Part shown: one piece after another, positions 1-64,000 of the stretch | Layout: every line of letters begins with the position of its first letter | How positions within the stretch are numbered: the stretch's first letter is position 1 | Notes under the pieces: generated by a model | What the model was told of the DNA's origin: nothing | What the model saw: only the letters and a program-made list of their open reading frames with translations | Database searches by the model: none | Translations under genes and position numbers: made by a program | NCBI GenBank assembly: GCA_030613055.1 | Contig: JAUWMR010000006.1 | Location: 1-64,000 of the forward strand | From: Desulfobacteraceae bacterium | Lineage (GTDB): Bacteria > Desulfobacterota > DSM-4660 > Desulfatiglandales > Desulfatiglandaceae | Direction of reading: 5' to 3' | Length of the DNA stretch: 64,000 nt

Positions 1-456
1 ATCCCGGTAAAGTTCGCTTACGGTCCGTTCTCCCTTGCAGCGGAATATGTAATGGGTGAAAACATCGCTACTGCAGGTGGCGGTGGCCTTACTCAACTGA
101 CTTACGCATGGGATCTCATGTCCGGCACTGGACCCAACGACAGCATCAGGATAGTTCAAAACTCTGAAGTAAATGCCTTCTGGATTGATCTGGGTTATAC
201 CATTTCTCATCTTGCATCCTTACATTTTATCTGGGGTATGCAGGATGAGGAATTGGACAAGATCGGTCTTGCCAACGACAGAACGCGTGAAAGTGACATG
301 TGGGGCCTTACCCTGCCTCTGAATATTGCCCCGCACTTCAAGATTACCCCCAGCTACTTTGTGTTTGACTGGGGTGATCAGGAAGACGGCGGCGTAAATC
401 TTGGCGGCCTGGGTAAAGAGACTATGGCTGGTGTCCAGTTCCAGGTGACCTTTTAG
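1..456 (+). CDS. C-terminal part of an outer-membrane beta-barrel (porin-like) protein, 5' truncated by window edge
   Basis: The reading frame is open from the first base, so the start lies outside the window and only the last 151 codons are seen. The sequence alternates polar and hydrophobic residues as in transmembrane beta-strands, and ends in QFQVTF; a C-terminal phenylalanine preceded by alternating hydrophobic residues is the recognition signal for the BAM assembly machinery. It is probably a porin-type protein in the outer membrane. The substrate cannot be read from this fragment. A strong terminator follows, so it ends its own transcript. Confidence 0.75.
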   Translation: MPVKFAYGPFSLAAEYVMGENIATAGGGGLTQLTYAWDLMSGTGPNDSIRIVQNSEVNAFWIDLGYTISHLASLHFIWGMQDEELDKIGLANDRTRESDMWGLTLPLNIAPHFKITPSYFVFDWGDQEDGGVNLGGLGKETMAGVQFQVTF

Positions 457-498
457 GGCATAAACCTATTAACCCCGGGCCTGTTTATTCAGGCTATA

Positions 499-537
499 AA
501 AAAGCCCTCTTCTCCAGACCGGAGTTGAGGGCTTTTT
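499..537 (+). terminator. Rho-independent terminator after the porin gene
   Basis: An 11-bp stem (AAAAAGCCCTC at 499-509 with GAGGGCTTTTT at 527-537) encloses a second short stem (CTCC/GGAG). The T-rich 3' arm gives a U-tract on the plus strand; the A-rich 5' arm makes it potentially bidirectional. Confidence 0.85.
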
Positions 538-600
538 GGTTTTAGGTAATGGGGTAAAGTCTGGTCTTGACTCATCTTTTCAATTCTATTAAAAACAATT

Positions 601-880
601 ATGGCCAGATCACTGAGAGTGCAGTATCCCGACGCATGGTACCATATTATGAACAGAGGCAGAAGAGGGGTGAGCAACGAAGCCCGCAATGTTGCGATCT
701 ATTGACAGAGGCAGCTAAGGGGTTCTAAGCTGGAGGAAATCGGAGAGGAATTTGGCATAAGGCAGCTACAGTATGGTTAGCACGATAATAGAGAGGACAA
801 AAAAAGAGTTAATCAAGAACCGAAGACTCAGGAGACGTATTGAACAACTAAGGCACGAGCTGGAGATGAGTCAAGATTAG
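601..880 (+). pseudogene. Remnant of a REP-associated tyrosine transposase (RAYT, IS200-like Y1 family)
   Basis: Translation from the ATG at 601 gives MARSLRVQYPDAWYHIMNRG, the characteristic start of RAYT/Y1 transposases, but it stops after 34 codons. Beyond the stop, SKLEEIGEEFGI is the C-terminal helix-turn-helix of the same family, and after a further frame change the sequence continues as VSTIIERTKKEL up to the TAG at 878-880. The catalytic middle (HUH motif and tyrosine) is missing. What remains is the two ends of one gene joined by a large internal deletion plus a frameshift, so it is not functional. Confidence 0.8.
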
Positions 881-934
881 ACTCGATCCTATTCCATTGG
901 GCCGTTGAACCAGAAGGAAAAAGGTGATGTCCCC

Positions 935-1165
935 ATGAAAACAAACGTAATAGTAGGACTGAAGCGGGCTTCCTGGCTGTTTGCCATGATAGTAGGCTTG
1001 GTTACGATGATCGTTGTGGCATCAGGTGAAGGATGGGATTATCCAGAAGACTACCTTCCCGGAACAGTAATAGCCACTGTCATTGGCTTCATCGTCTTCA
1101 GGATCGCGATATGGGTGTTCAAGGCATTTGCAGGAATGGACAAAGAGGATTCAGGCAGTGAATAG
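935..1165 (+). CDS. Small two-helix membrane protein, cassette-like
   Basis: A 76-residue protein with two hydrophobic segments (about residues 10-30 and 43-62) and an acidic tail ending DKEDSGSE. The ATG at 935 has an AAGGTG-like ribosome site upstream; an in-frame TTG at 905 is possible but less likely. I do not recognise the family. Its stop codon (1163-1165) touches the attC-like site that follows, the arrangement of an integron gene cassette. It probably sits in the inner membrane; function unknown. Confidence 0.6.
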   Translation: MKTNVIVGLKRASWLFAMIVGLVTMIVVASGEGWDYPEDYLPGTVIATVIGFIVFRIAIWVFKAFAGMDKEDSGSE

Positions 1166-1222
1166 CCCAACCAACCGTTGCATGCGACGGCTGATAGCCG
1201 CGCGTGAACGGCGTCGTTAGGA
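1165..1222 (+). repeat. attC-like integron recombination site
   Basis: The site begins GCCCAAC (matching RYYYAAC) at 1165-1171 and ends GTTAGGA (close to GTTRRRY) at 1216-1222. Between them the strand folds: CCGTT pairs with AACGG, CATGCG with CGCGTG after one unpaired G, and CGGCT with AGCCG around a GAT loop. The single extrahelical base on one arm is a feature of attC sites, which recombine as folded single strands. The last base of the right core departs from consensus. No integrase gene or attI is in the window. Confidence 0.55.
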
Positions 1223-1229
1223 GTCTATA

Positions 1230-1772
1230 GTGAGCAAAGTATATATAATGTTAATAATGGCAATCTTAATATCAATTGCCTGCGGTTCTCCTTCAAACAG
1301 TAGCAATACAGATGAGTCTCCATCACAAGACTTGATTGCTGGATCTGATATGTCACGAGTGAATATACCTGCCAGGGAACATGGTTACTCAAACTTACAA
1401 AATATAGTTATTAGTTCTACAACAGAGCTTAATGAGTATATTCAGTTAATCGAACAGCAGTCAGCATGGAACAACAAAACAGAATTTATAATTGTCCTTC
1501 AGAGTGAAAATATAGACTTTAATTCTATGAATTTACTTATTTACTTTCACACAGAAGGTTCGGGATCAATCGGAGTTTCATTAGCACAGCCTATATGGGA
1601 AGGCGAAAATGCAGTTGTTAATATCACTCGAACTGTTCCTGATGTTGGAACGGCAGATATGGCTTACTACGCATATGCATTCAAAGTAAACAAGGCTATA
1701 CCAAAAGTTATATTCACTATCGGTGATACAAGAGTTGAAATACAAAATATGAACAGCCGGATCGTTAGCTGA
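1230..1772 (+). CDS. Putative lipoprotein, possibly PrcB-like, cassette-like
   Basis: 180 residues starting at a GTG eight bases after the attC-like site. The N-terminus is hydrophobic and reaches Cys18 in SIACGSPSN, a plausible though not perfect lipobox (position -3 is Ser), followed by a Ser/Asn-rich linker. The region from about residue 60 (VISSTTELNEYI) to the end has the strand pattern of PrcB-type protease-complex domains, but this is a weak resemblance. The gene is visibly more AT-rich than its neighbours, as expected of an acquired cassette. Exported lipid-anchored protein; role unknown. Confidence 0.6.
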   Translation: MSKVYIMLIMAILISIACGSPSNSSNTDESPSQDLIAGSDMSRVNIPAREHGYSNLQNIVISSTTELNEYIQLIEQQSAWNNKTEFIIVLQSENIDFNSMNLLIYFHTEGSGSIGVSLAQPIWEGENAVVNITRTVPDVGTADMAYYAYAFKVNKAIPKVIFTIGDTRVEIQNMNSRIVS

Positions 1773-1824
1773 TATTTCCAATTTCAGTCCGGAGATAGTC
1801 ATTTTCAAGCAAGGAGAAAGAGAT

Positions 1825-1929
1825 ATGGGTGATAAAGGAAAAAAAGATAAAGGCAAAAGGGAACAACAAAAAAAGGCACAGCTTAATCCAAAGGAAAAAC
1901 GAAAAGTGAAAAAAGAAAAGAAGAAATAA
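1825..1929 (+). CDS. Very small lysine-rich protein (34 aa)
   Basis: An AAGGAGA ribosome site at 1811-1817 lies well placed before the ATG at 1825. The product begins MGDKGKKDKGKREQQKKAQ and continues almost entirely as Lys, Glu, Gln and Arg. Short basic proteins of this composition starting MGDKG are found as hypothetical proteins in many bacteria; the function is unknown. The good ribosome site and intact frame favour a real gene despite the size. Confidence 0.55.
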   Translation: MGDKGKKDKGKREQQKKAQLNPKEKRKVKKEKKK

Positions 1930-2020
1930 ATTCCCAGTGCTGTCCGGCGACCCTAAATCAAGCACGGAAGTTGTGTGCCTAGTGCCTTGTATCATAAATT
2001 AGGATACTTAAGGCATTTAA

Positions 2021-2035
2021 TCCGCCGAAGGCGGA
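2021..2035. repeat. Short GC hairpin in the gap before oleB
   Basis: TCCGCC, loop GAA, GGCGGA forms a 6-bp hairpin with no T-tract after it, so it is not a clear terminator. The rest of the gap from 1930 to 2180 shows nothing further that I can support. Confidence 0.35.
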
Positions 2036-2180
2036 CAAGGGTTAATTCCCCGCAGATTGCTGCGATGTAGTTCATTCTGCAGATTAGTGTACTGTATTTG
2101 CATCGAGGCTCAAGGCGCAAGGTGTAAGGAATGTTAACCGTGTTGTTTATGCAACATTAGGGTAAAGTGGTAATATTGAC

Positions 2181-3095
2181 ATGAGCAATAATGATCGGAT
2201 CGACATTTCCGTTTTTCGTCACCTTTATCCTTTTAAATCCCACTATATGGATCTAAACGGTCTTAAGTACCACTTCCTGGACGAAGGCGCCGGCGAACCT
2301 GTTGTAATGATTCACGGCAATCCCACATGGTCTTTTTATTATCGCAATCTTATAATAAAACTCTCGCCGCACTTTCGCGCTATTGCAGTAGACCATATCG
2401 GCTGTGGCCTGTCTGATAAACCAGGCACAGACAGATATAATTATATACTAAAAAATCGCGTGGATGATATTGAAGCGTTTATTGACTTCCTTGAATTACA
2501 GGATAAAATAATCCTCATCCTTCACGATTGGGGAGGAATGATCGGCATTGCCTATGCTCTGAGATTTCCGGAAAAGATCAGCCGTATTGTCATTATGAAT
2601 ACCGCCTCCTTTTTCCCGCCGGGCAAGAAAAAGCTCCCCTTAAGATTGCGGCTTGCGCGAAATTTCAGGCTGTTAGCGACTCCGGCTGTTCTTGGTTTTA
2701 ATCTCTTTGCATACAGCGCCCTGTATATGGCAACGCACAAAGGGCTCTCAAAAGATGTTAAATCAGGTCTTACAGCGCCTTACAACTGCTGGAAAAACAG
2801 GATAGCTACCCTTAAGTTCGTTCAGGATATTCCTGTCACTGAAAAGGACACAAGCTACAGCCTGGTAAAATCAACAGATGAAAACCTGGATAAACTCTCG
2901 GGAATACCCATGCTGATTTGCTGGGGCAAGCACGATTTTGTTTTTAACGCTTCCTATCTTGCCGAGTGGCAGCGCCGTTTTCCGGACGCGGAGGTTCATA
3001 CATTTTCAAATGCAGGACATTATGTCCTTGAAGATGAACCTGAGAAGGTCTGCATGCTTGTCAAAGATTTTTTAAACAGGCATTCTTTGTCATGA
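2181..3095 (+). CDS. oleB: OleB-like alpha/beta hydrolase (beta-lactone decarboxylase)
   Basis: 304 residues, an alpha/beta hydrolase of the haloalkane-dehalogenase subgroup. The oxyanion region is HGNPTW (45-50), the nucleophile is Asp116 in HDWGGM rather than serine, the acid is probably Asp252 (GKHDFVF) and the base His280 (NAGHYVLED). OleB proteins use this Asp to decarboxylate cis-beta-lactones to cis-olefins. The assignment rests mainly on the 4-bp overlap (ATGA, 3092-3095) with an OleC-type ligase. OleA and OleD are not nearby. A true haloalkane dehalogenase is the alternative, but that would not explain the linked ligase. Confidence 0.75.
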   Translation: MSNNDRIDISVFRHLYPFKSHYMDLNGLKYHFLDEGAGEPVVMIHGNPTWSFYYRNLIIKLSPHFRAIAVDHIGCGLSDKPGTDRYNYILKNRVDDIEAFIDFLELQDKIILILHDWGGMIGIAYALRFPEKISRIVIMNTASFFPPGKKKLPLRLRLARNFRLLATPAVLGFNLFAYSALYMATHKGLSKDVKSGLTAPYNCWKNRIATLKFVQDIPVTEKDTSYSLVKSTDENLDKLSGIPMLICWGKHDFVFNASYLAEWQRRFPDAEVHTFSNAGHYVLEDEPEKVCMLVKDFLNRHSLS

Positions 3096-4732
3096 ATATT
3101 TCATCGCACCTGAAAAGGATGGCCGAAATACAGCCGTATAAAAGGGCTGTAGTCTATTCCGCCGGTAAAGATAAAAACGGCCGTATAGCATATGCCCACC
3201 TGACATTTCAGCAGCTTGATCAGGAATCTGACTGTCTGGCCTGCGGGCTTGAAAAGGCTGGAATTACACGCGGCACAAGGACCATATTAATGGTTAAGCC
3301 AGGTGTTGAGTTTTTTGCCCTGACATTTGCCATTTTTAAAGTTGGAGCCGTGCCGGTTGTTGTTGATCCGGGCATGGGAATAAAACGCATGCTTCTTTGC
3401 CTTGAAGAAAGCAGGGCTGGAGCTTTCATCGGAGTTCCCATCGCCCATGCACTTCGAACTTTCTTTCCAAAATATTTCAAAACTATAAAGACAAATGTCA
3501 CCGTCGGCCGGCGATGGTTCTGGAAAGGACTAACCCTGAAACATATCCGCCAGACTCCATGGCAACCATATATCGCTGCCAAAACCGGACGGGACGAAAC
3601 AGCAGCCATCCTGTTTACAACGGGAAACACAGGGCCTGCCAAAGGAGCAGTATATACCCACGGTATATTTGACGCCCAGATCCGCCATATACAATCACAC
3701 TTCAATATAACCCCTGATGAAATAGATCTGCCCACATTCCCGCTTTTTGCGCTTTTCGATCCAGCCCTTGGGATGACGGCTGTAATTCCGGACATGGATC
3801 CTACAAAACCTGCCCATGTGAATCCTGAGAAAATCATCGAAGCAATCGTAAACCAGGGCGTTACAAACATGTTTGCCTCTCCTGCCCTGCTGAATCGTGT
3901 AGGACGCTATGGCAAAAACAAAAGGATAAAACTACCCTCATTAAAAAGGGTTATTTCAGCCGGGGCCCCGGTATCTCCAGCCAACATCGAACAGTTTTCT
4001 TCCATGCTGTGTAACGATACAGAGATACACACACCTTACGGCGCCACAGAAGCCGTTCCCATTATATCCATCGGCAGCAATGAAATCCTTTCAGAAACCA
4101 GAAAGCTCAGTGAACAGGGATACGGCATATGCGTGGGCCGTCCCATTGACGATCTAAATATTCAAATAATAAAGATCAGCGACTATGATCCCATTGAAAA
4201 ATGGTCGGATGAGCTTGTTGTTTCTGATGGTGAAATCGGTGAAATCATAGTAAGCGGAGATCTTGTAACCAGGCAATATTTTGAAAAACCGGATGCTGAT
4301 GCTCTTGCCAAAATCAATGATGGAGACCGGATATGGCACAGAATGGGAGATCTCGGCTGGATGGATAAAAAAGGAAGAATCTGGTTCTGCGGCCGTAAAA
4401 GTCACCGTGTGATCACTAAAAATGGAACTCTTTTCACCATTCCATATGAGGCGATCTTTAACAATCACCCAGAGGTATTTCGAAGTGCCCTTGTCGGAAT
4501 CGGGCACTCGCCTGAACAAAAACCGGCAATCTGCATAGAGTTAGAAGCTGGAAATAAAAGGAAAAACAAAAAAATGATCAAAAAGGAGCTTTTTGAACTC
4601 GCAAAGAAAAATGTATTGACCGAAAATATTGAAACCATACTGTTTCACAGGGCATTTCCTGTTGATATAAGACACAACTCAAAGATTTTTCGTGAAAAAC
4701 TGGCAGTATGGGCAGAAAAAAAGGTAAATTGA
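3092..4732 (+). CDS. oleC: OleC-like AMP-binding enzyme (beta-lactone synthetase)
   Basis: 546 residues of the ANL (acyl-CoA synthetase) superfamily. The phosphate loop is LFTTGNTGPAK at about 175-185, the TPYGATEAVP motif lies near 313-322, and the GDLGWMDKKGRIWFCGRKSHRV region near 418-440 holds the hinge before the C-terminal domain. OleC cyclises a beta-hydroxy acid to a beta-lactone with ATP, and OleB next door decarboxylates the lactone. The start overlaps the oleB stop, implying translational coupling. A plain fatty acyl-CoA ligase is the alternative; the FCGRKSHRV ending and the pairing favour OleC. Confidence 0.78.
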   Translation: MNISSHLKRMAEIQPYKRAVVYSAGKDKNGRIAYAHLTFQQLDQESDCLACGLEKAGITRGTRTILMVKPGVEFFALTFAIFKVGAVPVVVDPGMGIKRMLLCLEESRAGAFIGVPIAHALRTFFPKYFKTIKTNVTVGRRWFWKGLTLKHIRQTPWQPYIAAKTGRDETAAILFTTGNTGPAKGAVYTHGIFDAQIRHIQSHFNITPDEIDLPTFPLFALFDPALGMTAVIPDMDPTKPAHVNPEKIIEAIVNQGVTNMFASPALLNRVGRYGKNKRIKLPSLKRVISAGAPVSPANIEQFSSMLCNDTEIHTPYGATEAVPIISIGSNEILSETRKLSEQGYGICVGRPIDDLNIQIIKISDYDPIEKWSDELVVSDGEIGEIIVSGDLVTRQYFEKPDADALAKINDGDRIWHRMGDLGWMDKKGRIWFCGRKSHRVITKNGTLFTIPYEAIFNNHPEVFRSALVGIGHSPEQKPAICIELEAGNKRKNKKMIKKELFELAKKNVLTENIETILFHRAFPVDIRHNSKIFREKLAVWAEKKVN

Positions 4733-4841
4733 AATAAACTACTCATGAATGGGGTCATGTCACCCTTCAATTGGACTTTTTCTACAGACCCGTTAGATGG
4801 TAGCAATCGAATCGCGAATCCAATATAGAAAAGTAGTCAAT

Positions 4842-5387
4842 ATGAAAAAGCTTATAGATGAATATCTTCCATTGTTTCACTTCTCTGAAACTCATGAAAC
4901 AGAAGTGAACGCGCCAGCTAATGTAGTATACTCCTCTGTCTTGGCATGTGACTTGGGTCGGTCTGCAATTGTCAGATTCCTTTTTCGTCTTCGGCGCCTC
5001 CCTAAATGCGAGATAACCGTTGAGGGTTTGCAGCAGATCGGCTTCCGTTTGCTTGCCAGGCGTGAAGATAGAGAAATAGTTTTTGGGCTCATTGGAAAAT
5101 TCTGGACTTCATCCGCCGGGATACTCCCTTTTCAGCCTGAAGAATTTGTTTCATTCGATGGCAAAGGATATGCAAAGGTCGCTGGCAATCTATTGGCAGT
5201 GCCAATTACATCTCATAGCACTCGCCTAATAACAGAAACCCGCGTTCAATGCACCTCGTCTTGGAGTCGTGTTAGCTTCGCACTCTACTGGTCACTAATC
5301 AGACCGTTTAGCGGGTTGATCAGGAGGGAGTGGCTAAGGTTAATCAAGCAGCATGCGGAAAACGCTCTTGAACAGTCGGACACATAG
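4842..5387 (+). CDS. SRPBCC/START-like domain protein
   Basis: About 181 residues from the ATG at 4842; an in-frame ATG at 4797 would add 15 residues but neither has a convincing ribosome site. The pattern VNAPANVVYSSVLACDLGRS near the N-terminus resembles the first strand and helix of SRPBCC (Bet v1-like) proteins that enclose hydrophobic ligands, and the C-terminal part (SRVSFALYWSLIRPFSGLIRREWL) fits the long closing helix of that fold. No catalytic residues are evident. It follows oleBC by about 110 bp in the same direction, but a functional link is not shown. Family-level assignment only. Confidence 0.5.
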   Translation: MKKLIDEYLPLFHFSETHETEVNAPANVVYSSVLACDLGRSAIVRFLFRLRRLPKCEITVEGLQQIGFRLLARREDREIVFGLIGKFWTSSAGILPFQPEEFVSFDGKGYAKVAGNLLAVPITSHSTRLITETRVQCTSSWSRVSFALYWSLIRPFSGLIRREWLRLIKQHAENALEQSDT

Positions 5388-5535
5388 GTAGGTTTCAGAT
5401 AAAATCAGTGTTATAGCTTTTAACAACTTTTGCGTAAGATTCTGGAACTGGTGAGCTTTGTAGTTAACTCGTCACAAACAATTAGGCTTCACGTTTACAT
5501 GTTGCTTTGCCCGTGGGTAATATAGAGGTGCGAAG

Positions 5536-6504
5536 ATGAGACAAATTGACTTTATGGAAATCGAAGGCATTAAGGTTGGGCACGCACAGGATTTGAAAGC
5601 AGCAACCGGTTGCACTGTCATAATTAGTGAAAAAGGGACAACAGTTGGAGTAGACGTGAGAGGTGGCGCTCCTGGAACAAGAGAAACCGATCTCTTGAAT
5701 CCAGTTAATCTGGTGCACAAGGCCCACGCAATCCTCTTGGCAGGGGGGAGCGCATTCGGGTTAGATGCGGCCGCTGGAGTAATGCAATATCTTGAGGAGA
5801 ATAACATTGGTTTTGATGTTCGGGTTACTCGGGTTCCCATTGTCTGTGGCGCGGCGTTATTTGATCTGACGATCGGTGATCATAGAGTCAGGCCAGATAA
5901 AGAAATGGGTTATCATGCCTGTTTGAATGCCAGTTCTGTTGAGTGTAGGCAGGGATGTATAGGGGCAGGCACAGGGGCTACGGTAGGCAAGATTCTGGGC
6001 ATGGGTCGAGCCATGAAGAGTGGCTTGGGGTGTTTCGCCCTGGAGGCTGAAGGTCTTAAGGTCGGCGCGTTGGTCGCGGTAAACTGCCTGGGAGATGTCG
6101 TGGATCCTCTGTCCGGAAAGAAGCTGGCTGGTCCACTCAATGATGACATGCAGACCTTAGCCGACACTGAAGAAATTATGATCAAGTCATACTCCGACAC
6201 AAAGAGTCTTTTCAGTGGTAATACCACTATTGGCGTTGTAGCCACAAATGCGGCCTTTACAAAAGCACAAGCCACAAAGCTAGCTTCCATGGCTCAAAAT
6301 GGATATGCCAGGACTATGAGACCTGCTCATTCAATGTACGATGGTGATACGATATTTGCCATATCTGCCGGCAGCATTGAAGCAGATCTTAGCGTGGTGG
6401 GCTTACTTGCCGCAAGAGTCATGGAGAGGGCGGTGATAGCAACGGTTGAGAATGCTAAATCGCTCTGCGGTCTAAAGTGTTGCGCTGACCTGAAAACGAG
6501 TTAG
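5536..6504 (+). CDS. P1-family peptidase (S58, DmpA-like self-processing aminopeptidase)
   Basis: 322 residues starting with a good GAGGTGCGAAG ribosome site. The family signatures are VGHAQD near the start, GVDVRGGAPGTRETDLL, LLAGGSAFGLDAA, and the autocleavage region NTTIGVVATNA at about 233-243. Peptidase S58 enzymes are made as one chain and self-cleave before a Ser/Thr that becomes the nucleophile, acting on N-terminal or beta-amino peptide bonds. No signal peptide is seen, so it is probably cytoplasmic. It stands alone between the SRPBCC gene and the convergent ccsA gene. Confidence 0.85.
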   Translation: MRQIDFMEIEGIKVGHAQDLKAATGCTVIISEKGTTVGVDVRGGAPGTRETDLLNPVNLVHKAHAILLAGGSAFGLDAAAGVMQYLEENNIGFDVRVTRVPIVCGAALFDLTIGDHRVRPDKEMGYHACLNASSVECRQGCIGAGTGATVGKILGMGRAMKSGLGCFALEAEGLKVGALVAVNCLGDVVDPLSGKKLAGPLNDDMQTLADTEEIMIKSYSDTKSLFSGNTTIGVVATNAAFTKAQATKLASMAQNGYARTMRPAHSMYDGDTIFAISAGSIEADLSVVGLLAARVMERAVIATVENAKSLCGLKCCADLKTS

Positions 6505-6614
6505 CAATCGCTTCGAGTCGAATTGTCTCAGGTTGTAAATGGGGACATTGGTTTCAAAACGACTTAAAGGCACATACTGAAAGATATGTTCTTGTCAGAG
6601 CTCTTACATTCTTT

Positions 6615-7457
6615 CTATGACTTTGCATAGCTGTGGAGGCCGGCTAAGTAATTTACCCCGAAATAGGTAAACATCACGCATGCAAAACCGACGAAACACA
6701 GGACTGCAATTTTTTTCCCCTTCCAGCCCCTTACCAGGCGGGAATGCAATACAGATGCGTAAATAAGCCAGGTGATAAGAGACCACGTTTCCTTTGGGTC
6801 CCAGCTCCAGTAACTCCCCCAGGCGGAATGGGCCCAGACCGATCCCGTAATAATACCGAGTGTCAACATCAAAAAGCCTATCACCACCATCTGGTAGTTG
6901 AGTTCATCGAGGATAACCGGATTGGGAATCAACCTCAGAAAGATGTTGCCTCTGCCTTCTCTGTCCAAACGCTTAATAAGGTACATCAAACTAAGCCCAA
7001 AGGAGAGGCCGAACGCGGCATAGCCGAAAAAGCATGTAATGACATGGCTGATGAGCCAGTTGCTCTTGAGGGCCGGGATCAGGGGCTGGATGCTGCTGTT
7101 TATATTAGGGGAGAAAGAGGCATAGGCCATGGCAAGAAAGGCTAAGGGCGAAACAAAGGCCCCCATGGTCCTGTTTTTTGTCCGCCATTCCACGATCAGA
7201 TAAAGTAAAACTATGGTCCATGCAAAGAATATCAGGGACTCATAAAGATTTGAAAAAGGGGCGTGTCCAATCCCCAGCATGTATGATTCCACCCACCTGA
7301 TAGTTATGGCAACGGTATGGCCGGCAAACCCGGCTATTAAAACATATGTAGCTGCCCGGCCTAAGATCTCCCTGGCAAAAAGCATCATGAGCAGGTAGAG
7401 AAAGAATACGCCAAAATATACAAATGTTATGTAACTGAGGATTGTGGAATTAAGCAT
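6615..7457 (-). CDS. ccsA: Cytochrome c biogenesis protein CcsA/ResC (system II haem handling)
   Basis: 280 residues with about eight transmembrane segments and the WWD-type motif WSWDPKETWSLITWLIY near residue 220, which holds haem on the outer face of the membrane in CcsA/CcmC/CcmF proteins. Downstream of resB by 16 bp on the same strand, so the two form a standard system II pair delivering haem to apocytochromes c. Multihaem c-type cytochromes are typical of sulfate-reducing Desulfobacterota, which fits the rest of the window. Confidence 0.9.
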   Translation of the reverse strand: MLNSTILSYITFVYFGVFFLYLLMMLFAREILGRAATYVLIAGFAGHTVAITIRWVESYMLGIGHAPFSNLYESLIFFAWTIVLLYLIVEWRTKNRTMGAFVSPLAFLAMAYASFSPNINSSIQPLIPALKSNWLISHVITCFFGYAAFGLSFGLSLMYLIKRLDREGRGNIFLRLIPNPVILDELNYQMVVIGFLMLTLGIITGSVWAHSAWGSYWSWDPKETWSLITWLIYASVLHSRLVRGWKGKKIAVLCFVGFACVMFTYFGVNYLAGLHSYAKS

Positions 7458-7473
7458 GATTTTTAGCCTGAGC

Positions 7474-8880
7474 TTAAAATAGATCTTTAAGATTTTCTGT
7501 CAAATGTTCAAGTTCCCTTTTAAGTCCCACTGGATTTTTGTTTGAAGTCCCTGCTAAGCTGAGATCTAATTCTCCATTGCTTTTTATCAACCTTACCCAT
7601 ATTTTCCTGTGGGATGAAAAGAAGGCGACAAAAAACCCGGCTATTATCAAAAAAAAGCCTGTCCATACGATGGACACGCCCGGATCCCTGTTAACTTGCA
7701 GTCCGGTATAAAAAACGGCATCCAGGCCATCTAAGAAAAAGGTGTATGGTTTAAAGGCCGAGGAATTCAGTTTAGTATTACGGCTCATAAGATCAGGGAA
7801 TCGTTTCAGGATCTTTTCCTGGTCCCGGAACACCCAGAAGCTGGTTTCATCCCCCTGTTCCGGCCGGACAGAGATCAAGACGGCCGGTCCCATCATTCCC
7901 ATAAGGTTGGTACTTACCTTCACCACACTGAATTGCCCCTCTTTACCGGGCAGTGGTACCGACTTTCGGGTTTCAACATCAAGACTTGTTATCTCAAGCG
8001 GACTTGCAGGTCTGTGTATCTTCAGGCGGACCTTTTTTCCGGGGACCTTGCCGTAGGTGGACTGGTAAAAGGTCACCCCCCTGAATTGAACAGGATGATT
8101 TACCAGAACGTTCTTTTTTTCCACTGTTTTCCCGTCTACAATAAAACTAAGGACTGACCGGTATTCCTTGGGTGCGCCGTTTTCATAAAATTGCACTGTG
8201 AAATTGTCGAGGCGAACCCCAAAGTCCAGTTTTAGAGGGGACATCTTTTTCCTCAATGTGACAGTATCGATCTCTTCTCCTTCAACAATATTGACATATG
8301 CCTCAAATCCGAAAAATGACCCAGCAAGCCCCCCGATAAGGATAAGAACCACGCTTAAATGAACAAGATAGACGCCAAAATGGGAGAATCGTCCTTTTTG
8401 CCCGTAAAAAAAATATCTGTCTGCTGTTTCCTTTTTTTGAATTTTTTTATAACGGGATCGAAAGAGTTGTTCCACTTTATCGGCACTTTCTTTCAGTTTC
8501 CCCTTAACAAGGAAAGCCTGTAGCGGCGGCAGGTCTTCAAAGGGTTTGTCCCTGTCCGGTCTCGGGATTGCCCGGAATCGTTTCCATGCCGCGGGAAAAC
8601 GGTCAACAGAACAGATGATAATATTGAATGTAAGGCAGCCCAACAGGATCCTGAACCAGAGGGAGTGGTACATGTCGAAAAGATCAAGGAAGCTTAGAAA
8701 CCTGAACATTTCAGGACTGAGTTTTCTGGCAAATTCAATTGCACCCTGGCCCTGCTGGGGAATGACCGTACCTGAAATGGAGGCGATAGCCAGGATGATC
8801 AGCAGGGAAATCGTCAGCCTGACTGAACTGAAGAATTGCCAGGGCAGATTTGGTTTGTCTTTTTCTGTTGTTTTATTCAT
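7474..8880 (-). CDS. resB: Cytochrome c biogenesis protein ResB/Ccs1
   Basis: 468 residues. Transmembrane segments lie near residues 20-42 (SSVRLTISLLIILAIASISGTVIPQ, a typical ResB start), 75-95, 170-190 and near 410-430, with a large extracytoplasmic domain between the third and fourth. ResB and CcsA form the system II haem-transport and ligation complex. It is the first gene of the pair and is divergent from serS, with about 330 bp between them. The start at 8880 has only a weak ribosome site, but the N-terminal sequence fits the family. Confidence 0.87.
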   Translation of the reverse strand: MNKTTEKDKPNLPWQFFSSVRLTISLLIILAIASISGTVIPQQGQGAIEFARKLSPEMFRFLSFLDLFDMYHSLWFRILLGCLTFNIIICSVDRFPAAWKRFRAIPRPDRDKPFEDLPPLQAFLVKGKLKESADKVEQLFRSRYKKIQKKETADRYFFYGQKGRFSHFGVYLVHLSVVLILIGGLAGSFFGFEAYVNIVEGEEIDTVTLRKKMSPLKLDFGVRLDNFTVQFYENGAPKEYRSVLSFIVDGKTVEKKNVLVNHPVQFRGVTFYQSTYGKVPGKKVRLKIHRPASPLEITSLDVETRKSVPLPGKEGQFSVVKVSTNLMGMMGPAVLISVRPEQGDETSFWVFRDQEKILKRFPDLMSRNTKLNSSAFKPYTFFLDGLDAVFYTGLQVNRDPGVSIVWTGFFLIIAGFFVAFFSSHRKIWVRLIKSNGELDLSLAGTSNKNPVGLKRELEHLTENLKDLF

Positions 8881-10488
<1,608 letters not shown>

Positions 10489-10517
10489 ATTAGATTAAAT
10501 TAGACTAAAAGTAGCAC

Positions 10518-10798
10518 TTTAGACCTTTAAAAACAGGACCGGGACATGGAGATCTCTTTTTCAAAAGCCGCATATGCTTACACCATTACATGGCACGGCA
10601 GTTAGGCCTTACCATTCAAGTAAAGGACAGCCCCATACGGGAATCTTCATTATTAATCCCGCCATGACTGCCTGCTCAGCGCCCATGGCCAAAGCCCAGG
10701 GGGCGTGTTGCTGGCATTTGGTGAATTTGTGATGCGGCTTATAAAAAAGAGATCCCCACGTACCTACAAGCTATGATCGATTTTTTCAAAGATCTAAA
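10518..10798. repeat. MITE-like palindromic element, long form (281 bp)
   Basis: Outer ends TTTAGACCTTTAAAAA (10518) and TTTTTTCAAAGATCTAAA (to 10798) are inverted. A nested inverted pair lies inside: GGAGATCTCTTTTTCAAAAG with CCGCAT at 10548-10573, against GATGCGGCTT with ATAAAAAAGAGATCCCC at 10731-10756. There is no open reading frame of note. It fills the serS to PBP gap and shares ends and sequence with the 58-bp copy at 9016. The short tandem TTAGATTAAA repeats at 10484-10505 lie just outside. Confidence 0.6.
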
Positions 10799-10813
10799 CT
10801 ATTACGGCTAAAA

Positions 10814-12145
10814 ATGATTACAAGGCGCACTTATACATCGGAATGGAGGGGTTATCAGAGAAGACTTCAGGGGAAAGCCCTGAGAAAACGACTTCTTAAG
10901 AGACTTCCCTTGTTAGGCATGTATTCGGTGTGTACGGGGATTTTTTTGGTTTTTGTTTTTTGGTCAGGGTCCTGGATCTTAGGCTATTTAAGCCAGGCAA
11001 GTTACGGGCCAAAGGAGGCAAAAGAGAAATCTATCGGGATTCCCGAGAAGTTGTCCAGGAAGGATCTTTCAGGTATCCTGAAAAACATCAACCTGCATTC
11101 AGCTTATCCCGGGGATCATTTTATTCTGAAAAAGGGCGGGGAGCGACTTGCCCTGAAAACATCTATTGATCCGGCTCTTCAAAAATACATCCTGGGCATG
11201 CTGCGGCGGTCCAGGACTCAAAGCGCCGCTGTTGTGGCCTTAAGGCCGGATGACGGCAGGATTCTTGCCATGGCAAGCTTTGACAGAGGGGGAAACAGAG
11301 AAAATCTCTGCTTAAAGGCGGATTTTCCGGCGGCCAGTCTTTTTAAGGTCATATCCGCGGCAGCGGCTCTGGAGGCGGCCGGGTTCACCCCTGACCAGAA
11401 TGTTTTTTTTTACGGACGCAAACATACACTTTACAAAGGCCAATTAAGGCATAGAACAGGAAAATATACCACAAGAACAAGTTTCAGGCAGGCATTTGCA
11501 TCATCTATCAATTCCGTTTTTGGAAAACTTGGCATATACGATCTGGGACAGGTTGTTATGACAGAATATGCTGCGAGATTTTTCTTTAACCGGCAGATCC
11601 CTTTTGACCTTCCAATCGGGATAAGCAGTATCAAGGTCCCTGATGATAATTTCGGGTTAGCCGAAATTGCATCCGGTTTTAATAGAAAAACCCTTATTTC
11701 GCCTCTTCATGCGGCGCTGATTGCATCTACTGTGGCGAATAACGGAGTAATGATGACGCCGTGGCTTGTTGAGCGTATCTCAATCGAATCCGGTAATGTC
11801 CTTTATGAGGGGCGGCCGGCCATATTAGCGTCTCCTATTAGCCGTGGGACAGCAAAGGACCTGAAGACCCTTATGAGAGAAACGGTTCGGAGCGGTACAT
11901 GCAGGAAGGCATTCCAGAAGGTGCGTCGGAAAAAGGCGTTTAAAGGAGTCTACTTAGGTGCAAAGACCGGTACGATTAATGACAAAATGGATAGGTTTAA
12001 GTACGATTGGCTTGTCGCGTTTGTTCTTCCTCAAGATAGTGCAAGGGCGCTGTGTATTGCTATTTTAGACGTGCACGGGGAAAAACTTGGTATCAGAGCC
12101 AGTGAACTTGGAAAATATATCATTAATTATTACCTTACTTCGTAG
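10814..12145 (+). CDS. Penicillin-binding protein, single transpeptidase domain
   Basis: 443 residues. A basic N-terminus precedes one membrane anchor (about 33-58). The transpeptidase domain has the three active-site motifs: SLFK at 175-178 (acylated Ser175), SIN at 231-233 and KTGT at 384-387. It lacks the N-terminal dimerisation module of PBP2/PBP3 and any glycosyltransferase domain, so it is a minimal D,D-transpeptidase-like protein acting on periplasmic peptidoglycan. Neighbours give no operon clue. Beta-lactamase-type or regulatory roles are less likely given its SxxK, SxN and KTG spacing. Confidence 0.85.
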   Translation: MITRRTYTSEWRGYQRRLQGKALRKRLLKRLPLLGMYSVCTGIFLVFVFWSGSWILGYLSQASYGPKEAKEKSIGIPEKLSRKDLSGILKNINLHSAYPGDHFILKKGGERLALKTSIDPALQKYILGMLRRSRTQSAAVVALRPDDGRILAMASFDRGGNRENLCLKADFPAASLFKVISAAAALEAAGFTPDQNVFFYGRKHTLYKGQLRHRTGKYTTRTSFRQAFASSINSVFGKLGIYDLGQVVMTEYAARFFFNRQIPFDLPIGISSIKVPDDNFGLAEIASGFNRKTLISPLHAALIASTVANNGVMMTPWLVERISIESGNVLYEGRPAILASPISRGTAKDLKTLMRETVRSGTCRKAFQKVRRKKAFKGVYLGAKTGTINDKMDRFKYDWLVAFVLPQDSARALCIAILDVHGEKLGIRASELGKYIINYYLTS

Positions 12146-12266
12146 TTACTATTCAGGTATCTCTTTTTTCAGACAGGATAACCTCGCGTTCAGCGGGGCA
12201 GGCATGGATAAACAGGAATCTATTTTTATTAAGTCACAAACAAGCCCTTATTGTAATAATGTAATA

Positions 12267-12403
12267 GCTCAATAAATAGGGGTAATAGCTCATGGATTCC
12301 CGCTTTCGCGGGAATGACGAAATGAGATAAGTGACTGTCATTCCCGCGAAAGCGGGAATCCAGTAGGTTTGTATGCAAAGGCACTTACCCCGATTTATTG
12401 AGC
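12267..12403. repeat. MITE-like inverted-repeat element, copy 1
   Basis: The terminal inverted repeats are GCTCAATAAATAGGGGTAA (12267-12285) and its near-exact complement ending GAGC at 12403. Inside is a large hairpin made of GGATTCCCGCTTTCGCGGG and CCCGCGAAAGCGGGAATCC. A second copy lies at about 15456-15596. No coding capacity, so it would be moved in trans if mobile. Confidence 0.7.
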
Positions 12404-12552
12404 AGATACGTAATAATCCTGTAAATCAAATAAAAAATCCTGGTAATATACCTTACAGATAAACTCCGAATAAGGAATTTGATATAATCTCTTTGCGCCT
12501 TTCTTAAATATGAAATGAATATTTAAAATAACTTCCGATCAATGGAGAGGGC

Positions 12553-12587
12553 GGGTTAAACCAGATTATAATAGAAGGGTTTAACCC
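12553..12587. repeat. Inverted repeat in the glmS upstream region
   Basis: GGGTTAAACC (12553-12562) is complementary to GGTTTAACCC (12578-12587) across a 15-base spacer. It could be a transcript hairpin or an operator. It is about 155 bp upstream of the glmS start. Confidence 0.4.
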
Positions 12588-12740
12588 AAGCAATTACACA
12601 TAAAGCAAGGAACGGTCTATAAGGATATCTAAAGGATTTACAGGAATACAAAAAAAATCAAGTCAATCCTGTTATCCTGTCTAATAAATACCTGTGTAGT
12701 TACACTTCGTAAGTGAATTGATAAACATGGAGGAAATATT

Positions 12741-14567
12741 ATGTGCGGCATTGTGTGCTATGTGGGCAGCAAGCCTGCCAAGCCAATCCTTTTAAAAGGA
12801 TTAAAACAACTTGAGTATCGCGGTTATGATTCGTCAGGTTTCGCCATACAGAATGGGGATCAGATAGAGTGCCACAGGGCAGCGGGTAAAATCGCTGAAC
12901 TGGAAAAAAAATTAAACGGCCTGGACATAAAAGGAAGCATGGGGATAGCCCATACGAGGTGGGCCACACACGGCGAGCCTACTGAAGAAAACGCACATCC
13001 TCACAGAGATAATGATGAGAACGTATTTGTGATCCACAACGGTATTATTGAGAATTTCTATGCCCTTAAGAAGAGACTTGAAAAGGACGGAGTTGTATTC
13101 AGGTCCGAAACAGATACTGAAGTATTGGCGCATTTGATCAGTTTGAACTTTGACGGAAGTTTGAGCGAGGCCGTAAGGAAGACTATGTCCCAGGTAGAAG
13201 GGACGTTTGGAATGGCTGTCATAAACAGGCGCTCTCCAGGTGAGATTGTGATCGCCAGGAGAGGCAGCCCTTTGATTATCGGTGTGAGCGAGGACGGGCA
13301 CTTTGCCGCTTCTGATGTGGCGGCCATGGTCAGATACACCAACAAGGTGGTACACCTGCAGGATAACGAATTAGCCACACTGACCAGAGAAGATTTTTCC
13401 ATGTCCACGGCCCAGGCCAAGCCAGTTGAAAGAAGCGCCGAGACGGTGGAATGGCGTGCGGAGGATACGGAGTTGAACGGGTTTCCGCATTATATGCTAA
13501 AGGAAATCTATGAACAGCCGGAAACCATAAAGAACGCCATGAGGGGCAGGCTTGAGACTGGAGAAGGGGTGCCGAAATTGGGAGGAATCATGCCGGTCTG
13601 GGACAGGCTGAAAGAGTGCAGGCACATGGTGATTGTGGCCTGCGGTACTTCCTACTATGCGGGGTGTGTGGGCAGGTATATTTTTGAAAAATTGACTGAA
13701 ATTGACGTGGATGTAGAACTTGCCTCTGAATTTCGCTACCGGAAACTGAACTTTGCGCCCAATACCTTTGTCATTGCAATCAGCCAGTCAGGGGAAACCG
13801 CGGATACCCTTGCTGCCATAAGGGAGGCCAAGAGAAAGGGGGCCAGTCTGTTGGGGATTGTTAACGTGGTTGGCAGCTCAATCTCCAGGGAGACTGAGGC
13901 GGGGGTTTATAATCATGCCGGGCCGGAGATTGGCGTGGCGTCCACGAAGATCTTTACCTCCCAGTTGACCATACTGGTTCTCCTGGCCATCCTACTTGGA
14001 AGGCATCAGAATCTGTCCCTGACTGAAGGGGTGGAAGTGATTCATGCCCTTGAAGCCCTGTCGGACCAGGTTGGCACGGTTCTTTCACAGGCAAACCATA
14101 TAGAGGCTATTGCTGAGAAATATTTTAACTACAATAACTGGCTTTTCTTAGGGAGGAAATACAATTATCCTATTGCCATGGAAGGCGCCCTGAAGCTTAA
14201 GGAAATCTCATACATTCATGCAGAAGGATATCCGGCAGGTGAGATGAAACATGGCCCTATTGCCCTGATTAGTCCTGAGATGCCTACTGTTGCTATTGTG
14301 CCAAGAGATGAAATGTATGAAAAGATGATCAGCAATATCCAGGAAGTCAAGAGCCGTAGGGGTCCGGTAATCGCAATAACCACCCTGGGGGATGATAGAA
14401 TAAAAGAAATTGCTGACGATGTGATTGAAATTCCCCCGACACTTTCCTTTTTAAATCCGATTTTAGCCGCGGTTGCCTGCCAGCTACTTTCCTATTATTG
14501 TGCTAATTTCCTAAACAGGGATATAGATATGCCGAGAAACCTGGCAAAGAGCGTAACAGTAGAGTAG
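12741..14567 (+). CDS. glmS: Glutamine--fructose-6-phosphate aminotransferase (isomerising)
   Basis: 608 residues starting MCGIVCYVGS, in which Cys2 becomes the N-terminal nucleophile of the class II glutamine amidotransferase domain (about 1-220). Two SIS sugar-isomerase domains follow (about 285-420 and 455-590), and it ends NLAKSVTVE, the conserved C-terminus that closes the active site. It makes glucosamine-6-phosphate for peptidoglycan and lipopolysaccharide. A GGAGG site at the right distance supports the start. Length is normal for the family. Confidence 0.97.
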   Translation: MCGIVCYVGSKPAKPILLKGLKQLEYRGYDSSGFAIQNGDQIECHRAAGKIAELEKKLNGLDIKGSMGIAHTRWATHGEPTEENAHPHRDNDENVFVIHNGIIENFYALKKRLEKDGVVFRSETDTEVLAHLISLNFDGSLSEAVRKTMSQVEGTFGMAVINRRSPGEIVIARRGSPLIIGVSEDGHFAASDVAAMVRYTNKVVHLQDNELATLTREDFSMSTAQAKPVERSAETVEWRAEDTELNGFPHYMLKEIYEQPETIKNAMRGRLETGEGVPKLGGIMPVWDRLKECRHMVIVACGTSYYAGCVGRYIFEKLTEIDVDVELASEFRYRKLNFAPNTFVIAISQSGETADTLAAIREAKRKGASLLGIVNVVGSSISRETEAGVYNHAGPEIGVASTKIFTSQLTILVLLAILLGRHQNLSLTEGVEVIHALEALSDQVGTVLSQANHIEAIAEKYFNYNNWLFLGRKYNYPIAMEGALKLKEISYIHAEGYPAGEMKHGPIALISPEMPTVAIVPRDEMYEKMISNIQEVKSRRGPVIAITTLGDDRIKEIADDVIEIPPTLSFLNPILAAVACQLLSYYCANFLNRDIDMPRNLAKSVTVE

Positions 14568-14640
14568 TGATGGTATAAAATTTTTGGGCTTTTTAAACAA
14601 TTTTGATATAGCCGCAAAAAGTCAGAAAGGACCCGTTTTT

Positions 14641-14679
14641 GTCATTCCCGCCCCGCATCAAGTGCGGGGCGGGAGTGAC
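14641..14679. repeat. Strong GC-rich hairpin downstream of glmS
   Basis: GTCATTCCCGCCCCGCA and TGCGGGGCGGGAGTGAC form a 17-base stem with one mismatch around a TCAAG loop. No T-tract follows, so it may be a transcript-stabilising or repeat-derived hairpin rather than a terminator. The arm shares GTCATTCCCGC with the elements at 12267 and 15456. Confidence 0.55.
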
Positions 14680-14763
14680 GGCCTTGGAGACTTTTTACGA
14701 GTTCATCAATTTTATATTGCTAATAAACAAAATAACTTAATGGAGCTTTTTTAGTTTGTTCTC

Positions 14764-15351
14764 ATGGGAGGAAGAAACGACGAATTCGCGGCGGTTATGA
14801 AACATGTGATCAGGATTTTCATATTCCCTTTTTTCCGCCTGGAAAGCAATGGAAAGGAAAACCTGCCGAAAAAAAGCGCCTTTATTCTCTTGCCAAAACA
14901 CCAGCGATGGGAAGACATCCCTCTTTTGAGTCTGGCCGCACCCAGATTTCTTTACTATATTGCCAAAAATGAATTGTTCAAGGGTCCTCTAAGCTCCTGG
15001 TTTCTTAAGGCGCTTGGCGGTATCCCGTTAAACCGGCAGCGTCCATTAGAGAGCAGGACATCCCTTAAGGGCATGATTGATCTCCTGAGGGCAGGGGAGG
15101 GTATCGTTGTATTTCCTGAAGGCACCTACTACAGGAACAGGATGGGGCCTGCTCATGCAGGGATCGTTAAACTCATCCTTTCACGGTTGGACCTGCCTTT
15201 CGTTCCGGTAGGGATTAACTACTCGCGGAAGGGTTTGCGGATTCAGGCGCGGATCAAATTTGGAAAACCCCTTTTTGCGGATCCGGGCGTACCTGTAGAC
15301 AGGTTTCTTGACTGTGTCATGAAGGAGATCGGCGAACTATCGGGTCTATAG
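14764..15351 (+). CDS. plsC: 1-acyl-sn-glycerol-3-phosphate acyltransferase (PlsC-like)
   Basis: 195 residues of the PlsC family: acceptor motif H46-QRWE-D51 (HxxxxD), GGIPLNR at about 85-91, and FPEGT at 117-121, which binds the phosphate of the acceptor. It attaches an acyl chain at position 2 of lysophosphatidic acid at the membrane. The protein is shorter than the usual 220-250 residues, mainly at the C-terminus. The start is uncertain; an in-frame ATG at 14797 (MKHVIRIF) is an alternative. A specialised lysophospholipid acyltransferase cannot be excluded. Confidence 0.82.
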   Translation: MGGRNDEFAAVMKHVIRIFIFPFFRLESNGKENLPKKSAFILLPKHQRWEDIPLLSLAAPRFLYYIAKNELFKGPLSSWFLKALGGIPLNRQRPLESRTSLKGMIDLLRAGEGIVVFPEGTYYRNRMGPAHAGIVKLILSRLDLPFVPVGINYSRKGLRIQARIKFGKPLFADPGVPVDRFLDCVMKEIGELSGL

Positions 15352-15719
15352 CTCTAAGAAAAAGTTTTTGTAAAAGATCGTCCACCTGTTTTTTTTAACA
15401 GCCCCTTAATGAATACTTGTTTCAGTAACACACAATTTATAATTAAGGAGTATAATCTAAATATTTAGGGGTATAGCTCATGGATTCCCGCTTTCGCGGG
15501 AATGACGGAGTTGGATAAATGCCTGTCATTCCCGCGAAAGCGGGAATCCATGAGGTTGGTATGCAAAGGCACTTACCCCGATTCATTGAGCAGATACATT
15601 AAGGATGTACGGGAAAAAAATTTTGATTATACCGTAATCCTGCCTAAAGGTCATTTTAGTAGGTGAACTGTTACAAATTTCAGAGTATCGGTAAATGGAT
15701 TATAAGGAGATAATGAGCT
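15352..15719. other. 368-bp intergenic region
   Basis: This gap is largely filled by copy 2 of the inverted-repeat element (15456-15596). The remainder is AT-rich and holds the AAGGAGATAATGAGCT ribosome site of the M20 gene. Confidence 0.45.
15456..15596. repeat. MITE-like inverted-repeat element, copy 2
   Basis: From TAGGGGTATAGCTCATGGATTCC to TACCCCGATTCATTGAGCAG, this repeats the element at 12267-12403 with about the same internal hairpin (CCCGCTTTCGCGGG, then CCCGCGAAAGCGGG). The left terminal repeat is more degenerate than in copy 1. The two copies lie about 3.2 kb apart in the same orientation, on either side of glmS and plsC. Confidence 0.65.
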
Positions 15720-16949
15720 ATGCCAGAACTTGAAAAGGTATTTAAGCGAATAGATGGATACAGGGAAGAGGTGATTCAAATCCAGGCTGAACTAACATCC
15801 AGGAAAGCCCTGGGACCGGAAAACGGCGGTACAGGAGAACATGAAAAGGCCGGTTTTATCATGGAACTTTTTAAAAAAATGAATCCCGATATTCTCGATG
15901 AGATCAGGGCTCCTGATGAGAGGGCACAGGACGGCTATCGCCCCAGTCTAATTGCGCAGTGGAAAAACAGCAAAAAGGAAATGACAGTATGGGTGCTGAG
16001 CCACTCCGATATCGTTCCGCCAGGAGACCTATCGCTGTGGAATAGCGATCCATATAAGACAAGAGTCGAAGGCGACAGGATAATCGGCAGGGGTGTCGAA
16101 GACAATCAACACGGGTTTATCAGTTCATATCTGGCATTGAAGGCAGTTCTTGATTCGGGTTATGAATTAAATAGAACGGTTGGCCTGGCCGCTGTGGCAG
16201 ACGAGGAGACCGGTAGCGCATATGGTCTTGGTTATCTTTTAAAAAAACACGGGGAGCAGTTTAATAAAAATGATTTGATAATAGTACCAGACGGAGGGAA
16301 TGAAGATGGTACCATGATAGAAGTGGCTGAAAAATCAATGCTGTGGGTTAAATTTACAGTAACCGGAAAGCAGTGCCACGCCAGCACGCCGGATAAGGGA
16401 AAAAATAGTCTTTTCGGCGCAGCCAGGCTAATTGTGACCCTTGAAAGGCTGAAAAAAAAGTTTAATATCTCCGATGATCTTTTCAGGCCTCCTATATCAA
16501 CGTTTGAGCCGACAAAGATGGAAGCCAATGTGCCCAACATAAACACTATACCGGGCAGGGATATATTTTATGTGGACTGCCGGATTCTTCCCTGTTACAG
16601 AGTGGATGAGATTTTTGCTGCTTGCAGGGAAATTGGCGATGAGACAGGTTCCGAACTCGGCCTTGAGATCCAGGTTGAAATCACATATCGTGAGGATGCC
16701 AAAGAACCTACGTCTCCCGATGCCCCTGTTGTAAAGTCGCTGACAAAGGCAATCAAGAGGGTTACCGGAAAAGACGCCAGGCCAATGGGTATTGGAGGGG
16801 GAACTGTGGCCGCTTTTTTCAGGCAGGCGGGCCTGCCTGTTGCAGTCTGGTCCACTGTTTCCGACACAGCTCACCAGCCAAATGAGTATTGCCTGATCTC
16901 AAATGTTCTGGCTGACGCAAAGGTCTTTGCGTGTCTGTACATGGATTGA
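15720..16949 (+). CDS. M20-family metallo-hydrolase (ArgE/DapE-like)
   Basis: 409 residues. Metal ligands and catalytic residues fit peptidase family M20: His95 and Asp97 in SHSDIVP, Asp128 in GVEDNQ, the catalytic pair Glu162-Glu163 in ADEETGS, Asp191 in PDGG, and a late His in SDTAHQPNEY near 392. The middle (about 200-310) is the lid or dimerisation domain. These enzymes remove an acyl or amino-acid group from small substrates using two zinc ions. Whether it is a deacetylase, desuccinylase or dipeptidase cannot be told from sequence, and the neighbours do not help. Confidence 0.85.
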   Translation: MPELEKVFKRIDGYREEVIQIQAELTSRKALGPENGGTGEHEKAGFIMELFKKMNPDILDEIRAPDERAQDGYRPSLIAQWKNSKKEMTVWVLSHSDIVPPGDLSLWNSDPYKTRVEGDRIIGRGVEDNQHGFISSYLALKAVLDSGYELNRTVGLAAVADEETGSAYGLGYLLKKHGEQFNKNDLIIVPDGGNEDGTMIEVAEKSMLWVKFTVTGKQCHASTPDKGKNSLFGAARLIVTLERLKKKFNISDDLFRPPISTFEPTKMEANVPNINTIPGRDIFYVDCRILPCYRVDEIFAACREIGDETGSELGLEIQVEITYREDAKEPTSPDAPVVKSLTKAIKRVTGKDARPMGIGGGTVAAFFRQAGLPVAVWSTVSDTAHQPNEYCLISNVLADAKVFACLYMD

Positions 16950-17009
16950 AATTATGTTAGAGGCTTAAGGCAAAAAGACCAAGTCTTAAAAAGTTACTAC
17001 AATATCTAG

Positions 17010-17025
17010 TCCCGCCGTGGCGGGA
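17010..17025. repeat. Short hairpin upstream of the 17060 gene
   Basis: TCCCGCC, GT, GGCGGGA forms a perfect 7-bp stem with a minimal loop about 35 bp before the next start. It lacks a T-tract. Confidence 0.35.
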
Positions 17026-17059
17026 TACAAATTCCGAGACATAATGGAGGACCGAACAC

Positions 17060-17833
17060 ATGGCAAAAGATAATTCAGTTAAGCGTGTTCTTGAAGGCGA
17101 TTATCATGGAAGCATACTGCACGAAAAATACAGCGAGGAGTTAAAGAAGAGTGTGGCCGAATATATTGAACGATTTCGTGCTTTTGATGAATCTGTCAGT
17201 GTGGCAATGCCGTATATCTCGGCCTGGCAGAAGAAAAAGGAGAAGATCTGGTATGAATTTTCGAGCAAGCGCTTGATAGAACTCTTAAAGTGTGGCGATT
17301 CAGATGTTGCCACGGTGTTTAGAGACAGTATTATAGACCGTCGCATATATAAATATCAGGACCTTGACTCCGGCATAGTTAAAGATGTTATTGGTCGACA
17401 GGATCTGAATGATGTTAGAGAAGAATTGCGTAAGGAGACCCAAAAAACCGGAATCATTGAAGCGGTTTACAAGATCAGCTCCGGTAAAGACAGCTCAATC
17501 TGGCTTAAAGATCAGGCAACAATAGAAATATTTGACAAAGACAAAATATGGCTTTCTTTGGGTTTTTTAACTGACGTTTCCAAGGAGATGGAGGTTGAGG
17601 AAGAGAGGGAAAGGCTTGTCTTGGAGCTTCAGGAGGCATTAGGTAAAGTAAAGACTTTAAGCGGATTGCTTCCTATATGTGCGTCCTGTAAAAAGGTGCG
17701 CGACGATAAGGGTTATTGGCAGGAAGTTGAAGAGTATATTCGAGATCACTTTAAAGCTGATTTTCGCCAGGGGATTTGCCCGGAGTGTGTTGAAAAGGAA
17801 ATTGATGAATTCGAGCAGTTGGATAACGGATGA
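17060..17833 (+). CDS. Sensor-like protein with C-terminal Cys-rich LPICASCKKVRDD module
   Basis: 257 residues with a GGAGG ribosome site. Residues 1-175 are mixed helix and strand with a possible PAS-like part near 125-175 (ISSGKDSSIWLKDQATIEIFDKDKIW), followed by a short coiled coil (about 175-200). The C-terminus LPICASCKKVRDDKGYW then GICPECVEKE is a module often attached to receiver or PAS domains in Proteobacteria; its CxxC pairs suggest metal binding. No kinase or output domain is present. Probably a cytoplasmic signalling partner; exact role unknown. Confidence 0.6.
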   Translation: MAKDNSVKRVLEGDYHGSILHEKYSEELKKSVAEYIERFRAFDESVSVAMPYISAWQKKKEKIWYEFSSKRLIELLKCGDSDVATVFRDSIIDRRIYKYQDLDSGIVKDVIGRQDLNDVREELRKETQKTGIIEAVYKISSGKDSSIWLKDQATIEIFDKDKIWLSLGFLTDVSKEMEVEEERERLVLELQEALGKVKTLSGLLPICASCKKVRDDKGYWQEVEEYIRDHFKADFRQGICPECVEKEIDEFEQLDNG

Positions 17834-17863
17834 TATAAGTTCCAGCGAATTGTGGAGGTGGAT

Positions 17864-18286
17864 ATGAAATGCTTATCGATGCAAATAGCAGTTGTTTTAG
17901 CCGCTGTGTTTTTCCTGTCAGCATGCGCTGTGAAACGACCGGTTCTCTATCCAAACCAGCAGCTTAAGCAGGTAGGTAGTGAAGCTGCGCAGGCCGATAT
18001 TGACGAATGTATAAGACTCGCTTCCGAGCATGGCGCGAATTCGAAGGCCGGAGAGAAGGTTGCGAAACGAACTGTAGTAGGCGCGGCAATAGGAGCTGCT
18101 ACAGGGGCTGCGGTTGGCGCGGTTTTAGGTCATGCAGGACGCGGAGCTGCTGTAGGTGCGGCAGGAGGAGGGGCTGGAGGCCTGATGACAGGGCTTTTCA
18201 GCTCCCGTGAGCCTGATCCGGTATTTCGCCGTTTTGTGGAGAAGTGTCTTCGAAAAAAGGGACATGAGCCGGTTGGGTGGCGTTAG
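17864..18286 (+). CDS. Glycine-zipper lipoprotein
   Basis: 140 residues from the ATG at 17864, preceded by GGAGGTG. A signal peptide ends in the lipobox LSAC (Cys21). Residues about 70-105 (VVGAAIGAATGAAVGAVLG...) form a glycine-zipper helix as in many envelope lipoproteins of the SlyB/OmpA-linker type. Two further Cys (about 48 and 129) lie in the mature part. It is likely lipid-anchored in the outer membrane. It is 30 bp after the preceding gene and may be cotranscribed. Confidence 0.8.
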   Translation: MKCLSMQIAVVLAAVFFLSACAVKRPVLYPNQQLKQVGSEAAQADIDECIRLASEHGANSKAGEKVAKRTVVGAAIGAATGAAVGAVLGHAGRGAAVGAAGGGAGGLMTGLFSSREPDPVFRRFVEKCLRKKGHEPVGWR

Positions 18287-18444
18287 TCAGTGCTATTCAT
18301 ACCTTCCTGAAATATATTTCCGTAATTCCTCATGATTCTCGGTGATCAGGAAACATGCCGTTAGCCGGGAACGTCTGGTAATGATTTAGACTAACCAATG
18401 CTGATCCAGATTCAATGAAAGGGTAGGTTCTCCTCAGGTCTTTC

Positions 18445-18486
18445 ATTTGACAAGCCTTGTCGCGCGACTTCAGGCTGTTGTCAAAT
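18445..18486. repeat. Inverted repeat ATTTGACAA...TTGTCAAAT
   Basis: ATTTGACAA (18445-18453) and TTGTCAAAT (18478-18486) are perfect complements, reinforced by inner GCCT/AGGC. It could be a hairpin ending the upstream transcript or a distant operator for the sigma-54 promoter 440 bp away. Confidence 0.45.
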
Positions 18487-18868
18487 TCAGAAGTTCTGCC
18501 TGGTAATGGATATTCAATCCTGATCTTTCATGCCTGATGTCTCAACCGTTTCACCGACTTTGGCCGAAATGACCGGCTTTCAGCAGTAACAGATATCTGA
18601 CCTGTTAAGCAGGTGCGGGTTTGACGGGAAATAAGGTCTGCTTCGCAGTGATACTGGGGCGTAAGCCTGGTTTCAGCGTAGAAAAGTGGGGAGAAACGCG
18701 ATTTCTGTGTTGAATAATCCGGCAATGTTTTAAGTCTCCAAAAACAGATGTAAAAAGGGTGAAAAGCTTGGGAAAAACCATACGTAGTCAGGAAAATTGT
18801 AGGATAATTCATCAGTTTCCGGTCTTTCACCAAAAGGCCTTTCCGGATTTATGTTCCATAATAAAAAG

Positions 18869-18888
18869 GATAAATCTCATGATTTATC
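18869..18888 (+). promoter_or_regulatory. Candidate activator-binding dyad upstream of the sigma-54 promoter
   Basis: GATAAATC, TCAT, GATTTATC is a perfect 8-bp dyad centred about 48 bp upstream of the -24 element, roughly -75 from the expected transcription start. That suits an NtrC-type enhancer-binding protein. The activator encoded at 21534-22877 is the obvious candidate, but this is inference from proximity. Confidence 0.4.
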
Positions 18889-18925
18889 AAATACTTAATC
18901 ATTTTTTTGGCAGGCGTTTTTTAAA

Positions 18926-18941
18926 TGGCACACACCTTGCT
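18926..18941 (+). promoter_or_regulatory. Sigma-54 (RpoN) promoter for the H-protein-like operon
   Basis: TGGCACACACCTTGCT matches the consensus TGGCAC-N5-TTGCW at every defined position, with the invariant GG and GC correctly spaced. It lies 40 bp before the start at 18981 in the right orientation. Transcription should require an AAA+ activator, and one is encoded just downstream on the other strand. Confidence 0.88.
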
Positions 18942-18980
18942 CTAACTTACAGCTAACTAAATGTAAAAGGAGTAAATGAA

Positions 18981-19979
18981 ATGGCAAAAAAAAATAGAGA
19001 AGGTAAAAGGAGTAAAATCGGGTATGGTTCTTCTTACCGGATGGGTGGAGACAAGGATCTGGCAGCCAAATCTGAAATACCGACCGTCCTGGGAGGTCAG
19101 GTTTGGATGGTGAAACCGGACAAGCGCGCCGAAACGGTCAATCCCTGTATCTGGATGCAGGCGGGAGTAGTGGAATTCAAAAATTGCAACAATTTCTATG
19201 ATTGCACGACATGTAAATACGATTCAGGGATGCTCAAGATGGTGGAGAAGGGTAAACAGATCAGCTGGCAGGATGCCATGAGAAAAAGGACAAGCCTGGA
19301 GAGGATCTGCAGGCACAGTTTGACCCATCGAATCGAGAAAAGGGCGTGTGCCTACAATTATGAGTGTTCCAAATGCGATTTTGATCAATTTTTTGAGGAT
19401 GTATGGACCGCAAAAACCAAAAACCCTCCTGGTGAAGTTCAAGAGATCAAGGGTTTTGAGGTCCCGGTGGGCCACTATTTTCATAATGGGCATTCCTGGG
19501 CGCGAATTGAAAGCGGAGGTTATATTCGAATAGGAATGGATGACTTTGCCCTGAAGCTCCTGGGAAAGGCGGATGCCTTTGACCTTCCCCTTATGGGAAA
19601 GGAATTGGGTAAAAACAATGTTGGTTGGGGCCTAAGGCGAATGGAAAATCGAGCTGACGTGCTTTCCCCGGTTGATGGGGTCATCATGGAAGTAAATTCC
19701 AAAGTTAGAGAGAACGCTGAACTGGTCAACCGGAAGCCTTATGAAGACGGCTGGTTATTTATGATTCAAAACCCCGATATTAAGGGTGCAGTTAAAGGAC
19801 TTATGGCTTACACCGAGGGACTGGAGTGGATGAACAGTGAAGTGGATCGGCTGGAGAACATGATAGAAGAAGTGGCCGGCCCCCTGGCCGCGGACGGTGG
19901 TTTTCTGGGGGAAGATATATATGGAAGTCTCCCTGATCTTGGCTGGAAAAATCTGACAAAGACTTTCCTCAGAACCTGA
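18981..19979 (+). CDS. Cys-rich protein with C-terminal H-protein-like (GcvH fold) domain lacking the lipoyl lysine
   Basis: 332 residues. The N-terminal half has two cysteine clusters (starting at CIWMQAGVV, with DCTTCKYD, and the second with YECSKCDFDQ), suggesting two metal-binding sites. Residues from about 155 (VPVGHYFHNGHSWARIE) through DVLSPVDGVIMEVNSKV and ELVNRKPYEDGWLF follow glycine cleavage H protein closely. Where H proteins carry the lipoylated lysine (ESVKA), this protein reads RRMEN, so the lysine is replaced by Glu. It cannot act as a normal lipoyl carrier. Expressed from the sigma-54 promoter, coupled to a paralogue. Role unknown. Confidence 0.75.
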   Translation: MAKKNREGKRSKIGYGSSYRMGGDKDLAAKSEIPTVLGGQVWMVKPDKRAETVNPCIWMQAGVVEFKNCNNFYDCTTCKYDSGMLKMVEKGKQISWQDAMRKRTSLERICRHSLTHRIEKRACAYNYECSKCDFDQFFEDVWTAKTKNPPGEVQEIKGFEVPVGHYFHNGHSWARIESGGYIRIGMDDFALKLLGKADAFDLPLMGKELGKNNVGWGLRRMENRADVLSPVDGVIMEVNSKVRENAELVNRKPYEDGWLFMIQNPDIKGAVKGLMAYTEGLEWMNSEVDRLENMIEEVAGPLAADGGFLGEDIYGSLPDLGWKNLTKTFLRT

Positions 19980-20956
19980 TGCGGGTGTCCCTTAGTTTTG
20001 GTATTAATATGGGTTGCGGGGGTAACATGGAAACATCAAATCGTTTGGAGAACCGATCAGAAGGGGAACCAAGTCCCTGCATATGGATGCAGGCAGGTGT
20101 GGTTCGGCGAAAGTTCTGCCTTAACGACTACTACTGCATGGCGTGTAACTTTGACAGGATCATGGCACGTGTCGCTGAGGAGAACAAGAGGCTAAGAAAG
20201 GCAGGCAAGGTTTTGCAGGGAAAGAGAGGCAAGATAGTTTCCTGGAAGGACAGGCTTAAGGAATATCCTCCCTGGAAAAGGCCGTGTCTTCACCACCTGA
20301 AAGGTCGCATTGAATTCAGGGCATGTAACCATGAATATTTCTGCAGTGACTGTGAGTTTGATCAGTATTTTCATGACCAATATACGGTCCATGCCGTAGT
20401 TACGCCGGTTGAAGTTCTCGAGGCTGAAGGATTCAGTTTCCCCCAGGGATATTATTTTCATTGTGGTCATACATGGGTAAAGATTGAAGAAAGTCATTCG
20501 GTCAGGGTGGGAATGGATGATTTCGCCTTACGGATACTAGGTCCCCTCGACAGTATCGAGGTCCCGCTTATTGGAAAGGAAGTACAACAGGGCCGGGCTG
20601 ATATCTCGGTGTTCCGGGGCATTAACCGGGCAAAGGTTCTTTCGCCTGTAAGCGGAGTTGTCACATCGATAAACTCACGCCTTAGGGATAAGGGAGGTCT
20701 AGCCAATAAAGATCCCTTCTCAGGCGGCTGGGTCATGAGGGTTCACGCTGAGAATCTACGTCAAGATCTGAAAAACCTCATGATCGACACCGAAACCAGG
20801 GATTTTTTGATAGAAGAGGCAGATCGGCTTTATCAGGTCATAGAGGAGGTGGAAGGACCTTTGGGCACCGACGGTGGTTACCTGTACGACGACGTCTATG
20901 GAAGTATGCCGCAACTTGGCTGGGAGCGGCTGACCAAGCTTTTTTTTCGTACCTGA
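19979..20956 (+). CDS. Second Cys-rich H-protein-like protein lacking the lipoyl lysine
   Basis: 325 residues, paralogous along its whole length to the preceding gene, with the same CIWMQAGVV opening, two Cys clusters (YYCMACNFD; YFCSDCEFDQ) and an H-protein-like C-terminal half (FPQGYYFHCGHTWVKIE, KVLSPVSGVVTSINSRL). The position of the lipoyl lysine is Ile (FRGIN). The ATG at 19979 overlaps the upstream stop (TGATG); an in-frame ATG at 20027 after GCGGGGGTAAC is an alternative start. The tandem pair probably forms a heteromer. Divergence from the first copy argues against a recent duplication. Confidence 0.73.
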   Translation: MRVSLSFGINMGCGGNMETSNRLENRSEGEPSPCIWMQAGVVRRKFCLNDYYCMACNFDRIMARVAEENKRLRKAGKVLQGKRGKIVSWKDRLKEYPPWKRPCLHHLKGRIEFRACNHEYFCSDCEFDQYFHDQYTVHAVVTPVEVLEAEGFSFPQGYYFHCGHTWVKIEESHSVRVGMDDFALRILGPLDSIEVPLIGKEVQQGRADISVFRGINRAKVLSPVSGVVTSINSRLRDKGGLANKDPFSGGWVMRVHAENLRQDLKNLMIDTETRDFLIEEADRLYQVIEEVEGPLGTDGGYLYDDVYGSMPQLGWERLTKLFFRT

Positions 20957-20964
20957 AAAAACAA

Positions 20965-21537
20965 TTACACATTTCTTGATTTGTTCTTCAGCCTTTTTAA
21001 TTCGTCTTCCAAAAGGACACTACAGTAACGGCAGAGTTGATTTCTTTTTCTGTCCACATCTTTCACCGTGCGGCAGTAATGCATGATGCAGGATCGATCT
21101 CGACAATGTCGAAGATTAAAGGTGTGCCCCAGTTCGTGAATGGCTTCTTTGATAACCCGGCAAGGGTATACCTCATGGCTGTTTAAGGGAGAAAGGGACT
21201 CTTTCAAACGATACGTGGATATGATGCATGCCTTTCCCCCTAATTGGGCTTCCCCGTACACGTGGGTAAGAATGGGGATAAAGAGATCCACCTTGGCTAT
21301 GGCAAGCACTTTGGCCGCGCGGTAAGGGATGTTACGGACAAGTTCGTCCAGTATAGGAGTGGAATGGTACTGGTTGCGTCCCGGGTCCAGGGCAAAGTCG
21401 ACTTCGTCAAGTATCGGAATGATTTCAGTTGGGTAGCCGAATATGTTATATATCGCCCTCCTGACCCGATTTAGGAGGTTTGTGTCCGGATTCCCAATGG
21501 GAGAAATAATGATTGTATGTTTTTTTAGGTCACTCAA
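20965..21537 (-). CDS. amzA: Archaemetzincin-type zinc protease
   Basis: 190 residues. The metal-binding motif [12 protein letters not shown] (134-145) is followed by C150, M152, Y154 and the CRYC pair (169-172), matching the archaemetzincin pattern in which a second zinc is held by cysteines. The usual Gly of HExxHxxG is Asn141 here. Archaemetzincins are small cytoplasmic metalloproteases of unknown physiological role. It overlaps the response-regulator gene by 4 bp, so it is the last gene of the kinase-regulator operon. Convergent with the H-protein-like gene, only 8 bp apart. Confidence 0.85.
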
Positions 21538-22877
21538 GCCGGCTTGTTAATTTTATAACGTTTGATTTTACTGTAAAGAGTGGAACGATCAATGTTCAGG
21601 ATTTCCGAACTCCTGGATATATTCCATCGATTTTCATTAAGGATGCGGGCAATATGAATCCTTTCAACATTCTTAATGGAGTCATCGGGGGCCGCTTTTA
21701 TATTTTCAGGATGAAATATAGGTAGATCTTCGGGCTGTATACTTCGGCTCTTTCCCACAACCACGGCCCTTTCAATTGCGTTTGCCAGTTCTCGAACGTT
21801 CCCCGGCCACTCATAGAGCATCATTTCATCTATAGCCTCGCGACTGATTTTGTCTACCCTTTTATTGGTTTCCTGGGAAAAATGGCGGAGAAAGAGTCCG
21901 GAAAGCAGGGGTATATCCTCTTTTCGGTCACGAAGACGTGGCATTGTAAAAGAGATTACATTTAGCCGGTAATAGATATCTTCCCTGAAAGTCCTTTGTT
22001 TGATGGCCTCCTCAAGATTTTTGTTTGTGGCTGCAATAACCCTAAAATCCGCCTCTATAGGCTGTGTGCCGCCGACCCGGTAAAAGACGTGGTCTTCAAG
22101 AAGGCGCAGAAGATCGATCTGCATTCTCATGCTGATTTCGCCGATTTCATCTAAAAAAAGTGTCCCTCCGTGGGCTAGTTCCAGCCGGCCTTTCTTGGTG
22201 GCTATGGCGTCGGTAAAGGCTCCTTTCTGGTGGCCGAAGAGTTCACTTTCCAGCAGGTGCTCAGGGAAAGCGCCGCAATTGATCACTACAAAAGGGCCAT
22301 CGCGGCGAGGGCTGTTTGTGTGAATGGCCTTTGCCGCCAACCCCTTGCCCGTCCCGGTCTCTCCGTTGATCAGGACGGTCGACTCAGTAGGGGCTATGTC
22401 CTGAATAAGATCAAAAATTTCCTGCATTGCCCGGGATTGGCCGACCATGTTCTCAAAACGGGTCCTGTCATCGTACTGGGTTTTCAGAAACAGGTTTTCC
22501 AGGGCCTGCGCCTGGTGTAAAATAATCTTTTCGATAAGCATGCCCAACTCATCAGGGTCAAAGGGTTTAAGCAGGTAGTCATAGGCCCCGTTTTTTATCG
22601 CCTCAATTGCCGTTGAAATAGAGCCATAGGCAGTGATCATGATTACTTCAACATCAGGGTCGTTTTCCTTGACTTGCTTCAATAACTCAAGTCCGCTCAT
22701 TCCTTCCATTTTGATATCGACGAGGAGTATATCAAAGCGAATGTCTTCTAATTTTTTCAGTGCCTTCTCGGCGCTTGGCGCCTTTTCTACATAGTGACCG
22801 TCCCGTTCAAGCCAGCCGGCGAGAGACTCCCGCATAATCAGTTCATCATCGACAATAAGGATTTTAGTGCTGCTCAT
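21534..22877 (-). CDS. NtrC-family sigma-54 response regulator
   Basis: 447 residues from the ATG at 22877, which has a GGAGG site; the in-frame start at 22889 is less likely. Receiver domain 1-120 with phospho-acceptor Asp in LLVDIKM near 53; AAA+ domain with Walker A GETGTGKG and Walker B LFLDEIGE; Fis-type helix-turn-helix at the end ([21 protein letters not shown]). The sigma-54 contact loop reads GAFTDA rather than GAFTGA, a known natural variant. Overlaps the kinase gene upstream. Likely activates the sigma-54 promoter at 18926. Confidence 0.93.
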
Positions 22878-24441
22878 GTGAACCTCCAACCGGATCGGGT
22901 GTCCCCGGTGGTTGTTTTAGTGGAAGCATGACCCTGAGGGTTGTGCCTTTACCCAACTCAGAGTCGACACTGATAGAACCGCCATGTTCCTCAACGATGC
23001 CGTAAGCCACTGAAAACCCTAACCCCACTCCTTTGCCGTTCTTTTTTGTGGTGTAAAAGGGTTCGAAGAGTTTGGAAAAATTTTCGCGGGAGATGCCTAT
23101 ACCGCTATCCTCAAAGCTGACCACGATCATATTTTTTTTGGTGGAATATCCGGTTTCTATACGCAGCACACCACCCCCGGGGACCTCCATGGCCTCGACC
23201 GCGTTAGAGATAAAGTTCATAAAAACCTGTTGAAGCTGGTCTTCCGAACCGACGAGGTCCGGAAGATTTTGATTTAAGCGTGTATCAACCTTTATACCAT
23301 TTATTTTAAGGAGATTTGAATTTAAAAACAGCGTTTTTTCAATGAGTCGGTTAAGATCAACACGCTTAAATCCCATTTTTGATTGTCGGGAAAAGGCTAG
23401 GAGGCTGGATATAATTCGGCTAATTCGTCTGATCTCAGTCTCCATAAGGTTCAGGTATTCGCTGAACTGCTCAATTTCCTTTTGATTGACTGAACCCTCG
23501 TCAATAATCCGCTTGATCAACATGATGAGATTCAATGTGCCCGCAATGGGATTATTGATTTCATGTACAACCGAGGCTGATAATTTGCCCAGGGAGGCCA
23601 TCTTGTCCTGATGAATCAGTTTGGCACTGGTTTCCTTCAATTGTAAAGTTCGTTCCTCAACCATCTTTTCAAGACGACGGGTGATCTGCTCTTCCTGTTT
23701 TTTTCGATCCGTAATATTCCTGCTGATCTCTATGAGTTTTGAAATTTTGCCGTCTTCTTCCCAGATAGGATAGACGGTTACTTCAACATAACGCCGCTCC
23801 CCATCGGAGGCTACCCAGGTCCGGACCTGCTGGCTGGGCCTTCTGTTGATTATCGCCTCGTGCAAGGGACAGATAATACCCTCTCCATCACACGGTTGTT
23901 CAGTTTTCTGGAAGATTTCGTAGCATTTACGGCCGATTACCTCATCGCGGGAGTAACCAATCTTTTCTTGAAATGCGGCGTTGACATCGATAATTTTCCT
24001 GTCAGGGGTAATAACCAGGATAAAATCCTGGATGGCATTCAGGATGGTCTCCATTTCCTCGGTTCTTACCCTTAACTTGTGTTCTTGCAAACTAATGGCT
24101 CTCCAGAAAAGATTAAAGACGTGGTAGGAGAGGACGCGAATATTCAACGGCCTGGTCTTTAAAATGTCGTCGAGGATATGCTGTTCCGGAATGAGAATGA
24201 TAATAAGGTGTATGTTATGGCGGGGGTTATATAGCTTGTGATAGTCATTGACGGTTATCATGCCCAGTTTCCTGCCAAGGACCATCCCAGGCGATTGAGG
24301 ATCCGGATCGGCAACAGCAATAAAATGGGCATTTACAGGCTCTTTCCTGTATTGCAGTGCGGAACTCTCGATGATCTCTTTGCAGAAAGGAGTTCCGCCA
24401 ACGATACCAATGTTGATGAATGAAGGTTTTTTATCGAGCAT
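22864..24441 (-). CDS. Histidine kinase with N-terminal Rossmann-like domain and PAS domain
   Basis: About 525 residues from the ATG at 24441; an in-frame ATG at 24498 would add 19 and neither has a strong ribosome site. The N-terminus ([16 protein letters not shown], then [19 protein letters not shown], then [10 protein letters not shown]) looks like the first half of a nucleotide-binding Rossmann domain. A PAS domain follows (about 135-255) with Cys residues, then HisKA with VVHEINNP and a HATPase domain. There is no transmembrane segment, so it senses something in the cytoplasm. The same architecture recurs at 42022-43995. Cognate regulator is the downstream overlapping gene. Confidence 0.88.
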
Positions 24442-24561
24442 TGGATAAATTTCTTTTATGTATAGATAGGCTGCAATGCCAAAACCACATGGTGTCATGG
24501 CCGGTAGTATTTCTGCACATTGAGACTCAATTTTTGTTAAAAGACCAAGACATGGTTCCCA

Positions 24562-24807
24562 TTATATGAATACAACCGGTACTAAAAAAACCTGGCTGTT
24601 GTCCTTTTCTACAATGCTCTTGCCTGTATTCGGGCACTGAAAGTCATTATTGAGCAGGGACGCAATATCTGATGGAAGTTTTTTTCCAGCATATGCTTCA
24701 TCAATGCTCTGCTTATTTGCTGGACCATCTTCAAGCGTGATTCCCGTGCCAATGCGATGGACATCGAAACATTCATCGCAGAGAATGTATATATCATAAA
24801 CGCCCAT
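24562..24807 (-). CDS. Small CxxC protein at the end of operon I
   Basis: 81 residues: MGVYDIYILCDECFDVH at the start carries a CxxC, and a later FQCPNTGKS has another Cys. An AGGGG site lies before the start. Probably a small metal-binding or regulatory protein. It follows the ACT-domain gene by 65 bp on the same strand and is itself 120 bp before the kinase gene, so operon I may read through into the regulators. Family not recognised. Confidence 0.6.
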   Translation of the reverse strand: MGVYDIYILCDECFDVHRIGTGITLEDGPANKQSIDEAYAGKKLPSDIASLLNNDFQCPNTGKSIVEKDNSQVFLVPVVFI

Positions 24808-24872
24808 TCATGACCCCTGTCAGGAAAGGGTTTAAAAGGTTATTGGCATTCTCTTTTCACTTTTTTAAGGCG

Positions 24873-25895
24873 TTACACCTCTTTTTTTATAACCGAAGGA
24901 ACATCAAAGCACCCCTGAATGGCCTCTATGGCTGAATGGATCTGGTCGGCAGGCAGGACGCCAGTGATAGAATGGATGGAACAGCTCAGACCTAAAAGCT
25001 CAACCCGAGCTTCATCAAGGGCCATAAGGAGTTCGCCGATTATACCGTAGCGATCTCCGAAGTGGGGCCCATTCATGGAAAAGGACGCAACAGAAGGGTC
25101 CTCAACGGTTGAGGCTTGAGGAAGTAATTTCTGAATCATGCCGATGTAGTTATGTTTGTCTGATTCTGGGAGGCAAAAAAACAAGTTACCCTTGTTTTTT
25201 TCCTTCGAAGGCCTTGATATAAGAAAAGTGAGAACAAGCCCTAATTGTGCAAAATCCTTGAAAGCAGCCCCCATAGCGCCTAAGTGGGCGCTGTCCAGTT
25301 TTACGTGAAGAAGCTCCTGCGCCTCCTGCCATTCAAGGCCGTAGACCTTGGGTTTCTTTTCCTGGTAAGAGGCGACAACCTCTTTGTATAGCTTTTCTTT
25401 TCCCTTTTGCGCAAGTTTCCAGTCGGCTGGTGTTCGATATGGACCGAACTGGAAGGGGTCAAACAGGGCATTGGTGGCTTCATTGATGACGTCTTCACTC
25501 AGAACCGCCGAGATGGCCGAAGGAGAATTGGCTAAGGCTATCGGTTGATTCCCTAATTTACCCAATACATCGAGCAAGACCCCAATGATCTCCGGGTTAC
25601 TCCTGTGGGGAAAGATGGACAGAATAGCGGCCCTTGTTGTCATCAGGTTTATATCGCCAAATTCACTTTTTATAAGGTCCGAGATTTTCTGTGCGTCCGG
25701 AACATCTACAACAAGGTTCAGGCCCCATGCCCGGTTCTGATCCCCGCTGGTCAGGAAAGGAAGGTTTATTTTTTCCCCGGCTATCAGGTTGGAGAAGGCC
25801 GTCGGGAATCTGTCGTCTCCCTTCGGATGGATCAAAGAAATCCATACCACGTCTTTTAAGACCTTGAAACCTCCAAGTCTTGTTGAAGTATTCAT
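24873..25895 (-). CDS. ACT-domain protein (aspartokinase-type regulatory repeats without kinase)
   Basis: 340 residues. Two halves resemble each other and the ACT domains of aspartate kinases: the first around LGGFKVLKDVVWISLIHPKG and WGLNLVVDVPDAQKISDLI, then IGVLLDVLGKLGNQPIALANSPSAISAVL, and the last around YGIIGELLMALDEARVELLGLSCS. No kinase domain is present. ACT domains bind amino acids or related small ligands, so this may be a free-standing metabolite sensor for the operon. It sits between the single-domain receiver and the CxxC protein. Function is inferred only from fold. Confidence 0.6.
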   Translation of the reverse strand: MNTSTRLGGFKVLKDVVWISLIHPKGDDRFPTAFSNLIAGEKINLPFLTSGDQNRAWGLNLVVDVPDAQKISDLIKSEFGDINLMTTRAAILSIFPHRSNPEIIGVLLDVLGKLGNQPIALANSPSAISAVLSEDVINEATNALFDPFQFGPYRTPADWKLAQKGKEKLYKEVVASYQEKKPKVYGLEWQEAQELLHVKLDSAHLGAMGAAFKDFAQLGLVLTFLISRPSKEKNKGNLFFCLPESDKHNYIGMIQKLLPQASTVEDPSVASFSMNGPHFGDRYGIIGELLMALDEARVELLGLSCSIHSITGVLPADQIHSAIEAIQGCFDVPSVIKKEV

Positions 25896-25948
25896 TTTAT
25901 CGAGAACTCAATTGCGCGATGAATTTTATTGCGCTCAGAGACAGCAGA

Positions 25949-26329
25949 TCACAGCAATCCCGTAATTACTTCCAACAGACCATCAGTATCAATCGGTTTG
26001 GGGATATAATCATCGGCCTCCGTGGACATGCCGTCCGCGTGTGTGTATGTGGTTGTAGGAACCGCTTCGCCCACGGCTGTCAGCAGCACAACCGGAATAT
26101 CGGCTGTTTCCTCGTTAGCCTTCAATTCGGAGCAGAGCACATAGCCATCCTTACGCGGCATCATAATATCCAGGATGATCAGATCCGGACGGCGCTCTTT
26201 GATAGACTCTTCACCCTCTATGCCATCATAGGCGCGGCCAACCTCAAACCCCCTGCTTTCTAACATCATAGCAACGGTTTCCACAAGATCCGGATCATCG
26301 TCGACTACCAGGATATACTTCTTAGCCAT
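25949..26329 (-). CDS. Single-domain response regulator (CheY-like)
   Basis: 126 residues, all receiver domain: acidic pair in VVDDDPD, phospho-acceptor Asp in LIILDIMMP near 54, Thr in LLTAVGE and Lys in PKPID. There is no output domain, so it must work by protein contact or as a phosphate relay or sink. A GGAGGTTTCAAT ribosome site precedes it. It lies between metF and the ACT gene in operon I, which hints at post-translational control of the enzyme complex, although this is inference. Confidence 0.85.
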   Translation of the reverse strand: MAKKYILVVDDDPDLVETVAMMLESRGFEVGRAYDGIEGEESIKERRPDLIILDIMMPRKDGYVLCSELKANEETADIPVVLLTAVGEAVPTTTYTHADGMSTEADDYIPKPIDTDGLLEVITGLL

Positions 26330-26442
26330 ATTGAAACCTCCTTTTGATTTTTCATTTATCCAAAGTAAACCATTAAAAGATATCAGAGTTTGTTACAACT
26401 ATCAACCCACAACAAAATATAACCATTAAACCAATCAATAAC

Positions 26443-27375
26443 TCAACTAATATCCGGTCTTGGATAAAGACCGGTGCGCTCCACGATTTCAGGAACTTTG
26501 TCCTCCCATTCGATTGCCATAATATGAAATCCCTTCACGCCCTCGACCTCCTTGAGTCGCTGAATGGTTTCAACGCAGATGTTGATTCCTTCTTCGGCCT
26601 GATTTTCCTTGGGTACACCGCTCATGCGTTTGACTACGTCATCCGGCACATCCATGCCAGGGACACGGTTTTTCATATATTTGGCCATGCCAGCGGATTT
26701 AAAAGGTGTGACGCCTGCTAATATATAGACCTTTTCGTGAAGACCCCTATCGCAGGCCTGTTTCATCCAGAGTTCAAATTTTTCAAGGTTGTAGATACAC
26801 TGGGTCTGTATAAATTCGACTCCGGCTGCAATTTTTTTTGCCAATCGGGGTACGCGGATTTCAAAGGGATCGGCAAAAGGGTTTGCCGCGGCCCCAACAA
26901 ACATCTGCGGCGGTCGGTTGATATCATCCCCTCCTAAGAATTTTCCTTCATCCCTCATTTGCCTTACGGTCTGAATCAATTGAATGGAATCAATATCAAA
27001 GACATTCTGACCCTGGGGACAGTCACCAAAATTTTGATGGTCTCCTGAAAGACAGAGGATGTTATATATATCAAAAGATGCAGCCCCTAAGATATCGCTC
27101 TGCAGGGCGATACGGTTTCTGTCCCTGGTAACCATCTGCAGCGTCGGCTCAACTCCCATCTTTTTCAGGTGTATACAGGATGCCAGGCTACAAAGGCGGG
27201 TCACGGATGTCTGGTTATCCGTGATATTGATGGCATCTACATGATTCTTGATCATTTCTGCTTTTTTGGTTATATCCTCAGAATCGCTTCCCCTTGGCGG
27301 CCCGCATTCTGATGTGACTGCCATGTGTCCTGCCGAAAGAATTTTTTCCAGCTTGCTTGGTGTCTTCGTGCTCAT
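26443..27375 (-). CDS. metF: Methylenetetrahydrofolate reductase, catalytic subunit
   Basis: 310 residues of the MetF TIM-barrel family (SECGPPRGSD, MVTRDRNRIALQSDILGA, CLSGDHQNFGDCPQ, FIQTQCIYNLEKF). It reduces methylene- to methyl-tetrahydrofolate using FAD, the reaction linking the C1 branch to acetyl-CoA synthase in the Wood-Ljungdahl pathway. It overlaps metV by 4 bp. In acetogens MetF with MetV and Hdr/MvhD subunits forms a complex taking electrons from NADH or other low-potential donors; the same linkage here argues for that type rather than the NADPH enzyme of methionine synthesis. Confidence 0.9.
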   Translation of the reverse strand: MSTKTPSKLEKILSAGHMAVTSECGPPRGSDSEDITKKAEMIKNHVDAINITDNQTSVTRLCSLASCIHLKKMGVEPTLQMVTRDRNRIALQSDILGAASFDIYNILCLSGDHQNFGDCPQGQNVFDIDSIQLIQTVRQMRDEGKFLGGDDINRPPQMFVGAAANPFADPFEIRVPRLAKKIAAGVEFIQTQCIYNLEKFELWMKQACDRGLHEKVYILAGVTPFKSAGMAKYMKNRVPGMDVPDDVVKRMSGVPKENQAEEGINICVETIQRLKEVEGVKGFHIMAIEWEDKVPEIVERTGLYPRPDIS

Positions 27376-28040
27376 AGTCTCACATCCTCCCTCACCACTT
27401 TTCTGGGCCCGCCGGCTCGTTCTGTTGACCAGTCCTTGATAGGCATAATCTTTTCGTAATCATCAAGTCTATTTAATTCCTTAAGCCGATCAATAATCAA
27501 CTGCCAGGCACAGTCAAGATCCTTATTTATCTCGCATTTTCCTTTTGTTGATCCACCGCAAGGACCGTTTAAGAGCCTTTTTGCACACCGGGAAATGGGG
27601 CAGATTCCGGCTGTTTCTCCCAGGATACACTGTCCGCAAGCCTGGCAGCGTTCGCTCCAGACACCACGTTCTTCTGCCGCACCTAAAAAACAGGTGTTGA
27701 CTCCGGGAAATACCGGAGTGCTAAAGTATTTCTCGGCCATAAACTGGACACCAACACCGCAGGCCAGGGACAGGACTGCGTCATATTTATCGATTCTGTC
27801 TCGGATTTCTTCTAAGTATTCATGATCGCACTGTCGTTCCAGGGTAACTTCATCTATTTCCACCTTTTTCCCTTCATTTAAAAAGTACATGCGAAGGGCT
27901 GATGCCAAGATGCCGACCTCCTTTTTGCCACCGGCTTCACAGACGGTTACGCACTCATTACATCCTGCAATCAGGAGTTTTTTAAAATCCTTTACGTAGT
28001 CAATGATTTCCTCAACTGGCTTTTTCTCTGCAACAATCAT
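27372..28040 (-). CDS. metV: MetV-type iron-sulfur/zinc partner of MTHFR
   Basis: 222 residues of the methylene-tetrahydrofolate reductase C-terminal family, rich in cysteine: VACGC-like CNECVTVC near the start, then CQACGQC, CPISRCAK and LLNGPCGGSTKGKCE. A GGAGGTTACACCGC site precedes the ATG. MetV binds MetF and carries metal centres through which electrons from the HdrA/MvhD module reach the flavin. It is separated from the mvhD gene upstream by about 216 bp of AT-rich repeats, which is unusual in an otherwise tight operon. Confidence 0.88.
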   Translation of the reverse strand: MIVAEKKPVEEIIDYVKDFKKLLIAGCNECVTVCEAGGKKEVGILASALRMYFLNEGKKVEIDEVTLERQCDHEYLEEIRDRIDKYDAVLSLACGVGVQFMAEKYFSTPVFPGVNTCFLGAAEERGVWSERCQACGQCILGETAGICPISRCAKRLLNGPCGGSTKGKCEINKDLDCAWQLIIDRLKELNRLDDYEKIMPIKDWSTERAGGPRKVVREDVRL

Positions 28041-28256
28041 GCGGTGTAACCTCCTGTCGATTATCGTTTCGATTGAATATTGAATATTGAGTATTGAATA
28101 TTTGCGGAATCGCTTCGCTCAGTTTTTTTCAAGTAAACTTGCAAAATCTTTAAATCGTCAATTTGCAAAGTGTCCGGGCAATTGGTGCATTAATATGTGC
28201 TGAGCTGTAAATTTTTTAGCGCTGCCTCAATTTTCAATCGTCAATCGTCAATTTAT

Positions 28257-28688
28257 TCATGCCGCCATTTTCTCTTTGGCTTTTTTAAGCGGATTCGGGC
28301 CTAATTTCTTTATTTTTTCTGTCATTTCCACGGCATACTCTGCAAATCGAGGACCGTCAGCGGATGAAAGGTTATACATCTGTGCCCTTTCTCCACCGAT
28401 ACCAATGGCATCAAGGATCTGCTGGGCCTGCTCAATCCTTTTTTTAGCGCGGAGGTTGCCGTTACTGAAGCGACATTCACCTTCAAGACAGCCCACCACA
28501 TAAACACCGTCAGCCCCTTTTTCAAATGCACGCAGAATGTGAATGACATCCACCTTTCCGGTGCAGGGCAACCTGATAATCCTGATTGTGCCAGGATAAT
28601 TAATGCGCATGGAACCTGCCAGGTCCGCGGCGGTATATCCTCAGAAAATGCAGCAAAAGGCGACAATAATAGGCTCGAATTCTTTCAT
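28257..28688 (-). CDS. mvhD: MvhD-type iron-sulfur subunit, predicted selenoprotein (Sec16)
   Basis: 143 residues when the TGA at 28643-28641 is read through. From ATG 28688 the frame gives MKEFEPIIVAFCCIF-U-GYTAADLAGSM and runs on without change to TAA at 28257. Homologues, including the copy at 46093, have Cys where the UGA lies (FCCSNC). MvhD proteins carry a [2Fe-2S] cluster and pass electrons between HdrA and a partner. The later VGCLEGECRF motif keeps Cys here. A candidate SECIS hairpin follows the UGA. A conventional gene call would begin only at 28610 and lose the N-terminal cluster. Confidence 0.85.
28611..28626 (-). promoter_or_regulatory. Candidate SECIS hairpin of the mvhD gene at 28257
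   Basis: In the mRNA, 14 bases after the UGA, GGACCU pairs with AGGUUCC (one bulged U) around a GGC loop. Distance and the bulged U resemble bacterial SECIS elements read by SelB, though apical loops vary widely and no score was computed. Confidence 0.45.
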
Positions 28689-28776
28689 CACAATACTCCT
28701 TCCAGTTTCCTGTACATCGTGCTTCGTGAAATCAACAAACCCGATAAACTCAAATAACCCGACAAACTCAACAAAC

Positions 28777-31700
28777 TCATAGCACCCCTTCCAGTAATGC
28801 TTCGACTTTGCTCATGACCTGGTCATCCTCATACCAGTCTAATTCTATGGCCTTGGCCGGGCATTCGGCAGCACATATGCCGCACCCGTGACACAGGGCC
28901 ACATCAATTTCACTGACGCCTTCCTCATTTATACGGGGCACCTCATAAGGACAGGCCCTGACACAGACAAGGCACGCGGCACACAGATCCGGATCCACCC
29001 TGGCTGTCACCGCAGACAGGGTGATCTCTGACTGGGAGAGAAAAATGGTGGCCCTGGACGCCGCAGCAAGGGCCTGTGAGATGGCTTCTGATATCAGCTT
29101 GGGGCTGTGAGCCGTACCGCATAGGAAGACCCCTTCATTTGCCAGATCCACCGGTCTTAATTTGACGTGAGCCTCAATGAAATAGCCTTCTTCGTTTCTC
29201 GGTAGTTTTAGTATGGATGCCAATTCCTCCGTGTCTTCCGCCACCATGCCTGCGCTAAGGGCCAGGAGATCAGCGGTGATGCTAATATCCCGCTGAAGGA
29301 TATGATCCTTGAAGGTGACTGCAATGCCTTCATCTGTTGCCTCAACATTAGGAGGATTGTCCTGGCTGAAGCGGGAAAAGATGATGCCCTGTTGTCTGGC
29401 CTCTGTGTAGTAATCCTCTAACAGACCGTACATCCTCATGTCTCTATAGAGAATATAGATCTCGGCATCTGGATTGAATTCTTTTATATGAAGTGCGTTC
29501 TTGACAGCGCTCTGGCAGCATACACGGGAGCAGTTTTGGTTTTTTTCATTTCTGGAGCCCACGCACTGGATCATGACCACCTTGCTTATGTCATCGGCTC
29601 CTTTCACCTCCAGACGCTTTCCCAGTTCGATCTGGGTGACTACACGATAATCCTGTCCGTAGAGATATTCCTCGGGTTTGTATTCATTGGCACCAGTGGC
29701 TAAGATCACAACACCATGGTCGATTTTGCGTTCATACATGCCCGGGCCGACCATAATCTCAGTCGTAAAATTCCCTTTGAACCCGCTGAATCCTACGATA
29801 AGAGATTCAGTAAGAACCTGAATTTTTTCATGGCCTGTAACCCTGTCTACCAGTTCCAAGAGGTATCTTTGAATATCCGCGCCCTCAATAGTGACGGTCA
29901 GATCCCTGGAAAGACCGCCTAATTGTGCCTCCTTTTCCACGATCACCACGTCAAAGCCCTGGTCAGCAAGACCTAACGCGGCATTCATACCGGCCACGCC
30001 GCCGCCTATAACAAGGGCTCTCCGGTTGATGGAGATCTTTTTTTCCTTAAGGGGTTTTAACAGGCCCGCCCTTGCTACTGCCATTCGTACCAGGTCTTTG
30101 GCCTTTTCTGTGGCAGCCTCCGGATCATTGGCATGAACCCATGAATCCTGGTCGCGGATATTAGCCATCTCAAAAAGATATTTATTGAGGCCGCACGCCT
30201 GAAGGGTTTCCTGGAATAGAGGTTCATGGGTCCTTGGAGTACATGAAGCGACCACGACGCGGTTAAGGTTGTTTTCCTTGATAACCTCCTTCATCTTGTC
30301 CTGGGTGTCCTGAGAGCAGGTAAAGAGATTCTGATCCACAAAGACTACATATGGAAGGGTAGCGGCATAATCAGCCACGGCAGGAACGTCAACGACTCCG
30401 GCGATATTAATGCCACAGTTGCACACAAAAACGCCGATCCTTGTTTCTGTTTCTAAAACATCAATCTCTGCGGGTATCTCAATAGTCTTTGTATCCGTGC
30501 CCCTTGCCTCGGCAAGCTTTGTACCTGCAGCACAGGCTGCGGCGCTGGCCTCGGTCACGGAACCTGGAATATCCTTAGGTCCCTGAAATACACCACTGAC
30601 AAAGATACCTGGCCGCGAAGAGTTTACCGGGGCAAATGGATCGGTAACTGCAAAATTGTAATTATTCAATTCGATGTCAAGGCGCCTGGCTAAGGCAGTC
30701 ACTGATTCCGGAATTTGCAATCCAACAGACAGCACAACCATGCTGAAGGTCTCTTCATTGGTCTGGCCTGATTCGTCTGTGTATCTTATAACCAGGTCAC
30801 CGGTCGTGCTGTCCTCATTTATGGTGTGAACCCTGGACTTTATGAAGCGAACCCCGTGTTCGTCTTTTGCGCGGTTGTAATATTTTTCGTAGTCCTTTCC
30901 GAAACTTCTGATGTCCATATTGAATATGGCGCAATCAAGATCGTCATGAGAATGCTCCTTGGCAATCATGGCCTCCTTTACGGCATACATGCAACAAACA
31001 GAAGAGCAATACCCGTTACCACACAGATTGACGTCTCTTGATCCCACGCATTGAATCCAGGCGATTTTCTTGGGAGCTTCTCTATCCAGGGTTCTCATGA
31101 GATGACCACGATAAGGACCTGACGCACTTAAAATTCTTTCAAATTCCTCGCTGGTCACCACATTGGCAAATTTACCATAACCTAATACGTCCATCCCTGA
31201 CGGATCGAAACCCTCACTGCCCGGAGACAGGATCACTGCTCCAACGCAAATAGTGGATTTTTTCTCATTGTCTTCATAATTAATGGCCTTTGCGAGGCAC
31301 ATCATTTCACAGAGGCCGCAGCCTATGCATGTATCTATGTCAATGGCAAAGGCTAATGGCACTGCCTGCGGATATTCTATGTATGTGGCCTTTCTATCGT
31401 CTAATCCCAGATTATACATGTTAATCGCAGTGACAGGGCACCGTTTGGCGCATTCCCCGCAACCCGTGCACTTGATCGGGTCTATGTAACGAGGATAACT
31501 AGTCAGCGTAACCTTGAAATCGCCGGGCTCGCCTTCAATGCTTTCCACTTCAGTGTTCGTGATGATATTTATATTCAGATGCCGGCCGACCTCGACCAGT
31601 TTCGGCGAGATAACTCACATAGCACAGTCGTTGGTCGGAAAGGTTTTGTCCAGCCGGGCCATCATCCCACCGATACTCGGTGATCGTTCGACTAACTGGA

Positions 31701-31803
31701 CATAGTAACCCGAGTCGGCAAGGTCCAGGGCCGCCTGCATTCCTGCAATGCCCGCACCTATGACCATTACGGTTCCGCTCTTTGCGCCTTTGTTAGCTCC
31801 CAT
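28777..31803 (-). CDS. hdrA: HdrA-type flavin/iron-sulfur protein, predicted selenoprotein (Sec63)
   Basis: 1008 residues with the TGA at 31617-31615 read as Sec63 in [18 protein letters not shown]; Cys is usual at this spot in HdrA. Order: FAD-binding VIGAGIAGM (about 14-22), two [4Fe-4S] ferredoxin motifs ([12 protein letters not shown] 112-123; [11 protein letters not shown] 159-169), a second HdrA half with FVCNCG and GGGVAGM at about 600-606, and two C-terminal [4Fe-4S] motifs ([24 protein letters not shown]). HdrA is the flavin-based electron-bifurcating subunit of heterodisulfide reductase complexes. With MvhD and MetV/MetF it probably feeds MTHFR. HdrB and HdrC are absent. Confidence 0.9.
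31591..31609 (-). promoter_or_regulatory. Candidate SECIS hairpin of hdrA at 28777
   Basis: Five bases after the UGA the mRNA can fold CUCGCC with GGUCGAG (bulged U) around a GAAACU loop. The same structure occurs in the second Sec-HdrA. Both encode the same peptide, so conservation could also come from coding constraint. Confidence 0.35.
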
Positions 31804-31900
31804 ATTGACTCCTCTTGTGATAAAATCTGTAGGCGTTCACAGGTTCAAGGTTCACCGTTCAAGGTTATTGAAATCTATTTTATTATAACTACTCAACCAC

Positions 31901-32653
31901 TTAGCTTGCACTTTCAAATACCGGGATACCTTCACTGTGTCCCTTAAAGATGACCTGATTTGTTTTTTCCAGGTCTGAAATCAGGTAAGATATCTTGCCC
32001 AGTTGAAGTCCGGTGCGTTCGCTGATCTCTCTTACGGAAGTTGAACCTTCTTTTAGTGCAATATAGATCAGGTTTTTCTGGTATTCCCTTTTCAGCACGG
32101 CAGACAGGATCTCCTCAAATTGGCCTACATCCCACTTTCGGCCATAAACATCGCCCTTAGTGGTGAGAGAGACTTCCTTTCCAACTAACCATCGCAATGT
32201 TTCACTTTTCGCCGTCATTTCCGCTGCATCTAATTCCAGCGAAAAAGTCGTGGAATCAAGCTCGCCCTGGCCCCTTATGGACTCGGTGACCTCGGTCACT
32301 ATCTCAGCAAAGCGCTGGCCTTCCGCCGAGGAACACCATGCTAAGTGAAGCCTGTCTTTTCCAATGGTCGCAAGATCCAGAAGTTCCTGGGTGAGACGAA
32401 TCTTTTTTTCGGCTTGAACATTACCGTCCAGGTAATGGCAGTCACCAAAATGTCACCCGGAAACCAAAATCCCGTCCCACCCCGCCTTTAGTGCCTTAAT
32501 AATATATAACGGATCAACCCGGGCAGAGCACATGACCCTCAATGGCTTCACATTCGAAGGATATTGAAAGCGGGATACACCTGCCAGATCAGCGGCCGCA
32601 TAGGCACACCAGTTGCACAAAAACGCTAATATTTTTGGTTCGAATTTTTCCAT
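31901..32653 (-). CDS. mvhD: MvhD-type subunit fused to a winged-helix domain, predicted selenoprotein (Sec67)
   Basis: 250 residues, starting MEKFEPKILAFLCNWCAYAAADL 17 bp after the hdrA stop. The TGA at 32455-32453 is read as Sec67 in ILVSG-U-HFGDCHYLDGN; homologues have Cys here (AGCHPGDCHY). The frame then continues unbroken to 31901. Residues 1-140 are the MvhD [2Fe-2S] domain. Residues about 170-245 (LKREYQKNLIYIALKEGSTSVREISERTGLQLGKISYLISDLE) form a winged helix-turn-helix, unusual in this family and perhaps an interaction or regulatory element. A perfect 7-bp hairpin follows the UGA. Confidence 0.87.
32419..32437 (-). promoter_or_regulatory. Candidate SECIS hairpin of the mvhD fusion gene
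   Basis: Starting 15 bases after the UGA, CAUUACC and GGUAAUG form a perfect 7-bp stem with loop UGGAC. Position and loop size suit a bacterial SECIS, and this is the best-formed of the four hairpins. Confidence 0.55.
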
Positions 32654-32669
32654 GTTATTACCTGCCCTT

Positions 32670-35600
32670 TCATCTGACGGCAGAAACCGCCGCAAGTAGC
32701 TGGCGGTCCCTGAAATGAAGCATATCGATTGCCCCCTGAGGACAGGAGGACGCGCAAAGCCCGCAGCCCTTGCAGGACGCCGGCACGTTTTTCGCCCGAA
32801 AGCCCTTACCCTCGATTTCCTCCATGATAATCGCAACGAAATTACACACTTCAGCGCAAAGGCCACACCCGATACACTTTTCCGTATCCACCTGGGAGAC
32901 AAGGGGGGAAACCTTGATACATGGCTGTGAGAGAATAATCGCCGCTTTACTGGCCGCGGCCATAGCCTGGACAATGCTCTCGTCAATCGGTTTGGGATAG
33001 TGCGCCATTCCACAGACGAACAGCCCGTCGTTTGCAAAGTCCACTGGTCTTAACTTTGCATGGGCCTCTATGAAGAATTTATCATCGTCAATAGGAATCT
33101 TAAAATAGCCTGCAATATCCTCATGGCCTGTAGGCTCGATGGCCGTCGCCAGGTTAAGGAGATCGGCCTTAATCAAAAGCTCCCTCTGAAGCACGGGATC
33201 AAACACGCGGATATCAAGGCCTTCATCCGATTCCGTGACAATGGGCTTTTTGTCAATGGTGTACCGCACAAAGATAATTCCCATATCCCTCGCTTCCTGG
33301 TAAAGGGCCTCTTTCTCGCCGTAGGTCCTGATATCCCGGTACAAAATGAAGACATTTATTTCGGGGTTCTGTTCCTTGAAATTAACGGCCTGTCCAATAG
33401 AAGATGTGCAGCAGACCCTTGAGCAGTACGGCCTTTTATCATCCCTTGAACCCACGCACAGGATAAATACAACCGTCCTGGCATCCTTAATCCTGTTCGG
33501 TTCCTGTTCGAGATCATGCCAGCGTGTAACCCGGGGATTTTTGCCATAAAGGTATTCATCCGGACTTGAGGCATTGGCACCTGTTGCTATGATGCACACA
33601 CCGTGTTTTATCGTCCTTGTCTTTCCTCCTGTGAGGATATCTGTTTCAAAATTGCCGACAAATCCGGACGAACCTGTTACATCAGCATTTAAAAGGACTT
33701 CCACTATGGGATGTTGCTCGATCCTATCGATCAGGCCGGAAAGGTATTCGTGCACATCATTCCCCCTCCAGGTCTTTTTAATGTCCCTTGCAGCGCCTCC
33801 TAATGTATCTGATCTTTCAACAATGGTTGCGGGAAAACCTTGGTCAGCGAGACTTAGTGCGGCCGTCATTCCTGCAACACCGCCGCCAATAATCAGTCCG
33901 GACTTTTCGATATCCACCATCAGATCGGAAATAGGCTCCAGAAAAGAAGACTTCGCAACGGCCATCCTGACAAGATCCTTGGCCTTTTCAGTGGCTTCTT
34001 CTTTGTTATGGGAATGGACCCATGTACACTGATTCCGGATATTTGCCATTTCAAACAGGTTTTCGTTAAGGCCGGCATTACGAAGCGTCTCCCTGAACAG
34101 GGCCTCGTGGGTCGTTGGAGTGCAGGCCGCCACTACAATGCGGTTTAATTTATGTTCTTTTATTACCTCGACTATTTTTTCCTGGGTATCCTGGCTGCAT
34201 GTAAACAGGTTTTCATCAACGTTGACCACATTGGGAAGGGTCTTTGCGTACTCCGCAATGCCGGGAACATCTGCAAACCCACCGATATTATTGCCGCAGT
34301 TACAAACGAACACACCGACACGAGGTTCTTCACCGCTTATATCTTTTTCTTCTGGAAATACCTTTTCCTTTGTTGATTCTCCCCTCGATTGGGCCAGGCT
34401 AACAGATGATGCACAGGCGGCGGCACTGGCCTCAGTAACTGACTGGGGTATATCTTTGGTTCCCTGCAAGACGCCGGCAACATATATGCCGGGACGCGAA
34501 GTCATAACAGGCGAGAAGTCGTCCGTATTGACGAAGTTGTTTTTATTAAGGTCAACGCCTAATTTCCGGGACAGTTCCACTGCGGAGGGGTCCGGTTCCA
34601 TGCCGACCGAGAGCACAACAATATCAAACTCTTCTTCGTATATTTCGCCCGATTCTTCAACATAACCTATTTTTAAGGTGCCGTTGTCATCTGCTTCAGT
34701 GATGGAGTGCACCCTTGAACGTATAAAGCGGATTCCCTCTGACTTCGCACGCTCATAATACCTTTCAAAACCCTTTCCGTGCGAACGGATATCCATGTTG
34801 AAGATTGTGCCCGTAAAATCGCCACCCGTGTGCTCCTTGGCAATCAGTGCCTCTTTGATGGCATACATGCAGCACACCGATGAGCAATAGTCATTGCTGC
34901 AGTGGGCCGTATCCCTCGATCCGACACACTGGATCCAGGCTATTCTCTTTGGCTCCTTTTTGTCGGAAGGCCTGACGAGATGTCCCGATGTCGGACCGGT
35001 AGCACTCAAAAACCTTTCAAATTCCATGCTCGTAAGAACATTGGGATAGCTTTCGTGGTGATAAAGGTCTTCATAAGGGGCGGGATCGAAGACGTGGGTA
35101 CCAAGACATAGAATAGCAGAGCCTACCTCTATCTCGCGTTCAACCGGTTTCTGATTATGAATGACGGCTTCGGCTATACACGCTTCGACGCATTGGAAAC
35201 ATTCGCAGCAGTACCCGCAGTTCAGGCAACGGTGAGCTTCCTCTTTTCCCGTATCTTCGTCATAGCCTAATTCGACTTCCTTGAAATTGCCTTTTCTATC
35301 CTTTAGAGGAAGTTCCGGCATTTTTTCCCTGGCTTTTCCGGCGTTGTCTTCAGGAATCGGGCGATACACAGGATTTTCAGGTGTAACGGGCTCCCTTCCT
35401 TCCGCCATGTCCCTGCCATCCAGGAACCGGGCAATAGATTCGGCAGCCTCGCGGCCGGCGGCAATGGCACCAATGGCTACCCAGGGGCCGGTTTGCAGAT
35501 CGCCGCCGGCAAAAACAGCCTCCCTGTTAGTCGCATAAGTTACGGGATCTACGTCGGCGGTCCCCCAGCGTGAGAAAGCCAGGCCTTCCACATCCTCAAT

Positions 35601-37100
35601 AGCTGAAAGATCCGGCCTCTGGCCGATGGCCGGGACAAGTTGGTCAATCTCAATATCATATTCGCTCCCCGGGATTGGAATTGGCCGCCTTCTGCCGGAT
35701 GAATCGGTCTCGCCAAGCTTCATCCGGATGCATCGTATTCCCACGACCTTTCCGTCCTGGGTGAGGACCTCCTGGGGGGCGGCAAGATACGTTATTTTGA
35801 CCCCTTCTGCCTCTGCCGCCTGGATTTCATCTTCCCAGGCGGGCATCTCGGCACGACTTCGGCGATATATGATGCTGACCTCCTCGGCACCCAACCGGAC
35901 CGCGGAACGGGATACGTCGATGGCCACGTTTCCACCACCGATGATACCCACCTTTTTCCCCACGGGTGTTTTTCCGGACAGGTTCAGTTCTTTTAGAAAA
36001 TCGACTCCCTGGCGGACACCCCCGGCCCCCTCACCCGGAATGCCCAGCTCGATCCCCCTGTGCGCACCGACGGCCAGATAGACCGCCTTGTGGCCTTCTT
36101 TGAACAGGTCATCTACGGTCAATTGTGGACCGAGTGGTGTATTGACCTTTATCTCTACTCCGAGGTTGGTAATGATCTCTATCTCACGGTCAAGTATTTC
36201 CCTGGGAAGTCGGTGGTCCGGAATGCCCACACGCAGCATTCCCCCCGCCTCAGGAAGGGCTTCGAAAATGGTGGACAGAATTCCTTTGCGCGCTAAATGA
36301 TAGGCGGCGGAAAGCCCTGCGGGCCCCGAACCGACAATGGCCACCTTTTCTTCCCTTGGTGGCAGGCATTCAATTTTAATTTTGCGGGGATCAAACTGAT
36401 CCGCGGCAAGACGCTTAAGGTCCCTGATCGCTACAGGATTATCAACCTCACACCGGCGGCACGCATCCTCGCAACCGTGTGGACAAATCCTGCCGAGTAC
36501 ACCGGGAAGGGGCAGGTCTTCCATGATAATTTTAAGGGCGTCTTCGTATTTTCCCTGGCCGACCATCTGGACATATCCCTGGACGTTCAGGCCTGCGGGA
36601 CACGCCAGACTGCAGGGAGCCCTGTCTGTTTTTTGAATTGCATAGGCACCGGGTATGGCCTGCGCATAAAGCTTAAAAGCGGCCTTTCTGTTGGAAAGAC
36701 CCACATCGTATTCGTTGTCCAATTCAACGGGACAAACCTCGGCGCATTCTCCACAAGCGGTACATTTGTTAAGGTCGATATAGCGTGGTTTCTGTAACAC
36801 ACGCGCCTTAAAACTACCTACCTTACCTTTGAGATCCAGAAGTTCCGTATTAGTAAGAAGTTCTATGTTCAGGTGCCGGCCGACCTCGACCAGTTTAGGC
36901 GAGATAATTCACATGGCACAGTCGTTGGTGGGAAACGTCTTGTCTAATTGAGACATTACGCCACCAATGGCCGATGATTTTTCCAGGAGATATACGTAAT
37001 AGCCTGATTCTGCAAGGTCTAGAGCGGATTGCATACCAGCAATCCCTCCGCCCACTACCATAACGGACCCGGACAGCTTGTCGGATTTGCTTTTGGGCAT
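32670..37100 (-). CDS. hdrA: HdrA with inserted GltD/NfnB-like NAD(P)H module, predicted selenoprotein (Sec64)
   Basis: 1476 residues from ATG 37100 (AGAGGAAACAGAGTA site). The TGA at 36911-36909 is read as Sec64 in [18 protein letters not shown], where HdrA normally has Cys. After the first FAD motif and a ferredoxin motif ([12 protein letters not shown] 113-124), residues about 160-610 are a complete GltD/NfnB-like unit with N-terminal cysteines ([20 protein letters not shown]), FAD motif GSGPAG at 257-262 and a second dinucleotide motif GGGNVA near 390. HdrA then resumes, ending with two [4Fe-4S] motifs ([23 protein letters not shown]). The insert suggests direct NAD(P)H coupling. Confidence 0.9.
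36885..36903 (-). promoter_or_regulatory. Candidate SECIS hairpin of the HdrA-GltD fusion gene
   Basis: CUCGCC pairs with GGUCGAG (one bulged U) around a UAAACU loop, beginning five bases after the UGA, as in the other Sec-HdrA gene. Confidence 0.35.
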
Positions 37101-37126
37101 TACTCTGTTTCCTCTCTGTTCAGGGG

Positions 37127-38002
37127 TTAAAGTTTTGCTGCATCTAAGACCTGTGGAAGCTTGTCCTCCCAGCCAATGGTTGAAATCATTACTCCAGCCA
37201 TTCCCATCTCTTTTAAATGGCCTATTATTTCCGCTGTTAACTGTATGCATTGCTTCAATTTGTCCGGCGCTTTTTGAATATCACGGATTATCTCTTTGGG
37301 AATGGAGATGCTTTTAATATTCCGGTCAATATACCGCGCCATGCCTGCCGATTTTAGCAGGAGGACAGTTGGGATTATCGCTACTTTGCTGGTGTCTATA
37401 TGCTTTATGAATTGCTGGAACCGGTGTAAATCGAACACAGGTGTGGTAATGAGGAATTTGACGCCGGTGTCAATTATCTTCTCAAGGTTTTCCATCTCTA
37501 TGTCAAGGACTCCTCCGAGAGCGCCTGCGTTAATGGTTGAACCAATACAGAATTTGGGTGTCCCACTAAGCTCTACCCCAGCCATGTCCTTCCCGTTCTG
37601 GAGTTTTTGTATGGTTTCAAGGAGCTGAATCAGATCCACATCGTTTACGAGCCTTGCCTGGGGATGATCTCCGTAGGTGATGTCTTCACCGGAGATGGCC
37701 ATCAAATTGAGTATGCCAAGGGCCCCGGCAGAGAGGATATCGGCCTGGAGGGCCAGCCTGTTCCGGTCTCGACAACAGACCTGAAATACCGTTTCAATGC
37801 CGTGTAGCTGCAGAAAGGCACATCCGCCCAAAGAACTGGCCTTCATCACGGCATTGCCCATTTCAGGAACTACAAGGGCGTCTACACGCCCTTTGATCTG
37901 CCTGGCATTATTTAGAAGATACGAAAAATCAGCCCCTTTGGGCGGTTCGAATTCCCCTAAGACAACAAATTCACCTGACTCAATCTTGGCCTCTAACGAC
38001 AT
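37127..38002 (-). CDS. Divergent MetF paralogue
   Basis: About 291 residues from ATG 38002, with GGAGG eight bases upstream; an in-frame GTG at 38017 is less likely. It follows the MetF barrel pattern ([62 protein letters not shown]) but is clearly diverged from the two other MetF proteins here: CLSGDHQ becomes AISGEDI and FIQTQCIYN becomes FLITTPVFD. It directly precedes the HdrA-GltD fusion, so it may be its dedicated C1 partner or act on another folate substrate. Confidence 0.75.
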
Positions 38003-38019
38003 AATGTGATCCTCCACGG

Positions 38020-38394
38020 CTAATGGGATAACTTATTAATGGCATTGGAAATGGCCATTTCAAGATCCTGGGTTCCAAAGGATTTAATATGATAAAAGAA
38101 TATCCCCTGGTGCCGGATTTTGCTTTCTAATTCAGGGGTATTGGTTTCAGCGCAGATAATAATGGGAAGATCCTCTTCCATGCCTTTGATGATGGAGATG
38201 AAAGCGCAATCCTCCTCTAAAAGATCTGCATCGAGGAGCAGGACATCCGGGCTCTGGCTCTGCAGGGTTAGAAGCGTATCTTTCAGGGTATTTACATGAA
38301 TTGTGTTAAAATCCCTCTCAGTAAAGAAAGAACGCAATTCAGATGCAAGAACCTCGGCGGGCTCCACAATAATGATGGAAATATCGCTCCTCAT
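38020..38394 (-). CDS. Receiver-like protein, first gene of operon I
   Basis: 124 residues with a receiver fold: IIIVEPAEVLASEL at the start, putative Asp in DVLLLDADL near 55, and Lys in YHIKSF near 103. The acidic pair that binds Mg2+ is replaced by Glu-Pro, so phosphorylation may be impaired. No output domain. It lies 17 bp before the MetF paralogue, suggesting a regulatory partner of the complex. A sigma-54-like sequence is found about 95 bp upstream. Confidence 0.65.
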   Translation of the reverse strand: MRSDISIIIVEPAEVLASELRSFFTERDFNTIHVNTLKDTLLTLQSQSPDVLLLDADLLEEDCAFISIIKGMEEDLPIIICAETNTPELESKIRHQGIFFYHIKSFGTQDLEMAISNAINKLSH

Positions 38395-38847
38395 TGAATC
38401 CCGTGTCTTTTTAAATCAAGCTGGATTGACTTGATCTGTTTTTCCGACATGTATTTGTGACAAATTTCCCGTTCGCTCTTATATTTGCGAGCAAACTTCA
38501 TGCCCGTTACGCTGTATAGGCATTTTTTTGGCATTTGGATTTTATTTGGCCGTGTCAATGCAGATCGGCTGTTTTATCTTAACTTCTTATTTTAACTGAG
38601 AAATCCGTCAGGACTCTAAAGCAGGTTATGTTTTGCTCATTACTATAAGTGCGTGATATTATTTACCTTATATTTATTTAAGGTTTTTTGTTAATAAGCC
38701 TTCTAATTGTGAAAATTGGCTACTTGCCGAGGATTAATTCCTGTCAGAAAATGGACAAATGGGGTATTTTATAACAAAATAAATACGTGAATATGCATAA
38801 CATATTGTCATAACAGGAGATTTACGAAAAGAGATATAATGTAGCAA
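38395..38847. other. 453-bp divergent intergenic region at the head of operon I
   Basis: It contains a sigma-54-like promoter on the minus strand (38490-38505). The rest is AT-rich, with no protein frame that I can support. Confidence 0.5.
38490..38505 (-). promoter_or_regulatory. Candidate sigma-54 promoter for operon I
   Basis: On the minus strand GGGCATGAAGTTTGCT matches TGGCAC-N5-TTGCW at nine of eleven positions, with the essential GG and GC in register. It lies about 95 bp before the first gene and fits the two sigma-54 activators in the region. Two mismatches leave real doubt. Confidence 0.5.
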
Positions 38848-39084
38848 ATGTTACAAAATTACCCGTTTTCCGATTGCAAAACCTATCCGAATATAATTCA
38901 CGCGTTCACGCCTGATAAGTCGATCTCTTATCTAAAGGAATTTGCAGATAATTGTGTGGAAAAGCCCATTGAAGACCTGAGCGGGGATGACATTAATGAC
39001 CATATTGGGAAGTTGGCGATTGTAAGGAATATCATTGATGGCATAAGTATGTATTTGAAGGAATTGATGGAAAAGAAAACCTAA
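38848..39084 (+). CDS. Small hypothetical protein (78 aa)
   Basis: An isolated plus-strand frame between two minus-strand operons, beginning MLQNYPFSDCKTYPN and ending in a helical, Lys-rich tail. The only purine-rich stretch (AGGAGA) lies about 30 bases before the ATG, which is far. Family not recognised. The acidic, helical composition (IEDLSGDDINDHIGKL) reads like a real protein rather than a random frame, but this is weak evidence. Confidence 0.45.
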   Translation: MLQNYPFSDCKTYPNIIHAFTPDKSISYLKEFADNCVEKPIEDLSGDDINDHIGKLAIVRNIIDGISMYLKELMEKKT

Positions 39085-39128
39085 TAACGGGATGTCTGAT
39101 CTAATTCGGGTTTATGGATGGACACAGC

Positions 39129-40490
39129 TTAATACAGGGCGTATTTTTTTATCTTGAGGTTCAGTGTTTTACGATTTATGCCGAGGATATCGGCGGCTTC
39201 CGTCTTTTTCCCTTTTGTCCTTCTGAGCACAAAACGGATATATATTTTTTCTAATTCCTTCAAGCTGAGGGGGTCTTCGGAAAACATCTTAAATTCACCC
39301 TGCCTTTCGGTGACAAAGGAAGGCAGGTCCCTGGCCCTTATAACGTCGCTATCCTCAAAAATGAGGATACGTTCAATGGTATGCTCAAGCTCTCTGACAT
39401 TTCCCGGCCAGGCATAGTCCTGAAGGATTTCCATTGCCTCTGGCGAGACTTCAGGCACGGGTTTTTTTATCTTACGGCTGAATTTTTCGAGAAAATGACT
39501 CGTAAGAAGGGGTATGTCCTCCTTTCTTTTTCTTAAAGGAGGAAGGTGAATGGGTATTCCGCTCATTCGATAGTATAGATCCTCTCTAAAATCACCGTTT
39601 TTTATTGATTCCTCAAGATTTTTGTTGGATGCGGATATGATCCGAATATCCAGCTTGATCTTTTTTTGATCCCCCACCTTCACAAATTCACGCTCCTGAA
39701 TAACCCTGAGAAGCTTGGCCTGGATATTCAAAGTAAGATTCGTGATTTCATCAAAAAAGAATGTGCCGTGATTGGCGAGTTGAAAGAACCCGTGTTTTGT
39801 TTGATGGGCGCCAGTAAACGAGCCTTTGACATGTCCGAAAAGCTCGCTCTCAAGTAGTGTCTCTACCAGAGACGAACAATCCACGGCAACGAATTCGTTG
39901 TCTTTACGACTACTATGGGAGTGAATTGCACGGGCAATAAGTTCCTTGCCGGTGCCGGACTCACCGGTGATCAGAACAGTGCTGTCTGTGGGAGCAACTC
40001 TGAGTGTCTTTTTAAAGATATTTTTCATTGGGCGACTCTGCCCAATAATGAGACCCTTTTCGGAATCTATTTCCAGGCCATTGCTGCGTACCGGGGACCC
40101 GGGTGGGTTGTGTTTTATCGGCAGGATTTTTTCTATGGAGGCCTCAAGATCGTTGAGTTGAAAGGGCTTGACCAGGTAGTCAATGGCACCGAGTTTGATA
40201 CAGTCCACAGCGGAATCAATGGTCGGATAGCCTGTGATCATGATGACATTCGTTTCAGGATATCGTGAACGTATTTGTTTGAGCAAAGTGACGCCATCTA
40301 TATCAGGCATGCGAATATCTAACAGCACGAAATCAAAGTGTCGCTCCCGCATCAGGTCCAGGGCCTGCCTGCCGCTCTCTACTGATTTCGTTCTTATTCC
40401 TATGCCGCGAAGAGCCCTGGAGATGCCGTTTCTAATAACGGCCTCATCATCAACAATCAGGGCCTGCTGTGTGGTTTTTTTTATGTTCAT
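39129..40490 (-). CDS. NtrC-family sigma-54 response regulator
   Basis: 453 residues: receiver with Asp in VLLDIRMPDIDG near 57, AAA+ domain with GESGTGKE and FFFDEIT, sigma-54 contact loop GSFTGA (Ala to Ser), and a C-terminal Fis-type helix-turn-helix (TEAADILGINRKTLNLKIKKY). Last gene of the operon that begins at 44298, 59 bp after the hybrid kinase. It probably controls one of the adjacent Hdr/Met sets. Confidence 0.93.
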   Translation of the reverse strand: MNIKKTTQQALIVDDEAVIRNGISRALRGIGIRTKSVESGRQALDLMRERHFDFVLLDIRMPDIDGVTLLKQIRSRYPETNVIMITGYPTIDSAVDCIKLGAIDYLVKPFQLNDLEASIEKILPIKHNPPGSPVRSNGLEIDSEKGLIIGQSRPMKNIFKKTLRVAPTDSTVLITGESGTGKELIARAIHSHSSRKDNEFVAVDCSSLVETLLESELFGHVKGSFTGAHQTKHGFFQLANHGTFFFDEITNLTLNIQAKLLRVIQEREFVKVGDQKKIKLDIRIISASNKNLEESIKNGDFREDLYYRMSGIPIHLPPLRKRKEDIPLLTSHFLEKFSRKIKKPVPEVSPEAMEILQDYAWPGNVRELEHTIERILIFEDSDVIRARDLPSFVTERQGEFKMFSEDPLSLKELEKIYIRFVLRRTKGKKTEAADILGINRKTLNLKIKKYALY

Positions 40491-40549
40491 ACTAAGTTAG
40501 GAATTGAGATATAATTTTATTTCGATTTATTATTAGATTGAGGCTCTAA

Positions 40550-42022
40550 TTACTTAGTAATAACAGGCAGAAGTATTCTGAATATCGTGCCTTTGTCTAC
40601 AGCGCTTTCCACGTCAATTGTGCCGTGATGCGCCTCAACAACGCCTTTGACAATTGCAAGTCCAAGTCCGGTACCAATGACCTGACGGGTCTTTGGATGT
40701 TTAACTCGATAGAACTTGTCAAAAATCTTGGGTAGTTCCTCTGGCGCAATACCCACACCTGTATCTTCCACTTTTATTTCCATATATTCTCCCTGGCCCC
40801 GTGCCGAAATCGTTACTTGGCCTCCTTCGGGAGAATAATTGATGGCATTGCTTACAAGGTTATTAAAGATTTCTTCGATATTTTTCGGATCCGCATGAAC
40901 CGGCGTTAAATCCTGGCACGAGAAAGTAAGTGTAATCCCCTGTTCTCTGGCCCTTGGTTCCATGAGGGCCACGATCTCTTCGATAATCTTGCCTATATCG
41001 GTGGGCACCTGTCTCTGGACATATTGACCCGCCTCGATTTTGGCCACATCGAGGAGGTCGTTAATAAGCTCCAGAAGCGAATCAATTTTGTTTTTCCCCC
41101 TGTTTACAAAGTCCTGCTGTTTTTCCTCAAGCGGTCCTGCTAATCCCTCTAAGAGAACGCTGTTCAACTGGCGGATGGATACGAGCGGGCTTCGAAGTTC
41201 GTGTGCAACCATATTTACAAAGTCGGATTTCATCTGGTCAAGCTGCTTAAATGCCGTTATGTCTTCGAGAACAGTCACGGTTCCCACGACGCTCTTATCC
41301 GGTCCGAGGGCAGGGGCGGAAATTGCCTTTAGCACATTTATCCCCGTGGAAATTTCCTGGGAGATGGATTCATCTTCAGAAGTCTCGCCGTTTAGGATTT
41401 GCTTAAGCGTTTTAGTAAGCGATTCATCATTTATAATTTTGGAAATTGGGGCAGGGCTTTGTATCCCCTCGGATATTTCCATCAATCGCATGAGTGCAGG
41501 GTTATGAAGGACAACCTCTAAGTTGCGGTTGGTCACCATGATACCGTTAGCCATACGGTTGATAATGGTCTTCAGGCGGCTCTTTTCGAGATTTAGATCA
41601 TACAGGTTCCGGATGTTTTCCTCTTCAAACTGCCGGGCTTTCTGTTCCAGTTTCCTTTTTTCAGCAGCCCTTGTTATTGTTATGAGAAACGGGTCTATTT
41701 GAAATGGTTTGGTAATAAAATCATAAGCGCCTTTTTTCATACATTCCACTGCCGTATCCACTGTCCCGTGGCCGGTGATGATGATCACAGGTATGTGAGC
41801 ATATTTCGTGCTGGTTATCTCAAGGAGTTCTTCTCCGCTCATGACCGGCATTTTCAGATCTAAAAGGATCAGATCTACTGTCTCCTGGCCCAGAACTTCC
41901 AGGGCCTGTTGCCCATTTTCTGCAGTGGCGACCTCGTATCCCTTGCCTGTCAGGACCCGGTGGCACGCATTTCTGACAACCTTTTCGTCATCCACGACCA
42001 GAATTCTAATTTTCTCATCCAT
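40550..42022 (-). CDS. Receiver-PAS-histidine kinase hybrid
   Basis: 490 residues. Receiver domain 1-120 (Asp in LILLDLKMPVMSG), a linking coiled coil, a PAS domain near 150-260, HisKA with MVAHELRSP near 285 and HATPase with the DTGVGI and GTGLGLAI boxes. There are no membrane segments. A receiver at the N-terminus of a kinase usually allows input from another kinase; here the upstream, one-base-overlapping Rossmann-PAS kinase is the obvious donor. Confidence 0.92.
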   Translation of the reverse strand: MDEKIRILVVDDEKVVRNACHRVLTGKGYEVATAENGQQALEVLGQETVDLILLDLKMPVMSGEELLEITSTKYAHIPVIIITGHGTVDTAVECMKKGAYDFITKPFQIDPFLITITRAAEKRKLEQKARQFEEENIRNLYDLNLEKSRLKTIINRMANGIMVTNRNLEVVLHNPALMRLMEISEGIQSPAPISKIINDESLTKTLKQILNGETSEDESISQEISTGINVLKAISAPALGPDKSVVGTVTVLEDITAFKQLDQMKSDFVNMVAHELRSPLVSIRQLNSVLLEGLAGPLEEKQQDFVNRGKNKIDSLLELINDLLDVAKIEAGQYVQRQVPTDIGKIIEEIVALMEPRAREQGITLTFSCQDLTPVHADPKNIEEIFNNLVSNAINYSPEGGQVTISARGQGEYMEIKVEDTGVGIAPEELPKIFDKFYRVKHPKTRQVIGTGLGLAIVKGVVEAHHGTIDVESAVDKGTIFRILLPVITK

Positions 42023-43995
42023 TATTCATCCAATCCAATAAAAACAGGTTCTTCAACAGGGGTTTCATCAGTTTCGATGGGCAGCTCGATAATAAAAGAT
42101 GTCCCTCCCTCAGAAGGGGATTTTACTTTAATACTGCCACCGTGCAGATTTATAATGTTCTGGGAGATGCTCAAACCGAGCCCGGTGCCCTGTCCGACTG
42201 GCTTGGTAGTAAAAAACATATCAAAGATTTTGTCATGCAACTCCTCCGATATGCCCGGCCCGGTGTCGGAAACCTTAATAAGAAAATGACTGTTGACAGT
42301 ATCGAATGTTGCGTCGATATCCAGTTCCCCTTTTCCTTTCATGGCATGGGCCGCGTTAATGAAGAGGTTGTTGAAAACCTGCTGGAGTTGCCCCATATCC
42401 CCGTGCATTTGCGGCATACCCGTGCCAATATTTGTGCTTACCTTGATGTCCTGGAAAAGGGCCTGGTTGATCAGGAGATTCAGGCACTTGGTGATTAATT
42501 CCTTCAAACTGAAAGAAGATGCCTTTCCTATGGATTGCCGGCTAAATTCCAGCAGATCGGATACAATTTTTTTGCAACGCAGGGTTTGATCAATAATCTC
42601 CTGTGTGTCGTTCAGAAACTGGTTGTCCTTGAGGGATCCTTTAAGGAGCTCCGCATAGATAAGGACGCCTGACAGGGGATTGTTGATCTCATGTGCTATG
42701 CCCGCAGCCATTCTGCCTATCGAGGCGATTTTATCCGATTGAACTAATTGTAGATGGGTCTCTTCAAGCTCCTTCCGCATCTGGAGCACTTCCCGCATAT
42801 CAGTGAATACTCCCACGCTTCCGATTTCCTTTCCGCCGATACTGATTATTGAAGCAGACAATGTAACCGGTATTTCCTCACCATCCTTTGTCGTAATAGA
42901 CATTGTGGTTGGATTCAGTTTGCCAACAGGACCATGCTCATCGCTTCGCATTTTTTTCATGTTCACTTTGGCAACCTCAATGTTGTAGAAGTTACTCAGA
43001 TGGCCCTTTTCCATAATTTCCCTGGCTGAATATCCTGTCAAACGTTCCATGCCCTCATTAAAGATGAGTACGTTCCCTTTGGTATCAACCACAACGATTC
43101 CGTCTACCGTGCTCTGGATGACATTTTGAAAGAAGACGTTTGACTTCTGTACTTCCCTCTCCAATTTGATCCTTTGAGTAACATCCCTTGATGCCTCCAA
43201 AAGTTGAACAACTTTTCCATCGTCATCAAAGATCGGTGAGAAGGTGAGAACGTCAAAGTGCATCTCTCCATTGTCCGCCTTGTATTCATGAATGGTGCTG
43301 ATAATCTCGCCTTTTTTCTTCAGTTCTTCCATATAGCAGGGTCTTCCGCACTCCCCGCAGGGACGATCCATGCCGTATCTCACTTCGTAGCAATGCTTTC
43401 CAACGACATCCCTGTAAGAGATACGATTAACTTTAAGGAATGTATGATTAACCGTATCGATGGTCATGTCTTTGTTGACAACCATGATCCTGTACGGGAG
43501 TGAATCAAGAATCACCTGCATGTGTTTTTTTTCGTTTTTTTGGTATTTCTGACGCTTCCTTTCCAGTTCGGTCTTTTCGACTTCCATCTGGACCAGGTCC
43601 CACAGGAGCCTTGCCCCCCTGTGGCCTATTACAGAGATCCTTTCCGGCTTTGTCTTGAGTATTTCCTCCTTTACGTCTGCTGAACCGGTTAGTTCGATGA
43701 TGAAATTTACTTCTTCCAAGCTATAAAAATCCTTGAAATTTGTTGTAGTAAATAGATTCAGTTTTTTTGCGTAAATCATGCCCGGTGCATCAGGGTTGAT
43801 ATCTGCCACGCCTATAATCTTCATTTTCAGTCTTGACAGGCGTTCCTTTTCCAGGATCTTCAGAAGGCCATAAAACGCATTACCGCCTCCCACAAAGGCT
43901 ACATTGAGTGGCAGATCGGCCTGTTTTCCGCGAACGATCTGCGCCCATTCATCATGCCTGTCTTTTGTCGGCGATTTCAAAGTCTTCCCTGTCAA
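42022..43995 (-). CDS. Histidine kinase with N-terminal Rossmann-like domain and two PAS domains
   Basis: 657 residues. Residues about 30-145 begin LNVAFVGGGNAFYGLL, continue IIGVADINPDAPGMIYAKKLNL and FIIELTGSADVKEEILKTKP, as in the NAD(P)-binding half of homoserine dehydrogenase-type enzymes, and end at a helix leading into PAS1 (about 165-285), which has clustered cysteines (RPCGECGRPCYM). PAS2 follows (about 290-405), then HisKA (IAHEINNPLSG) and HATPase. All cytoplasmic. It shares this layout with the kinase at 22864. Possibly a sensor of NAD(P)H or a related ligand. Confidence 0.92.
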   Translation of the reverse strand: MTGKTLKSPTKDRHDEWAQIVRGKQADLPLNVAFVGGGNAFYGLLKILEKERLSRLKMKIIGVADINPDAPGMIYAKKLNLFTTTNFKDFYSLEEVNFIIELTGSADVKEEILKTKPERISVIGHRGARLLWDLVQMEVEKTELERKRQKYQKNEKKHMQVILDSLPYRIMVVNKDMTIDTVNHTFLKVNRISYRDVVGKHCYEVRYGMDRPCGECGRPCYMEELKKKGEIISTIHEYKADNGEMHFDVLTFSPIFDDDGKVVQLLEASRDVTQRIKLEREVQKSNVFFQNVIQSTVDGIVVVDTKGNVLIFNEGMERLTGYSAREIMEKGHLSNFYNIEVAKVNMKKMRSDEHGPVGKLNPTTMSITTKDGEEIPVTLSASIISIGGKEIGSVGVFTDMREVLQMRKELEETHLQLVQSDKIASIGRMAAGIAHEINNPLSGVLIYAELLKGSLKDNQFLNDTQEIIDQTLRCKKIVSDLLEFSRQSIGKASSFSLKELITKCLNLLINQALFQDIKVSTNIGTGMPQMHGDMGQLQQVFNNLFINAAHAMKGKGELDIDATFDTVNSHFLIKVSDTGPGISEELHDKIFDMFFTTKPVGQGTGLGLSISQNIINLHGGSIKVKSPSEGGTSFIIELPIETDETPVEEPVFIGLDE

Positions 43996-44016
43996 GCTCT
44001 AATAATAGTAGTCTGA

Positions 44017-44298
44017 CTACATGTTTCCAGAGTTTGTGCCATAAATGGATCCATTTGCCAGCCGGGCAACCACCTTTTTTTCCATGTTCCTGATAATTTT
44101 TTTTAATGCCAGACTTGCTTTTACCGGGCCCGAGTTATTCCAGCCTTTAATGAGGGCGACTTCCTTCTTTTCCCTGAATTGATCCAGGCTTATGGCCATG
44201 GCTTCCCATGCAAACAGCTTCTGCAGGATGTGACGTTCCTGTGCTGTCAGGTCTTTATTAGTATCGAATGATTGACCGCTTTTTATGGTGATAATCAT
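44017..44298 (-). CDS. Small hypothetical protein upstream of the kinase operon
   Basis: 93 residues beginning MIITIKSGQSFDTNKDLTAQE and mostly helical. It is 21 bp upstream of the Rossmann-PAS kinase on the same strand and starts after the terminator of operon II, so it is likely the first gene of the regulatory operon. I do not recognise the family. Confidence 0.55.
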   Translation of the reverse strand: MIITIKSGQSFDTNKDLTAQERHILQKLFAWEAMAISLDQFREKKEVALIKGWNNSGPVKASLALKKIIRNMEKKVVARLANGSIYGTNSGNM

Positions 44299-44398
44299 AA
44301 AGTATTCTAATTCCAGGTTTTGGATTTAGTAATATCTATATCACTGTAAATACACAAAAAATATATTATTGTTAATCCTTGAAAGAATTCAAGAAAAA

Positions 44399-44436
44399 AA
44401 GCCCGGAGGATCATGATTCCACAGTCCAGCGGGCTT
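44399..44436 (-). terminator. Rho-independent terminator of operon II
   Basis: On the minus strand AAGCCCG and CGGGCTT form a stem around a 24-base loop and run into TTTTTTTC. It sits just after the metF stop at 44463 and separates operon II from the regulatory operon. Confidence 0.8.
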
Positions 44437-44462
44437 GATTTCAGTCATTAAAAACAGTGCTA

Positions 44463-45395
44463 TTATACCTTGGGTCTGGGAAGGACACCCGCCATTTCAG
44501 CGATCTCGGGCACCCTGTGTTCCCATTCAATGGCCATGAGATGCACACCTGCAATTCCTTCCATTTCTTTGAATTCCTCAATCTGCTCCACGGCGAATTG
44601 GATGCCTTCTGCGGCAATCTTTCCTTTGCCAGCACTCCGTAAACGTTTGATTAAGGTATCCGGAACGTCCATTCCAGGCACCTGTTTGGCCATATACCGG
44701 GCCATACCAACGCTCTTCATGGGGGTGACGCCTGCCAGGATATAGCATTTCTCATGAAGTCCCATGTCAACGGCCCTTTTCATGAATTCCCTGAATCTAT
44801 CCATATTGTAGATACACTGTGTCTGGATAAAATCGGCTCCGGCTGCAATCTTTTTTGCAAGGCGGTAGACACGGAAATCAAAAGGTTCTGCAAAGGGATT
44901 GGAGGCTGCACCAATGAAGAGCTTAGGGGGTACATCGATTTTCTGCCCATTTAAAAATGTGCCCTCATCCCGCATGGTTTTTACGGTGTGGATCAACTGC
45001 ATGGAATCAATATCAAAGACATTTTTTGCATCAGGATGGTTGCCGAATTTCTGATGGTCGCCTGACAGGCAGAGCATATTCCTTATGCCATGGGAATAGA
45101 CCCCGAGGATGTCACTTTGTATGGCCAGACGATTGCGATCCCGGCATACCATTTGAAAATTGGGCTCAAGACCCTGTTCAAGGAGAATCAAAGAAGCGGC
45201 CCAACTGGACATGCGGACTACGGCTGTCTGGTTATCCGTAACATTTACGGCGTCTACATAACCTTTCAAATGACCGGCCTTCTCTACGAGGTGTTCAACG
45301 TTTGCACCCTGGGGAGGACCGCATTCACCTGTAAAGGCGAAATGGCCAGCCTTTAATACCTTTTCGAGATTGCTTCCTGATTTATACTCGCTCAT
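44463..45395 (-). CDS. metF: Methylenetetrahydrofolate reductase, second copy
   Basis: 310 residues, closely similar to the copy at 26443 ([83 protein letters not shown]). Same reaction and same 4-bp overlap with metV, but in a set whose HdrA and MvhD use only cysteine. Last gene of operon II, followed by a terminator. Confidence 0.9.
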   Translation of the reverse strand: MSEYKSGSNLEKVLKAGHFAFTGECGPPQGANVEHLVEKAGHLKGYVDAVNVTDNQTAVVRMSSWAASLILLEQGLEPNFQMVCRDRNRLAIQSDILGVYSHGIRNMLCLSGDHQKFGNHPDAKNVFDIDSMQLIHTVKTMRDEGTFLNGQKIDVPPKLFIGAASNPFAEPFDFRVYRLAKKIAAGADFIQTQCIYNMDRFREFMKRAVDMGLHEKCYILAGVTPMKSVGMARYMAKQVPGMDVPDTLIKRLRSAGKGKIAAEGIQFAVEQIEEFKEMEGIAGVHLMAIEWEHRVPEIAEMAGVLPRPKV

Positions 45396-46060
45396 TTTAC
45401 CAGTTCCTCCCTGGTCATCGTTCTTGGTCCGCCGTCCCGCGCCGTCATCCAGCTTTTAGGTGGCTTAAATTCAAGGAGTTCGTCAAGCCGGCCCTGTTCC
45501 ATCATCTTCCGCACAATGATATCCCAGATGCAGTCCACGTCCCCGGATATCTCACATTTCCCATTGTTTGATCCCCCGCATGGTCCATTGAGCAAGCTCT
45601 TGGAGCAACGGGCAATTGGACAGAGGCCGCCAAAGTAATGAACCACACAGGTACCACAGCCGGCACATCTCTCCGACCAGATGCCATGCTCAATCGCGCC
45701 GCCCATGAATCTGGTGTTGACGCCGGGAAACACCCTCGTTGCGGGATATCGTTCTGAGAGAAATTGCGGTCCAACACCGCAGGCAATGGATATAACGGCA
45801 TCATAGTCGTTGATAATGTCCTTGATTTCCTCAATATATTCGGGATCGCACTGGCGTTCTAAAGTTTCCTCTCCTATCTCGATTTCTTTGCCATTTTTCT
45901 TTGCGGCAATCCTCAAGGTAGAAGCCAGTATAGCCACTTCCTTGGAGCCGCCCACATTGCAGACCGTAACGCAGCCTTTGCATCCCACGATAAGGATTTT
46001 CTTGAGATCTCTGACCATCTCCAATATTTCTTTTATGGGTTTTGGTTCAGCAACAATCAT
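45392..46060 (-). CDS. metV: MetV-type partner of MTHFR, second copy
   Basis: 222 residues with the same cysteine pattern as the copy at 27372: GCKGCVTVC near the start, then CAGCGTC, CPIARCSK and LLNGPCGGSNNGKCE. It forms the electron-accepting and metal-binding partner of MetF. The gene is 32 bp after mvhD and overlaps metF by 4 bp. Confidence 0.88.
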   Translation of the reverse strand: MIVAEPKPIKEILEMVRDLKKILIVGCKGCVTVCNVGGSKEVAILASTLRIAAKKNGKEIEIGEETLERQCDPEYIEEIKDIINDYDAVISIACGVGPQFLSERYPATRVFPGVNTRFMGGAIEHGIWSERCAGCGTCVVHYFGGLCPIARCSKSLLNGPCGGSNNGKCEISGDVDCIWDIIVRKMMEQGRLDELLEFKPPKSWMTARDGGPRTMTREELVK

Positions 46061-46092
46061 TATATGTACCTCTCAGAATATCTATGTTTTCG

Positions 46093-46497
46093 TCACGGCA
46101 GGACAGGCCCTAATCCTTTGATTTTTCCTGTCATTTCGTGGGCCATTTCCACAAATTCCTGACCTTTACCGGCAGAGAGGTTAAAAACCTCTATTCTGTC
46201 CGGTTCGATTTCGAGTTCTTCTAAGATCTTTTTTACATGGGCCACCCTCTTGGCGGCCTTTGTTATCCCTGTGACGTACTGGCAACTATCTTCCTGGCAG
46301 CCGGCAACATAAACGCCGTCCGCCCCTTCCTCAAAGGGTTTTAAAAGATGCAGGACTTCAATACGGCCGGTACAGGGAACCTGGATTATTTTTACATTGC
46401 CCGGCATTGTCATTTTCATGCCCTCAGCCACGTTTGCTGCAGCCGAGGCGCAATTGGAGCAGCAAAAGGCAACGATTTGGGGTGTGTTGTCAGTCAT
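46093..46497 (-). CDS. mvhD: MvhD-type iron-sulfur subunit, cysteine form
   Basis: 134 residues starting MTDNTPQIVAFCCSNCASAAAN, with Cys exactly where the 28257 copy has the in-frame UGA. It also keeps Cys in VAGCQEDSCQY, where the 31901 copy has UGA. It is therefore a built-in reference for the selenocysteine reading. GGAGATGGAAAT precedes the start. It carries a [2Fe-2S] cluster and links HdrA to its partner. Confidence 0.9.
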   Translation of the reverse strand: MTDNTPQIVAFCCSNCASAAANVAEGMKMTMPGNVKIIQVPCTGRIEVLHLLKPFEEGADGVYVAGCQEDSCQYVTGITKAAKRVAHVKKILEELEIEPDRIEVFNLSAGKGQEFVEMAHEMTGKIKGLGPVLP

Positions 46498-46562
46498 ATT
46501 TCCATCTCCCTTTTGGAATGTCGATTGTTGATTGACGATTTATGATCTTTAATAGTCAATAT

Positions 46563-49307
46563 TCAATTTGTAGCATTCAACAAAACAGAGGGCGCTTCAG
46601 TTAACATCTGGTCACTGCATGTAGACATGACAATGGCCTTTCCCGGACATTCTGCCACACACATGCCGCAGCCCTGGCAGAGACCGGGGTCGATGAATGC
46701 CGCGCCTGTTTCATGGTCAATGAACGGGACGTTAAAGGGACAAGTCCTGACGCATGTCAAGCATACAGCGCATTTTTCAGGCATAACCTCTGCCACCATC
46801 CCGCCCACCTGGACCTTATCCTGCTTTAAAATCTCCAAGGCTCTGGCCGCGGCCGCCTTAGCCTGTGTGATACTGTCTCCCGTATCTTTGGGATAAACCG
46901 CAAGCCCTGCCAGGTAGACTCCTTTGCTGCTGGCATCTACGGGCCTCATCTTTTCCGGGGATTCGGCAAAGAACCCGTCGCTGTCCATATTCACCCTGAA
47001 GATGTTAGCCAGTTCCTGGTTGTTTGTCCCCACAATAGCGCTCTGTAGTGAGACAAAATCGGCTTTCAAGGCAACGGGTCTTTCGAGGATAGGATCGTAA
47101 ACCGTGACGCTCAGCTTGCCCTGATCGCTTTCAGAGTTGACTTCGGGTTTATTATTCCGGTCATATCTAATGAATATAACACCCTTATCACGTGCTTCCC
47201 GGTAGAGGTCTTCCCTCTCTCCGTATGTGCGCATCTCCCTGTAAAGGACATAAATATTCATATCCGGATTTTTGGTCTTCAGATCCACCGCGGTTCGAAC
47301 CGTGAAAGAACAACAAAAATTGCTGCAATGAGTGCAGGCGGGTTCACGGGAACCAACGCATTGTATAAAAACTGCTGAATTGGCTCTCTCTATTGAGGCT
47401 GGGGCCTTGATCATTTTTTCGCTCAATTCAGACCAGAGATATACATTCTTGTTTTTACCGTACAGATACTCTTCCGGCTTAACAGGATTTCCCCCGGGTG
47501 CCAGGATACTCACGCCGTGCAGGATCTCTTTTCCTTTTCCTTTTTTCTCAACAGTAGTTACAAACCTGCCGGCAAACCCCCTGTTTTCTTTGACCGTTGT
47601 TTCGGTCATCACTTTGATATTTTTGTCCTTTTTGACGGAAGATATAAGGTCCTTCAGGTATTTCTGGGCATCATATCCCTGCCATGTGGCCCTCACGTGA
47701 CGGCCATGCCCGCCAAGTTGTTTTTCTTTTTCTATTAATGTAACCGGATACCCTTCCCTGGAAATAGACAGGGCACTTTCAAGCCCGGCAACACCGCCGC
47801 CGACCACAAGGGCACGTTTAACGACCGGTATCTCCTTTACAGGGGGCGGTGTAATAAGGGCGGCACGGGCTACGCCCATACGGATACGGTCTTTCAGTTG
47901 TGCTGTCGCGGATTGAGGATCAATTGCCCTGAGATCCACTGTCTCGTACAGGTAGGGATTCAGGCCCGTGAGTTTAAGGGCTTCCTCAACAATGTCCTTG
48001 TGTACTACAGGTGTACAACTTGCGAAAACCAGCCTGTTCGTATCTGTTTCTTTTAATTTTTCAGTAAGCCCGGTCAATATGTTATCCTCAACCCTTATGA
48101 CGGCGGTGACTCCGGGAATTTCCTTAGCCTGGTTTTCCAGAACAGCGCTCAGACCAGGTGACATACCGGGACACAGGTGATAGGCTATCAGGATATCAGG
48201 GTCTTTTTTCCCGGCTTTTATAGGTTTTGGATATGCCCTGGGTGGGGCAAAGGATTCAGGCTCTAAGATGGCGGCTATTTCAGATACTGCGGCAGCGGCC
48301 TGGGTAATGGATTCGCCGATATCAAAAGGACCCATTAAACCGCCGCAAACGAATATCCCTGGTATATTTGTGGACACAGGCATGAAGGGTTCATTTGCAA
48401 CGAACTGGTTTTTGTTCAGTTTCACCCCGGTTTTCTTAGCCAGCTCAATGGCTTCTACTGATGGTCTGAGACCCACGGAAAGGACAACCATATTAAAGTT
48501 CTCTTCATGTACCTTATCGTTTTCATCGGCATATGCAATCAAGAGATCATCGCCCCCAGGTACCGAATCAATTGTGTGAACCCGGCTGCGAACGAGTTGG
48601 ACGTCCCTTGAGATAGCCTCGTTTAGGTATTCTTCAAAACCCTTACCATGGGTTCTCATATCCATATAAAAGATAGTAGTTTCAATCTCTTCATTGAAGT
48701 CCTTTGCATTGACGGCTTCCTTGAGCGCATACATACAGCAAACCGAAGAGCAGTAGGGCGCATCACACTTGTTAATATCTCTTGAACCCACGCACTGGAG
48801 CCAGGCAATTTTTTCAGGTGTCTTGCCGTCAGAGGGCCTTTTTAATATCCCTTTATTGGGACCGAGCGGCCTCTGGAGTTGTTCAAATTCCACACTTGTG
48901 ATGACATTCGGGTAATTTCCATAGGAATAGGTGTCATGCGGAGTGGGATCAAATGGTTCAATACCTGCTGAAAGGATAACAGCTCCGGCCTTTAAGGTTT
49001 TTTCCTCATTTCCGGTTTTCAGGGAAATAATGAAATTTCCCGTGTTACCGGAGATATCAAGAACATTTGTATCAAGCATAATGTTAATATTCGGGTCCTG
49101 TTCACAGGCGGCAATCCTGGGATCCAGCTTGCAACAGGCGCAAAGCGGATAAATGCGGTGAAGATTGGGTATCATACCCCCTAAGGAAGACATATGCTCA
49201 ATCAGATGAACGCCATAGCCGGCACCAGCTAAAGAAAGAGCTGCCTGAATCCCTGAAATTCCACCACCAATAATCACTACAGAGCCTTTTGGTTTTTCTT
49301 GACCCAT
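46563..49307 (-). CDS. hdrA: HdrA-type flavin/iron-sulfur protein, cysteine form
   Basis: About 914 residues from ATG 49307 (AGGAG nine bases upstream); an in-frame ATG at 49328 lacks a site. FAD motif VVIIGGGISGIQAALSLAGAG at the start, IYPLCACCKLDPRIAACE in place of the NDCAM-Sec segment, GGGVAGLESALSISREG in the second half, and two C-terminal [4Fe-4S] motifs (CAVCLTCVRTCP; CQGCGMCVAECP). It lacks the two N-terminal ferredoxin motifs of the Sec-HdrAs. First gene of operon II. No in-frame UGA interrupts it. Confidence 0.92.
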   Translation of the reverse strand: MGQEKPKGSVVIIGGGISGIQAALSLAGAGYGVHLIEHMSSLGGMIPNLHRIYPLCACCKLDPRIAACEQDPNINIMLDTNVLDISGNTGNFIISLKTGNEEKTLKAGAVILSAGIEPFDPTPHDTYSYGNYPNVITSVEFEQLQRPLGPNKGILKRPSDGKTPEKIAWLQCVGSRDINKCDAPYCSSVCCMYALKEAVNAKDFNEEIETTIFYMDMRTHGKGFEEYLNEAISRDVQLVRSRVHTIDSVPGGDDLLIAYADENDKVHEENFNMVVLSVGLRPSVEAIELAKKTGVKLNKNQFVANEPFMPVSTNIPGIFVCGGLMGPFDIGESITQAAAAVSEIAAILEPESFAPPRAYPKPIKAGKKDPDILIAYHLCPGMSPGLSAVLENQAKEIPGVTAVIRVEDNILTGLTEKLKETDTNRLVFASCTPVVHKDIVEEALKLTGLNPYLYETVDLRAIDPQSATAQLKDRIRMGVARAALITPPPVKEIPVVKRALVVGGGVAGLESALSISREGYPVTLIEKEKQLGGHGRHVRATWQGYDAQKYLKDLISSVKKDKNIKVMTETTVKENRGFAGRFVTTVEKKGKGKEILHGVSILAPGGNPVKPEEYLYGKNKNVYLWSELSEKMIKAPASIERANSAVFIQCVGSREPACTHCSNFCCSFTVRTAVDLKTKNPDMNIYVLYREMRTYGEREDLYREARDKGVIFIRYDRNNKPEVNSESDQGKLSVTVYDPILERPVALKADFVSLQSAIVGTNNQELANIFRVNMDSDGFFAESPEKMRPVDASSKGVYLAGLAVYPKDTGDSITQAKAAAARALEILKQDKVQVGGMVAEVMPEKCAVCLTCVRTCPFNVPFIDHETGAAFIDPGLCQGCGMCVAECPGKAIVMSTCSDQMLTEAPSVLLNATN

Positions 49308-49638
49308 AACATCACTCTCCTGCGTCATAAGTATTTATTGTAGAGGAAGTGTATTCGGTTTTTTGTCAGAGGGTGGGAAAGAAGCCTTGATCATGGAAAG
49401 AAATGGGAAATTTTTTCGCATATGGGACATCTTTTCCCGAACCTGTTTGTGAAAACATTTACTTGCCATAATAGATGGTTTACTGTCAAGAAAAATGTTG
49501 CATATAAAAAGGCTAAAAATATTTAATACAGGACCATGCACAAGTTTCCTAAATACTTGATAATTCATTTAGTACCTGGTAATAAAATAGTTAAATCGTT
49601 GTCCCGGTTATGGACAAAAGACAAACAGGTTATAGGAA
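49308..49638. other. 331-bp divergent region upstream of operon II
   Basis: It must hold the operon II promoter (minus) and that of the small plus-strand gene at 49639. I found no sigma-54 consensus on the minus strand, unlike operon I. Nothing else stands out. Confidence 0.4.
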
Positions 49639-49854
49639 ATGGCCAGAAATTGCTGCTGGAACTGCAAGTACTATATTGTAAGAGGCGATAATGAACCGGC
49701 CATATTAAGCGGTGCCACCTCAAATGTCTGCACTTTCCACAACCAGAAGGATGAGGCTGAAGATCCCGTGTCGCGGGCCAAAAAGTGGGAGAAATATGCT
49801 TATTCAACGCCTGCCGGCTATGTTTGTTCGCATTACAAGGAGAGGTTTTATTAA
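49639..49854 (+). CDS. Small Cys-rich protein, probable zinc binder
   Basis: 71 residues: MARNCCWNCKYYIVRGDNE at the start (CCxxC), then SNVCTFHNQKD and GYVCSHYKERFY. The spacing C-x2-C, C-x2-H, C-x-H suggests a zinc- or iron-binding module. A TAGGAA site precedes it. Conserved hypothetical in type, family not recognised. It ends directly at the inverted-repeat element that follows. Confidence 0.65.
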   Translation: MARNCCWNCKYYIVRGDNEPAILSGATSNVCTFHNQKDEAEDPVSRAKKWEKYAYSTPAGYVCSHYKERFY

Positions 49855-50001
49855 TTAGTGCCCATCCATAAATGGCCATTTTGCCCGATATCTGCGTTGC
49901 GCTAAAATTTTAATCCTCAAAATACTCAATGTATTCCTGCGGTTAAAATTTTTACGCGCCTTGATCTCGAACAAACTATCTCATTTATGGACGGACACTA
50001 A
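49855..50001. repeat. 147-bp MITE-like element with 20-bp terminal inverted repeats
   Basis: The left end TTAGTGCCCATCCATAAATG and the right end CATTTATGGACGGACACTAA are inverted copies with two mismatches. Internally GCGCTAAAATTTTAA and GTTAAAATTTTTACGCGC are also inverted, so the whole element can fold as one long hairpin. It abuts the preceding stop codon and ends about 20 bp before the fmdB start. Confidence 0.7.
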
Positions 50002-50020
50002 GTGGGAAGGGGATCGAAAA

Positions 50021-50362
50021 GTGCCTATTTATGAATACCAGTGCCGCAAATGCAAGAAACAGTTCCAGAGTCTCGTAATGAGTAAAGAGGAGGAGACGAA
50101 TCTGCCGTGTCCAGGGTGTGGCAATCGTGACCTGAAAAGGCTTATTTCAAGAGTTGCCTATCACGTATCAGAGGGTGAACGTCTTGAGGCATTTGATCCC
50201 AATAAGAGCCAGAGCGACAGCTTCTACAAGGACAGTCGTAATATTGGTTTGGCTGCTAAAAAAAGGGCTCAGCAAATGGGCGCGGACTTAGGAAGTGGTT
50301 TTGAGGCGAAACTTGAGAAACTGAGGACAGATCCCGGAAGTGTGTTAATGGATAGTGAATGA
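50021..50362 (+). CDS. FmdB-family zinc ribbon protein
   Basis: 113 residues from GTG 50021, with GGAAGGGGAT upstream. MPIYEYQCRKCKK and LPCPGCGNRDLKR give two CxxC pairs, the classic FmdB zinc ribbon used in putative regulatory proteins; the C-terminal half is helical and charged. The N-terminus is invariant in this family, which settles the start against an earlier in-frame ATG at 49961 that lies inside the repeat element. Confidence 0.88.
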   Translation: MPIYEYQCRKCKKQFQSLVMSKEEETNLPCPGCGNRDLKRLISRVAYHVSEGERLEAFDPNKSQSDSFYKDSRNIGLAAKKRAQQMGADLGSGFEAKLEKLRTDPGSVLMDSE

Positions 50363-50368
50363 GAATAG

Positions 50369-50396
50369 GCATAAGGCATAAGGCATAAGGCATAAG
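50369..50396. repeat. Tandem repeat, GCATAAG x4
   Basis: Four uninterrupted 7-bp units lie just after the fmdB stop. Nearby AGCCTTATGC (about 50432-50441) is an inverted relative, so a hairpin with one unit is possible. Confidence 0.75.
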
Positions 50397-50521
50397 GATC
50401 ACCTCTTTCTTCCTTGAGCCATGCGCCTTGAGCCTTATGCTTTGCATACAAATCTATCGAATTTTTAAATAAAAAAATTTTTGGTCGTTTTCAGACTTGA
50501 AATTTCCATTGGAAGATTGTC

Positions 50522-50836
50522 ATGCGTCGAGAAGGAGAAGTCGTCCTGATCTACTATCAGGATCAACCGGGTATTTTCGCACGTATCGAATCTATTGAAC
50601 CTGATATCAAAAAGGACTGGTATCATGTAACGCTTTTGCTGCTTACCCTACCTACACAGCCGATCACATGGATACTCAGGGAGTCCTACATTGATGGCGC
50701 CCCGTTCACAATGGGCGGAAGGCCCATGAGACTTGAGGAGGTCAAAAGGGTTTTGCCCGAAAAAAGCTCAAGTAATGGGGATGGAGATAAAGGGCCGCAT
50801 AAGGTGGGGAAGGTCATTCCTTTTAAGAAACTTTAG
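50522..50836 (+). CDS. Conserved hypothetical protein (104 aa)
   Basis: Begins MRREGEVVLIYYQDQPGIFARIESIEPD, mostly beta-strand with a KOW- or SH3-like feel, and ends in a charged tail HKVGKVIPFKKL. No cysteine motif and no signal peptide. It is followed after 26 bp by a small membrane protein on the same strand. I do not recognise a function. Confidence 0.65.
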   Translation: MRREGEVVLIYYQDQPGIFARIESIEPDIKKDWYHVTLLLLTLPTQPITWILRESYIDGAPFTMGGRPMRLEEVKRVLPEKSSSNGDGDKGPHKVGKVIPFKKL

Positions 50837-50862
50837 TAATATGAATTTCGAGGCGCAAGACA

Positions 50863-51048
50863 ATGGGTGCACCTGAAATATTTTTCATACGCCTGAGCCT
50901 TTCCATAATGTTCGCTTTTCTGATATGCAGGTTCTTTTTTCAGAGCATGCCTATGATAAAGGTTTTTGGGCTGGCTGTTATCATGTTAGGACTTGCATAT
51001 GTGTTAGAATACTTTAGAAAGCGAAAAAAAAGGGAGCCTATGCCTTGA
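50863..51048 (+). CDS. Small membrane protein (61 aa)
   Basis: Two hydrophobic helices (about 6-26 and 30-50) and a basic tail EYFRKRKKREPMP, which places the C-terminus in the cytoplasm. Good spacing to the previous gene suggests cotranscription. Convergent with plsB, 10 bp apart. Confidence 0.6.
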   Translation: MGAPEIFFIRLSLSIMFAFLICRFFFQSMPMIKVFGLAVIMLGLAYVLEYFRKRKKREPMP

Positions 51049-51058
51049 GCCTGTTTCA

Positions 51059-53614
51059 TTACGCCCTGTAATGTGACAATTCATATGTCCTTTGCGTGAG
51101 CTGTGACAATTTCTCCATTGCCTGGTCGTGGCCCTCCCCGGATTTGATATGGCTTTGCCATATCTCTGCATTGATAAACTCAATCGCGTTTTTAAAATTG
51201 AGCTCGGAAATCGCTTCAAGGTGATCAATGATACCCATTTTATGAAGCTTGAGTCCCAGGTGACTCATATTTTTTAAAAGATCACTTTTATTAATGTTCC
51301 CTTTTTCCATGTGCATGAATGATTGCGCTGCGATCCAGTAGGATTCGAGAAATGTCTTGGCCAGGGCCGCCCAGATGGGTAATTTGTCAAAGCCGAGCCT
51401 GCTAGGTTTATATCCGCCTTCTTCACTCCCTTTTTCAATAAAGGAGGCATCCATGAAATAGGCGATGATCATGTCAATTTCTTCCTGGGTGGTGTTTTTT
51501 TCTTCATAGATAAATTCCTTCTTGAAGAGGTTCTTCAGAAAACGATAGTCATCAAAGATGGCCTCCCCGGACTTTACCTCTTCAGTCCCTGTCAGCATAG
51601 ACACGGCAACAAAGGCGTGGCAGATAAAGTAATGAATAATACTGTTTTTGTAGTATTCAAGTTCCGCCTTTTTTTCTTCGTCAACGTAAAAGAAGGTTTC
51701 GGCTCCATCCACGTCCTCAAGCGAGCCGACTACCTTTCGGTAAATCAAAAGAGACAGGGTTTCTTCTATTGTTTCTTCAAAATTATCTAAAGTTGTAGCT
51801 ATGGGGAATTCATATTTTTTAAGAAAGGTTAAAAGAACATGTGCTGTGTCGGTAAGTTCATGTGCATGAAAACCTCGACGGTGTTTGGTTAGAATGGTCG
51901 AAGCAACAAGTGCCATGGGCGTTACAAGGATGATCCTGTTAACGGATTTTATTAATTGAAAGGCAAGATTTCTGTGTGTTTCCTCGTCAAGCCCCCCTGC
52001 TTTTCCCGTGTACTCCTTAAGGGAAAGCGGTTCGCCGAAACGGATATAAACCTTTCCATATTTTCGCTTTAAAAACTGCCTGGCCCTGATCATCTGTCTA
52101 AAGCTTTCCTTTTCTTTCTTTTTACCGCCTATCTCCTTTATATAGGATTTCTCCTCAAGAATCCTGTCATAGCTGATGGAGGCGGGAACAAATATGAGAT
52201 CATCACAGTATCCCTCGCTGTATGCTTCAAGCAGAATTGAGAGAAACCCGATCTTGGGGAGAATCAGTTTTCCACTCCGGCTTCGGCCGCCTTCGATAAA
52301 GAATTCGAGGGGATGCCCTTCGTCAATCAGCGCCTTTACATATCTTGAAAATACTTTTGCATAGAGCCTGGCCCCTCTAAAGGACCTTCGAATGATAATG
52401 GCCCCCGCTTTTCTGACAAAATGGCCCATTGGGAAGAAGGCCATATTCTTGCCTGCCACAACCCTGGGGACATGCATGTTGTGCAGGTAAAGGATATCAT
52501 TGAGGGCCAGATAATCGATATGGCTTTTGTGGGACGGGACGTAGATCAGAGGCCCCTTTCTGGCCCATTCCCTCAAGACGGCCAGTTCCTTAAGGTTTAA
52601 ATCGATACCTTCAAAGGTCTTTTTCCAGAACCATGTCAGGAGTCTATGAAGGAACTGTATGTAGGCAATGTTATAATCACCCGCGATTTCGTTAAAGTAT
52701 GCGCCGGCCCTCTTTCTGAGTTGTTTAAGCTGGTTTCTGTTTCCTTCGGCCATATATTCTACAGTCTGTACAATTTCTTTGTCCTTAAGCACGGTCTCCT
52801 TGATCTGCTGCCTGGATTTCATAACAGGACCTAAGATTATCCTTTTCTGCATGTCTATGCTTTCAGTGAGCATCTGCCTGACCTCAACGGCCATGAGTTC
52901 CATAGGCCTGCCTGCCGCCTGGCTTTCCAGATAGGCCTTAAGGTCCAGGGGTCTTCCGAAGTCTATGAACGCCTTGCGATGATATCTGAAAAAGAGGACG
53001 ATTTTTCTGATAAGCCCGGGCTTATCTTTGTACCCGAAAAATATGTCTAAAAGGTTCGGGTGCTCTTTTTCCGGGGCTTTCTGGTAGATAACAAGCAGGG
53101 GGATGATAAAAATAGGCTTTTCCATCTGTTTCTGCGTATCAAGGAGAAAGTGGAGATGGTCCTTCTCGGCATGGACAAAATGCCTGTGAAATTGTTTTGG
53201 GTCCACAAGGCTGAAAAGAGAGGTGGTTCCCCTTTGAATAGCATTATTAAAAAATCCGGTTTCAAAAGGGTTGGGAAACCGGCCCTGTTTAAGAAAGTAG
53301 GAGATATAATATTTTAGTATTTTTGTTAACTGTGACACGGGAAGGAGCAGGGAGATATTCAGATCAAAGGATATCCTGGGGTAGGGCAGGCGGCTTCTCC
53401 TGAAGCGATAATGATAGAGCAGGTAATCCAAAATGCCTCTGTATTTCATGGCATATATGACCGTACCATCCTTGTTCATCTGCTTCAGGTCCTCGGCCAT
53501 ATTTGCATCAAACTGGACACGCTGAAAGAGCCTGTAAAGAAACCATGTCAGGAAGAAACCGGGTTTCTGGTTAAGCTCAAAAGGGTAAAAAGACTTTTTT
53601 CGATTCATATTCAT
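51059..53614 (-). CDS. plsB: Glycerol-3-phosphate 1-O-acyltransferase
   Basis: 851 residues, the normal size of PlsB. The acceptor motif HKSHID (HxxxxD) lies near residue 363 in PSHKSHIDYL, followed by GAIIIRRSFRG and the FIEGGRSRSGK motif that binds glycerol-3-phosphate. It adds the first acyl chain in phospholipid synthesis at the inner membrane. Paired functionally with the PlsC-like enzyme at 14764. Confidence 0.93.
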   Translation of the reverse strand: MNMNRKKSFYPFELNQKPGFFLTWFLYRLFQRVQFDANMAEDLKQMNKDGTVIYAMKYRGILDYLLYHYRFRRSRLPYPRISFDLNISLLLPVSQLTKILKYYISYFLKQGRFPNPFETGFFNNAIQRGTTSLFSLVDPKQFHRHFVHAEKDHLHFLLDTQKQMEKPIFIIPLLVIYQKAPEKEHPNLLDIFFGYKDKPGLIRKIVLFFRYHRKAFIDFGRPLDLKAYLESQAAGRPMELMAVEVRQMLTESIDMQKRIILGPVMKSRQQIKETVLKDKEIVQTVEYMAEGNRNQLKQLRKRAGAYFNEIAGDYNIAYIQFLHRLLTWFWKKTFEGIDLNLKELAVLREWARKGPLIYVPSHKSHIDYLALNDILYLHNMHVPRVVAGKNMAFFPMGHFVRKAGAIIIRRSFRGARLYAKVFSRYVKALIDEGHPLEFFIEGGRSRSGKLILPKIGFLSILLEAYSEGYCDDLIFVPASISYDRILEEKSYIKEIGGKKKEKESFRQMIRARQFLKRKYGKVYIRFGEPLSLKEYTGKAGGLDEETHRNLAFQLIKSVNRIILVTPMALVASTILTKHRRGFHAHELTDTAHVLLTFLKKYEFPIATTLDNFEETIEETLSLLIYRKVVGSLEDVDGAETFFYVDEEKKAELEYYKNSIIHYFICHAFVAVSMLTGTEEVKSGEAIFDDYRFLKNLFKKEFIYEEKNTTQEEIDMIIAYFMDASFIEKGSEEGGYKPSRLGFDKLPIWAALAKTFLESYWIAAQSFMHMEKGNINKSDLLKNMSHLGLKLHKMGIIDHLEAISELNFKNAIEFINAEIWQSHIKSGEGHDQAMEKLSQLTQRTYELSHYRA

Positions 53615-53753
53615 GACATGATACTGAAATTATAATCTTTAGTGGTTTCGTAAAAAGCCGTACTTGATGAATTATTTCATTTTATAGGTAAATGTGAATC
53701 CTGGCAAGCAACAAAATTGGGATATTGGGATTGCCACCTCTCTGACAGTAGTG

Positions 53754-53782
53754 TTGACAAAAGGAATCCTATGTTTAACAAT
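53754..53782 (+). promoter_or_regulatory. Candidate sigma-70 promoter for the DUF151 gene
   Basis: TTGACA at 53754-53759 is perfect; 17 bp further lies AACAAT (four of six matches to TATAAT). It would start transcription about 50 bp before the ATG at 53837. Confidence 0.4.
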
Positions 53783-53836
53783 ATATTTTGCCAAACAAGA
53801 TTAGTATATAATCTTACGTTGCCAATGGAGGAGAAT

Positions 53837-54334
53837 ATGTATAAACCAATGGTGGTATCCGGTTTGACCGTGGATCCTATAACCAATAGCCCGATTGTCA
53901 TTCTTAAGGAAGTCAACGGTGATAAGACCCTGCCAATCTGGATCGGGTTATTAGAGGCTACGGCTATTGCCAGTGAGTTGGAAGGCATCAAATTTTCCAG
54001 GCCCATGACCCATGATTTATTAAAGAATATTATGGAGATGGTTGACGTTAAAGTCGTCAAGATTGAAGTCTGCGATCTCAAGAATAACACCTATTATGCC
54101 CTTGTGCACTTCAAGCACGGGCAAAAGGAAATGTCAATAGATGCCAGGCCGAGCGATGCCCTTGCCCTGTCCCTGAGAATGAAAGCCCCTATTTTTGTGG
54201 CCGAAGAGGTAATTGATAAATCCAGCGAAATAGATTTAAAGGCAGAAACCGGGGATAAGTCGGAAAAGGGAAAGAAATGGCAGGAGATCTTAGAAAACCT
54301 CAACCCTGAAGACTTTGGCAAGTATAAAATGTAG
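53837..54334 (+). CDS. DUF151 (bifunctional nuclease-like) protein
   Basis: 165 residues from ATG 53837 with GGAGGAG directly upstream; longer in-frame starts lack a site. It shows the family pattern MVVSGLTVDPITNSPIVILKE, LPIWIGLLEATAIASEL and DARPSDALALSLRMKAPIFVAEEV. Bacterial DUF151 proteins are small and cytoplasmic; some plant relatives have nuclease activity, but the bacterial role is not settled. The next gene starts 9 bp after its stop. Confidence 0.88.
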   Translation: MYKPMVVSGLTVDPITNSPIVILKEVNGDKTLPIWIGLLEATAIASELEGIKFSRPMTHDLLKNIMEMVDVKVVKIEVCDLKNNTYYALVHFKHGQKEMSIDARPSDALALSLRMKAPIFVAEEVIDKSSEIDLKAETGDKSEKGKKWQEILENLNPEDFGKYKM

Positions 54335-54343
54335 GCACTTCTT

Positions 54344-55000
54344 ATGATAGACCTTCACACGCACACGCTGTTTAGCGATGGCGAGCTTATCCCTTCTGAG
54401 CTTGTAAGGCGTCTTGATGTTATGGGTTACAGTGCGGTGGCACTGACAGACCATGCAGACTCCTCTAATATTGATTTTATCATTCCACGTATCGTAAAGG
54501 TAGCCGGGGACTTAAACAGGGCACAACCGGTAAGAGTCGTTCCGGGTGTGGAACTCACCCATGTCCCCCCGGGTATGATCGGAAAGATGATCGAAAGAGC
54601 AAGGAATTTAGGTGCCGCTCTGGTGGCTGTCCATGGTGAAAGTCCTGTTGAACCCGTTGCTCCGGGAACTAACAGGGCCGCAATTGATGCGGGTGCGGAT
54701 ATCCTTGCCCACCCGGGGTTGATTACATATGAAGAGGCTGTCCTGGCCGCTGAAAAAGAGGTCTTCTTAGAGATCTCCGGCAGAGCAGGGCACAGCTTTA
54801 CAAATGGCCATGTGGTAAAAATCGCCACTGAGACCGGCGCACGACTTATCCTTAATTCGGACGCCCATGCCCCTCGTGATCTCATGAGCGAGGAATTCGC
54901 AGTAAAAGTAGCAGAAGGTTCGGGTCTACCTGAAGGTTCTTTAGAGGACCTTCTGTCAAACGCCCGGCGGCTTCTCGAAAGAACCGGATATTCTCTGTGA
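54344..55000 (+). CDS. PHP-domain phosphoesterase (histidinol phosphatase-like)
   Basis: 218 residues. MIDLHTHTLFSDGE carries the HTH and D ligands, ALTDHAD the second set, GVELTH the third, and LNSDAHAPRD the last; together they form the trinuclear metal site of PHP enzymes. A small cytoplasmic phosphoesterase; the substrate is unknown. In operon with the DUF151 gene. Confidence 0.85.
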   Translation: MIDLHTHTLFSDGELIPSELVRRLDVMGYSAVALTDHADSSNIDFIIPRIVKVAGDLNRAQPVRVVPGVELTHVPPGMIGKMIERARNLGAALVAVHGESPVEPVAPGTNRAAIDAGADILAHPGLITYEEAVLAAEKEVFLEISGRAGHSFTNGHVVKIATETGARLILNSDAHAPRDLMSEEFAVKVAEGSGLPEGSLEDLLSNARRLLERTGYSL

Positions 55001-55136
55001 TATGTGACTGGGGACATATGAGATTTAATATCACACACTCCGAATCTTACATATCACGTAACACATCCTTTTATTGATCCCATACCCGGATTTCACACAC
55101 CACATTTTGATAACCTGAAGGACTGAGCCGGATATA

Positions 55137-56645
55137 ATGAAGCCAATGAAGAAAAACCATCTTTTCAATCTTATTGGGGCCAGCATTATTGTCGTGTGGC
55201 TTATCATGATCGGGCTGTTAATAAAAAAGAGCAGCTTTAATAATGCAGGACAACATGCTGCTTTTATTGAGGATAGTTCCCCACATCAGACTTCCTCCGA
55301 ACGTGAATGGATGGAGATTTTCTTAAAGAAAAAAAAGGTGGGTTATTCCGTGAGCCAAGTCAGTCCTATTGGCGGAGGCTTTTTAATAAGTGAGGAAGTC
55401 TTTCTAAGGTTGAACCTGTTGGGCCAGGCCAATGCTATTTGTACGACTACCCAGTCTGTTATGGACCATAAGTTTATACTAAAATCGTTTGTATTCAGAA
55501 TGAAATCAGGGATAGTCACGTATCAGGTCTCTGGTAAAGTGGATGGGAACCGCATGGTTTTGAAAACAGGAGAGGGGCCTAATAAAAAGAGTTATACAAT
55601 AAGGCTTAAGGCGCCGCCTGTTATTGGTTCCGGAATGGCCAGGTTTTTCAGGGGCAGGCATATTGAAGTTGGCCAGTCTTTTAAATTTCCTGTTTTTGAT
55701 CCGGCTACAATGGCCCAGAAGGATGTAGTCCTCAAAGTAACGGCTAAGGAGAGGATTGTTATCAACCGCGTTGACTATGGTGCATTTCGTTTAGAAACAG
55801 AAGTATTTGGCCAACCCATGATCTTCTGGCTCGATAATAACGGCAGTGTGCTAAAAGAAGAGGGTTTTATAGGGCTTACACTGGTCAAGTCCAGTGTGGG
55901 AAGGGCGAAAAAGGATATTGAGAGTAGCGGGGGAGAGGATTTTTATAGGCTGGCATCTATAAGCGTAAAAAGAAAGTTGCCAAAGGCTGACAGGTTGACA
56001 TATTTAAAGATAAAAATGCAGGGTTTTAAGGAGAGCAGTTTTGATACGAGCATTTTGGATCGGGGGAGGCAAAAATACCGTTCGGGAATACTTGAAATAA
56101 TTCAAGAAAAACGAACGGTTAAGCCAGGGTATTCTATTCCTTTTTCTGATAATTCCGGAAAAATGGAGCCATTTTTAAGCCCGGAACCGGGGATTGAGAG
56201 TGATCACCGGGCGATTGTGGAAAAGGCCCGGGCAATTGTGAGGGGTATTAAAGACCCAGGCGCAGCAATGAAAAGAATCGTTTCATGGGTTTACAGGAAT
56301 GTGAAAAAACAGCCGGTCATCACTGTTCCGGACGCACTGGAGGTCTTAAAGACTATGGTTGGAGATTGCAATGAGCACGCTGTTTTACTGACGGCCCTGC
56401 TCAGGGCCTCGGGAATACCTGCCAGGGTGTGTGTGGGGCTTGTCTATGCTCGCGGGGGGTTTTATTATCATGCCTGGACCGAAGGATATGCAGGAAAATG
56501 GATATCCATGGACCCGACCCTCAACCAGATGCCGGCCGACGCCACCCATATTAAGCTGGTCCAGGGAGGACTGCACAGGCAGGTAGAGATCATAAGCCTG
56601 ATCGGTAAACTAAAAATGAAAGTAGTTGACTATCGATATGATTAA
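55137..56645 (+). CDS. Membrane-anchored transglutaminase-like protein
   Basis: 502 residues with an N-terminal signal anchor (about 12-30). The transglutaminase core near the C-terminus has the Cys-His-Asp triad: Cys near 411 in GDCNEHA, His near 444 in YYHAWTE and Asp near 459 in SMDPTLNQ. The middle is beta-rich with no recognised domain. Extracytoplasmic. It overlaps the start of the ABC ATPase gene by 8 bp, so it is cotranscribed with an ABC exporter; the shared substrate is unknown. Confidence 0.82.
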   Translation: MKPMKKNHLFNLIGASIIVVWLIMIGLLIKKSSFNNAGQHAAFIEDSSPHQTSSEREWMEIFLKKKKVGYSVSQVSPIGGGFLISEEVFLRLNLLGQANAICTTTQSVMDHKFILKSFVFRMKSGIVTYQVSGKVDGNRMVLKTGEGPNKKSYTIRLKAPPVIGSGMARFFRGRHIEVGQSFKFPVFDPATMAQKDVVLKVTAKERIVINRVDYGAFRLETEVFGQPMIFWLDNNGSVLKEEGFIGLTLVKSSVGRAKKDIESSGGEDFYRLASISVKRKLPKADRLTYLKIKMQGFKESSFDTSILDRGRQKYRSGILEIIQEKRTVKPGYSIPFSDNSGKMEPFLSPEPGIESDHRAIVEKARAIVRGIKDPGAAMKRIVSWVYRNVKKQPVITVPDALEVLKTMVGDCNEHAVLLTALLRASGIPARVCVGLVYARGGFYYHAWTEGYAGKWISMDPTLNQMPADATHIKLVQGGLHRQVEIISLIGKLKMKVVDYRYD

Positions 56646-57396
56646 ATTAATAGATTTAACCAAGACTTACAAGGGGCTCCGTGCTGTTGACAGGATCAAC
56701 TTAGAGGTCAAAGATGGTATTATTTTTGGTTTCTTAGGGCCAAACGGTGCAGGGAAGACAACAACCATCAAGATGATGGCCGGGGTGCTCGCGCCCACTG
56801 AAGGGCGAATAATCATAAACGGCATGGACCTTGCCAGTGAGCCTGTGGCAGTGAAACGATGCGTGGGTTTTATCCCTGACAGGCCGTTTGTCTATGAAAA
56901 ACTTACCGGTCTGGAGTTCCTATATTTTATCGCGGGTCTTTATAGCCTGGACCATGCGCCCTCACTTAGAGAAAAAATCTCATGGCTGCTGGAGCTTTTC
57001 GAATTGACCCACTGGCAGGAAGAATTGATAGGGAGCTATTCTCACGGCATGAAGCAGCGACTTGTGATGTGCGCGGCCTTGCTCCACCAACCCAGGGTCC
57101 TTATAGTGGATGAGCCTATGGTCGGGCTGGATCCAAAGGGCGCGAGGCTTGTAAAGGACCTGTTCAGGGACCTGGCCAGTGAGGGAATAACCATATTCAT
57201 GTCCACTCATTCCATGGAAGTTGCTGAAGAGGTATGTGATGAGATCGCTATCATACAGGCCGGAAAAATCATAGCCCGGGGGACAGGGGAAGGCCTCAGG
57301 CGCCAGGCCGGGGTGGACGGCAGCCTGGAACATATCTTCCTGAAACTGACCGAGGGCAAAAGGATCGCCCATGAAAGACCTTTATCTTCTAATTAG
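56638..57396 (+). CDS. ABC transporter ATP-binding protein
   Basis: 252 residues from ATG 56638; an upstream in-frame TTG at 56626 is less likely. Walker A GPNGAGKTT, signature-type YSHGMKQRL (in place of LSGGQ) and Walker B VLIVDEPMVGLD with a following H-loop STHS. It belongs to the drug- or lipid-export type. Couples ATP hydrolysis to the permease encoded next (26-bp overlap). Confidence 0.93.
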   Translation: MIKLIDLTKTYKGLRAVDRINLEVKDGIIFGFLGPNGAGKTTTIKMMAGVLAPTEGRIIINGMDLASEPVAVKRCVGFIPDRPFVYEKLTGLEFLYFIAGLYSLDHAPSLREKISWLLELFELTHWQEELIGSYSHGMKQRLVMCAALLHQPRVLIVDEPMVGLDPKGARLVKDLFRDLASEGITIFMSTHSMEVAEEVCDEIAIIQAGKIIARGTGEGLRRQAGVDGSLEHIFLKLTEGKRIAHERPLSSN

Positions 57397-59068
57397 GCCC
57401 AGGCTATTGGGCGTAAGAAACCGGTTTATCCGTTCCCAAGGCAAAAGGAGGAAAAGGGCGTTAATCATGGGCGGACTGGGTCTCGCCTTTTGTGGCGGGA
57501 TGTTTGCCGTTTCCTGTCGCGTCCTGACCTATTTTCAGTCTGTGGAAATGATGGGAGACCTTTTAGCTAAGTATCTCATGTCCATGATTATCCTGACCTT
57601 TTTCTCCCTGCTCATCTTCAGTCATATCATAACCGCACTCTCCAATCTCTATCTATCCAGGGACCTCGAACTCTGCCATTCCCTGCCCGTGTCCGTGGAA
57701 GAACTCTTCGTCACCAGGGCGGTGTATACGGTGATGGATAGTTCGTGGATGCTTATTATCTTCGGGCTTCCGGTTTTTATGGCCTACGGATATGTGTACC
57801 GGCCCGGGCCCGGATTTTATTTTACTATTATCCATATGAACTTAGCCATGGTCATTATTGCTGCCGGCATGGGCATCCTTGTTGTAATGATCCTCGTTCA
57901 CGCATTTCCAGCGCAGAGAACAAGGGACATTGTCATGCTCCTGACGGTCTTCATGGTAGTGGCCCTTTATGTCCTGTTTAGATTGTTGAGGCCAGAGCGG
58001 TTGGTTGATCCCGAGGCATTTTTTACTGTCATGCAGTATTTAAACGCCCTTAAAGCGCCGCAATCTCCTTATCTTCCCACCCAGTGGATCACGGAAACCC
58101 TGTGGGGCAGCCTGACCGGGACCGGGGAAAGATATCTATTCGAGGTGGCACTCACCTGGACCACGGCCGCGGCCATGGTGGTTATCAATATCTGGGTTGC
58201 AAGTGCCGTATATTTTCAAGGCTTTTCCAAATCCCAGGAGGCTAAAAAGAGGCGCATGGGGGGCGGAAAGGTCCTGGATATATTTGTCAGTTGTATAAAA
58301 AAACCCTTTGGAATTGATTTAGGCGCTGTCATCGGCAAGGATATCAGGACATTTTTCAGGGACAATACACAGTGGTCCCAGTTAATGATGTTAGCGGCAT
58401 TAGTTGTGGTGTACGTGTATAATTTCACAGTATTACCTTTAGATAAGAGCCCTATCCGCATTGATTTTCTACAGAATATATTAGCCTTTCTAAATATGGG
58501 CCTTGCGGGATTTGTCATCGCAGCGGTTTCGGCCCGCTTTGTATTCACCGCGGTAAGCGGTGAGGGGGAGGCATACTGGGTTATCCGGTCATCACCACTG
58601 CGGCTTAAAAGATATTTGTGGGGAAAGTATTTTTCTTTCCTGCTGCCCATGCTCGTGTTAGCAGAGGTATTGATTATCATTACAAATCATTTTCTTGACG
58701 TGAGCAGGTTTATGATGCTGCTCTCTTCGGGCACGATGTTCTTTATGGTCTTCGGGATTGTCGCATTAGGGATCGGGTTTGGCGCGATGTATCCGAATTT
58801 TGCTCATCAGAATATAGCGCAGGTTGCAAGCGGTTTCGGGGGTGTCCTGTTTATGATAGTCTGTTCTATCTTCATAGGCAGCGTCATTGTCCTCGAGGCC
58901 GGGCCGGTTTATGTCTTGTTTATGTCCAATGTACGCGGGAATCCGATTACCGTATCCCAATGGATTTTCATTATCATGTCTTTCACGGCAGCTTTTATAA
59001 TCAATATGGTGGCCATATTCATGCCCATGAAAATGGGACTCAAGGTATTAAGTGAATACGAGGGATGA
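57371..59068 (+). CDS. ABC-2-type transporter permease
   Basis: 565 residues with roughly twelve hydrophobic segments, which is large for one permease and looks like two fused six-helix halves. AAAGGAT lies before the ATG. It overlaps the ATPase gene, so the two form one exporter. The last residues overlap the start of a PHP gene. Confidence 0.85.
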   Translation: MKDLYLLIRPRLLGVRNRFIRSQGKRRKRALIMGGLGLAFCGGMFAVSCRVLTYFQSVEMMGDLLAKYLMSMIILTFFSLLIFSHIITALSNLYLSRDLELCHSLPVSVEELFVTRAVYTVMDSSWMLIIFGLPVFMAYGYVYRPGPGFYFTIIHMNLAMVIIAAGMGILVVMILVHAFPAQRTRDIVMLLTVFMVVALYVLFRLLRPERLVDPEAFFTVMQYLNALKAPQSPYLPTQWITETLWGSLTGTGERYLFEVALTWTTAAAMVVINIWVASAVYFQGFSKSQEAKKRRMGGGKVLDIFVSCIKKPFGIDLGAVIGKDIRTFFRDNTQWSQLMMLAALVVVYVYNFTVLPLDKSPIRIDFLQNILAFLNMGLAGFVIAAVSARFVFTAVSGEGEAYWVIRSSPLRLKRYLWGKYFSFLLPMLVLAEVLIIITNHFLDVSRFMMLLSSGTMFFMVFGIVALGIGFGAMYPNFAHQNIAQVASGFGGVLFMIVCSIFIGSVIVLEAGPVYVLFMSNVRGNPITVSQWIFIIMSFTAAFIINMVAIFMPMKMGLKVLSEYEG

Positions 59069-60125
59069 TTTGACTGAATTGATCGAATATAAAGGAAATC
59101 TCCATATCCACTCCCTCTATTCGGATGGGGCAGGGACCTTCTCCGAGATTGCCCAGGCAGCAAAAAAGACTGGCATTAACTTTATTATTATAAATGATCA
59201 CAGCTACATGACAGACAACCTTCATCTTGAAGATGAGGGTTTTTATGAAGGCGTTCTGGTCCTTGCGGGACTGGAAATAGGCGGGAGATACCATCACTAT
59301 CTGGCCTATGACATAAAAGAAATGATCGGGAGGCAAACGCTGCCTCCCCAGGAGGTAATTGACCGCGTAAATGACCAGTCCGGCTTCGGCTTTATGGCCC
59401 ACCCATTTGAAAAGGGCATGCCATTTGCCGAAAATTCGCTTGCCTATACGTGGAAAGATCTTTCTGTGAACGGTTTCACGGGTATCTGTATCTGGAATTA
59501 TTCCTCAAGGTGGAAGGAGCGGGTCAAAACCCCGTTTCACGGACTGTTTTTTCTCCTTTTCAAATCCCGCATGCTGAAAGGCCCCAGCGTAAAAACCCTT
59601 TCCTTTTGGGACGCCCTGTGCCGTAAAAGAAGGGTGGTTGCCATTGGGGGTTCGGATGCCCATGGAAGCATATTCAAGTGGGGTGTGCTCAGCTTCACGC
59701 CTTTTTCCTATGAATACCTTTTGAATTCCATTAACATTCATATTTTGCTGGAAAAACACATGCCTGAGGGTTTTGATGAGGCAAAAAGGGCGGTTTACGG
59801 GGCCATGAAAGAGGGCCGCCTGTTTATTGCCCATGATAATCTGGCACCGGCAAAGGGGTTTGAGTTCTATTTTGTATCGGAACTTGACTCTACCCTGGTA
59901 ATGGGAGAAGAAGGCCCGTTTCAACCCGGGAGCCTGTTCATTGAGACTCCTGAAAAGAGCGAAATCCGGCTCATAAGAAACGGGACCCTGATCAAATGCT
60001 GGCGCAGCCGCAGGGCGACTTATAAAATCGAGGAGAAGGGCGTTTACCGGGTTGAAATTCACCTGTTCACCTTTTTTTTCGGCTGGCGGCCCTGGATTTT
60101 TTCGAACCCGATCTATCTCCGGTAA
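59052..60125 (+). CDS. PHP-domain protein, end of the exporter cluster
   Basis: 357 residues from GTG 59052, overlapping the permease gene by 17 bp. It has the PHP signatures GNLHIHSLYSDG, IINDHSYM, GLEIGGRYHH and GGSDAHGSIFKWG. A C-terminal beta-rich region (about 270-357) is extra relative to the smaller PHP protein at 54344. Metal-dependent phosphoesterase fold; the substrate is unknown but is probably related to the exported molecule. Confidence 0.83.
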   Translation: MNTRDDLTELIEYKGNLHIHSLYSDGAGTFSEIAQAAKKTGINFIIINDHSYMTDNLHLEDEGFYEGVLVLAGLEIGGRYHHYLAYDIKEMIGRQTLPPQEVIDRVNDQSGFGFMAHPFEKGMPFAENSLAYTWKDLSVNGFTGICIWNYSSRWKERVKTPFHGLFFLLFKSRMLKGPSVKTLSFWDALCRKRRVVAIGGSDAHGSIFKWGVLSFTPFSYEYLLNSINIHILLEKHMPEGFDEAKRAVYGAMKEGRLFIAHDNLAPAKGFEFYFVSELDSTLVMGEEGPFQPGSLFIETPEKSEIRLIRNGTLIKCWRSRRATYKIEEKGVYRVEIHLFTFFFGWRPWIFSNPIYLR

Positions 60126-60420
60126 CTTACTCTGCATGGACGAGGGGACATCCTTAATTCCGGAGACCCTGTGTGACAGGTTTCTCTGGGGAGAGCCAAA
60201 GTAAGTCTATCTCGGCTTCCTGCTGTCTTGCAGTCGTGACTTTGCCTTGACCGGAGGGATCAGCCACAAACTGAGCCTTTTTCGTAACAGGACAATTATG
60301 CAGGGTGATACGCACTGTGATTTTCGTTTCAGGATTATGAAGTAACTGGCTATGGTTTTTGCTGACAAAAAATGTTGCAATTTAGTCAATTTTAGTGATA
60401 ATTAAAAATATTCACCTATT

Positions 60421-60509
60421 GCCTGGGTGGCGGAATTGGTAGACGCAAGGGACTTAAAATCCCTCGGAGCTAAGTCTCTGTACGAGTTCGATTCTCGTCC
60501 CAGGCACCA
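60421..60509 (+). tRNA. tRNA-Leu (UAA)
   Basis: A complete leucine tRNA with a long variable arm. The acceptor stem GCCTGGG pairs with CCCAGGC, and the anticodon stem AGGGA/TCCCT holds loop CTTAAAA, giving anticodon TAA. The T-arm has GTTCGATTC, and CCA is encoded at 60507-60509. The 295 bp upstream (60126-60420) show no other supported feature. Confidence 0.96.
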
Positions 60510-60515
60510 ATGATA

Positions 60516-60560
60516 ATAAGGGGCAAATCCCGCCAATATCGGCGGAATTTGCCCCTTATT
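60516..60560 (+). terminator. Terminator after tRNA-Leu
   Basis: AATAAGGGGCAAATCCCGCC and GGCGGAATTTGCCCCTTATT form a long near-perfect stem around AATATC, starting 7 bases after the tRNA CCA. The arm ends in only a short T-run, so its efficiency is uncertain. It also sits downstream of the minus-strand transporter gene and could serve both. Confidence 0.7.
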
Positions 60561-60621
60561 GTTTGCGTTTAGATTCTTTCTCCTCAGTCCTTAGTCCTTC
60601 GCACGTTGAAGCAATCTAAGG

Positions 60622-61551
60622 TTAAGTAGTTGTGCCTGATCCCATTTGTTTTTTGAGGCGGTAATAGATTCGCATGGGCAGGATCAGGACGAAGAAAGGA
60701 ACCATATACATGGCGGCTACGGTCGGTTCTAAAGGGCCAAAAAACTCTGAGGCAAAGACAAGGACAAGGACATTATTCATATTTCCGAGGCTTATGGCAG
60801 AGGCAAGCTGGTTTTCAACCGGGGCTTTCCAGAGGGCAGTAATTCCCACCACAAGGTAAATCCCACCAAGCAAAATGGCAATAAATGTTGCCTCAAGGAT
60901 GATCAAAGGATTCTGATAGAAGAAATCAGAGTATCTGGAAAATACTCCCAGGTTAATGATGGCAAAAATAACCAGGGAAATAGGATAACGTCTTTTCATG
61001 ATGGAATCCAGCATGACCGGTGCAAAACGTCTTAGTACCTCAATAACCAGGATAGGCACAAAGATGACAATGCTCAGGATACGCATCATACCTAAAAATG
61101 AAATTTCTACAGAGCGTCCTAAAAGGATTTTGACCAGGGCCGGCAGTGTAAAGGGGACTAACAGAGAAGAGATGACAACCATGACGAGCACAAGATTCAC
61201 ATTAGCCTTTACGAGAGTGGATATAAAGGGGGCTACCACTCCAGTGGATATTCCGGTCAGAAGCAGGGCCGCAATGGAATAAGAAGGACAAAACACCCTG
61301 AAAAGGAAATAGACGCAAAGAGGGAGAACGATCAATTTTATTAGAGAGAGATAGATGATGGTCTGTAAGTTGTTTTGGATAGTATCCAGGATGGTCTCTA
61401 TTTTAATAGACAAAAAACTCAGGAAGAGGAGTAACATCATCAGATATATGGGGTATGGCTGAAAAATGGAAGCAAGGCGCGGGAGCAGTATGCCTGCGAG
61501 CATGGATGAAAATATAACAATGAGCAGGATAAAATCATTTAATCGGAACAT
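60622..61551 (-). CDS. BASS-type (bile acid:sodium symporter family) transporter
   Basis: 309 residues with nine or ten hydrophobic segments and a short basic C-terminus. GISTGVVAPFISTLVKANVNLVLVMVV and ISLGNMNNVLVLVFA fit the two crossover regions of the BASS fold that bind sodium and substrate. The substrate is unknown; bacterial members move organic acids, arsenite or related anions. It follows the unknown gene at 61564 by 12 bp. Confidence 0.8.
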   Translation of the reverse strand: MFRLNDFILLIVIFSSMLAGILLPRLASIFQPYPIYLMMLLLFLSFLSIKIETILDTIQNNLQTIIYLSLIKLIVLPLCVYFLFRVFCPSYSIAALLLTGISTGVVAPFISTLVKANVNLVLVMVVISSLLVPFTLPALVKILLGRSVEISFLGMMRILSIVIFVPILVIEVLRRFAPVMLDSIMKRRYPISLVIFAIINLGVFSRYSDFFYQNPLIILEATFIAILLGGIYLVVGITALWKAPVENQLASAISLGNMNNVLVLVFASEFFGPLEPTVAAMYMVPFFVLILPMRIYYRLKKQMGSGTTT

Positions 61552-61563
61552 CGAAATATTATA

Positions 61564-62418
61564 TTACTTCTCCAGCAGCATTATCGTTTTGCCGGACAGG
61601 CCTGCAAGGACAAGGTCTCTGTGGGCATCCCCATTGTCTGAAAATAGGGGGAGATGTTTTTTAGTAATATGATTTTCAATCGAGCTCAGCCCTTTTGTAA
61701 GGGAGACCTCTTCTTCGGAAGGCTGAGATGTCTGATCCTCAAAAATATCTGTTGCATATCTCATGACATGCCGATCCAGAGTGATTAAGGGGCCATGATC
61801 TTGAAGATATTCTCCAAAGAGACCAAGCCAAGCCTCAAATACCTGTGAGAGGTGGTGTTCGTTTGCAAAAAGATCGTTTTCAAATTGAGGTAGATCCTTG
61901 AACAGGCCCTGCAAACTTGCCCCACCCTCGAGTGCCCCCTCAAGGGGTGGTTTTTGCTGTTTGACTTTATCAAGAATTTTTTCAGCTTCGGATTGGCTCT
62001 TTTCGAATTCCCGGGTTAAGTGGAGAATAAGATGCCATTTGAAGGCATTGTTTTCTTCAGGAACAGAAAACCCTTCTCCAGCGCGTTGAATCATTTGCCT
62101 GATGTTCCGTGGTGTTTCCTCTGAATGGGACAATTCCCGGGAGGCCTTTAATGAGGAGACATAGCCTTTGTCCGGGTTTTGTTTAACCCACAGTTTATAT
62201 TCAGAGAGCAATCTGTGAAAATCCTCTTTGGGCTTCAGGGACTCGGGTGGGTAAAGCATTCTGGAAAAAGAAGGTTTTTCTTTTTCATGTACAGGGGGAG
62301 AGTCATCCGCAAACCATGGTTGACAGATAGTTACCTGCCCGAAAAAAGAGAATATCCTTCTTAAATCCGATTCACTGATATAAGAGTGGGGAAAAAGAAT
62401 AACCGGTTGATCTGTCAA
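61564..62418 (-). CDS. Conserved hypothetical protein (284 aa)
   Basis: Begins MTDQPVILFPHSYISESDLRRIFSFFG and is largely helical and charged, without recognisable domain, signal peptide or membrane segment. The frame is clean and lies between two real genes on the same strand, 5 bp after the acetoacetyl-CoA synthetase stop, so it is almost certainly expressed. I do not recognise its family. Confidence 0.7.
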   Translation of the reverse strand: MTDQPVILFPHSYISESDLRRIFSFFGQVTICQPWFADDSPPVHEKEKPSFSRMLYPPESLKPKEDFHRLLSEYKLWVKQNPDKGYVSSLKASRELSHSEETPRNIRQMIQRAGEGFSVPEENNAFKWHLILHLTREFEKSQSEAEKILDKVKQQKPPLEGALEGGASLQGLFKDLPQFENDLFANEHHLSQVFEAWLGLFGEYLQDHGPLITLDRHVMRYATDIFEDQTSQPSEEEVSLTKGLSSIENHITKKHLPLFSDNGDAHRDLVLAGLSGKTIMLLEK

Positions 62419-62423
62419 ATATT

Positions 62424-64000
62424 TTAGTCCTCTTGAAGTTCTTTTAGGTTGTCATAAAAATCGAGTGATTCCGGATTGGCCAAGGCGTCCCTGTTCAGGA
62501 CCGGTTTGCCATTCAATATATTCGTGACCGAGCTTTCCACTTTCTTCATATTATGAGTGTAGGGAATATCAGGGGTTTCGATTATCTTGGCCGGAACGTG
62601 TCTCGGGGAGGCCTTTGAACGCAAGGTCTTTTTAATCTTGCCTTTTAGCTCATCGGTTAATTGATGCCCTTCAGCAAGTTTGACAAAGAGAATAATACGT
62701 TGATCTCCTGCCCAGCTTTGTCCTATTGCCAGGCTGTCGGCAATTTCTTCTAATTTTTCCACCTGATTATATATTTCAGCCGTGCCAATTCTAACACCTG
62801 AGGGTTTTAAGATTGCGTCGGAACGGCCATGAAAGGTTGCTCCGCCTGTTTCACTATTAATCACAATAAAATCGCCATGACGCCATATATTGGGATATAC
62901 ATCAAAGTATGCCTCTTTATATTTTTTGTTGTCCGGATCATTCCAGAAGTAGAGAGGCATTGAAGGGGCAGGTGCTTCACATACAAGTTCTCCTTCCTTA
63001 TCAACCACGGGGTTGCCGTTTTCATCATAAACATTGACTTTCATGGCTAATCCGGGAGACTGCAATTCACCGGCATATACAGGACTTGTAGGGCTTCCGG
63101 TGAAAAAACAGCCGTTTATGTCTGTACCGCCGGCACTGGAATTAAACCAGAGGTCCTTCTTGATTTCCTGGTAAACATATTCAAAGCCTTCAGGAGAAAG
63201 AGGTGACCCGGTTTGCCATATCTCTTTCAGTGAAGAAAGATCATAATCTTTGCCAGGTTTGAGTCCCAGGCTTCTAATAAAATTGATATAAGATGCGCTG
63301 GTTCCGAACATGGTTACATTTTCATCTTGAATCAGCTTCCACATGGCGCCCGCGTCAGGATAAAGGGCATTTCCATCGTACAGGAGCAGCGTGTTTCCCG
63401 TGGCCAGGGACGTATGCATCCAATTCCACATCATCCAGCTGCAGGTCGTAATAAAAAAATGAACATCTTCTTTTTTTAAATCGGTTTGGAGTATCAGTTC
63501 CTTTAATTGATTGAGAAGAATTCCGCCTGCACCCTGAACCAGGCACTTCGGTTTGCCGGTTGTTCCCGAAGAGAACATAATAAATACAGGGTGATCAAAT
63601 GGCAATTGTTCAAATTGAATTTCAAGCCCGCTTTCCTTTGATAGAAAATCTTCAAAGTATACGGAGTTCGGGATATCAGTGATGTCAGGTTCTTCTTCAG
63701 TATAGGAGGCTACGACAACTTTTTCGAGTGAAGGTATTCCTTTTGCAATTTCGGCCGCATTTGAAAGAGAACTAAAAGCCTTCGTCTTATAGAAATATCC
63801 ATCGACAGTGAATAAAACCCTGGGTTCAATTTGACCAAAACGATCCAGAACTCCCCCCGGGCCGATATCGGTGGCGCAGGATGACCATGTAGCACCGATG
63901 CTCGTAGCGGCAAGCATCGCAATGGCCGTCTCCATCATATTGGGCATGTAGGCGGCCACCCGGTCTCCGGGGGCGATTCCCATTTGGCGAAGTGATTTTG
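62424..64000 (-). CDS. Acetoacetyl-CoA synthetase, C-terminal part (runs off the window)
   Basis: The frame is open to the window edge, so the N-terminus is missing; about 525 codons are seen. The ANL phosphate-loop MFSSGTTGKPKCLVQ, the AACS-type GGTDINGCFFTGSPTSPVYAGELQ, the hinge HGDFIV and the late GRSDAILKPSGVR motifs are present, as is a C-terminal catalytic Lys in NMKKVESS. AACS activates acetoacetate to its CoA thioester in ketone-body or poly-hydroxybutyrate metabolism. First gene of the set read toward 60622. Confidence 0.9.
   Translation of the reverse strand, partial: KSLRQMGIAPGDRVAAYMPNMMETAIAMLAATSIGATWSSCATDIGPGGVLDRFGQIEPRVLFTVDGYFYKTKAFSSLSNAAEIAKGIPSLEKVVVASYTEEEPDITDIPNSVYFEDFLSKESGLEIQFEQLPFDHPVFIMFSSGTTGKPKCLVQGAGGILLNQLKELILQTDLKKEDVHFFITTCSWMMWNWMHTSLATGNTLLLYDGNALYPDAGAMWKLIQDENVTMFGTSASYINFIRSLGLKPGKDYDLSSLKEIWQTGSPLSPEGFEYVYQEIKKDLWFNSSAGGTDINGCFFTGSPTSPVYAGELQSPGLAMKVNVYDENGNPVVDKEGELVCEAPAPSMPLYFWNDPDNKKYKEAYFDVYPNIWRHGDFIVINSETGGATFHGRSDAILKPSGVRIGTAEIYNQVEKLEEIADSLAIGQSWAGDQRIILFVKLAEGHQLTDELKGKIKKTLRSKASPRHVPAKIIETPDIPYTHNMKKVESSVTNILNGKPVLNRDALANPESLDFYDNLKELQED

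Follow-up and report, generated by a model that had tools for sequence, protein, structure and literature searches.

The H-protein fold is a known lipoate carrier. There is a known precedent for its working together with proteins of the Hdr-like kind: LbpA, which binds lipoate in the sHdr system of sulfur oxidation and in which the lipoyl lysine is strictly conserved (PMC6067878). The window analysed here, a stretch of 64,000 nucleotides from a Desulfobacteraceae bacterium, encodes two consecutive proteins, GLP-A and GLP-B, in which an H-protein domain follows two four-cysteine (Cys4) units and the lipoyl lysine is replaced (Table 1). The open reading frames, the domain, the lost lysine, the cysteine clusters, the promoter and the two-component system are all far beyond chance. 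As we discuss below, the reading we favour, with confidence somewhat short of even, is that GLP-A and GLP-B are non-lipoylated docking (adaptor) subunits with an H-protein fold, which would serve Hdr-type flavin/iron-sulfur electron-transfer enzymes and be induced on demand.

Table 1. Features of the GLP locus, in window coordinates.
Feature	Position	Strand	Remarks
Probable response-regulator site 2	18708..18724	.	two mismatches to TGTWG-N7-CWACA; conserved distance
Probable response-regulator site 1	18798..18814	.	one mismatch to TGTWG-N7-CWACA
Sigma-54 -24/-12 promoter TGGCACACACCTTGCT	18926..18941	+	upstream of GLP-A
GLP-A	18981..19979	+	332 aa; two Cys4 units, lipoyl-less H-protein domain, conserved helical tail
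Cys4 unit 1 of GLP-A	19146..19214	+	C56, C69, C75, C78
Cys4 unit 2 of GLP-A	19308..19376	+	C110, C123, C129, C132
Glu222 at lipoyl-lysine position of GLP-A	19644..19646	+	codon GAA; alignment, model
GLP-B	19979..20956	+	325 aa; same architecture as GLP-A
Cys4 unit 1 of GLP-B	20078..20146	+	
Cys4 unit 2 of GLP-B	20285..20353	+	
Ile at lipoyl-lysine position of GLP-B	20621..20623	+	codon ATT; I199 of model
Archaemetzincin-type metalloprotease	20965..21537	-	HExxH...HC...C.M...C..C
Sigma-54-dependent response regulator	21534..22889	-	overlaps archaemetzincin gene by 4 bp
PAS histidine kinase	22864..24498	-	N-terminal Rossmann-like domain
HdrA with GltD-like domain	32670..36800	-	the HdrA most often found near GLP-A/B elsewhere

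The C-terminal domains of GLP-A and GLP-B matched the H-protein family PF01597 (4e-21, 75.5 bits and 3e-21, 76 bits, respectively; cut-off 22.2 bits), and the solved structures nearest to their AlphaFold models (mean pLDDT 80.5 for GLP-A and 89.5 for GLP-B) were H proteins, with a TM-score of 0.90 to 1onl and only weak lipoyl/biotinyl-domain matches further down the Foldseek lists. The likely true start of GLP-B lies at 20027, preceded by a ribosome-binding-like GGGGG. We fixed the lipoyl-lysine column by alignment with the same genome's GcvH (contig C45, lysine present) and LbpA-like protein (contig C12), and this column holds glutamate in GLP-A and isoleucine in GLP-B. In the models, the strands of the lipoyl hairpin span residues 214-220/223-228 of GLP-A and 193-197/200-204 of GLP-B, and the hairpin tips are occupied by E222 and I199, with no substitute lysine there. 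The preliminary description had proposed the H-protein likeness and both substitutions, and had named another lysine at the lipoyl turn as the finding that would speak against it; alignment and modelling uphold the former, and the latter is not found because the modelled tips lack lysine in both proteins.

Two lines of evidence make it well supported that GLP-A and GLP-B, as modelled, are unable to carry lipoate in the manner of H proteins. First, the lysine has been lost family-wide: across ~190 relatives the lipoyl position takes any residue, mostly Asp, Glu, Gly or Asn in type A and Glu, Gly, Ser or Asp in type B, with few lysines in either. Second, no lysine stands at the modelled turn. 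That lipoate sits on another lysine, so that the GLPs would still be lipoate carriers, is very improbable; a few homologues do have lysine at or near the site (5/89 for type A and 7/87 for type B), but the position varies freely and the hairpin tips of both models lack lysine. Moreover, we saw no lipoate-protein ligase gene among the window's open reading frames, whereas the LbpA-like gene of contig C12 has one next to it. The genome's true GcvH is encoded beside gcvT and gcvPA homologues, a setting that the GLP pair does not share.

The N-terminal half of each protein consists of two C-x12-C-x5-C-x2-C units, which correspond to the two cysteine clusters noted earlier, and all eight cysteines are invariant in ~190 homologues, wherever the N-terminal half is present. 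This invariance, set against the variable lipoyl position, argues that selection keeps the Cys4 units and not lipoylation, and it also makes metal binding by these units likely. The Cys4 half had no other match in the same genome, and sequence searches found no solved relative. We sorted the relatives into types A, B, C, D and E (names coined here) and more distant ones; D-type proteins at three loci have four Cys4 units, and single-unit forms also exist. Cys4 units occur in 70 of 345 genomes of Desulfobacterota, and a search of the open literature, which left out most subscription journals, found no description of the family. In an unrooted domain tree, the lysine-bearing GcvH and LbpA-like sequences cluster together with support of 99/96, separately from those without the lipoyl lysine. 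Matches with frames of ~590 aa were set aside as further GLPs, as the three such loci examined contain an ordinary gcvH adjoining gcvPA. The same genome encodes a third GLP on contig C65 (L041 7858-8883), which has glycine at the lipoyl position and its own archaemetzincin, sigma-54 regulator, kinase and HdrA. A lysine-bearing LbpA-like protein lies between redox-like open reading frames in another Desulfobacterota genome (L157 7047-7487); the far end of that locus may hold a lipoate ligase gene.

Profile searches confirmed the regulator and kinase domains of the two-component system that the preliminary description placed next to the pair; no Rfam family was found within 18200-21600. Across 80 related contigs of Desulfobacterota, a recurrent order emerged in which GLP-A is followed by GLP-B, a convergent archaemetzincin, the sigma-54 regulator and the kinase, often with HdrA next. 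These 80 loci come from a set of 204 related loci that carries no claim of absence outside Desulfobacterota, and the counts treat related loci, many on short contigs, as independent. GLP-B follows GLP-A in 71 of the 72 loci with room for it, and the convergent archaemetzincin is present in 46/59, its gene and the regulator gene most frequently overlapping by 4 bp (a gap value of -3). An archaemetzincin gene also lies at most 6 kb from 64 of 86 GLP loci with Cys4 units (70 genomes), and its zinc and cysteine motif is kept in all 61 aligned copies. The preliminary description had suggested a survey for the pair beside hdrA operons, and this link is real, HdrA-type genes being present in 38 of 80 GLP-A loci, many of which end early at contig ends. 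The archaemetzincin and the sigma-54 regulator, however, are steadier GLP partners than hdrA. The N-terminal domain of the kinase is related to that of a second kinase in the window and, through it, to a kinase with an NAD_binding_3 match, a relationship that suggests NAD(H) sensing. The kinase at L139, an NrfD-type locus, differs in carrying a HAMP domain and lacking the Rossmann-like N-terminus.

Upstream sequences link the GLP genes to this regulator. Counterparts of the sigma-54 promoter proposed earlier precede GLP-A in 62 of 78 loci, where 0.3 would be expected, and most C-type, D-type and more distant GLP operons are also preceded by a -24/-12 element, as are two MetF-like genes in the examined loci. 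None was found at the archaemetzincin, regulator, kinase, HdrA-GltD or GLP-B genes of these loci. In addition, the palindrome TGTWG-N7-CWACA occurs in 67/77 GLP-A upstream regions, compared with 2/77 shuffled ones, and most copies fall into two intervals, 100-140 and 200-240 bp upstream of the -24 element (~110 and ~210). Within 400 bp, it precedes GLP-A in 66/78 cases, HdrA-GltD in 2/40 and GLP-B in 1/80. These palindromes are likely binding sites of the adjacent regulator. A strict combined-pattern regulon search of 26 genomes returned two matches, both GLP-A promoters, and is weak because most true sites carry mismatches. A perfect TGTTG-N7-CTACA at window positions 24597-24613, ~100 bp ahead of the kinase gene, raised the prospect of autoregulation of the kinase operon, which we rejected since only 2/32 kinase upstream regions contain such a palindrome and it is thus not conserved.

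Because the promoter and palindromes are found at GLP-A and not regularly elsewhere in the locus, the upstream sequences indicate that GLP-A and GLP-B are the dedicated output of the adjacent sigma-54 regulator. This arrangement bears on the earlier suggestion of a repurposed scaffold or a metal-dependent regulator, the first part of which fits the fusions described below and the second part of which lacks support, as the pair appears to be the regulator's target and domain profile searches found no DNA-binding or signalling domain in either protein. In a related reading, GLP-A and GLP-B would be metal or redox sensors that feed back on the kinase or archaemetzincin; the conserved linkage to kinase, regulator and protease and the likely metal-binding domain are in keeping with it, but given the same domain searches, the role as sigma-54 output and the fusion of relatives to enzyme subunits, we regard it as quite improbable.

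The strongest functional hint comes from fusions of GLP paralogues to redox subunits, whose domain content was checked with Pfam at one locus of each kind; none of the fused proteins is GLP-A or GLP-B itself. First, HdrA is fused to a GLP domain at four loci (L036, L037, L043 and L045). Second, a GLP-HdrC fusion is flanked by hdrA-like and hdrB-like genes (L143). Third, NuoEFG-like operons encode NuoG/HoxU-like proteins in which [2Fe-2S]/[4Fe-4S] domains precede Cys4 and GLP domains (L134-L138); at L135-L138 an indolepyruvate-oxidoreductase-like gene of ~1170 aa follows. Finally, membrane-anchored GLPs occur alongside NrfD and Fe-S subunits (L139, L140 and L147). A docking subunit appears to be the simplest reading of these architectures.

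The fusions also bear on two other explanations. In one, the Cys4 units hold Fe-S clusters and GLP-A and GLP-B are small ferredoxin-like electron carriers, whose H-protein domain serves only for docking on several enzymes. The Cys4 unit sits right behind [2Fe-2S] and [4Fe-4S] domains at L134 and L135, the GLP domain comes immediately after two ferredoxin clusters in the HdrA fusion, and the cysteines are all invariant, but their spacing matches no Pfam Fe-S family and resembles a zinc module equally well; we consider this explanation unlikely, although a serious contender. In the other, which we judge improbable, the GLPs would act as chaperones in the assembly of Hdr and similar enzymes, or supply them with metal, and would later be removed by the archaemetzincin, as on-demand expression, the protease partner and the Cys4 units might suggest; permanent fusion to HdrA, HdrC and NuoG-like subunits instead favours a lasting structural part.

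Within the window, HdrA genes lie 8-16 kb from the GLP pair with other genes between; this distance speaks against the docking reading, as do the presence of HdrA-type genes in no more than 38 of 80 GLP-A loci, within the limits set by contig ends, and the restriction of the fusions to paralogues. At 5-29 kb from the pair there are two gene sets of MetF, MetV and HdrA. These sets (26443-36800 and 44463-49328, the second with MvhD/FlpD) resemble the MetVF-HdrA methylenetetrahydrofolate reductase complexes of acetogens. An MvhD-like open reading frame at 32453-33037 ends ~70 residues into its domain, and this mvhD may be truncated or frameshifted. The GLPs could be tied to no single pathway in this way: nearly all relatives have the acetyl-CoA synthase family CdhC (CODH/ACS) with or without GLP-A, and its co-occurrence is therefore uninformative.

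If GLP-A and GLP-B are docking subunits, the system might operate as follows. The kinase, through its Rossmann-like and PAS sensor domains, would respond to a signal that may be NAD(H) and activate the adjacent sigma-54 regulator, which in turn would bind the paired palindromes and fire the GLP-A/B promoter. By analogy with lipoylated LbpA and the sHdr complex, the H-protein domain would then mediate protein-protein contact as a fixed module and dock on separately encoded HdrA-like partners. The two Cys4 units would hold metal, as structural zinc or as an Fe-S relay, and the archaemetzincin, encoded in the regulator's operon, would probably trim or remove the GLPs or their partners.

A broader proposal, which we put forward tentatively and think somewhat doubtful, is that Desulfobacterota possess a widespread and undescribed module: a non-lipoylated H-fold Cys4 subunit that would be exchanged between complexes of the Hdr, NADH-dehydrogenase and NrfD types. 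A dedicated switch, made up of a sigma-54 two-component system and an archaemetzincin and perhaps responsive to the NAD(H) state, would install and remove this subunit. If so, the H-protein fold would have turned into a docking part without cofactor that recurs in different redox complexes, and bacterial archaemetzincins would gain a genomic context and candidate partners. The energy metabolism of sulfate reducers would also become testable, since promoter and regulator are both clear and the output consists of two genes.

Among known systems, GcvH (PF01597, TIGR00527) shares the fold of the GLP C-terminal domain, but the GLPs lack the lipoyl lysine, have an additional Cys4 half and helical tail, lie outside the gcv operon, and score 72.4 (GLP-A) and 68.5 (GLP-B) with TIGR00527, below its cut-off of 115.85 bits. 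GcvH-L of Streptococcus pyogenes (5a35) is, like the GLPs, an H-protein-like side branch, but it matches them less closely in structure (TM 0.81-0.82), and its 112-residue chain has no Cys4 half. The GcvH-related protein NF045810 (Desulfo group) is likewise an H-like domain in sulfate reducers, although GLP-A and GLP-B score only 27.4 and 25.1 bits against its cut-off of 150. Unlike LbpA, the GLPs have neither the lipoyl lysine nor a ligase gene nearby; like LbpA, they have the H-protein fold and are associated with Hdr-like proteins, in their case through gene neighbourhood and the fusions of their paralogues.

Follow-up and report, generated by a model that had tools for sequence, protein, structure and literature searches.

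Selenocysteine-containing HdrL, HdrA and MvhD proteins have already been described in Desulfobacterium autotrophicum HRM2, whose genome encodes at least 31 selenoproteins (PMC2702500, here and below within the accessible part of that paper). The hdr loci of this bacterium neighbour dsrABC, formate dehydrogenase and hydrogenase genes, and a four-selenoprotein operon with metF and metV does not appear in that part of the description. A second related system is the MetVF-HdrBCA-MvhD complex of Moorella thermoacetica and Sporomusa ovata, in which NADH is oxidised by the Moorella HdrA, a protein with a GltD domain (PMC9430772). Methanococcus has a selenium form of the Vhu hydrogenase together with HdrAU, and the corresponding cysteine forms Vhc and HdrA (PMC11097638). 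Finally, operons with four or six selenoproteins have been published (PMC13188914).

The operon studied here lies on the minus strand of a window of 64,000 nucleotides, the whole stretch analysed, from a contig of a Desulfobacteraceae bacterium. Its first enzyme gene, metF2 (37127..38017), encodes a MetF-like methylenetetrahydrofolate reductase (PF02219 MTHFR, E=7e-22). It is followed by hdrL (32670..37100), encoding an HdrA-GltD fusion of 1476 aa assigned by translation, by PDB relatives (HdrA and GltD/NfnB/glutamate synthase) and by the NCBIfam models HdrA2 and PRK12771; by mvhD2 (31901..32653), for an MvhD/FlpD protein of 250 aa with a C-terminal winged-helix extension (PF02662, E=2.7e-48; PF13412, E=3e-5); by hdrA (28777..31803), whose product of 1008 aa has two thioredoxin-reductase-like domains and was assigned by translation and from 5odc_A, 9sfi_A and other HdrA chains; and by mvhD1 (28257..28688), for an MvhD/FlpD protein of 143 aa (PF02662, E=1.5e-46). 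Scores of the two MvhD proteins against PF02662 were 163.5 and 157.9 bits, with a cut-off of 22.3. The last two genes are metV (27372..28040), for the partner subunit of MetF (PF12225, methylene-THF reductase C-terminal family, E=1.3e-38), and metF1 (26443..27375), for a methylenetetrahydrofolate reductase (PF02219, E=9.5e-34). An earlier note on this DNA had delimited the operon exactly from the start of HdrL at 37100 to the stop of MvhD1 at 28257; its four predicted selenoprotein genes were recovered, but the flanking metF and metV genes, which point to a function, had been left out.

As in D. autotrophicum HRM2 (HdrL1/HdrL3, HdrA1/HdrA2 and MvhD1/2/3/5), adjacent genes would encode Sec-containing HdrA-glutamate synthase fusions, HdrA and MvhD, and that bacterium likewise has a tandem hdrL/hdrA locus (PMC2702500). 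MetV, MetF, MvhD and an HdrA are common to the Moorella and Sporomusa complex, and the GltD insertion is shared by the Moorella HdrA, which is of almost equal length (1487 aa, against 1476 aa here) and whose bifurcation residues E696 and K750 correspond to E695 and K749 of HdrL (PMC9430772). In contrast to that complex, the present operon has no HdrB or HdrC, contains an extra HdrA, MvhD and MetF and would bear four selenocysteines. Unlike the Methanococcus Vhu system, it is devoid of hydrogenase subunits. The frhA-frhD-hdrA-glpC, SAO (six genes) and Tso operons (PMC13188914) also bring together several selenoproteins of one pathway, although their gene content differs.

The four in-frame TGA codons were located on the minus strand at 36911-36909 (residue 64 of HdrL, motif NDCAMU), 32455-32453 (residue 67 of MvhD2, motif GUHFGDC, site B), 31617-31615 (residue 63 of HdrA, motif NDCAMU) and 28643-28641 (residue 16 of MvhD1, motif CxxU, site A). 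These positions coincide to the base with those of the earlier note. Its claim that the frame continues was also borne out, since translation of the four genes gave frames open past each TGA to the gene end without a further stop, and the downstream frames are fully conserved. We consider that all four TGA codons encode selenocysteine with a probability of about 0.97, judging from the sequence evidence presented below; that they do so within an operon acting as one functional unit is also highly probable, if slightly less so.

An intact frame with a single stop would likewise be presented by a young pseudogene, and the TGA codons could then have arisen in decaying genes, by nonsense mutation or as sequencing errors. 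Against this, and besides the conservation of the frames past the TGA, the same TGA sites are kept in dozens of named species and, at protein identities of about 60-70%, in relatives belonging to six other genera. The six relatives fetched represent as many genera, and all have the order MvhD2(U)-HdrA(U)-MvhD1(U)-MetV-MetF1, with TGA at every readable site of their loci; the N-terminal HdrL or HdrA site was TGA in the three fetched relatives where it was matched (3/3). Named Desulfobacterota genomes also contain the HdrL-MvhD-MetV-MetF unit, whole or in part. Named homologues carry TGA or Cys at the sites, with Ser in three of them at MvhD site A only, which agrees with the previous claim that all four are cysteine positions. 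At the HdrL site, 46 named homologues have TGA and 34 have Cys, and site A was TGA in 42; neither TAA nor TAG was found at the four sites among homologues. In addition, the chance that four random nonsense codons were all TGA and all on Cys positions is about 1.5e-8, as calculated from 96 Cys/Sec positions in 2877 codons. Decay of these genes is therefore extremely improbable.

The search for SECIS elements suggested in the earlier note gave a hairpin after each TGA, conserved in TGA homologues and not in Cys homologues. All four hairpins agree in loop G, spacing, stem and energy with the published bSECIS model, which takes a loop of 3-9 nt with G in its first two positions, a stem of 4-16 bp, a spacing of 16-37 nt and an MFE of -7.5 or lower (PMC13188914). 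The hdrL hairpin (36876..36893, CTGGTCG-AGGT-CGGCCGG) has a stem of 7 bp, its loop lies 22 nt past the TGA and its energy is -9.1 kcal/mol; that of hdrA (31582..31599) is identical, also with a spacing of 22 nt and -9.1 kcal/mol. In mvhD2 the hairpin (32419..32437, CATTACC-TGGAC-GGTAATG) has its loop 22 nt past the TGA and reaches -11.7 kcal/mol including the lower stem, and in mvhD1 (28611..28626, GGACCT-GGC-AGGTTCC, with one bulged T) the loop lies 20 nt past the TGA and the energy is -8.3 kcal/mol including the lower stem.

Folding of single sequences against dinucleotide shuffles gave z-scores that, in three of the hairpins, were not extreme and, because this approach did not discriminate, the contrast between Sec and Cys homologues and the conservation of synonymous codons were used. 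The HdrL hairpin was completely paired in 45/45 TGA homologues and in 0/33 Cys homologues. At MvhD site A all pairs were formed in 39/43 TGA versus 0/35 Cys homologues, and at site B at least 85% of the pairs were formed in 17/20 versus 3/57. At the spacing of the window, the Fisher test for this contrast yielded 1.6e-18 (HdrL), 5.7e-10 (site A) and 9.5e-4 (site B). Synonymous-codon identity in HdrL was 0.99 within the hairpin versus 0.47 outside it, and 0.37 in Cys homologues. Sec and Cys genes did not differ in hairpin energy at MvhD site A (p=0.75); what set them apart was only where the hairpin lay, how far it was paired and how well its codons were conserved. For HdrA, the hairpin form seen in the window was present in only 2/7 TGA homologues from named loci, its position being different in the rest; since this exact form is not general in HdrA homologues, the SECIS of hdrA is supported mainly by being identical to the HdrL hairpin and by its energy. 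In a scan of the window, 45 TGA codons had long open frames both before and after them; among these, strong SECIS-like hairpins (-6 kcal/mol or lower) were found only at the four sites and at one more, at 56372 on the plus strand. The TGA at 56372 sits within a different ORF of annotated length.

The selA, selB, selC and selD genes, whose presence the earlier note had proposed to check, were all found in the genome. The tRNA-Sec, with anticodon TCA, is on the same contig (71.7 bits), the selB and selA matches scored 392 and 622 bits, respectively, and there are two selD genes with one TGA in each. These genes, the TGA-linked SECIS hairpins and the replacement of TGA by Cys in homologues support the previous inference of four selenoproteins. 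During translation, the hairpin 20-22 nt downstream of each TGA would recruit SelB and Sec-tRNA, giving full-length HdrL (U64), MvhD2 (U67), HdrA (U63) and MvhD1 (U16), and the TGA codons at gene ends would be read as stops. Frames open over TGA would also be expected if the codon were read as another amino acid, such as tryptophan, or by general readthrough, with no selenocysteine insertion. However, homologues have Cys and not Trp at the sites, the SECIS-type hairpin is linked to TGA versions of the gene, and the genome has a Sec tRNA with anticodon TCA together with selA, selB and selD. Moreover, the natural stop of hdrL, hdrA and mvhD1 is TGA, so that this is not a general sense codon here. 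Such a reading has hardly any likelihood. The readings as a pseudogene, as a sequencing error or as an altered genetic code were all rejected.

Residues 166-569 of HdrL matched GltD and NfnB relatives and were flanked on both sides by matches to HdrA; the GltD domain is inserted in the inserted-ferredoxin region of HdrA, as in type III HdrA proteins. The bifurcating-flavin residues of the HdrA fold, E356 and K409 in 5odc numbering, correspond to E222 and K276 in HdrA (HMMER alignment to 5odc_A) and, by motif, to E695 and K749 in HdrL; by eye, one of this pair is missing in the second flavin domains. In PDB entry 9sfi a non-standard residue X occupies both MvhD sites in chain K (VhuD) and the HdrA site in chain A (HdrA). 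The two sites found in one protein in 9sfi_K are divided here between two MvhD proteins. That X is selenocysteine is our own reading; a search for papers that name PDB entry 9sfi gave none.

Because MetF and MetV are also encoded, the operon resembles an Hdr-type methylenetetrahydrofolate reductase that is rich in selenium and has no HdrBC. We slightly favour that HdrL, MvhD2, HdrA and MvhD1, with MetF2, MetV and MetF1, form or serve a cytoplasmic enzyme of this type, for which we infer the complex, the direction in which electrons flow and the contribution of selenium. Electrons would be exchanged between NAD(P)H and the GltD domain of HdrL, bifurcated or confurcated in the first flavin domain of both HdrL and HdrA, and relayed onward by the [2Fe-2S] MvhD subunits; in the Wood-Ljungdahl pathway, MetV/MetF would convert methylene-THF to methyl-THF or the reverse; dsrA and CdhC are present in the genome. 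As in Hdr-type methylenetetrahydrofolate reductases, metV and metF lie in one unit with hdrA and mvhD. On the other hand, HdrB and HdrC, which the Moorella and Sporomusa complexes include (PMC9430772), are absent from the operon, where every gene from 38017 to 26443 was assigned; this departs from that type and counts against the function, as does the lack of co-purification of Sporomusa MetVF with Hdr proteins (PMC9430772).

It is somewhat less probable, yet a serious alternative, that the sites are Sec and the operon serves as a general electron-bifurcating hub, linked to NAD(P)H, for another acceptor, for example of the sulfate-reduction pathway, MetF and MetV being mere neighbours. HdrL-MvhD pairs without MetV occur in many loci (35/76 MvhD genes with enough flank), and HdrL1-MvhD of D. 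autotrophicum adjoins dsrABC, with HdrL proposed as an NADH-sulfite link (PMC2702500). However, MetV directly follows MvhD in 41 cases in named loci and in the six relatives fetched, a MetF2 gene is often upstream of HdrL in named loci, and in Sporomusa pull-downs HdrA was bound by MetV and MetF, and MvhD bound HdrA and MetF (PMC9430772).

The Sec site of MvhD varied with its gene partner, site A (CxxU) being Sec in 36/41 MvhD adjoining MetV and site B (GUxxxDC) in 18/35 of those adjoining HdrL/HdrA alone. Among homologues, Cys13, Cys42 and Cys72 are invariant, residue 67 is always Cys or Sec and residue 16 is variable (Cys, Sec or Ser), so that the Sec of site B would be a [2Fe-2S] ligand and that of site A a non-ligand redox residue. 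If true, selenium would tune two different steps. These roles belong to a reading of rather low likelihood, in which Desulfobacterota would possess an undescribed conserved selenium-dependent Hdr-type methylenetetrahydrofolate reductase without HdrBC, with a partner-dependent Sec site in MvhD. The four proteins belong to selenoprotein families already known; possible novelties are a conserved MTHFR operon with four selenoproteins and the division of MvhD Sec sites according to gene partner. Probable sulfate reducers of several genera would have retained a whole Wood-Ljungdahl-linked electron-transfer unit that depends on selenium, and gene callers taking TGA as a stop would miss or split the subunits of this unit. 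A Cys cluster lies at 44463-49328. The MvhD Cys/Sec pairs at two alternative sites could offer a handle on the effect of selenium on an iron-sulfur relay and an electron-bifurcating flavoprotein.

The operon had also been called unusually selenium-dense. Its four predicted selenoproteins hold, but the density is not exceptional, given the published operons of four and six selenoproteins and another contig of the same genome (C65), in which five TGA-bearing hdr/mvhD genes stand in a row.

The operon is encoded on the minus strand and comprises, in transcription order, metF2 (38017-37127), hdrL (37100-32670, the HdrA-GltD fusion), mvhD2 (32653-31901), hdrA (31803-28777), mvhD1 (28688-28257), metV (28040-27372) and metF1 (27375-26443). 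Exactly one internal TGA was present in each of the hdrL (36911-36909, residue 64), mvhD2 (32455-32453, residue 67), hdrA (31617-31615, residue 63) and mvhD1 (28643-28641, residue 16) frames, and the coordinates from which an earlier note had predicted four selenoproteins were exact. Since HdrL, HdrA and MvhD1 also terminate at TGA, the reading of this codon must depend on its context. Selenocysteine at these sites is very well supported by the machinery of the genome, site conservation, SECIS elements and PDB precedent.

The genome (4.26 Mb, 97 contigs, completeness 95.6%) contains selA, selB, selC and selD, the genes that the earlier note had proposed to look for. The tRNA-Sec (71.7 bits; anticodon TCA by ARAGORN) is located on the window's own contig (C35) at 114385-114478, selA and selB were both found, and selD is present in two copies, each with an in-frame TGA. 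These copies (C87:567-1493 and C68:31712-32638) reflect either a genuine duplication or the 4% contamination. In addition, dsrA and the acetyl-CoA synthase family CdhC were detected, and therefore the organism is probably a sulfate reducer with the Wood-Ljungdahl pathway. The closest named loci belong to Desulfobacteraceae and other Deltaproteobacteria.

Among 80 named loci fetched for their HdrL relative, the HdrL site was TGA in 46 and Cys in 34. At MvhD residues 16 (site A, CxxU) and 67 (site B, GUxxxDC), the combinations were TGA/Cys (42), Cys/TGA (19), Cys/Cys (16), Ser/Cys (3) and TGA/TGA (1). The stop at the HdrL and MvhD sites was TGA without exception, and the few stops elsewhere in those alignments were of mixed kinds. 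The order MvhD2 (U at B)-HdrA (U)-MvhD1 (U at A)-MetV-MetF1 was kept in all six fetched relatives, from six different genera, in which HdrA and the MvhDs were about 60-70% identical. The first operon gene carried TGA wherever its N-terminus could be matched (L174, L175 and L178), being cut by the contig end in L173 and L176 and unmatched in its N-terminal part in L177. In L174 and L178 this gene has no GltD insertion, so the presence of the NAD(P)H module in the four-selenoprotein operon varies.

Hairpins were identified after all four TGA codons in the SECIS search that the earlier note had suggested. The bacterial model specifies a loop of 3-9 nt with G within the first two positions, a stem of 4-16 bp, a TGA-to-loop distance of 16-37 nt and an energy of at most -7.5 kcal/mol (PMC13188914). 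HdrL and HdrA share CTGGTCG-AGGT-CGGCCGG (22 nt, -9.1 kcal/mol); MvhD2 has CATTACC-TGGAC-GGTAATG (22 nt, -11.7 kcal/mol including the lower stem) and MvhD1 GGACCT-GGC-AGGTTCC with one bulged T (20 nt, -8.3 kcal/mol including the lower stem). Among named homologues, pairing was found mainly in TGA genes: the HdrL hairpin was fully paired in 45/45 TGA versus 0/33 Cys genes and that of site A in 39/43 versus 0/35, and that of site B was at least 85% paired in 17/20 versus 3/57. HdrA is the weak point, as its exact hairpin occurred in only 2 of 7 TGA homologues in named loci. For conserved amino acids, the probability of two genes sharing a codon was, in TGA genes, 0.99 inside and 0.47 outside the hairpin for HdrL, 0.81 and 0.43 for site A, and 0.80 and 0.39 for site B; inside the hairpin, Cys genes gave 0.37, 0.34 and 0.45, respectively. 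The pairing and codon tests ignore kinship, with codons outside the hairpin of the same genes as internal control. The codon pattern is the expected trace of selection on the RNA beyond the protein alone.

Precedents exist for these forms. In the PDB entry 9sfi, a non-standard residue X occupies both MvhD sites of VhuD (chain 9sfi_K; CYQXGY and AGXKPNEC) and the HdrA site of HdrA (chain 9sfi_A; DDCAMX); we take this X to be selenocysteine. In Methanococcus maripaludis, VhuD and HdrA are produced in selenium forms (PMC11097638), Sec forms of HdrL, HdrA and MvhD are encoded by D. autotrophicum HRM2 (PMC2702500), and one HdrA and one MvhD of Desulfococcus multivorans are annotated as genes split around TGA (PMC5109826). 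The four proteins add new members to known selenoprotein families. Searches of the accessible open-access papers, a set lacking most subscription journals, turned up no conserved four-selenoprotein operon of the MTHFR type.

The choice of MvhD site tended to go with the neighbouring gene. Among genes with enough flank, kinship being ignored, site A was TGA in 36/41 followed by MetV versus 4/35 not followed by it, and site B in 2/41 versus 18/35. Because C13, C42 and C72 never varied and residue 67 was either Cys or Sec, whereas some genes had Ser at residue 16, site B would be a ligand of the cluster and site A would not. Two in-frame TGA codons were observed in MvhD genes of several genera of the family (e.g., C37:33629-34015 of genome G020), resembling methanogen VhuD in 9sfi. 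The genome studied has 12 MvhD genes, seven with one TGA and five with none, and so possesses both Sec and Cys forms.

The most likely function of the operon would be to exchange electrons among NAD(P)H, methylene/methyl-THF and a further carrier, for example ferredoxin, as suggested by three features. In HdrL, the NAD(P)H-binding GltD domain is flanked on both sides by HdrA domains; the HdrA that oxidises NADH in the Moorella thermoacetica MetVF-HdrBCA-MvhD unit (PMC9430772) has the same design and nearly equal length; and bifurcating-flavin residues are present in HdrA (E222/K276, by alignment to 5odc_A) and HdrL (E695/K749, by motif), the second flavin domain of each being without one of the two residues by eye. 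In sulfate reducers that completely oxidise acetyl units, the reaction may run towards methylene-THF. HdrB and HdrC are absent from the operon and, as a consequence, it is not strictly a member of the Moorella complex, although it may work in a similar way.

Another metF-metV-mvhD-hdrA cluster, in which no gene has an internal TGA, lies at 44463-49328 (minus strand) and could be a selenium-free counterpart. Its HdrA has no NDCxxC/U motif and is similar in length to that of Sporomusa ovata. Between both clusters, at 38020-43995 (minus strand), translations indicated response regulators, a sigma-54-type regulator and histidine kinases, possibly as sensors of redox state or of the selenium supply. 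The description of the operon as unusually selenium-dense is only partly right, and its density is no record: contig C65 of the same genome (14000-31278) is denser, with five consecutive TGA-bearing genes in the order HdrL(U)-MvhD(U)-HdrA(U)-MvhD(U, with a C-terminal extension)-HdrA(U).
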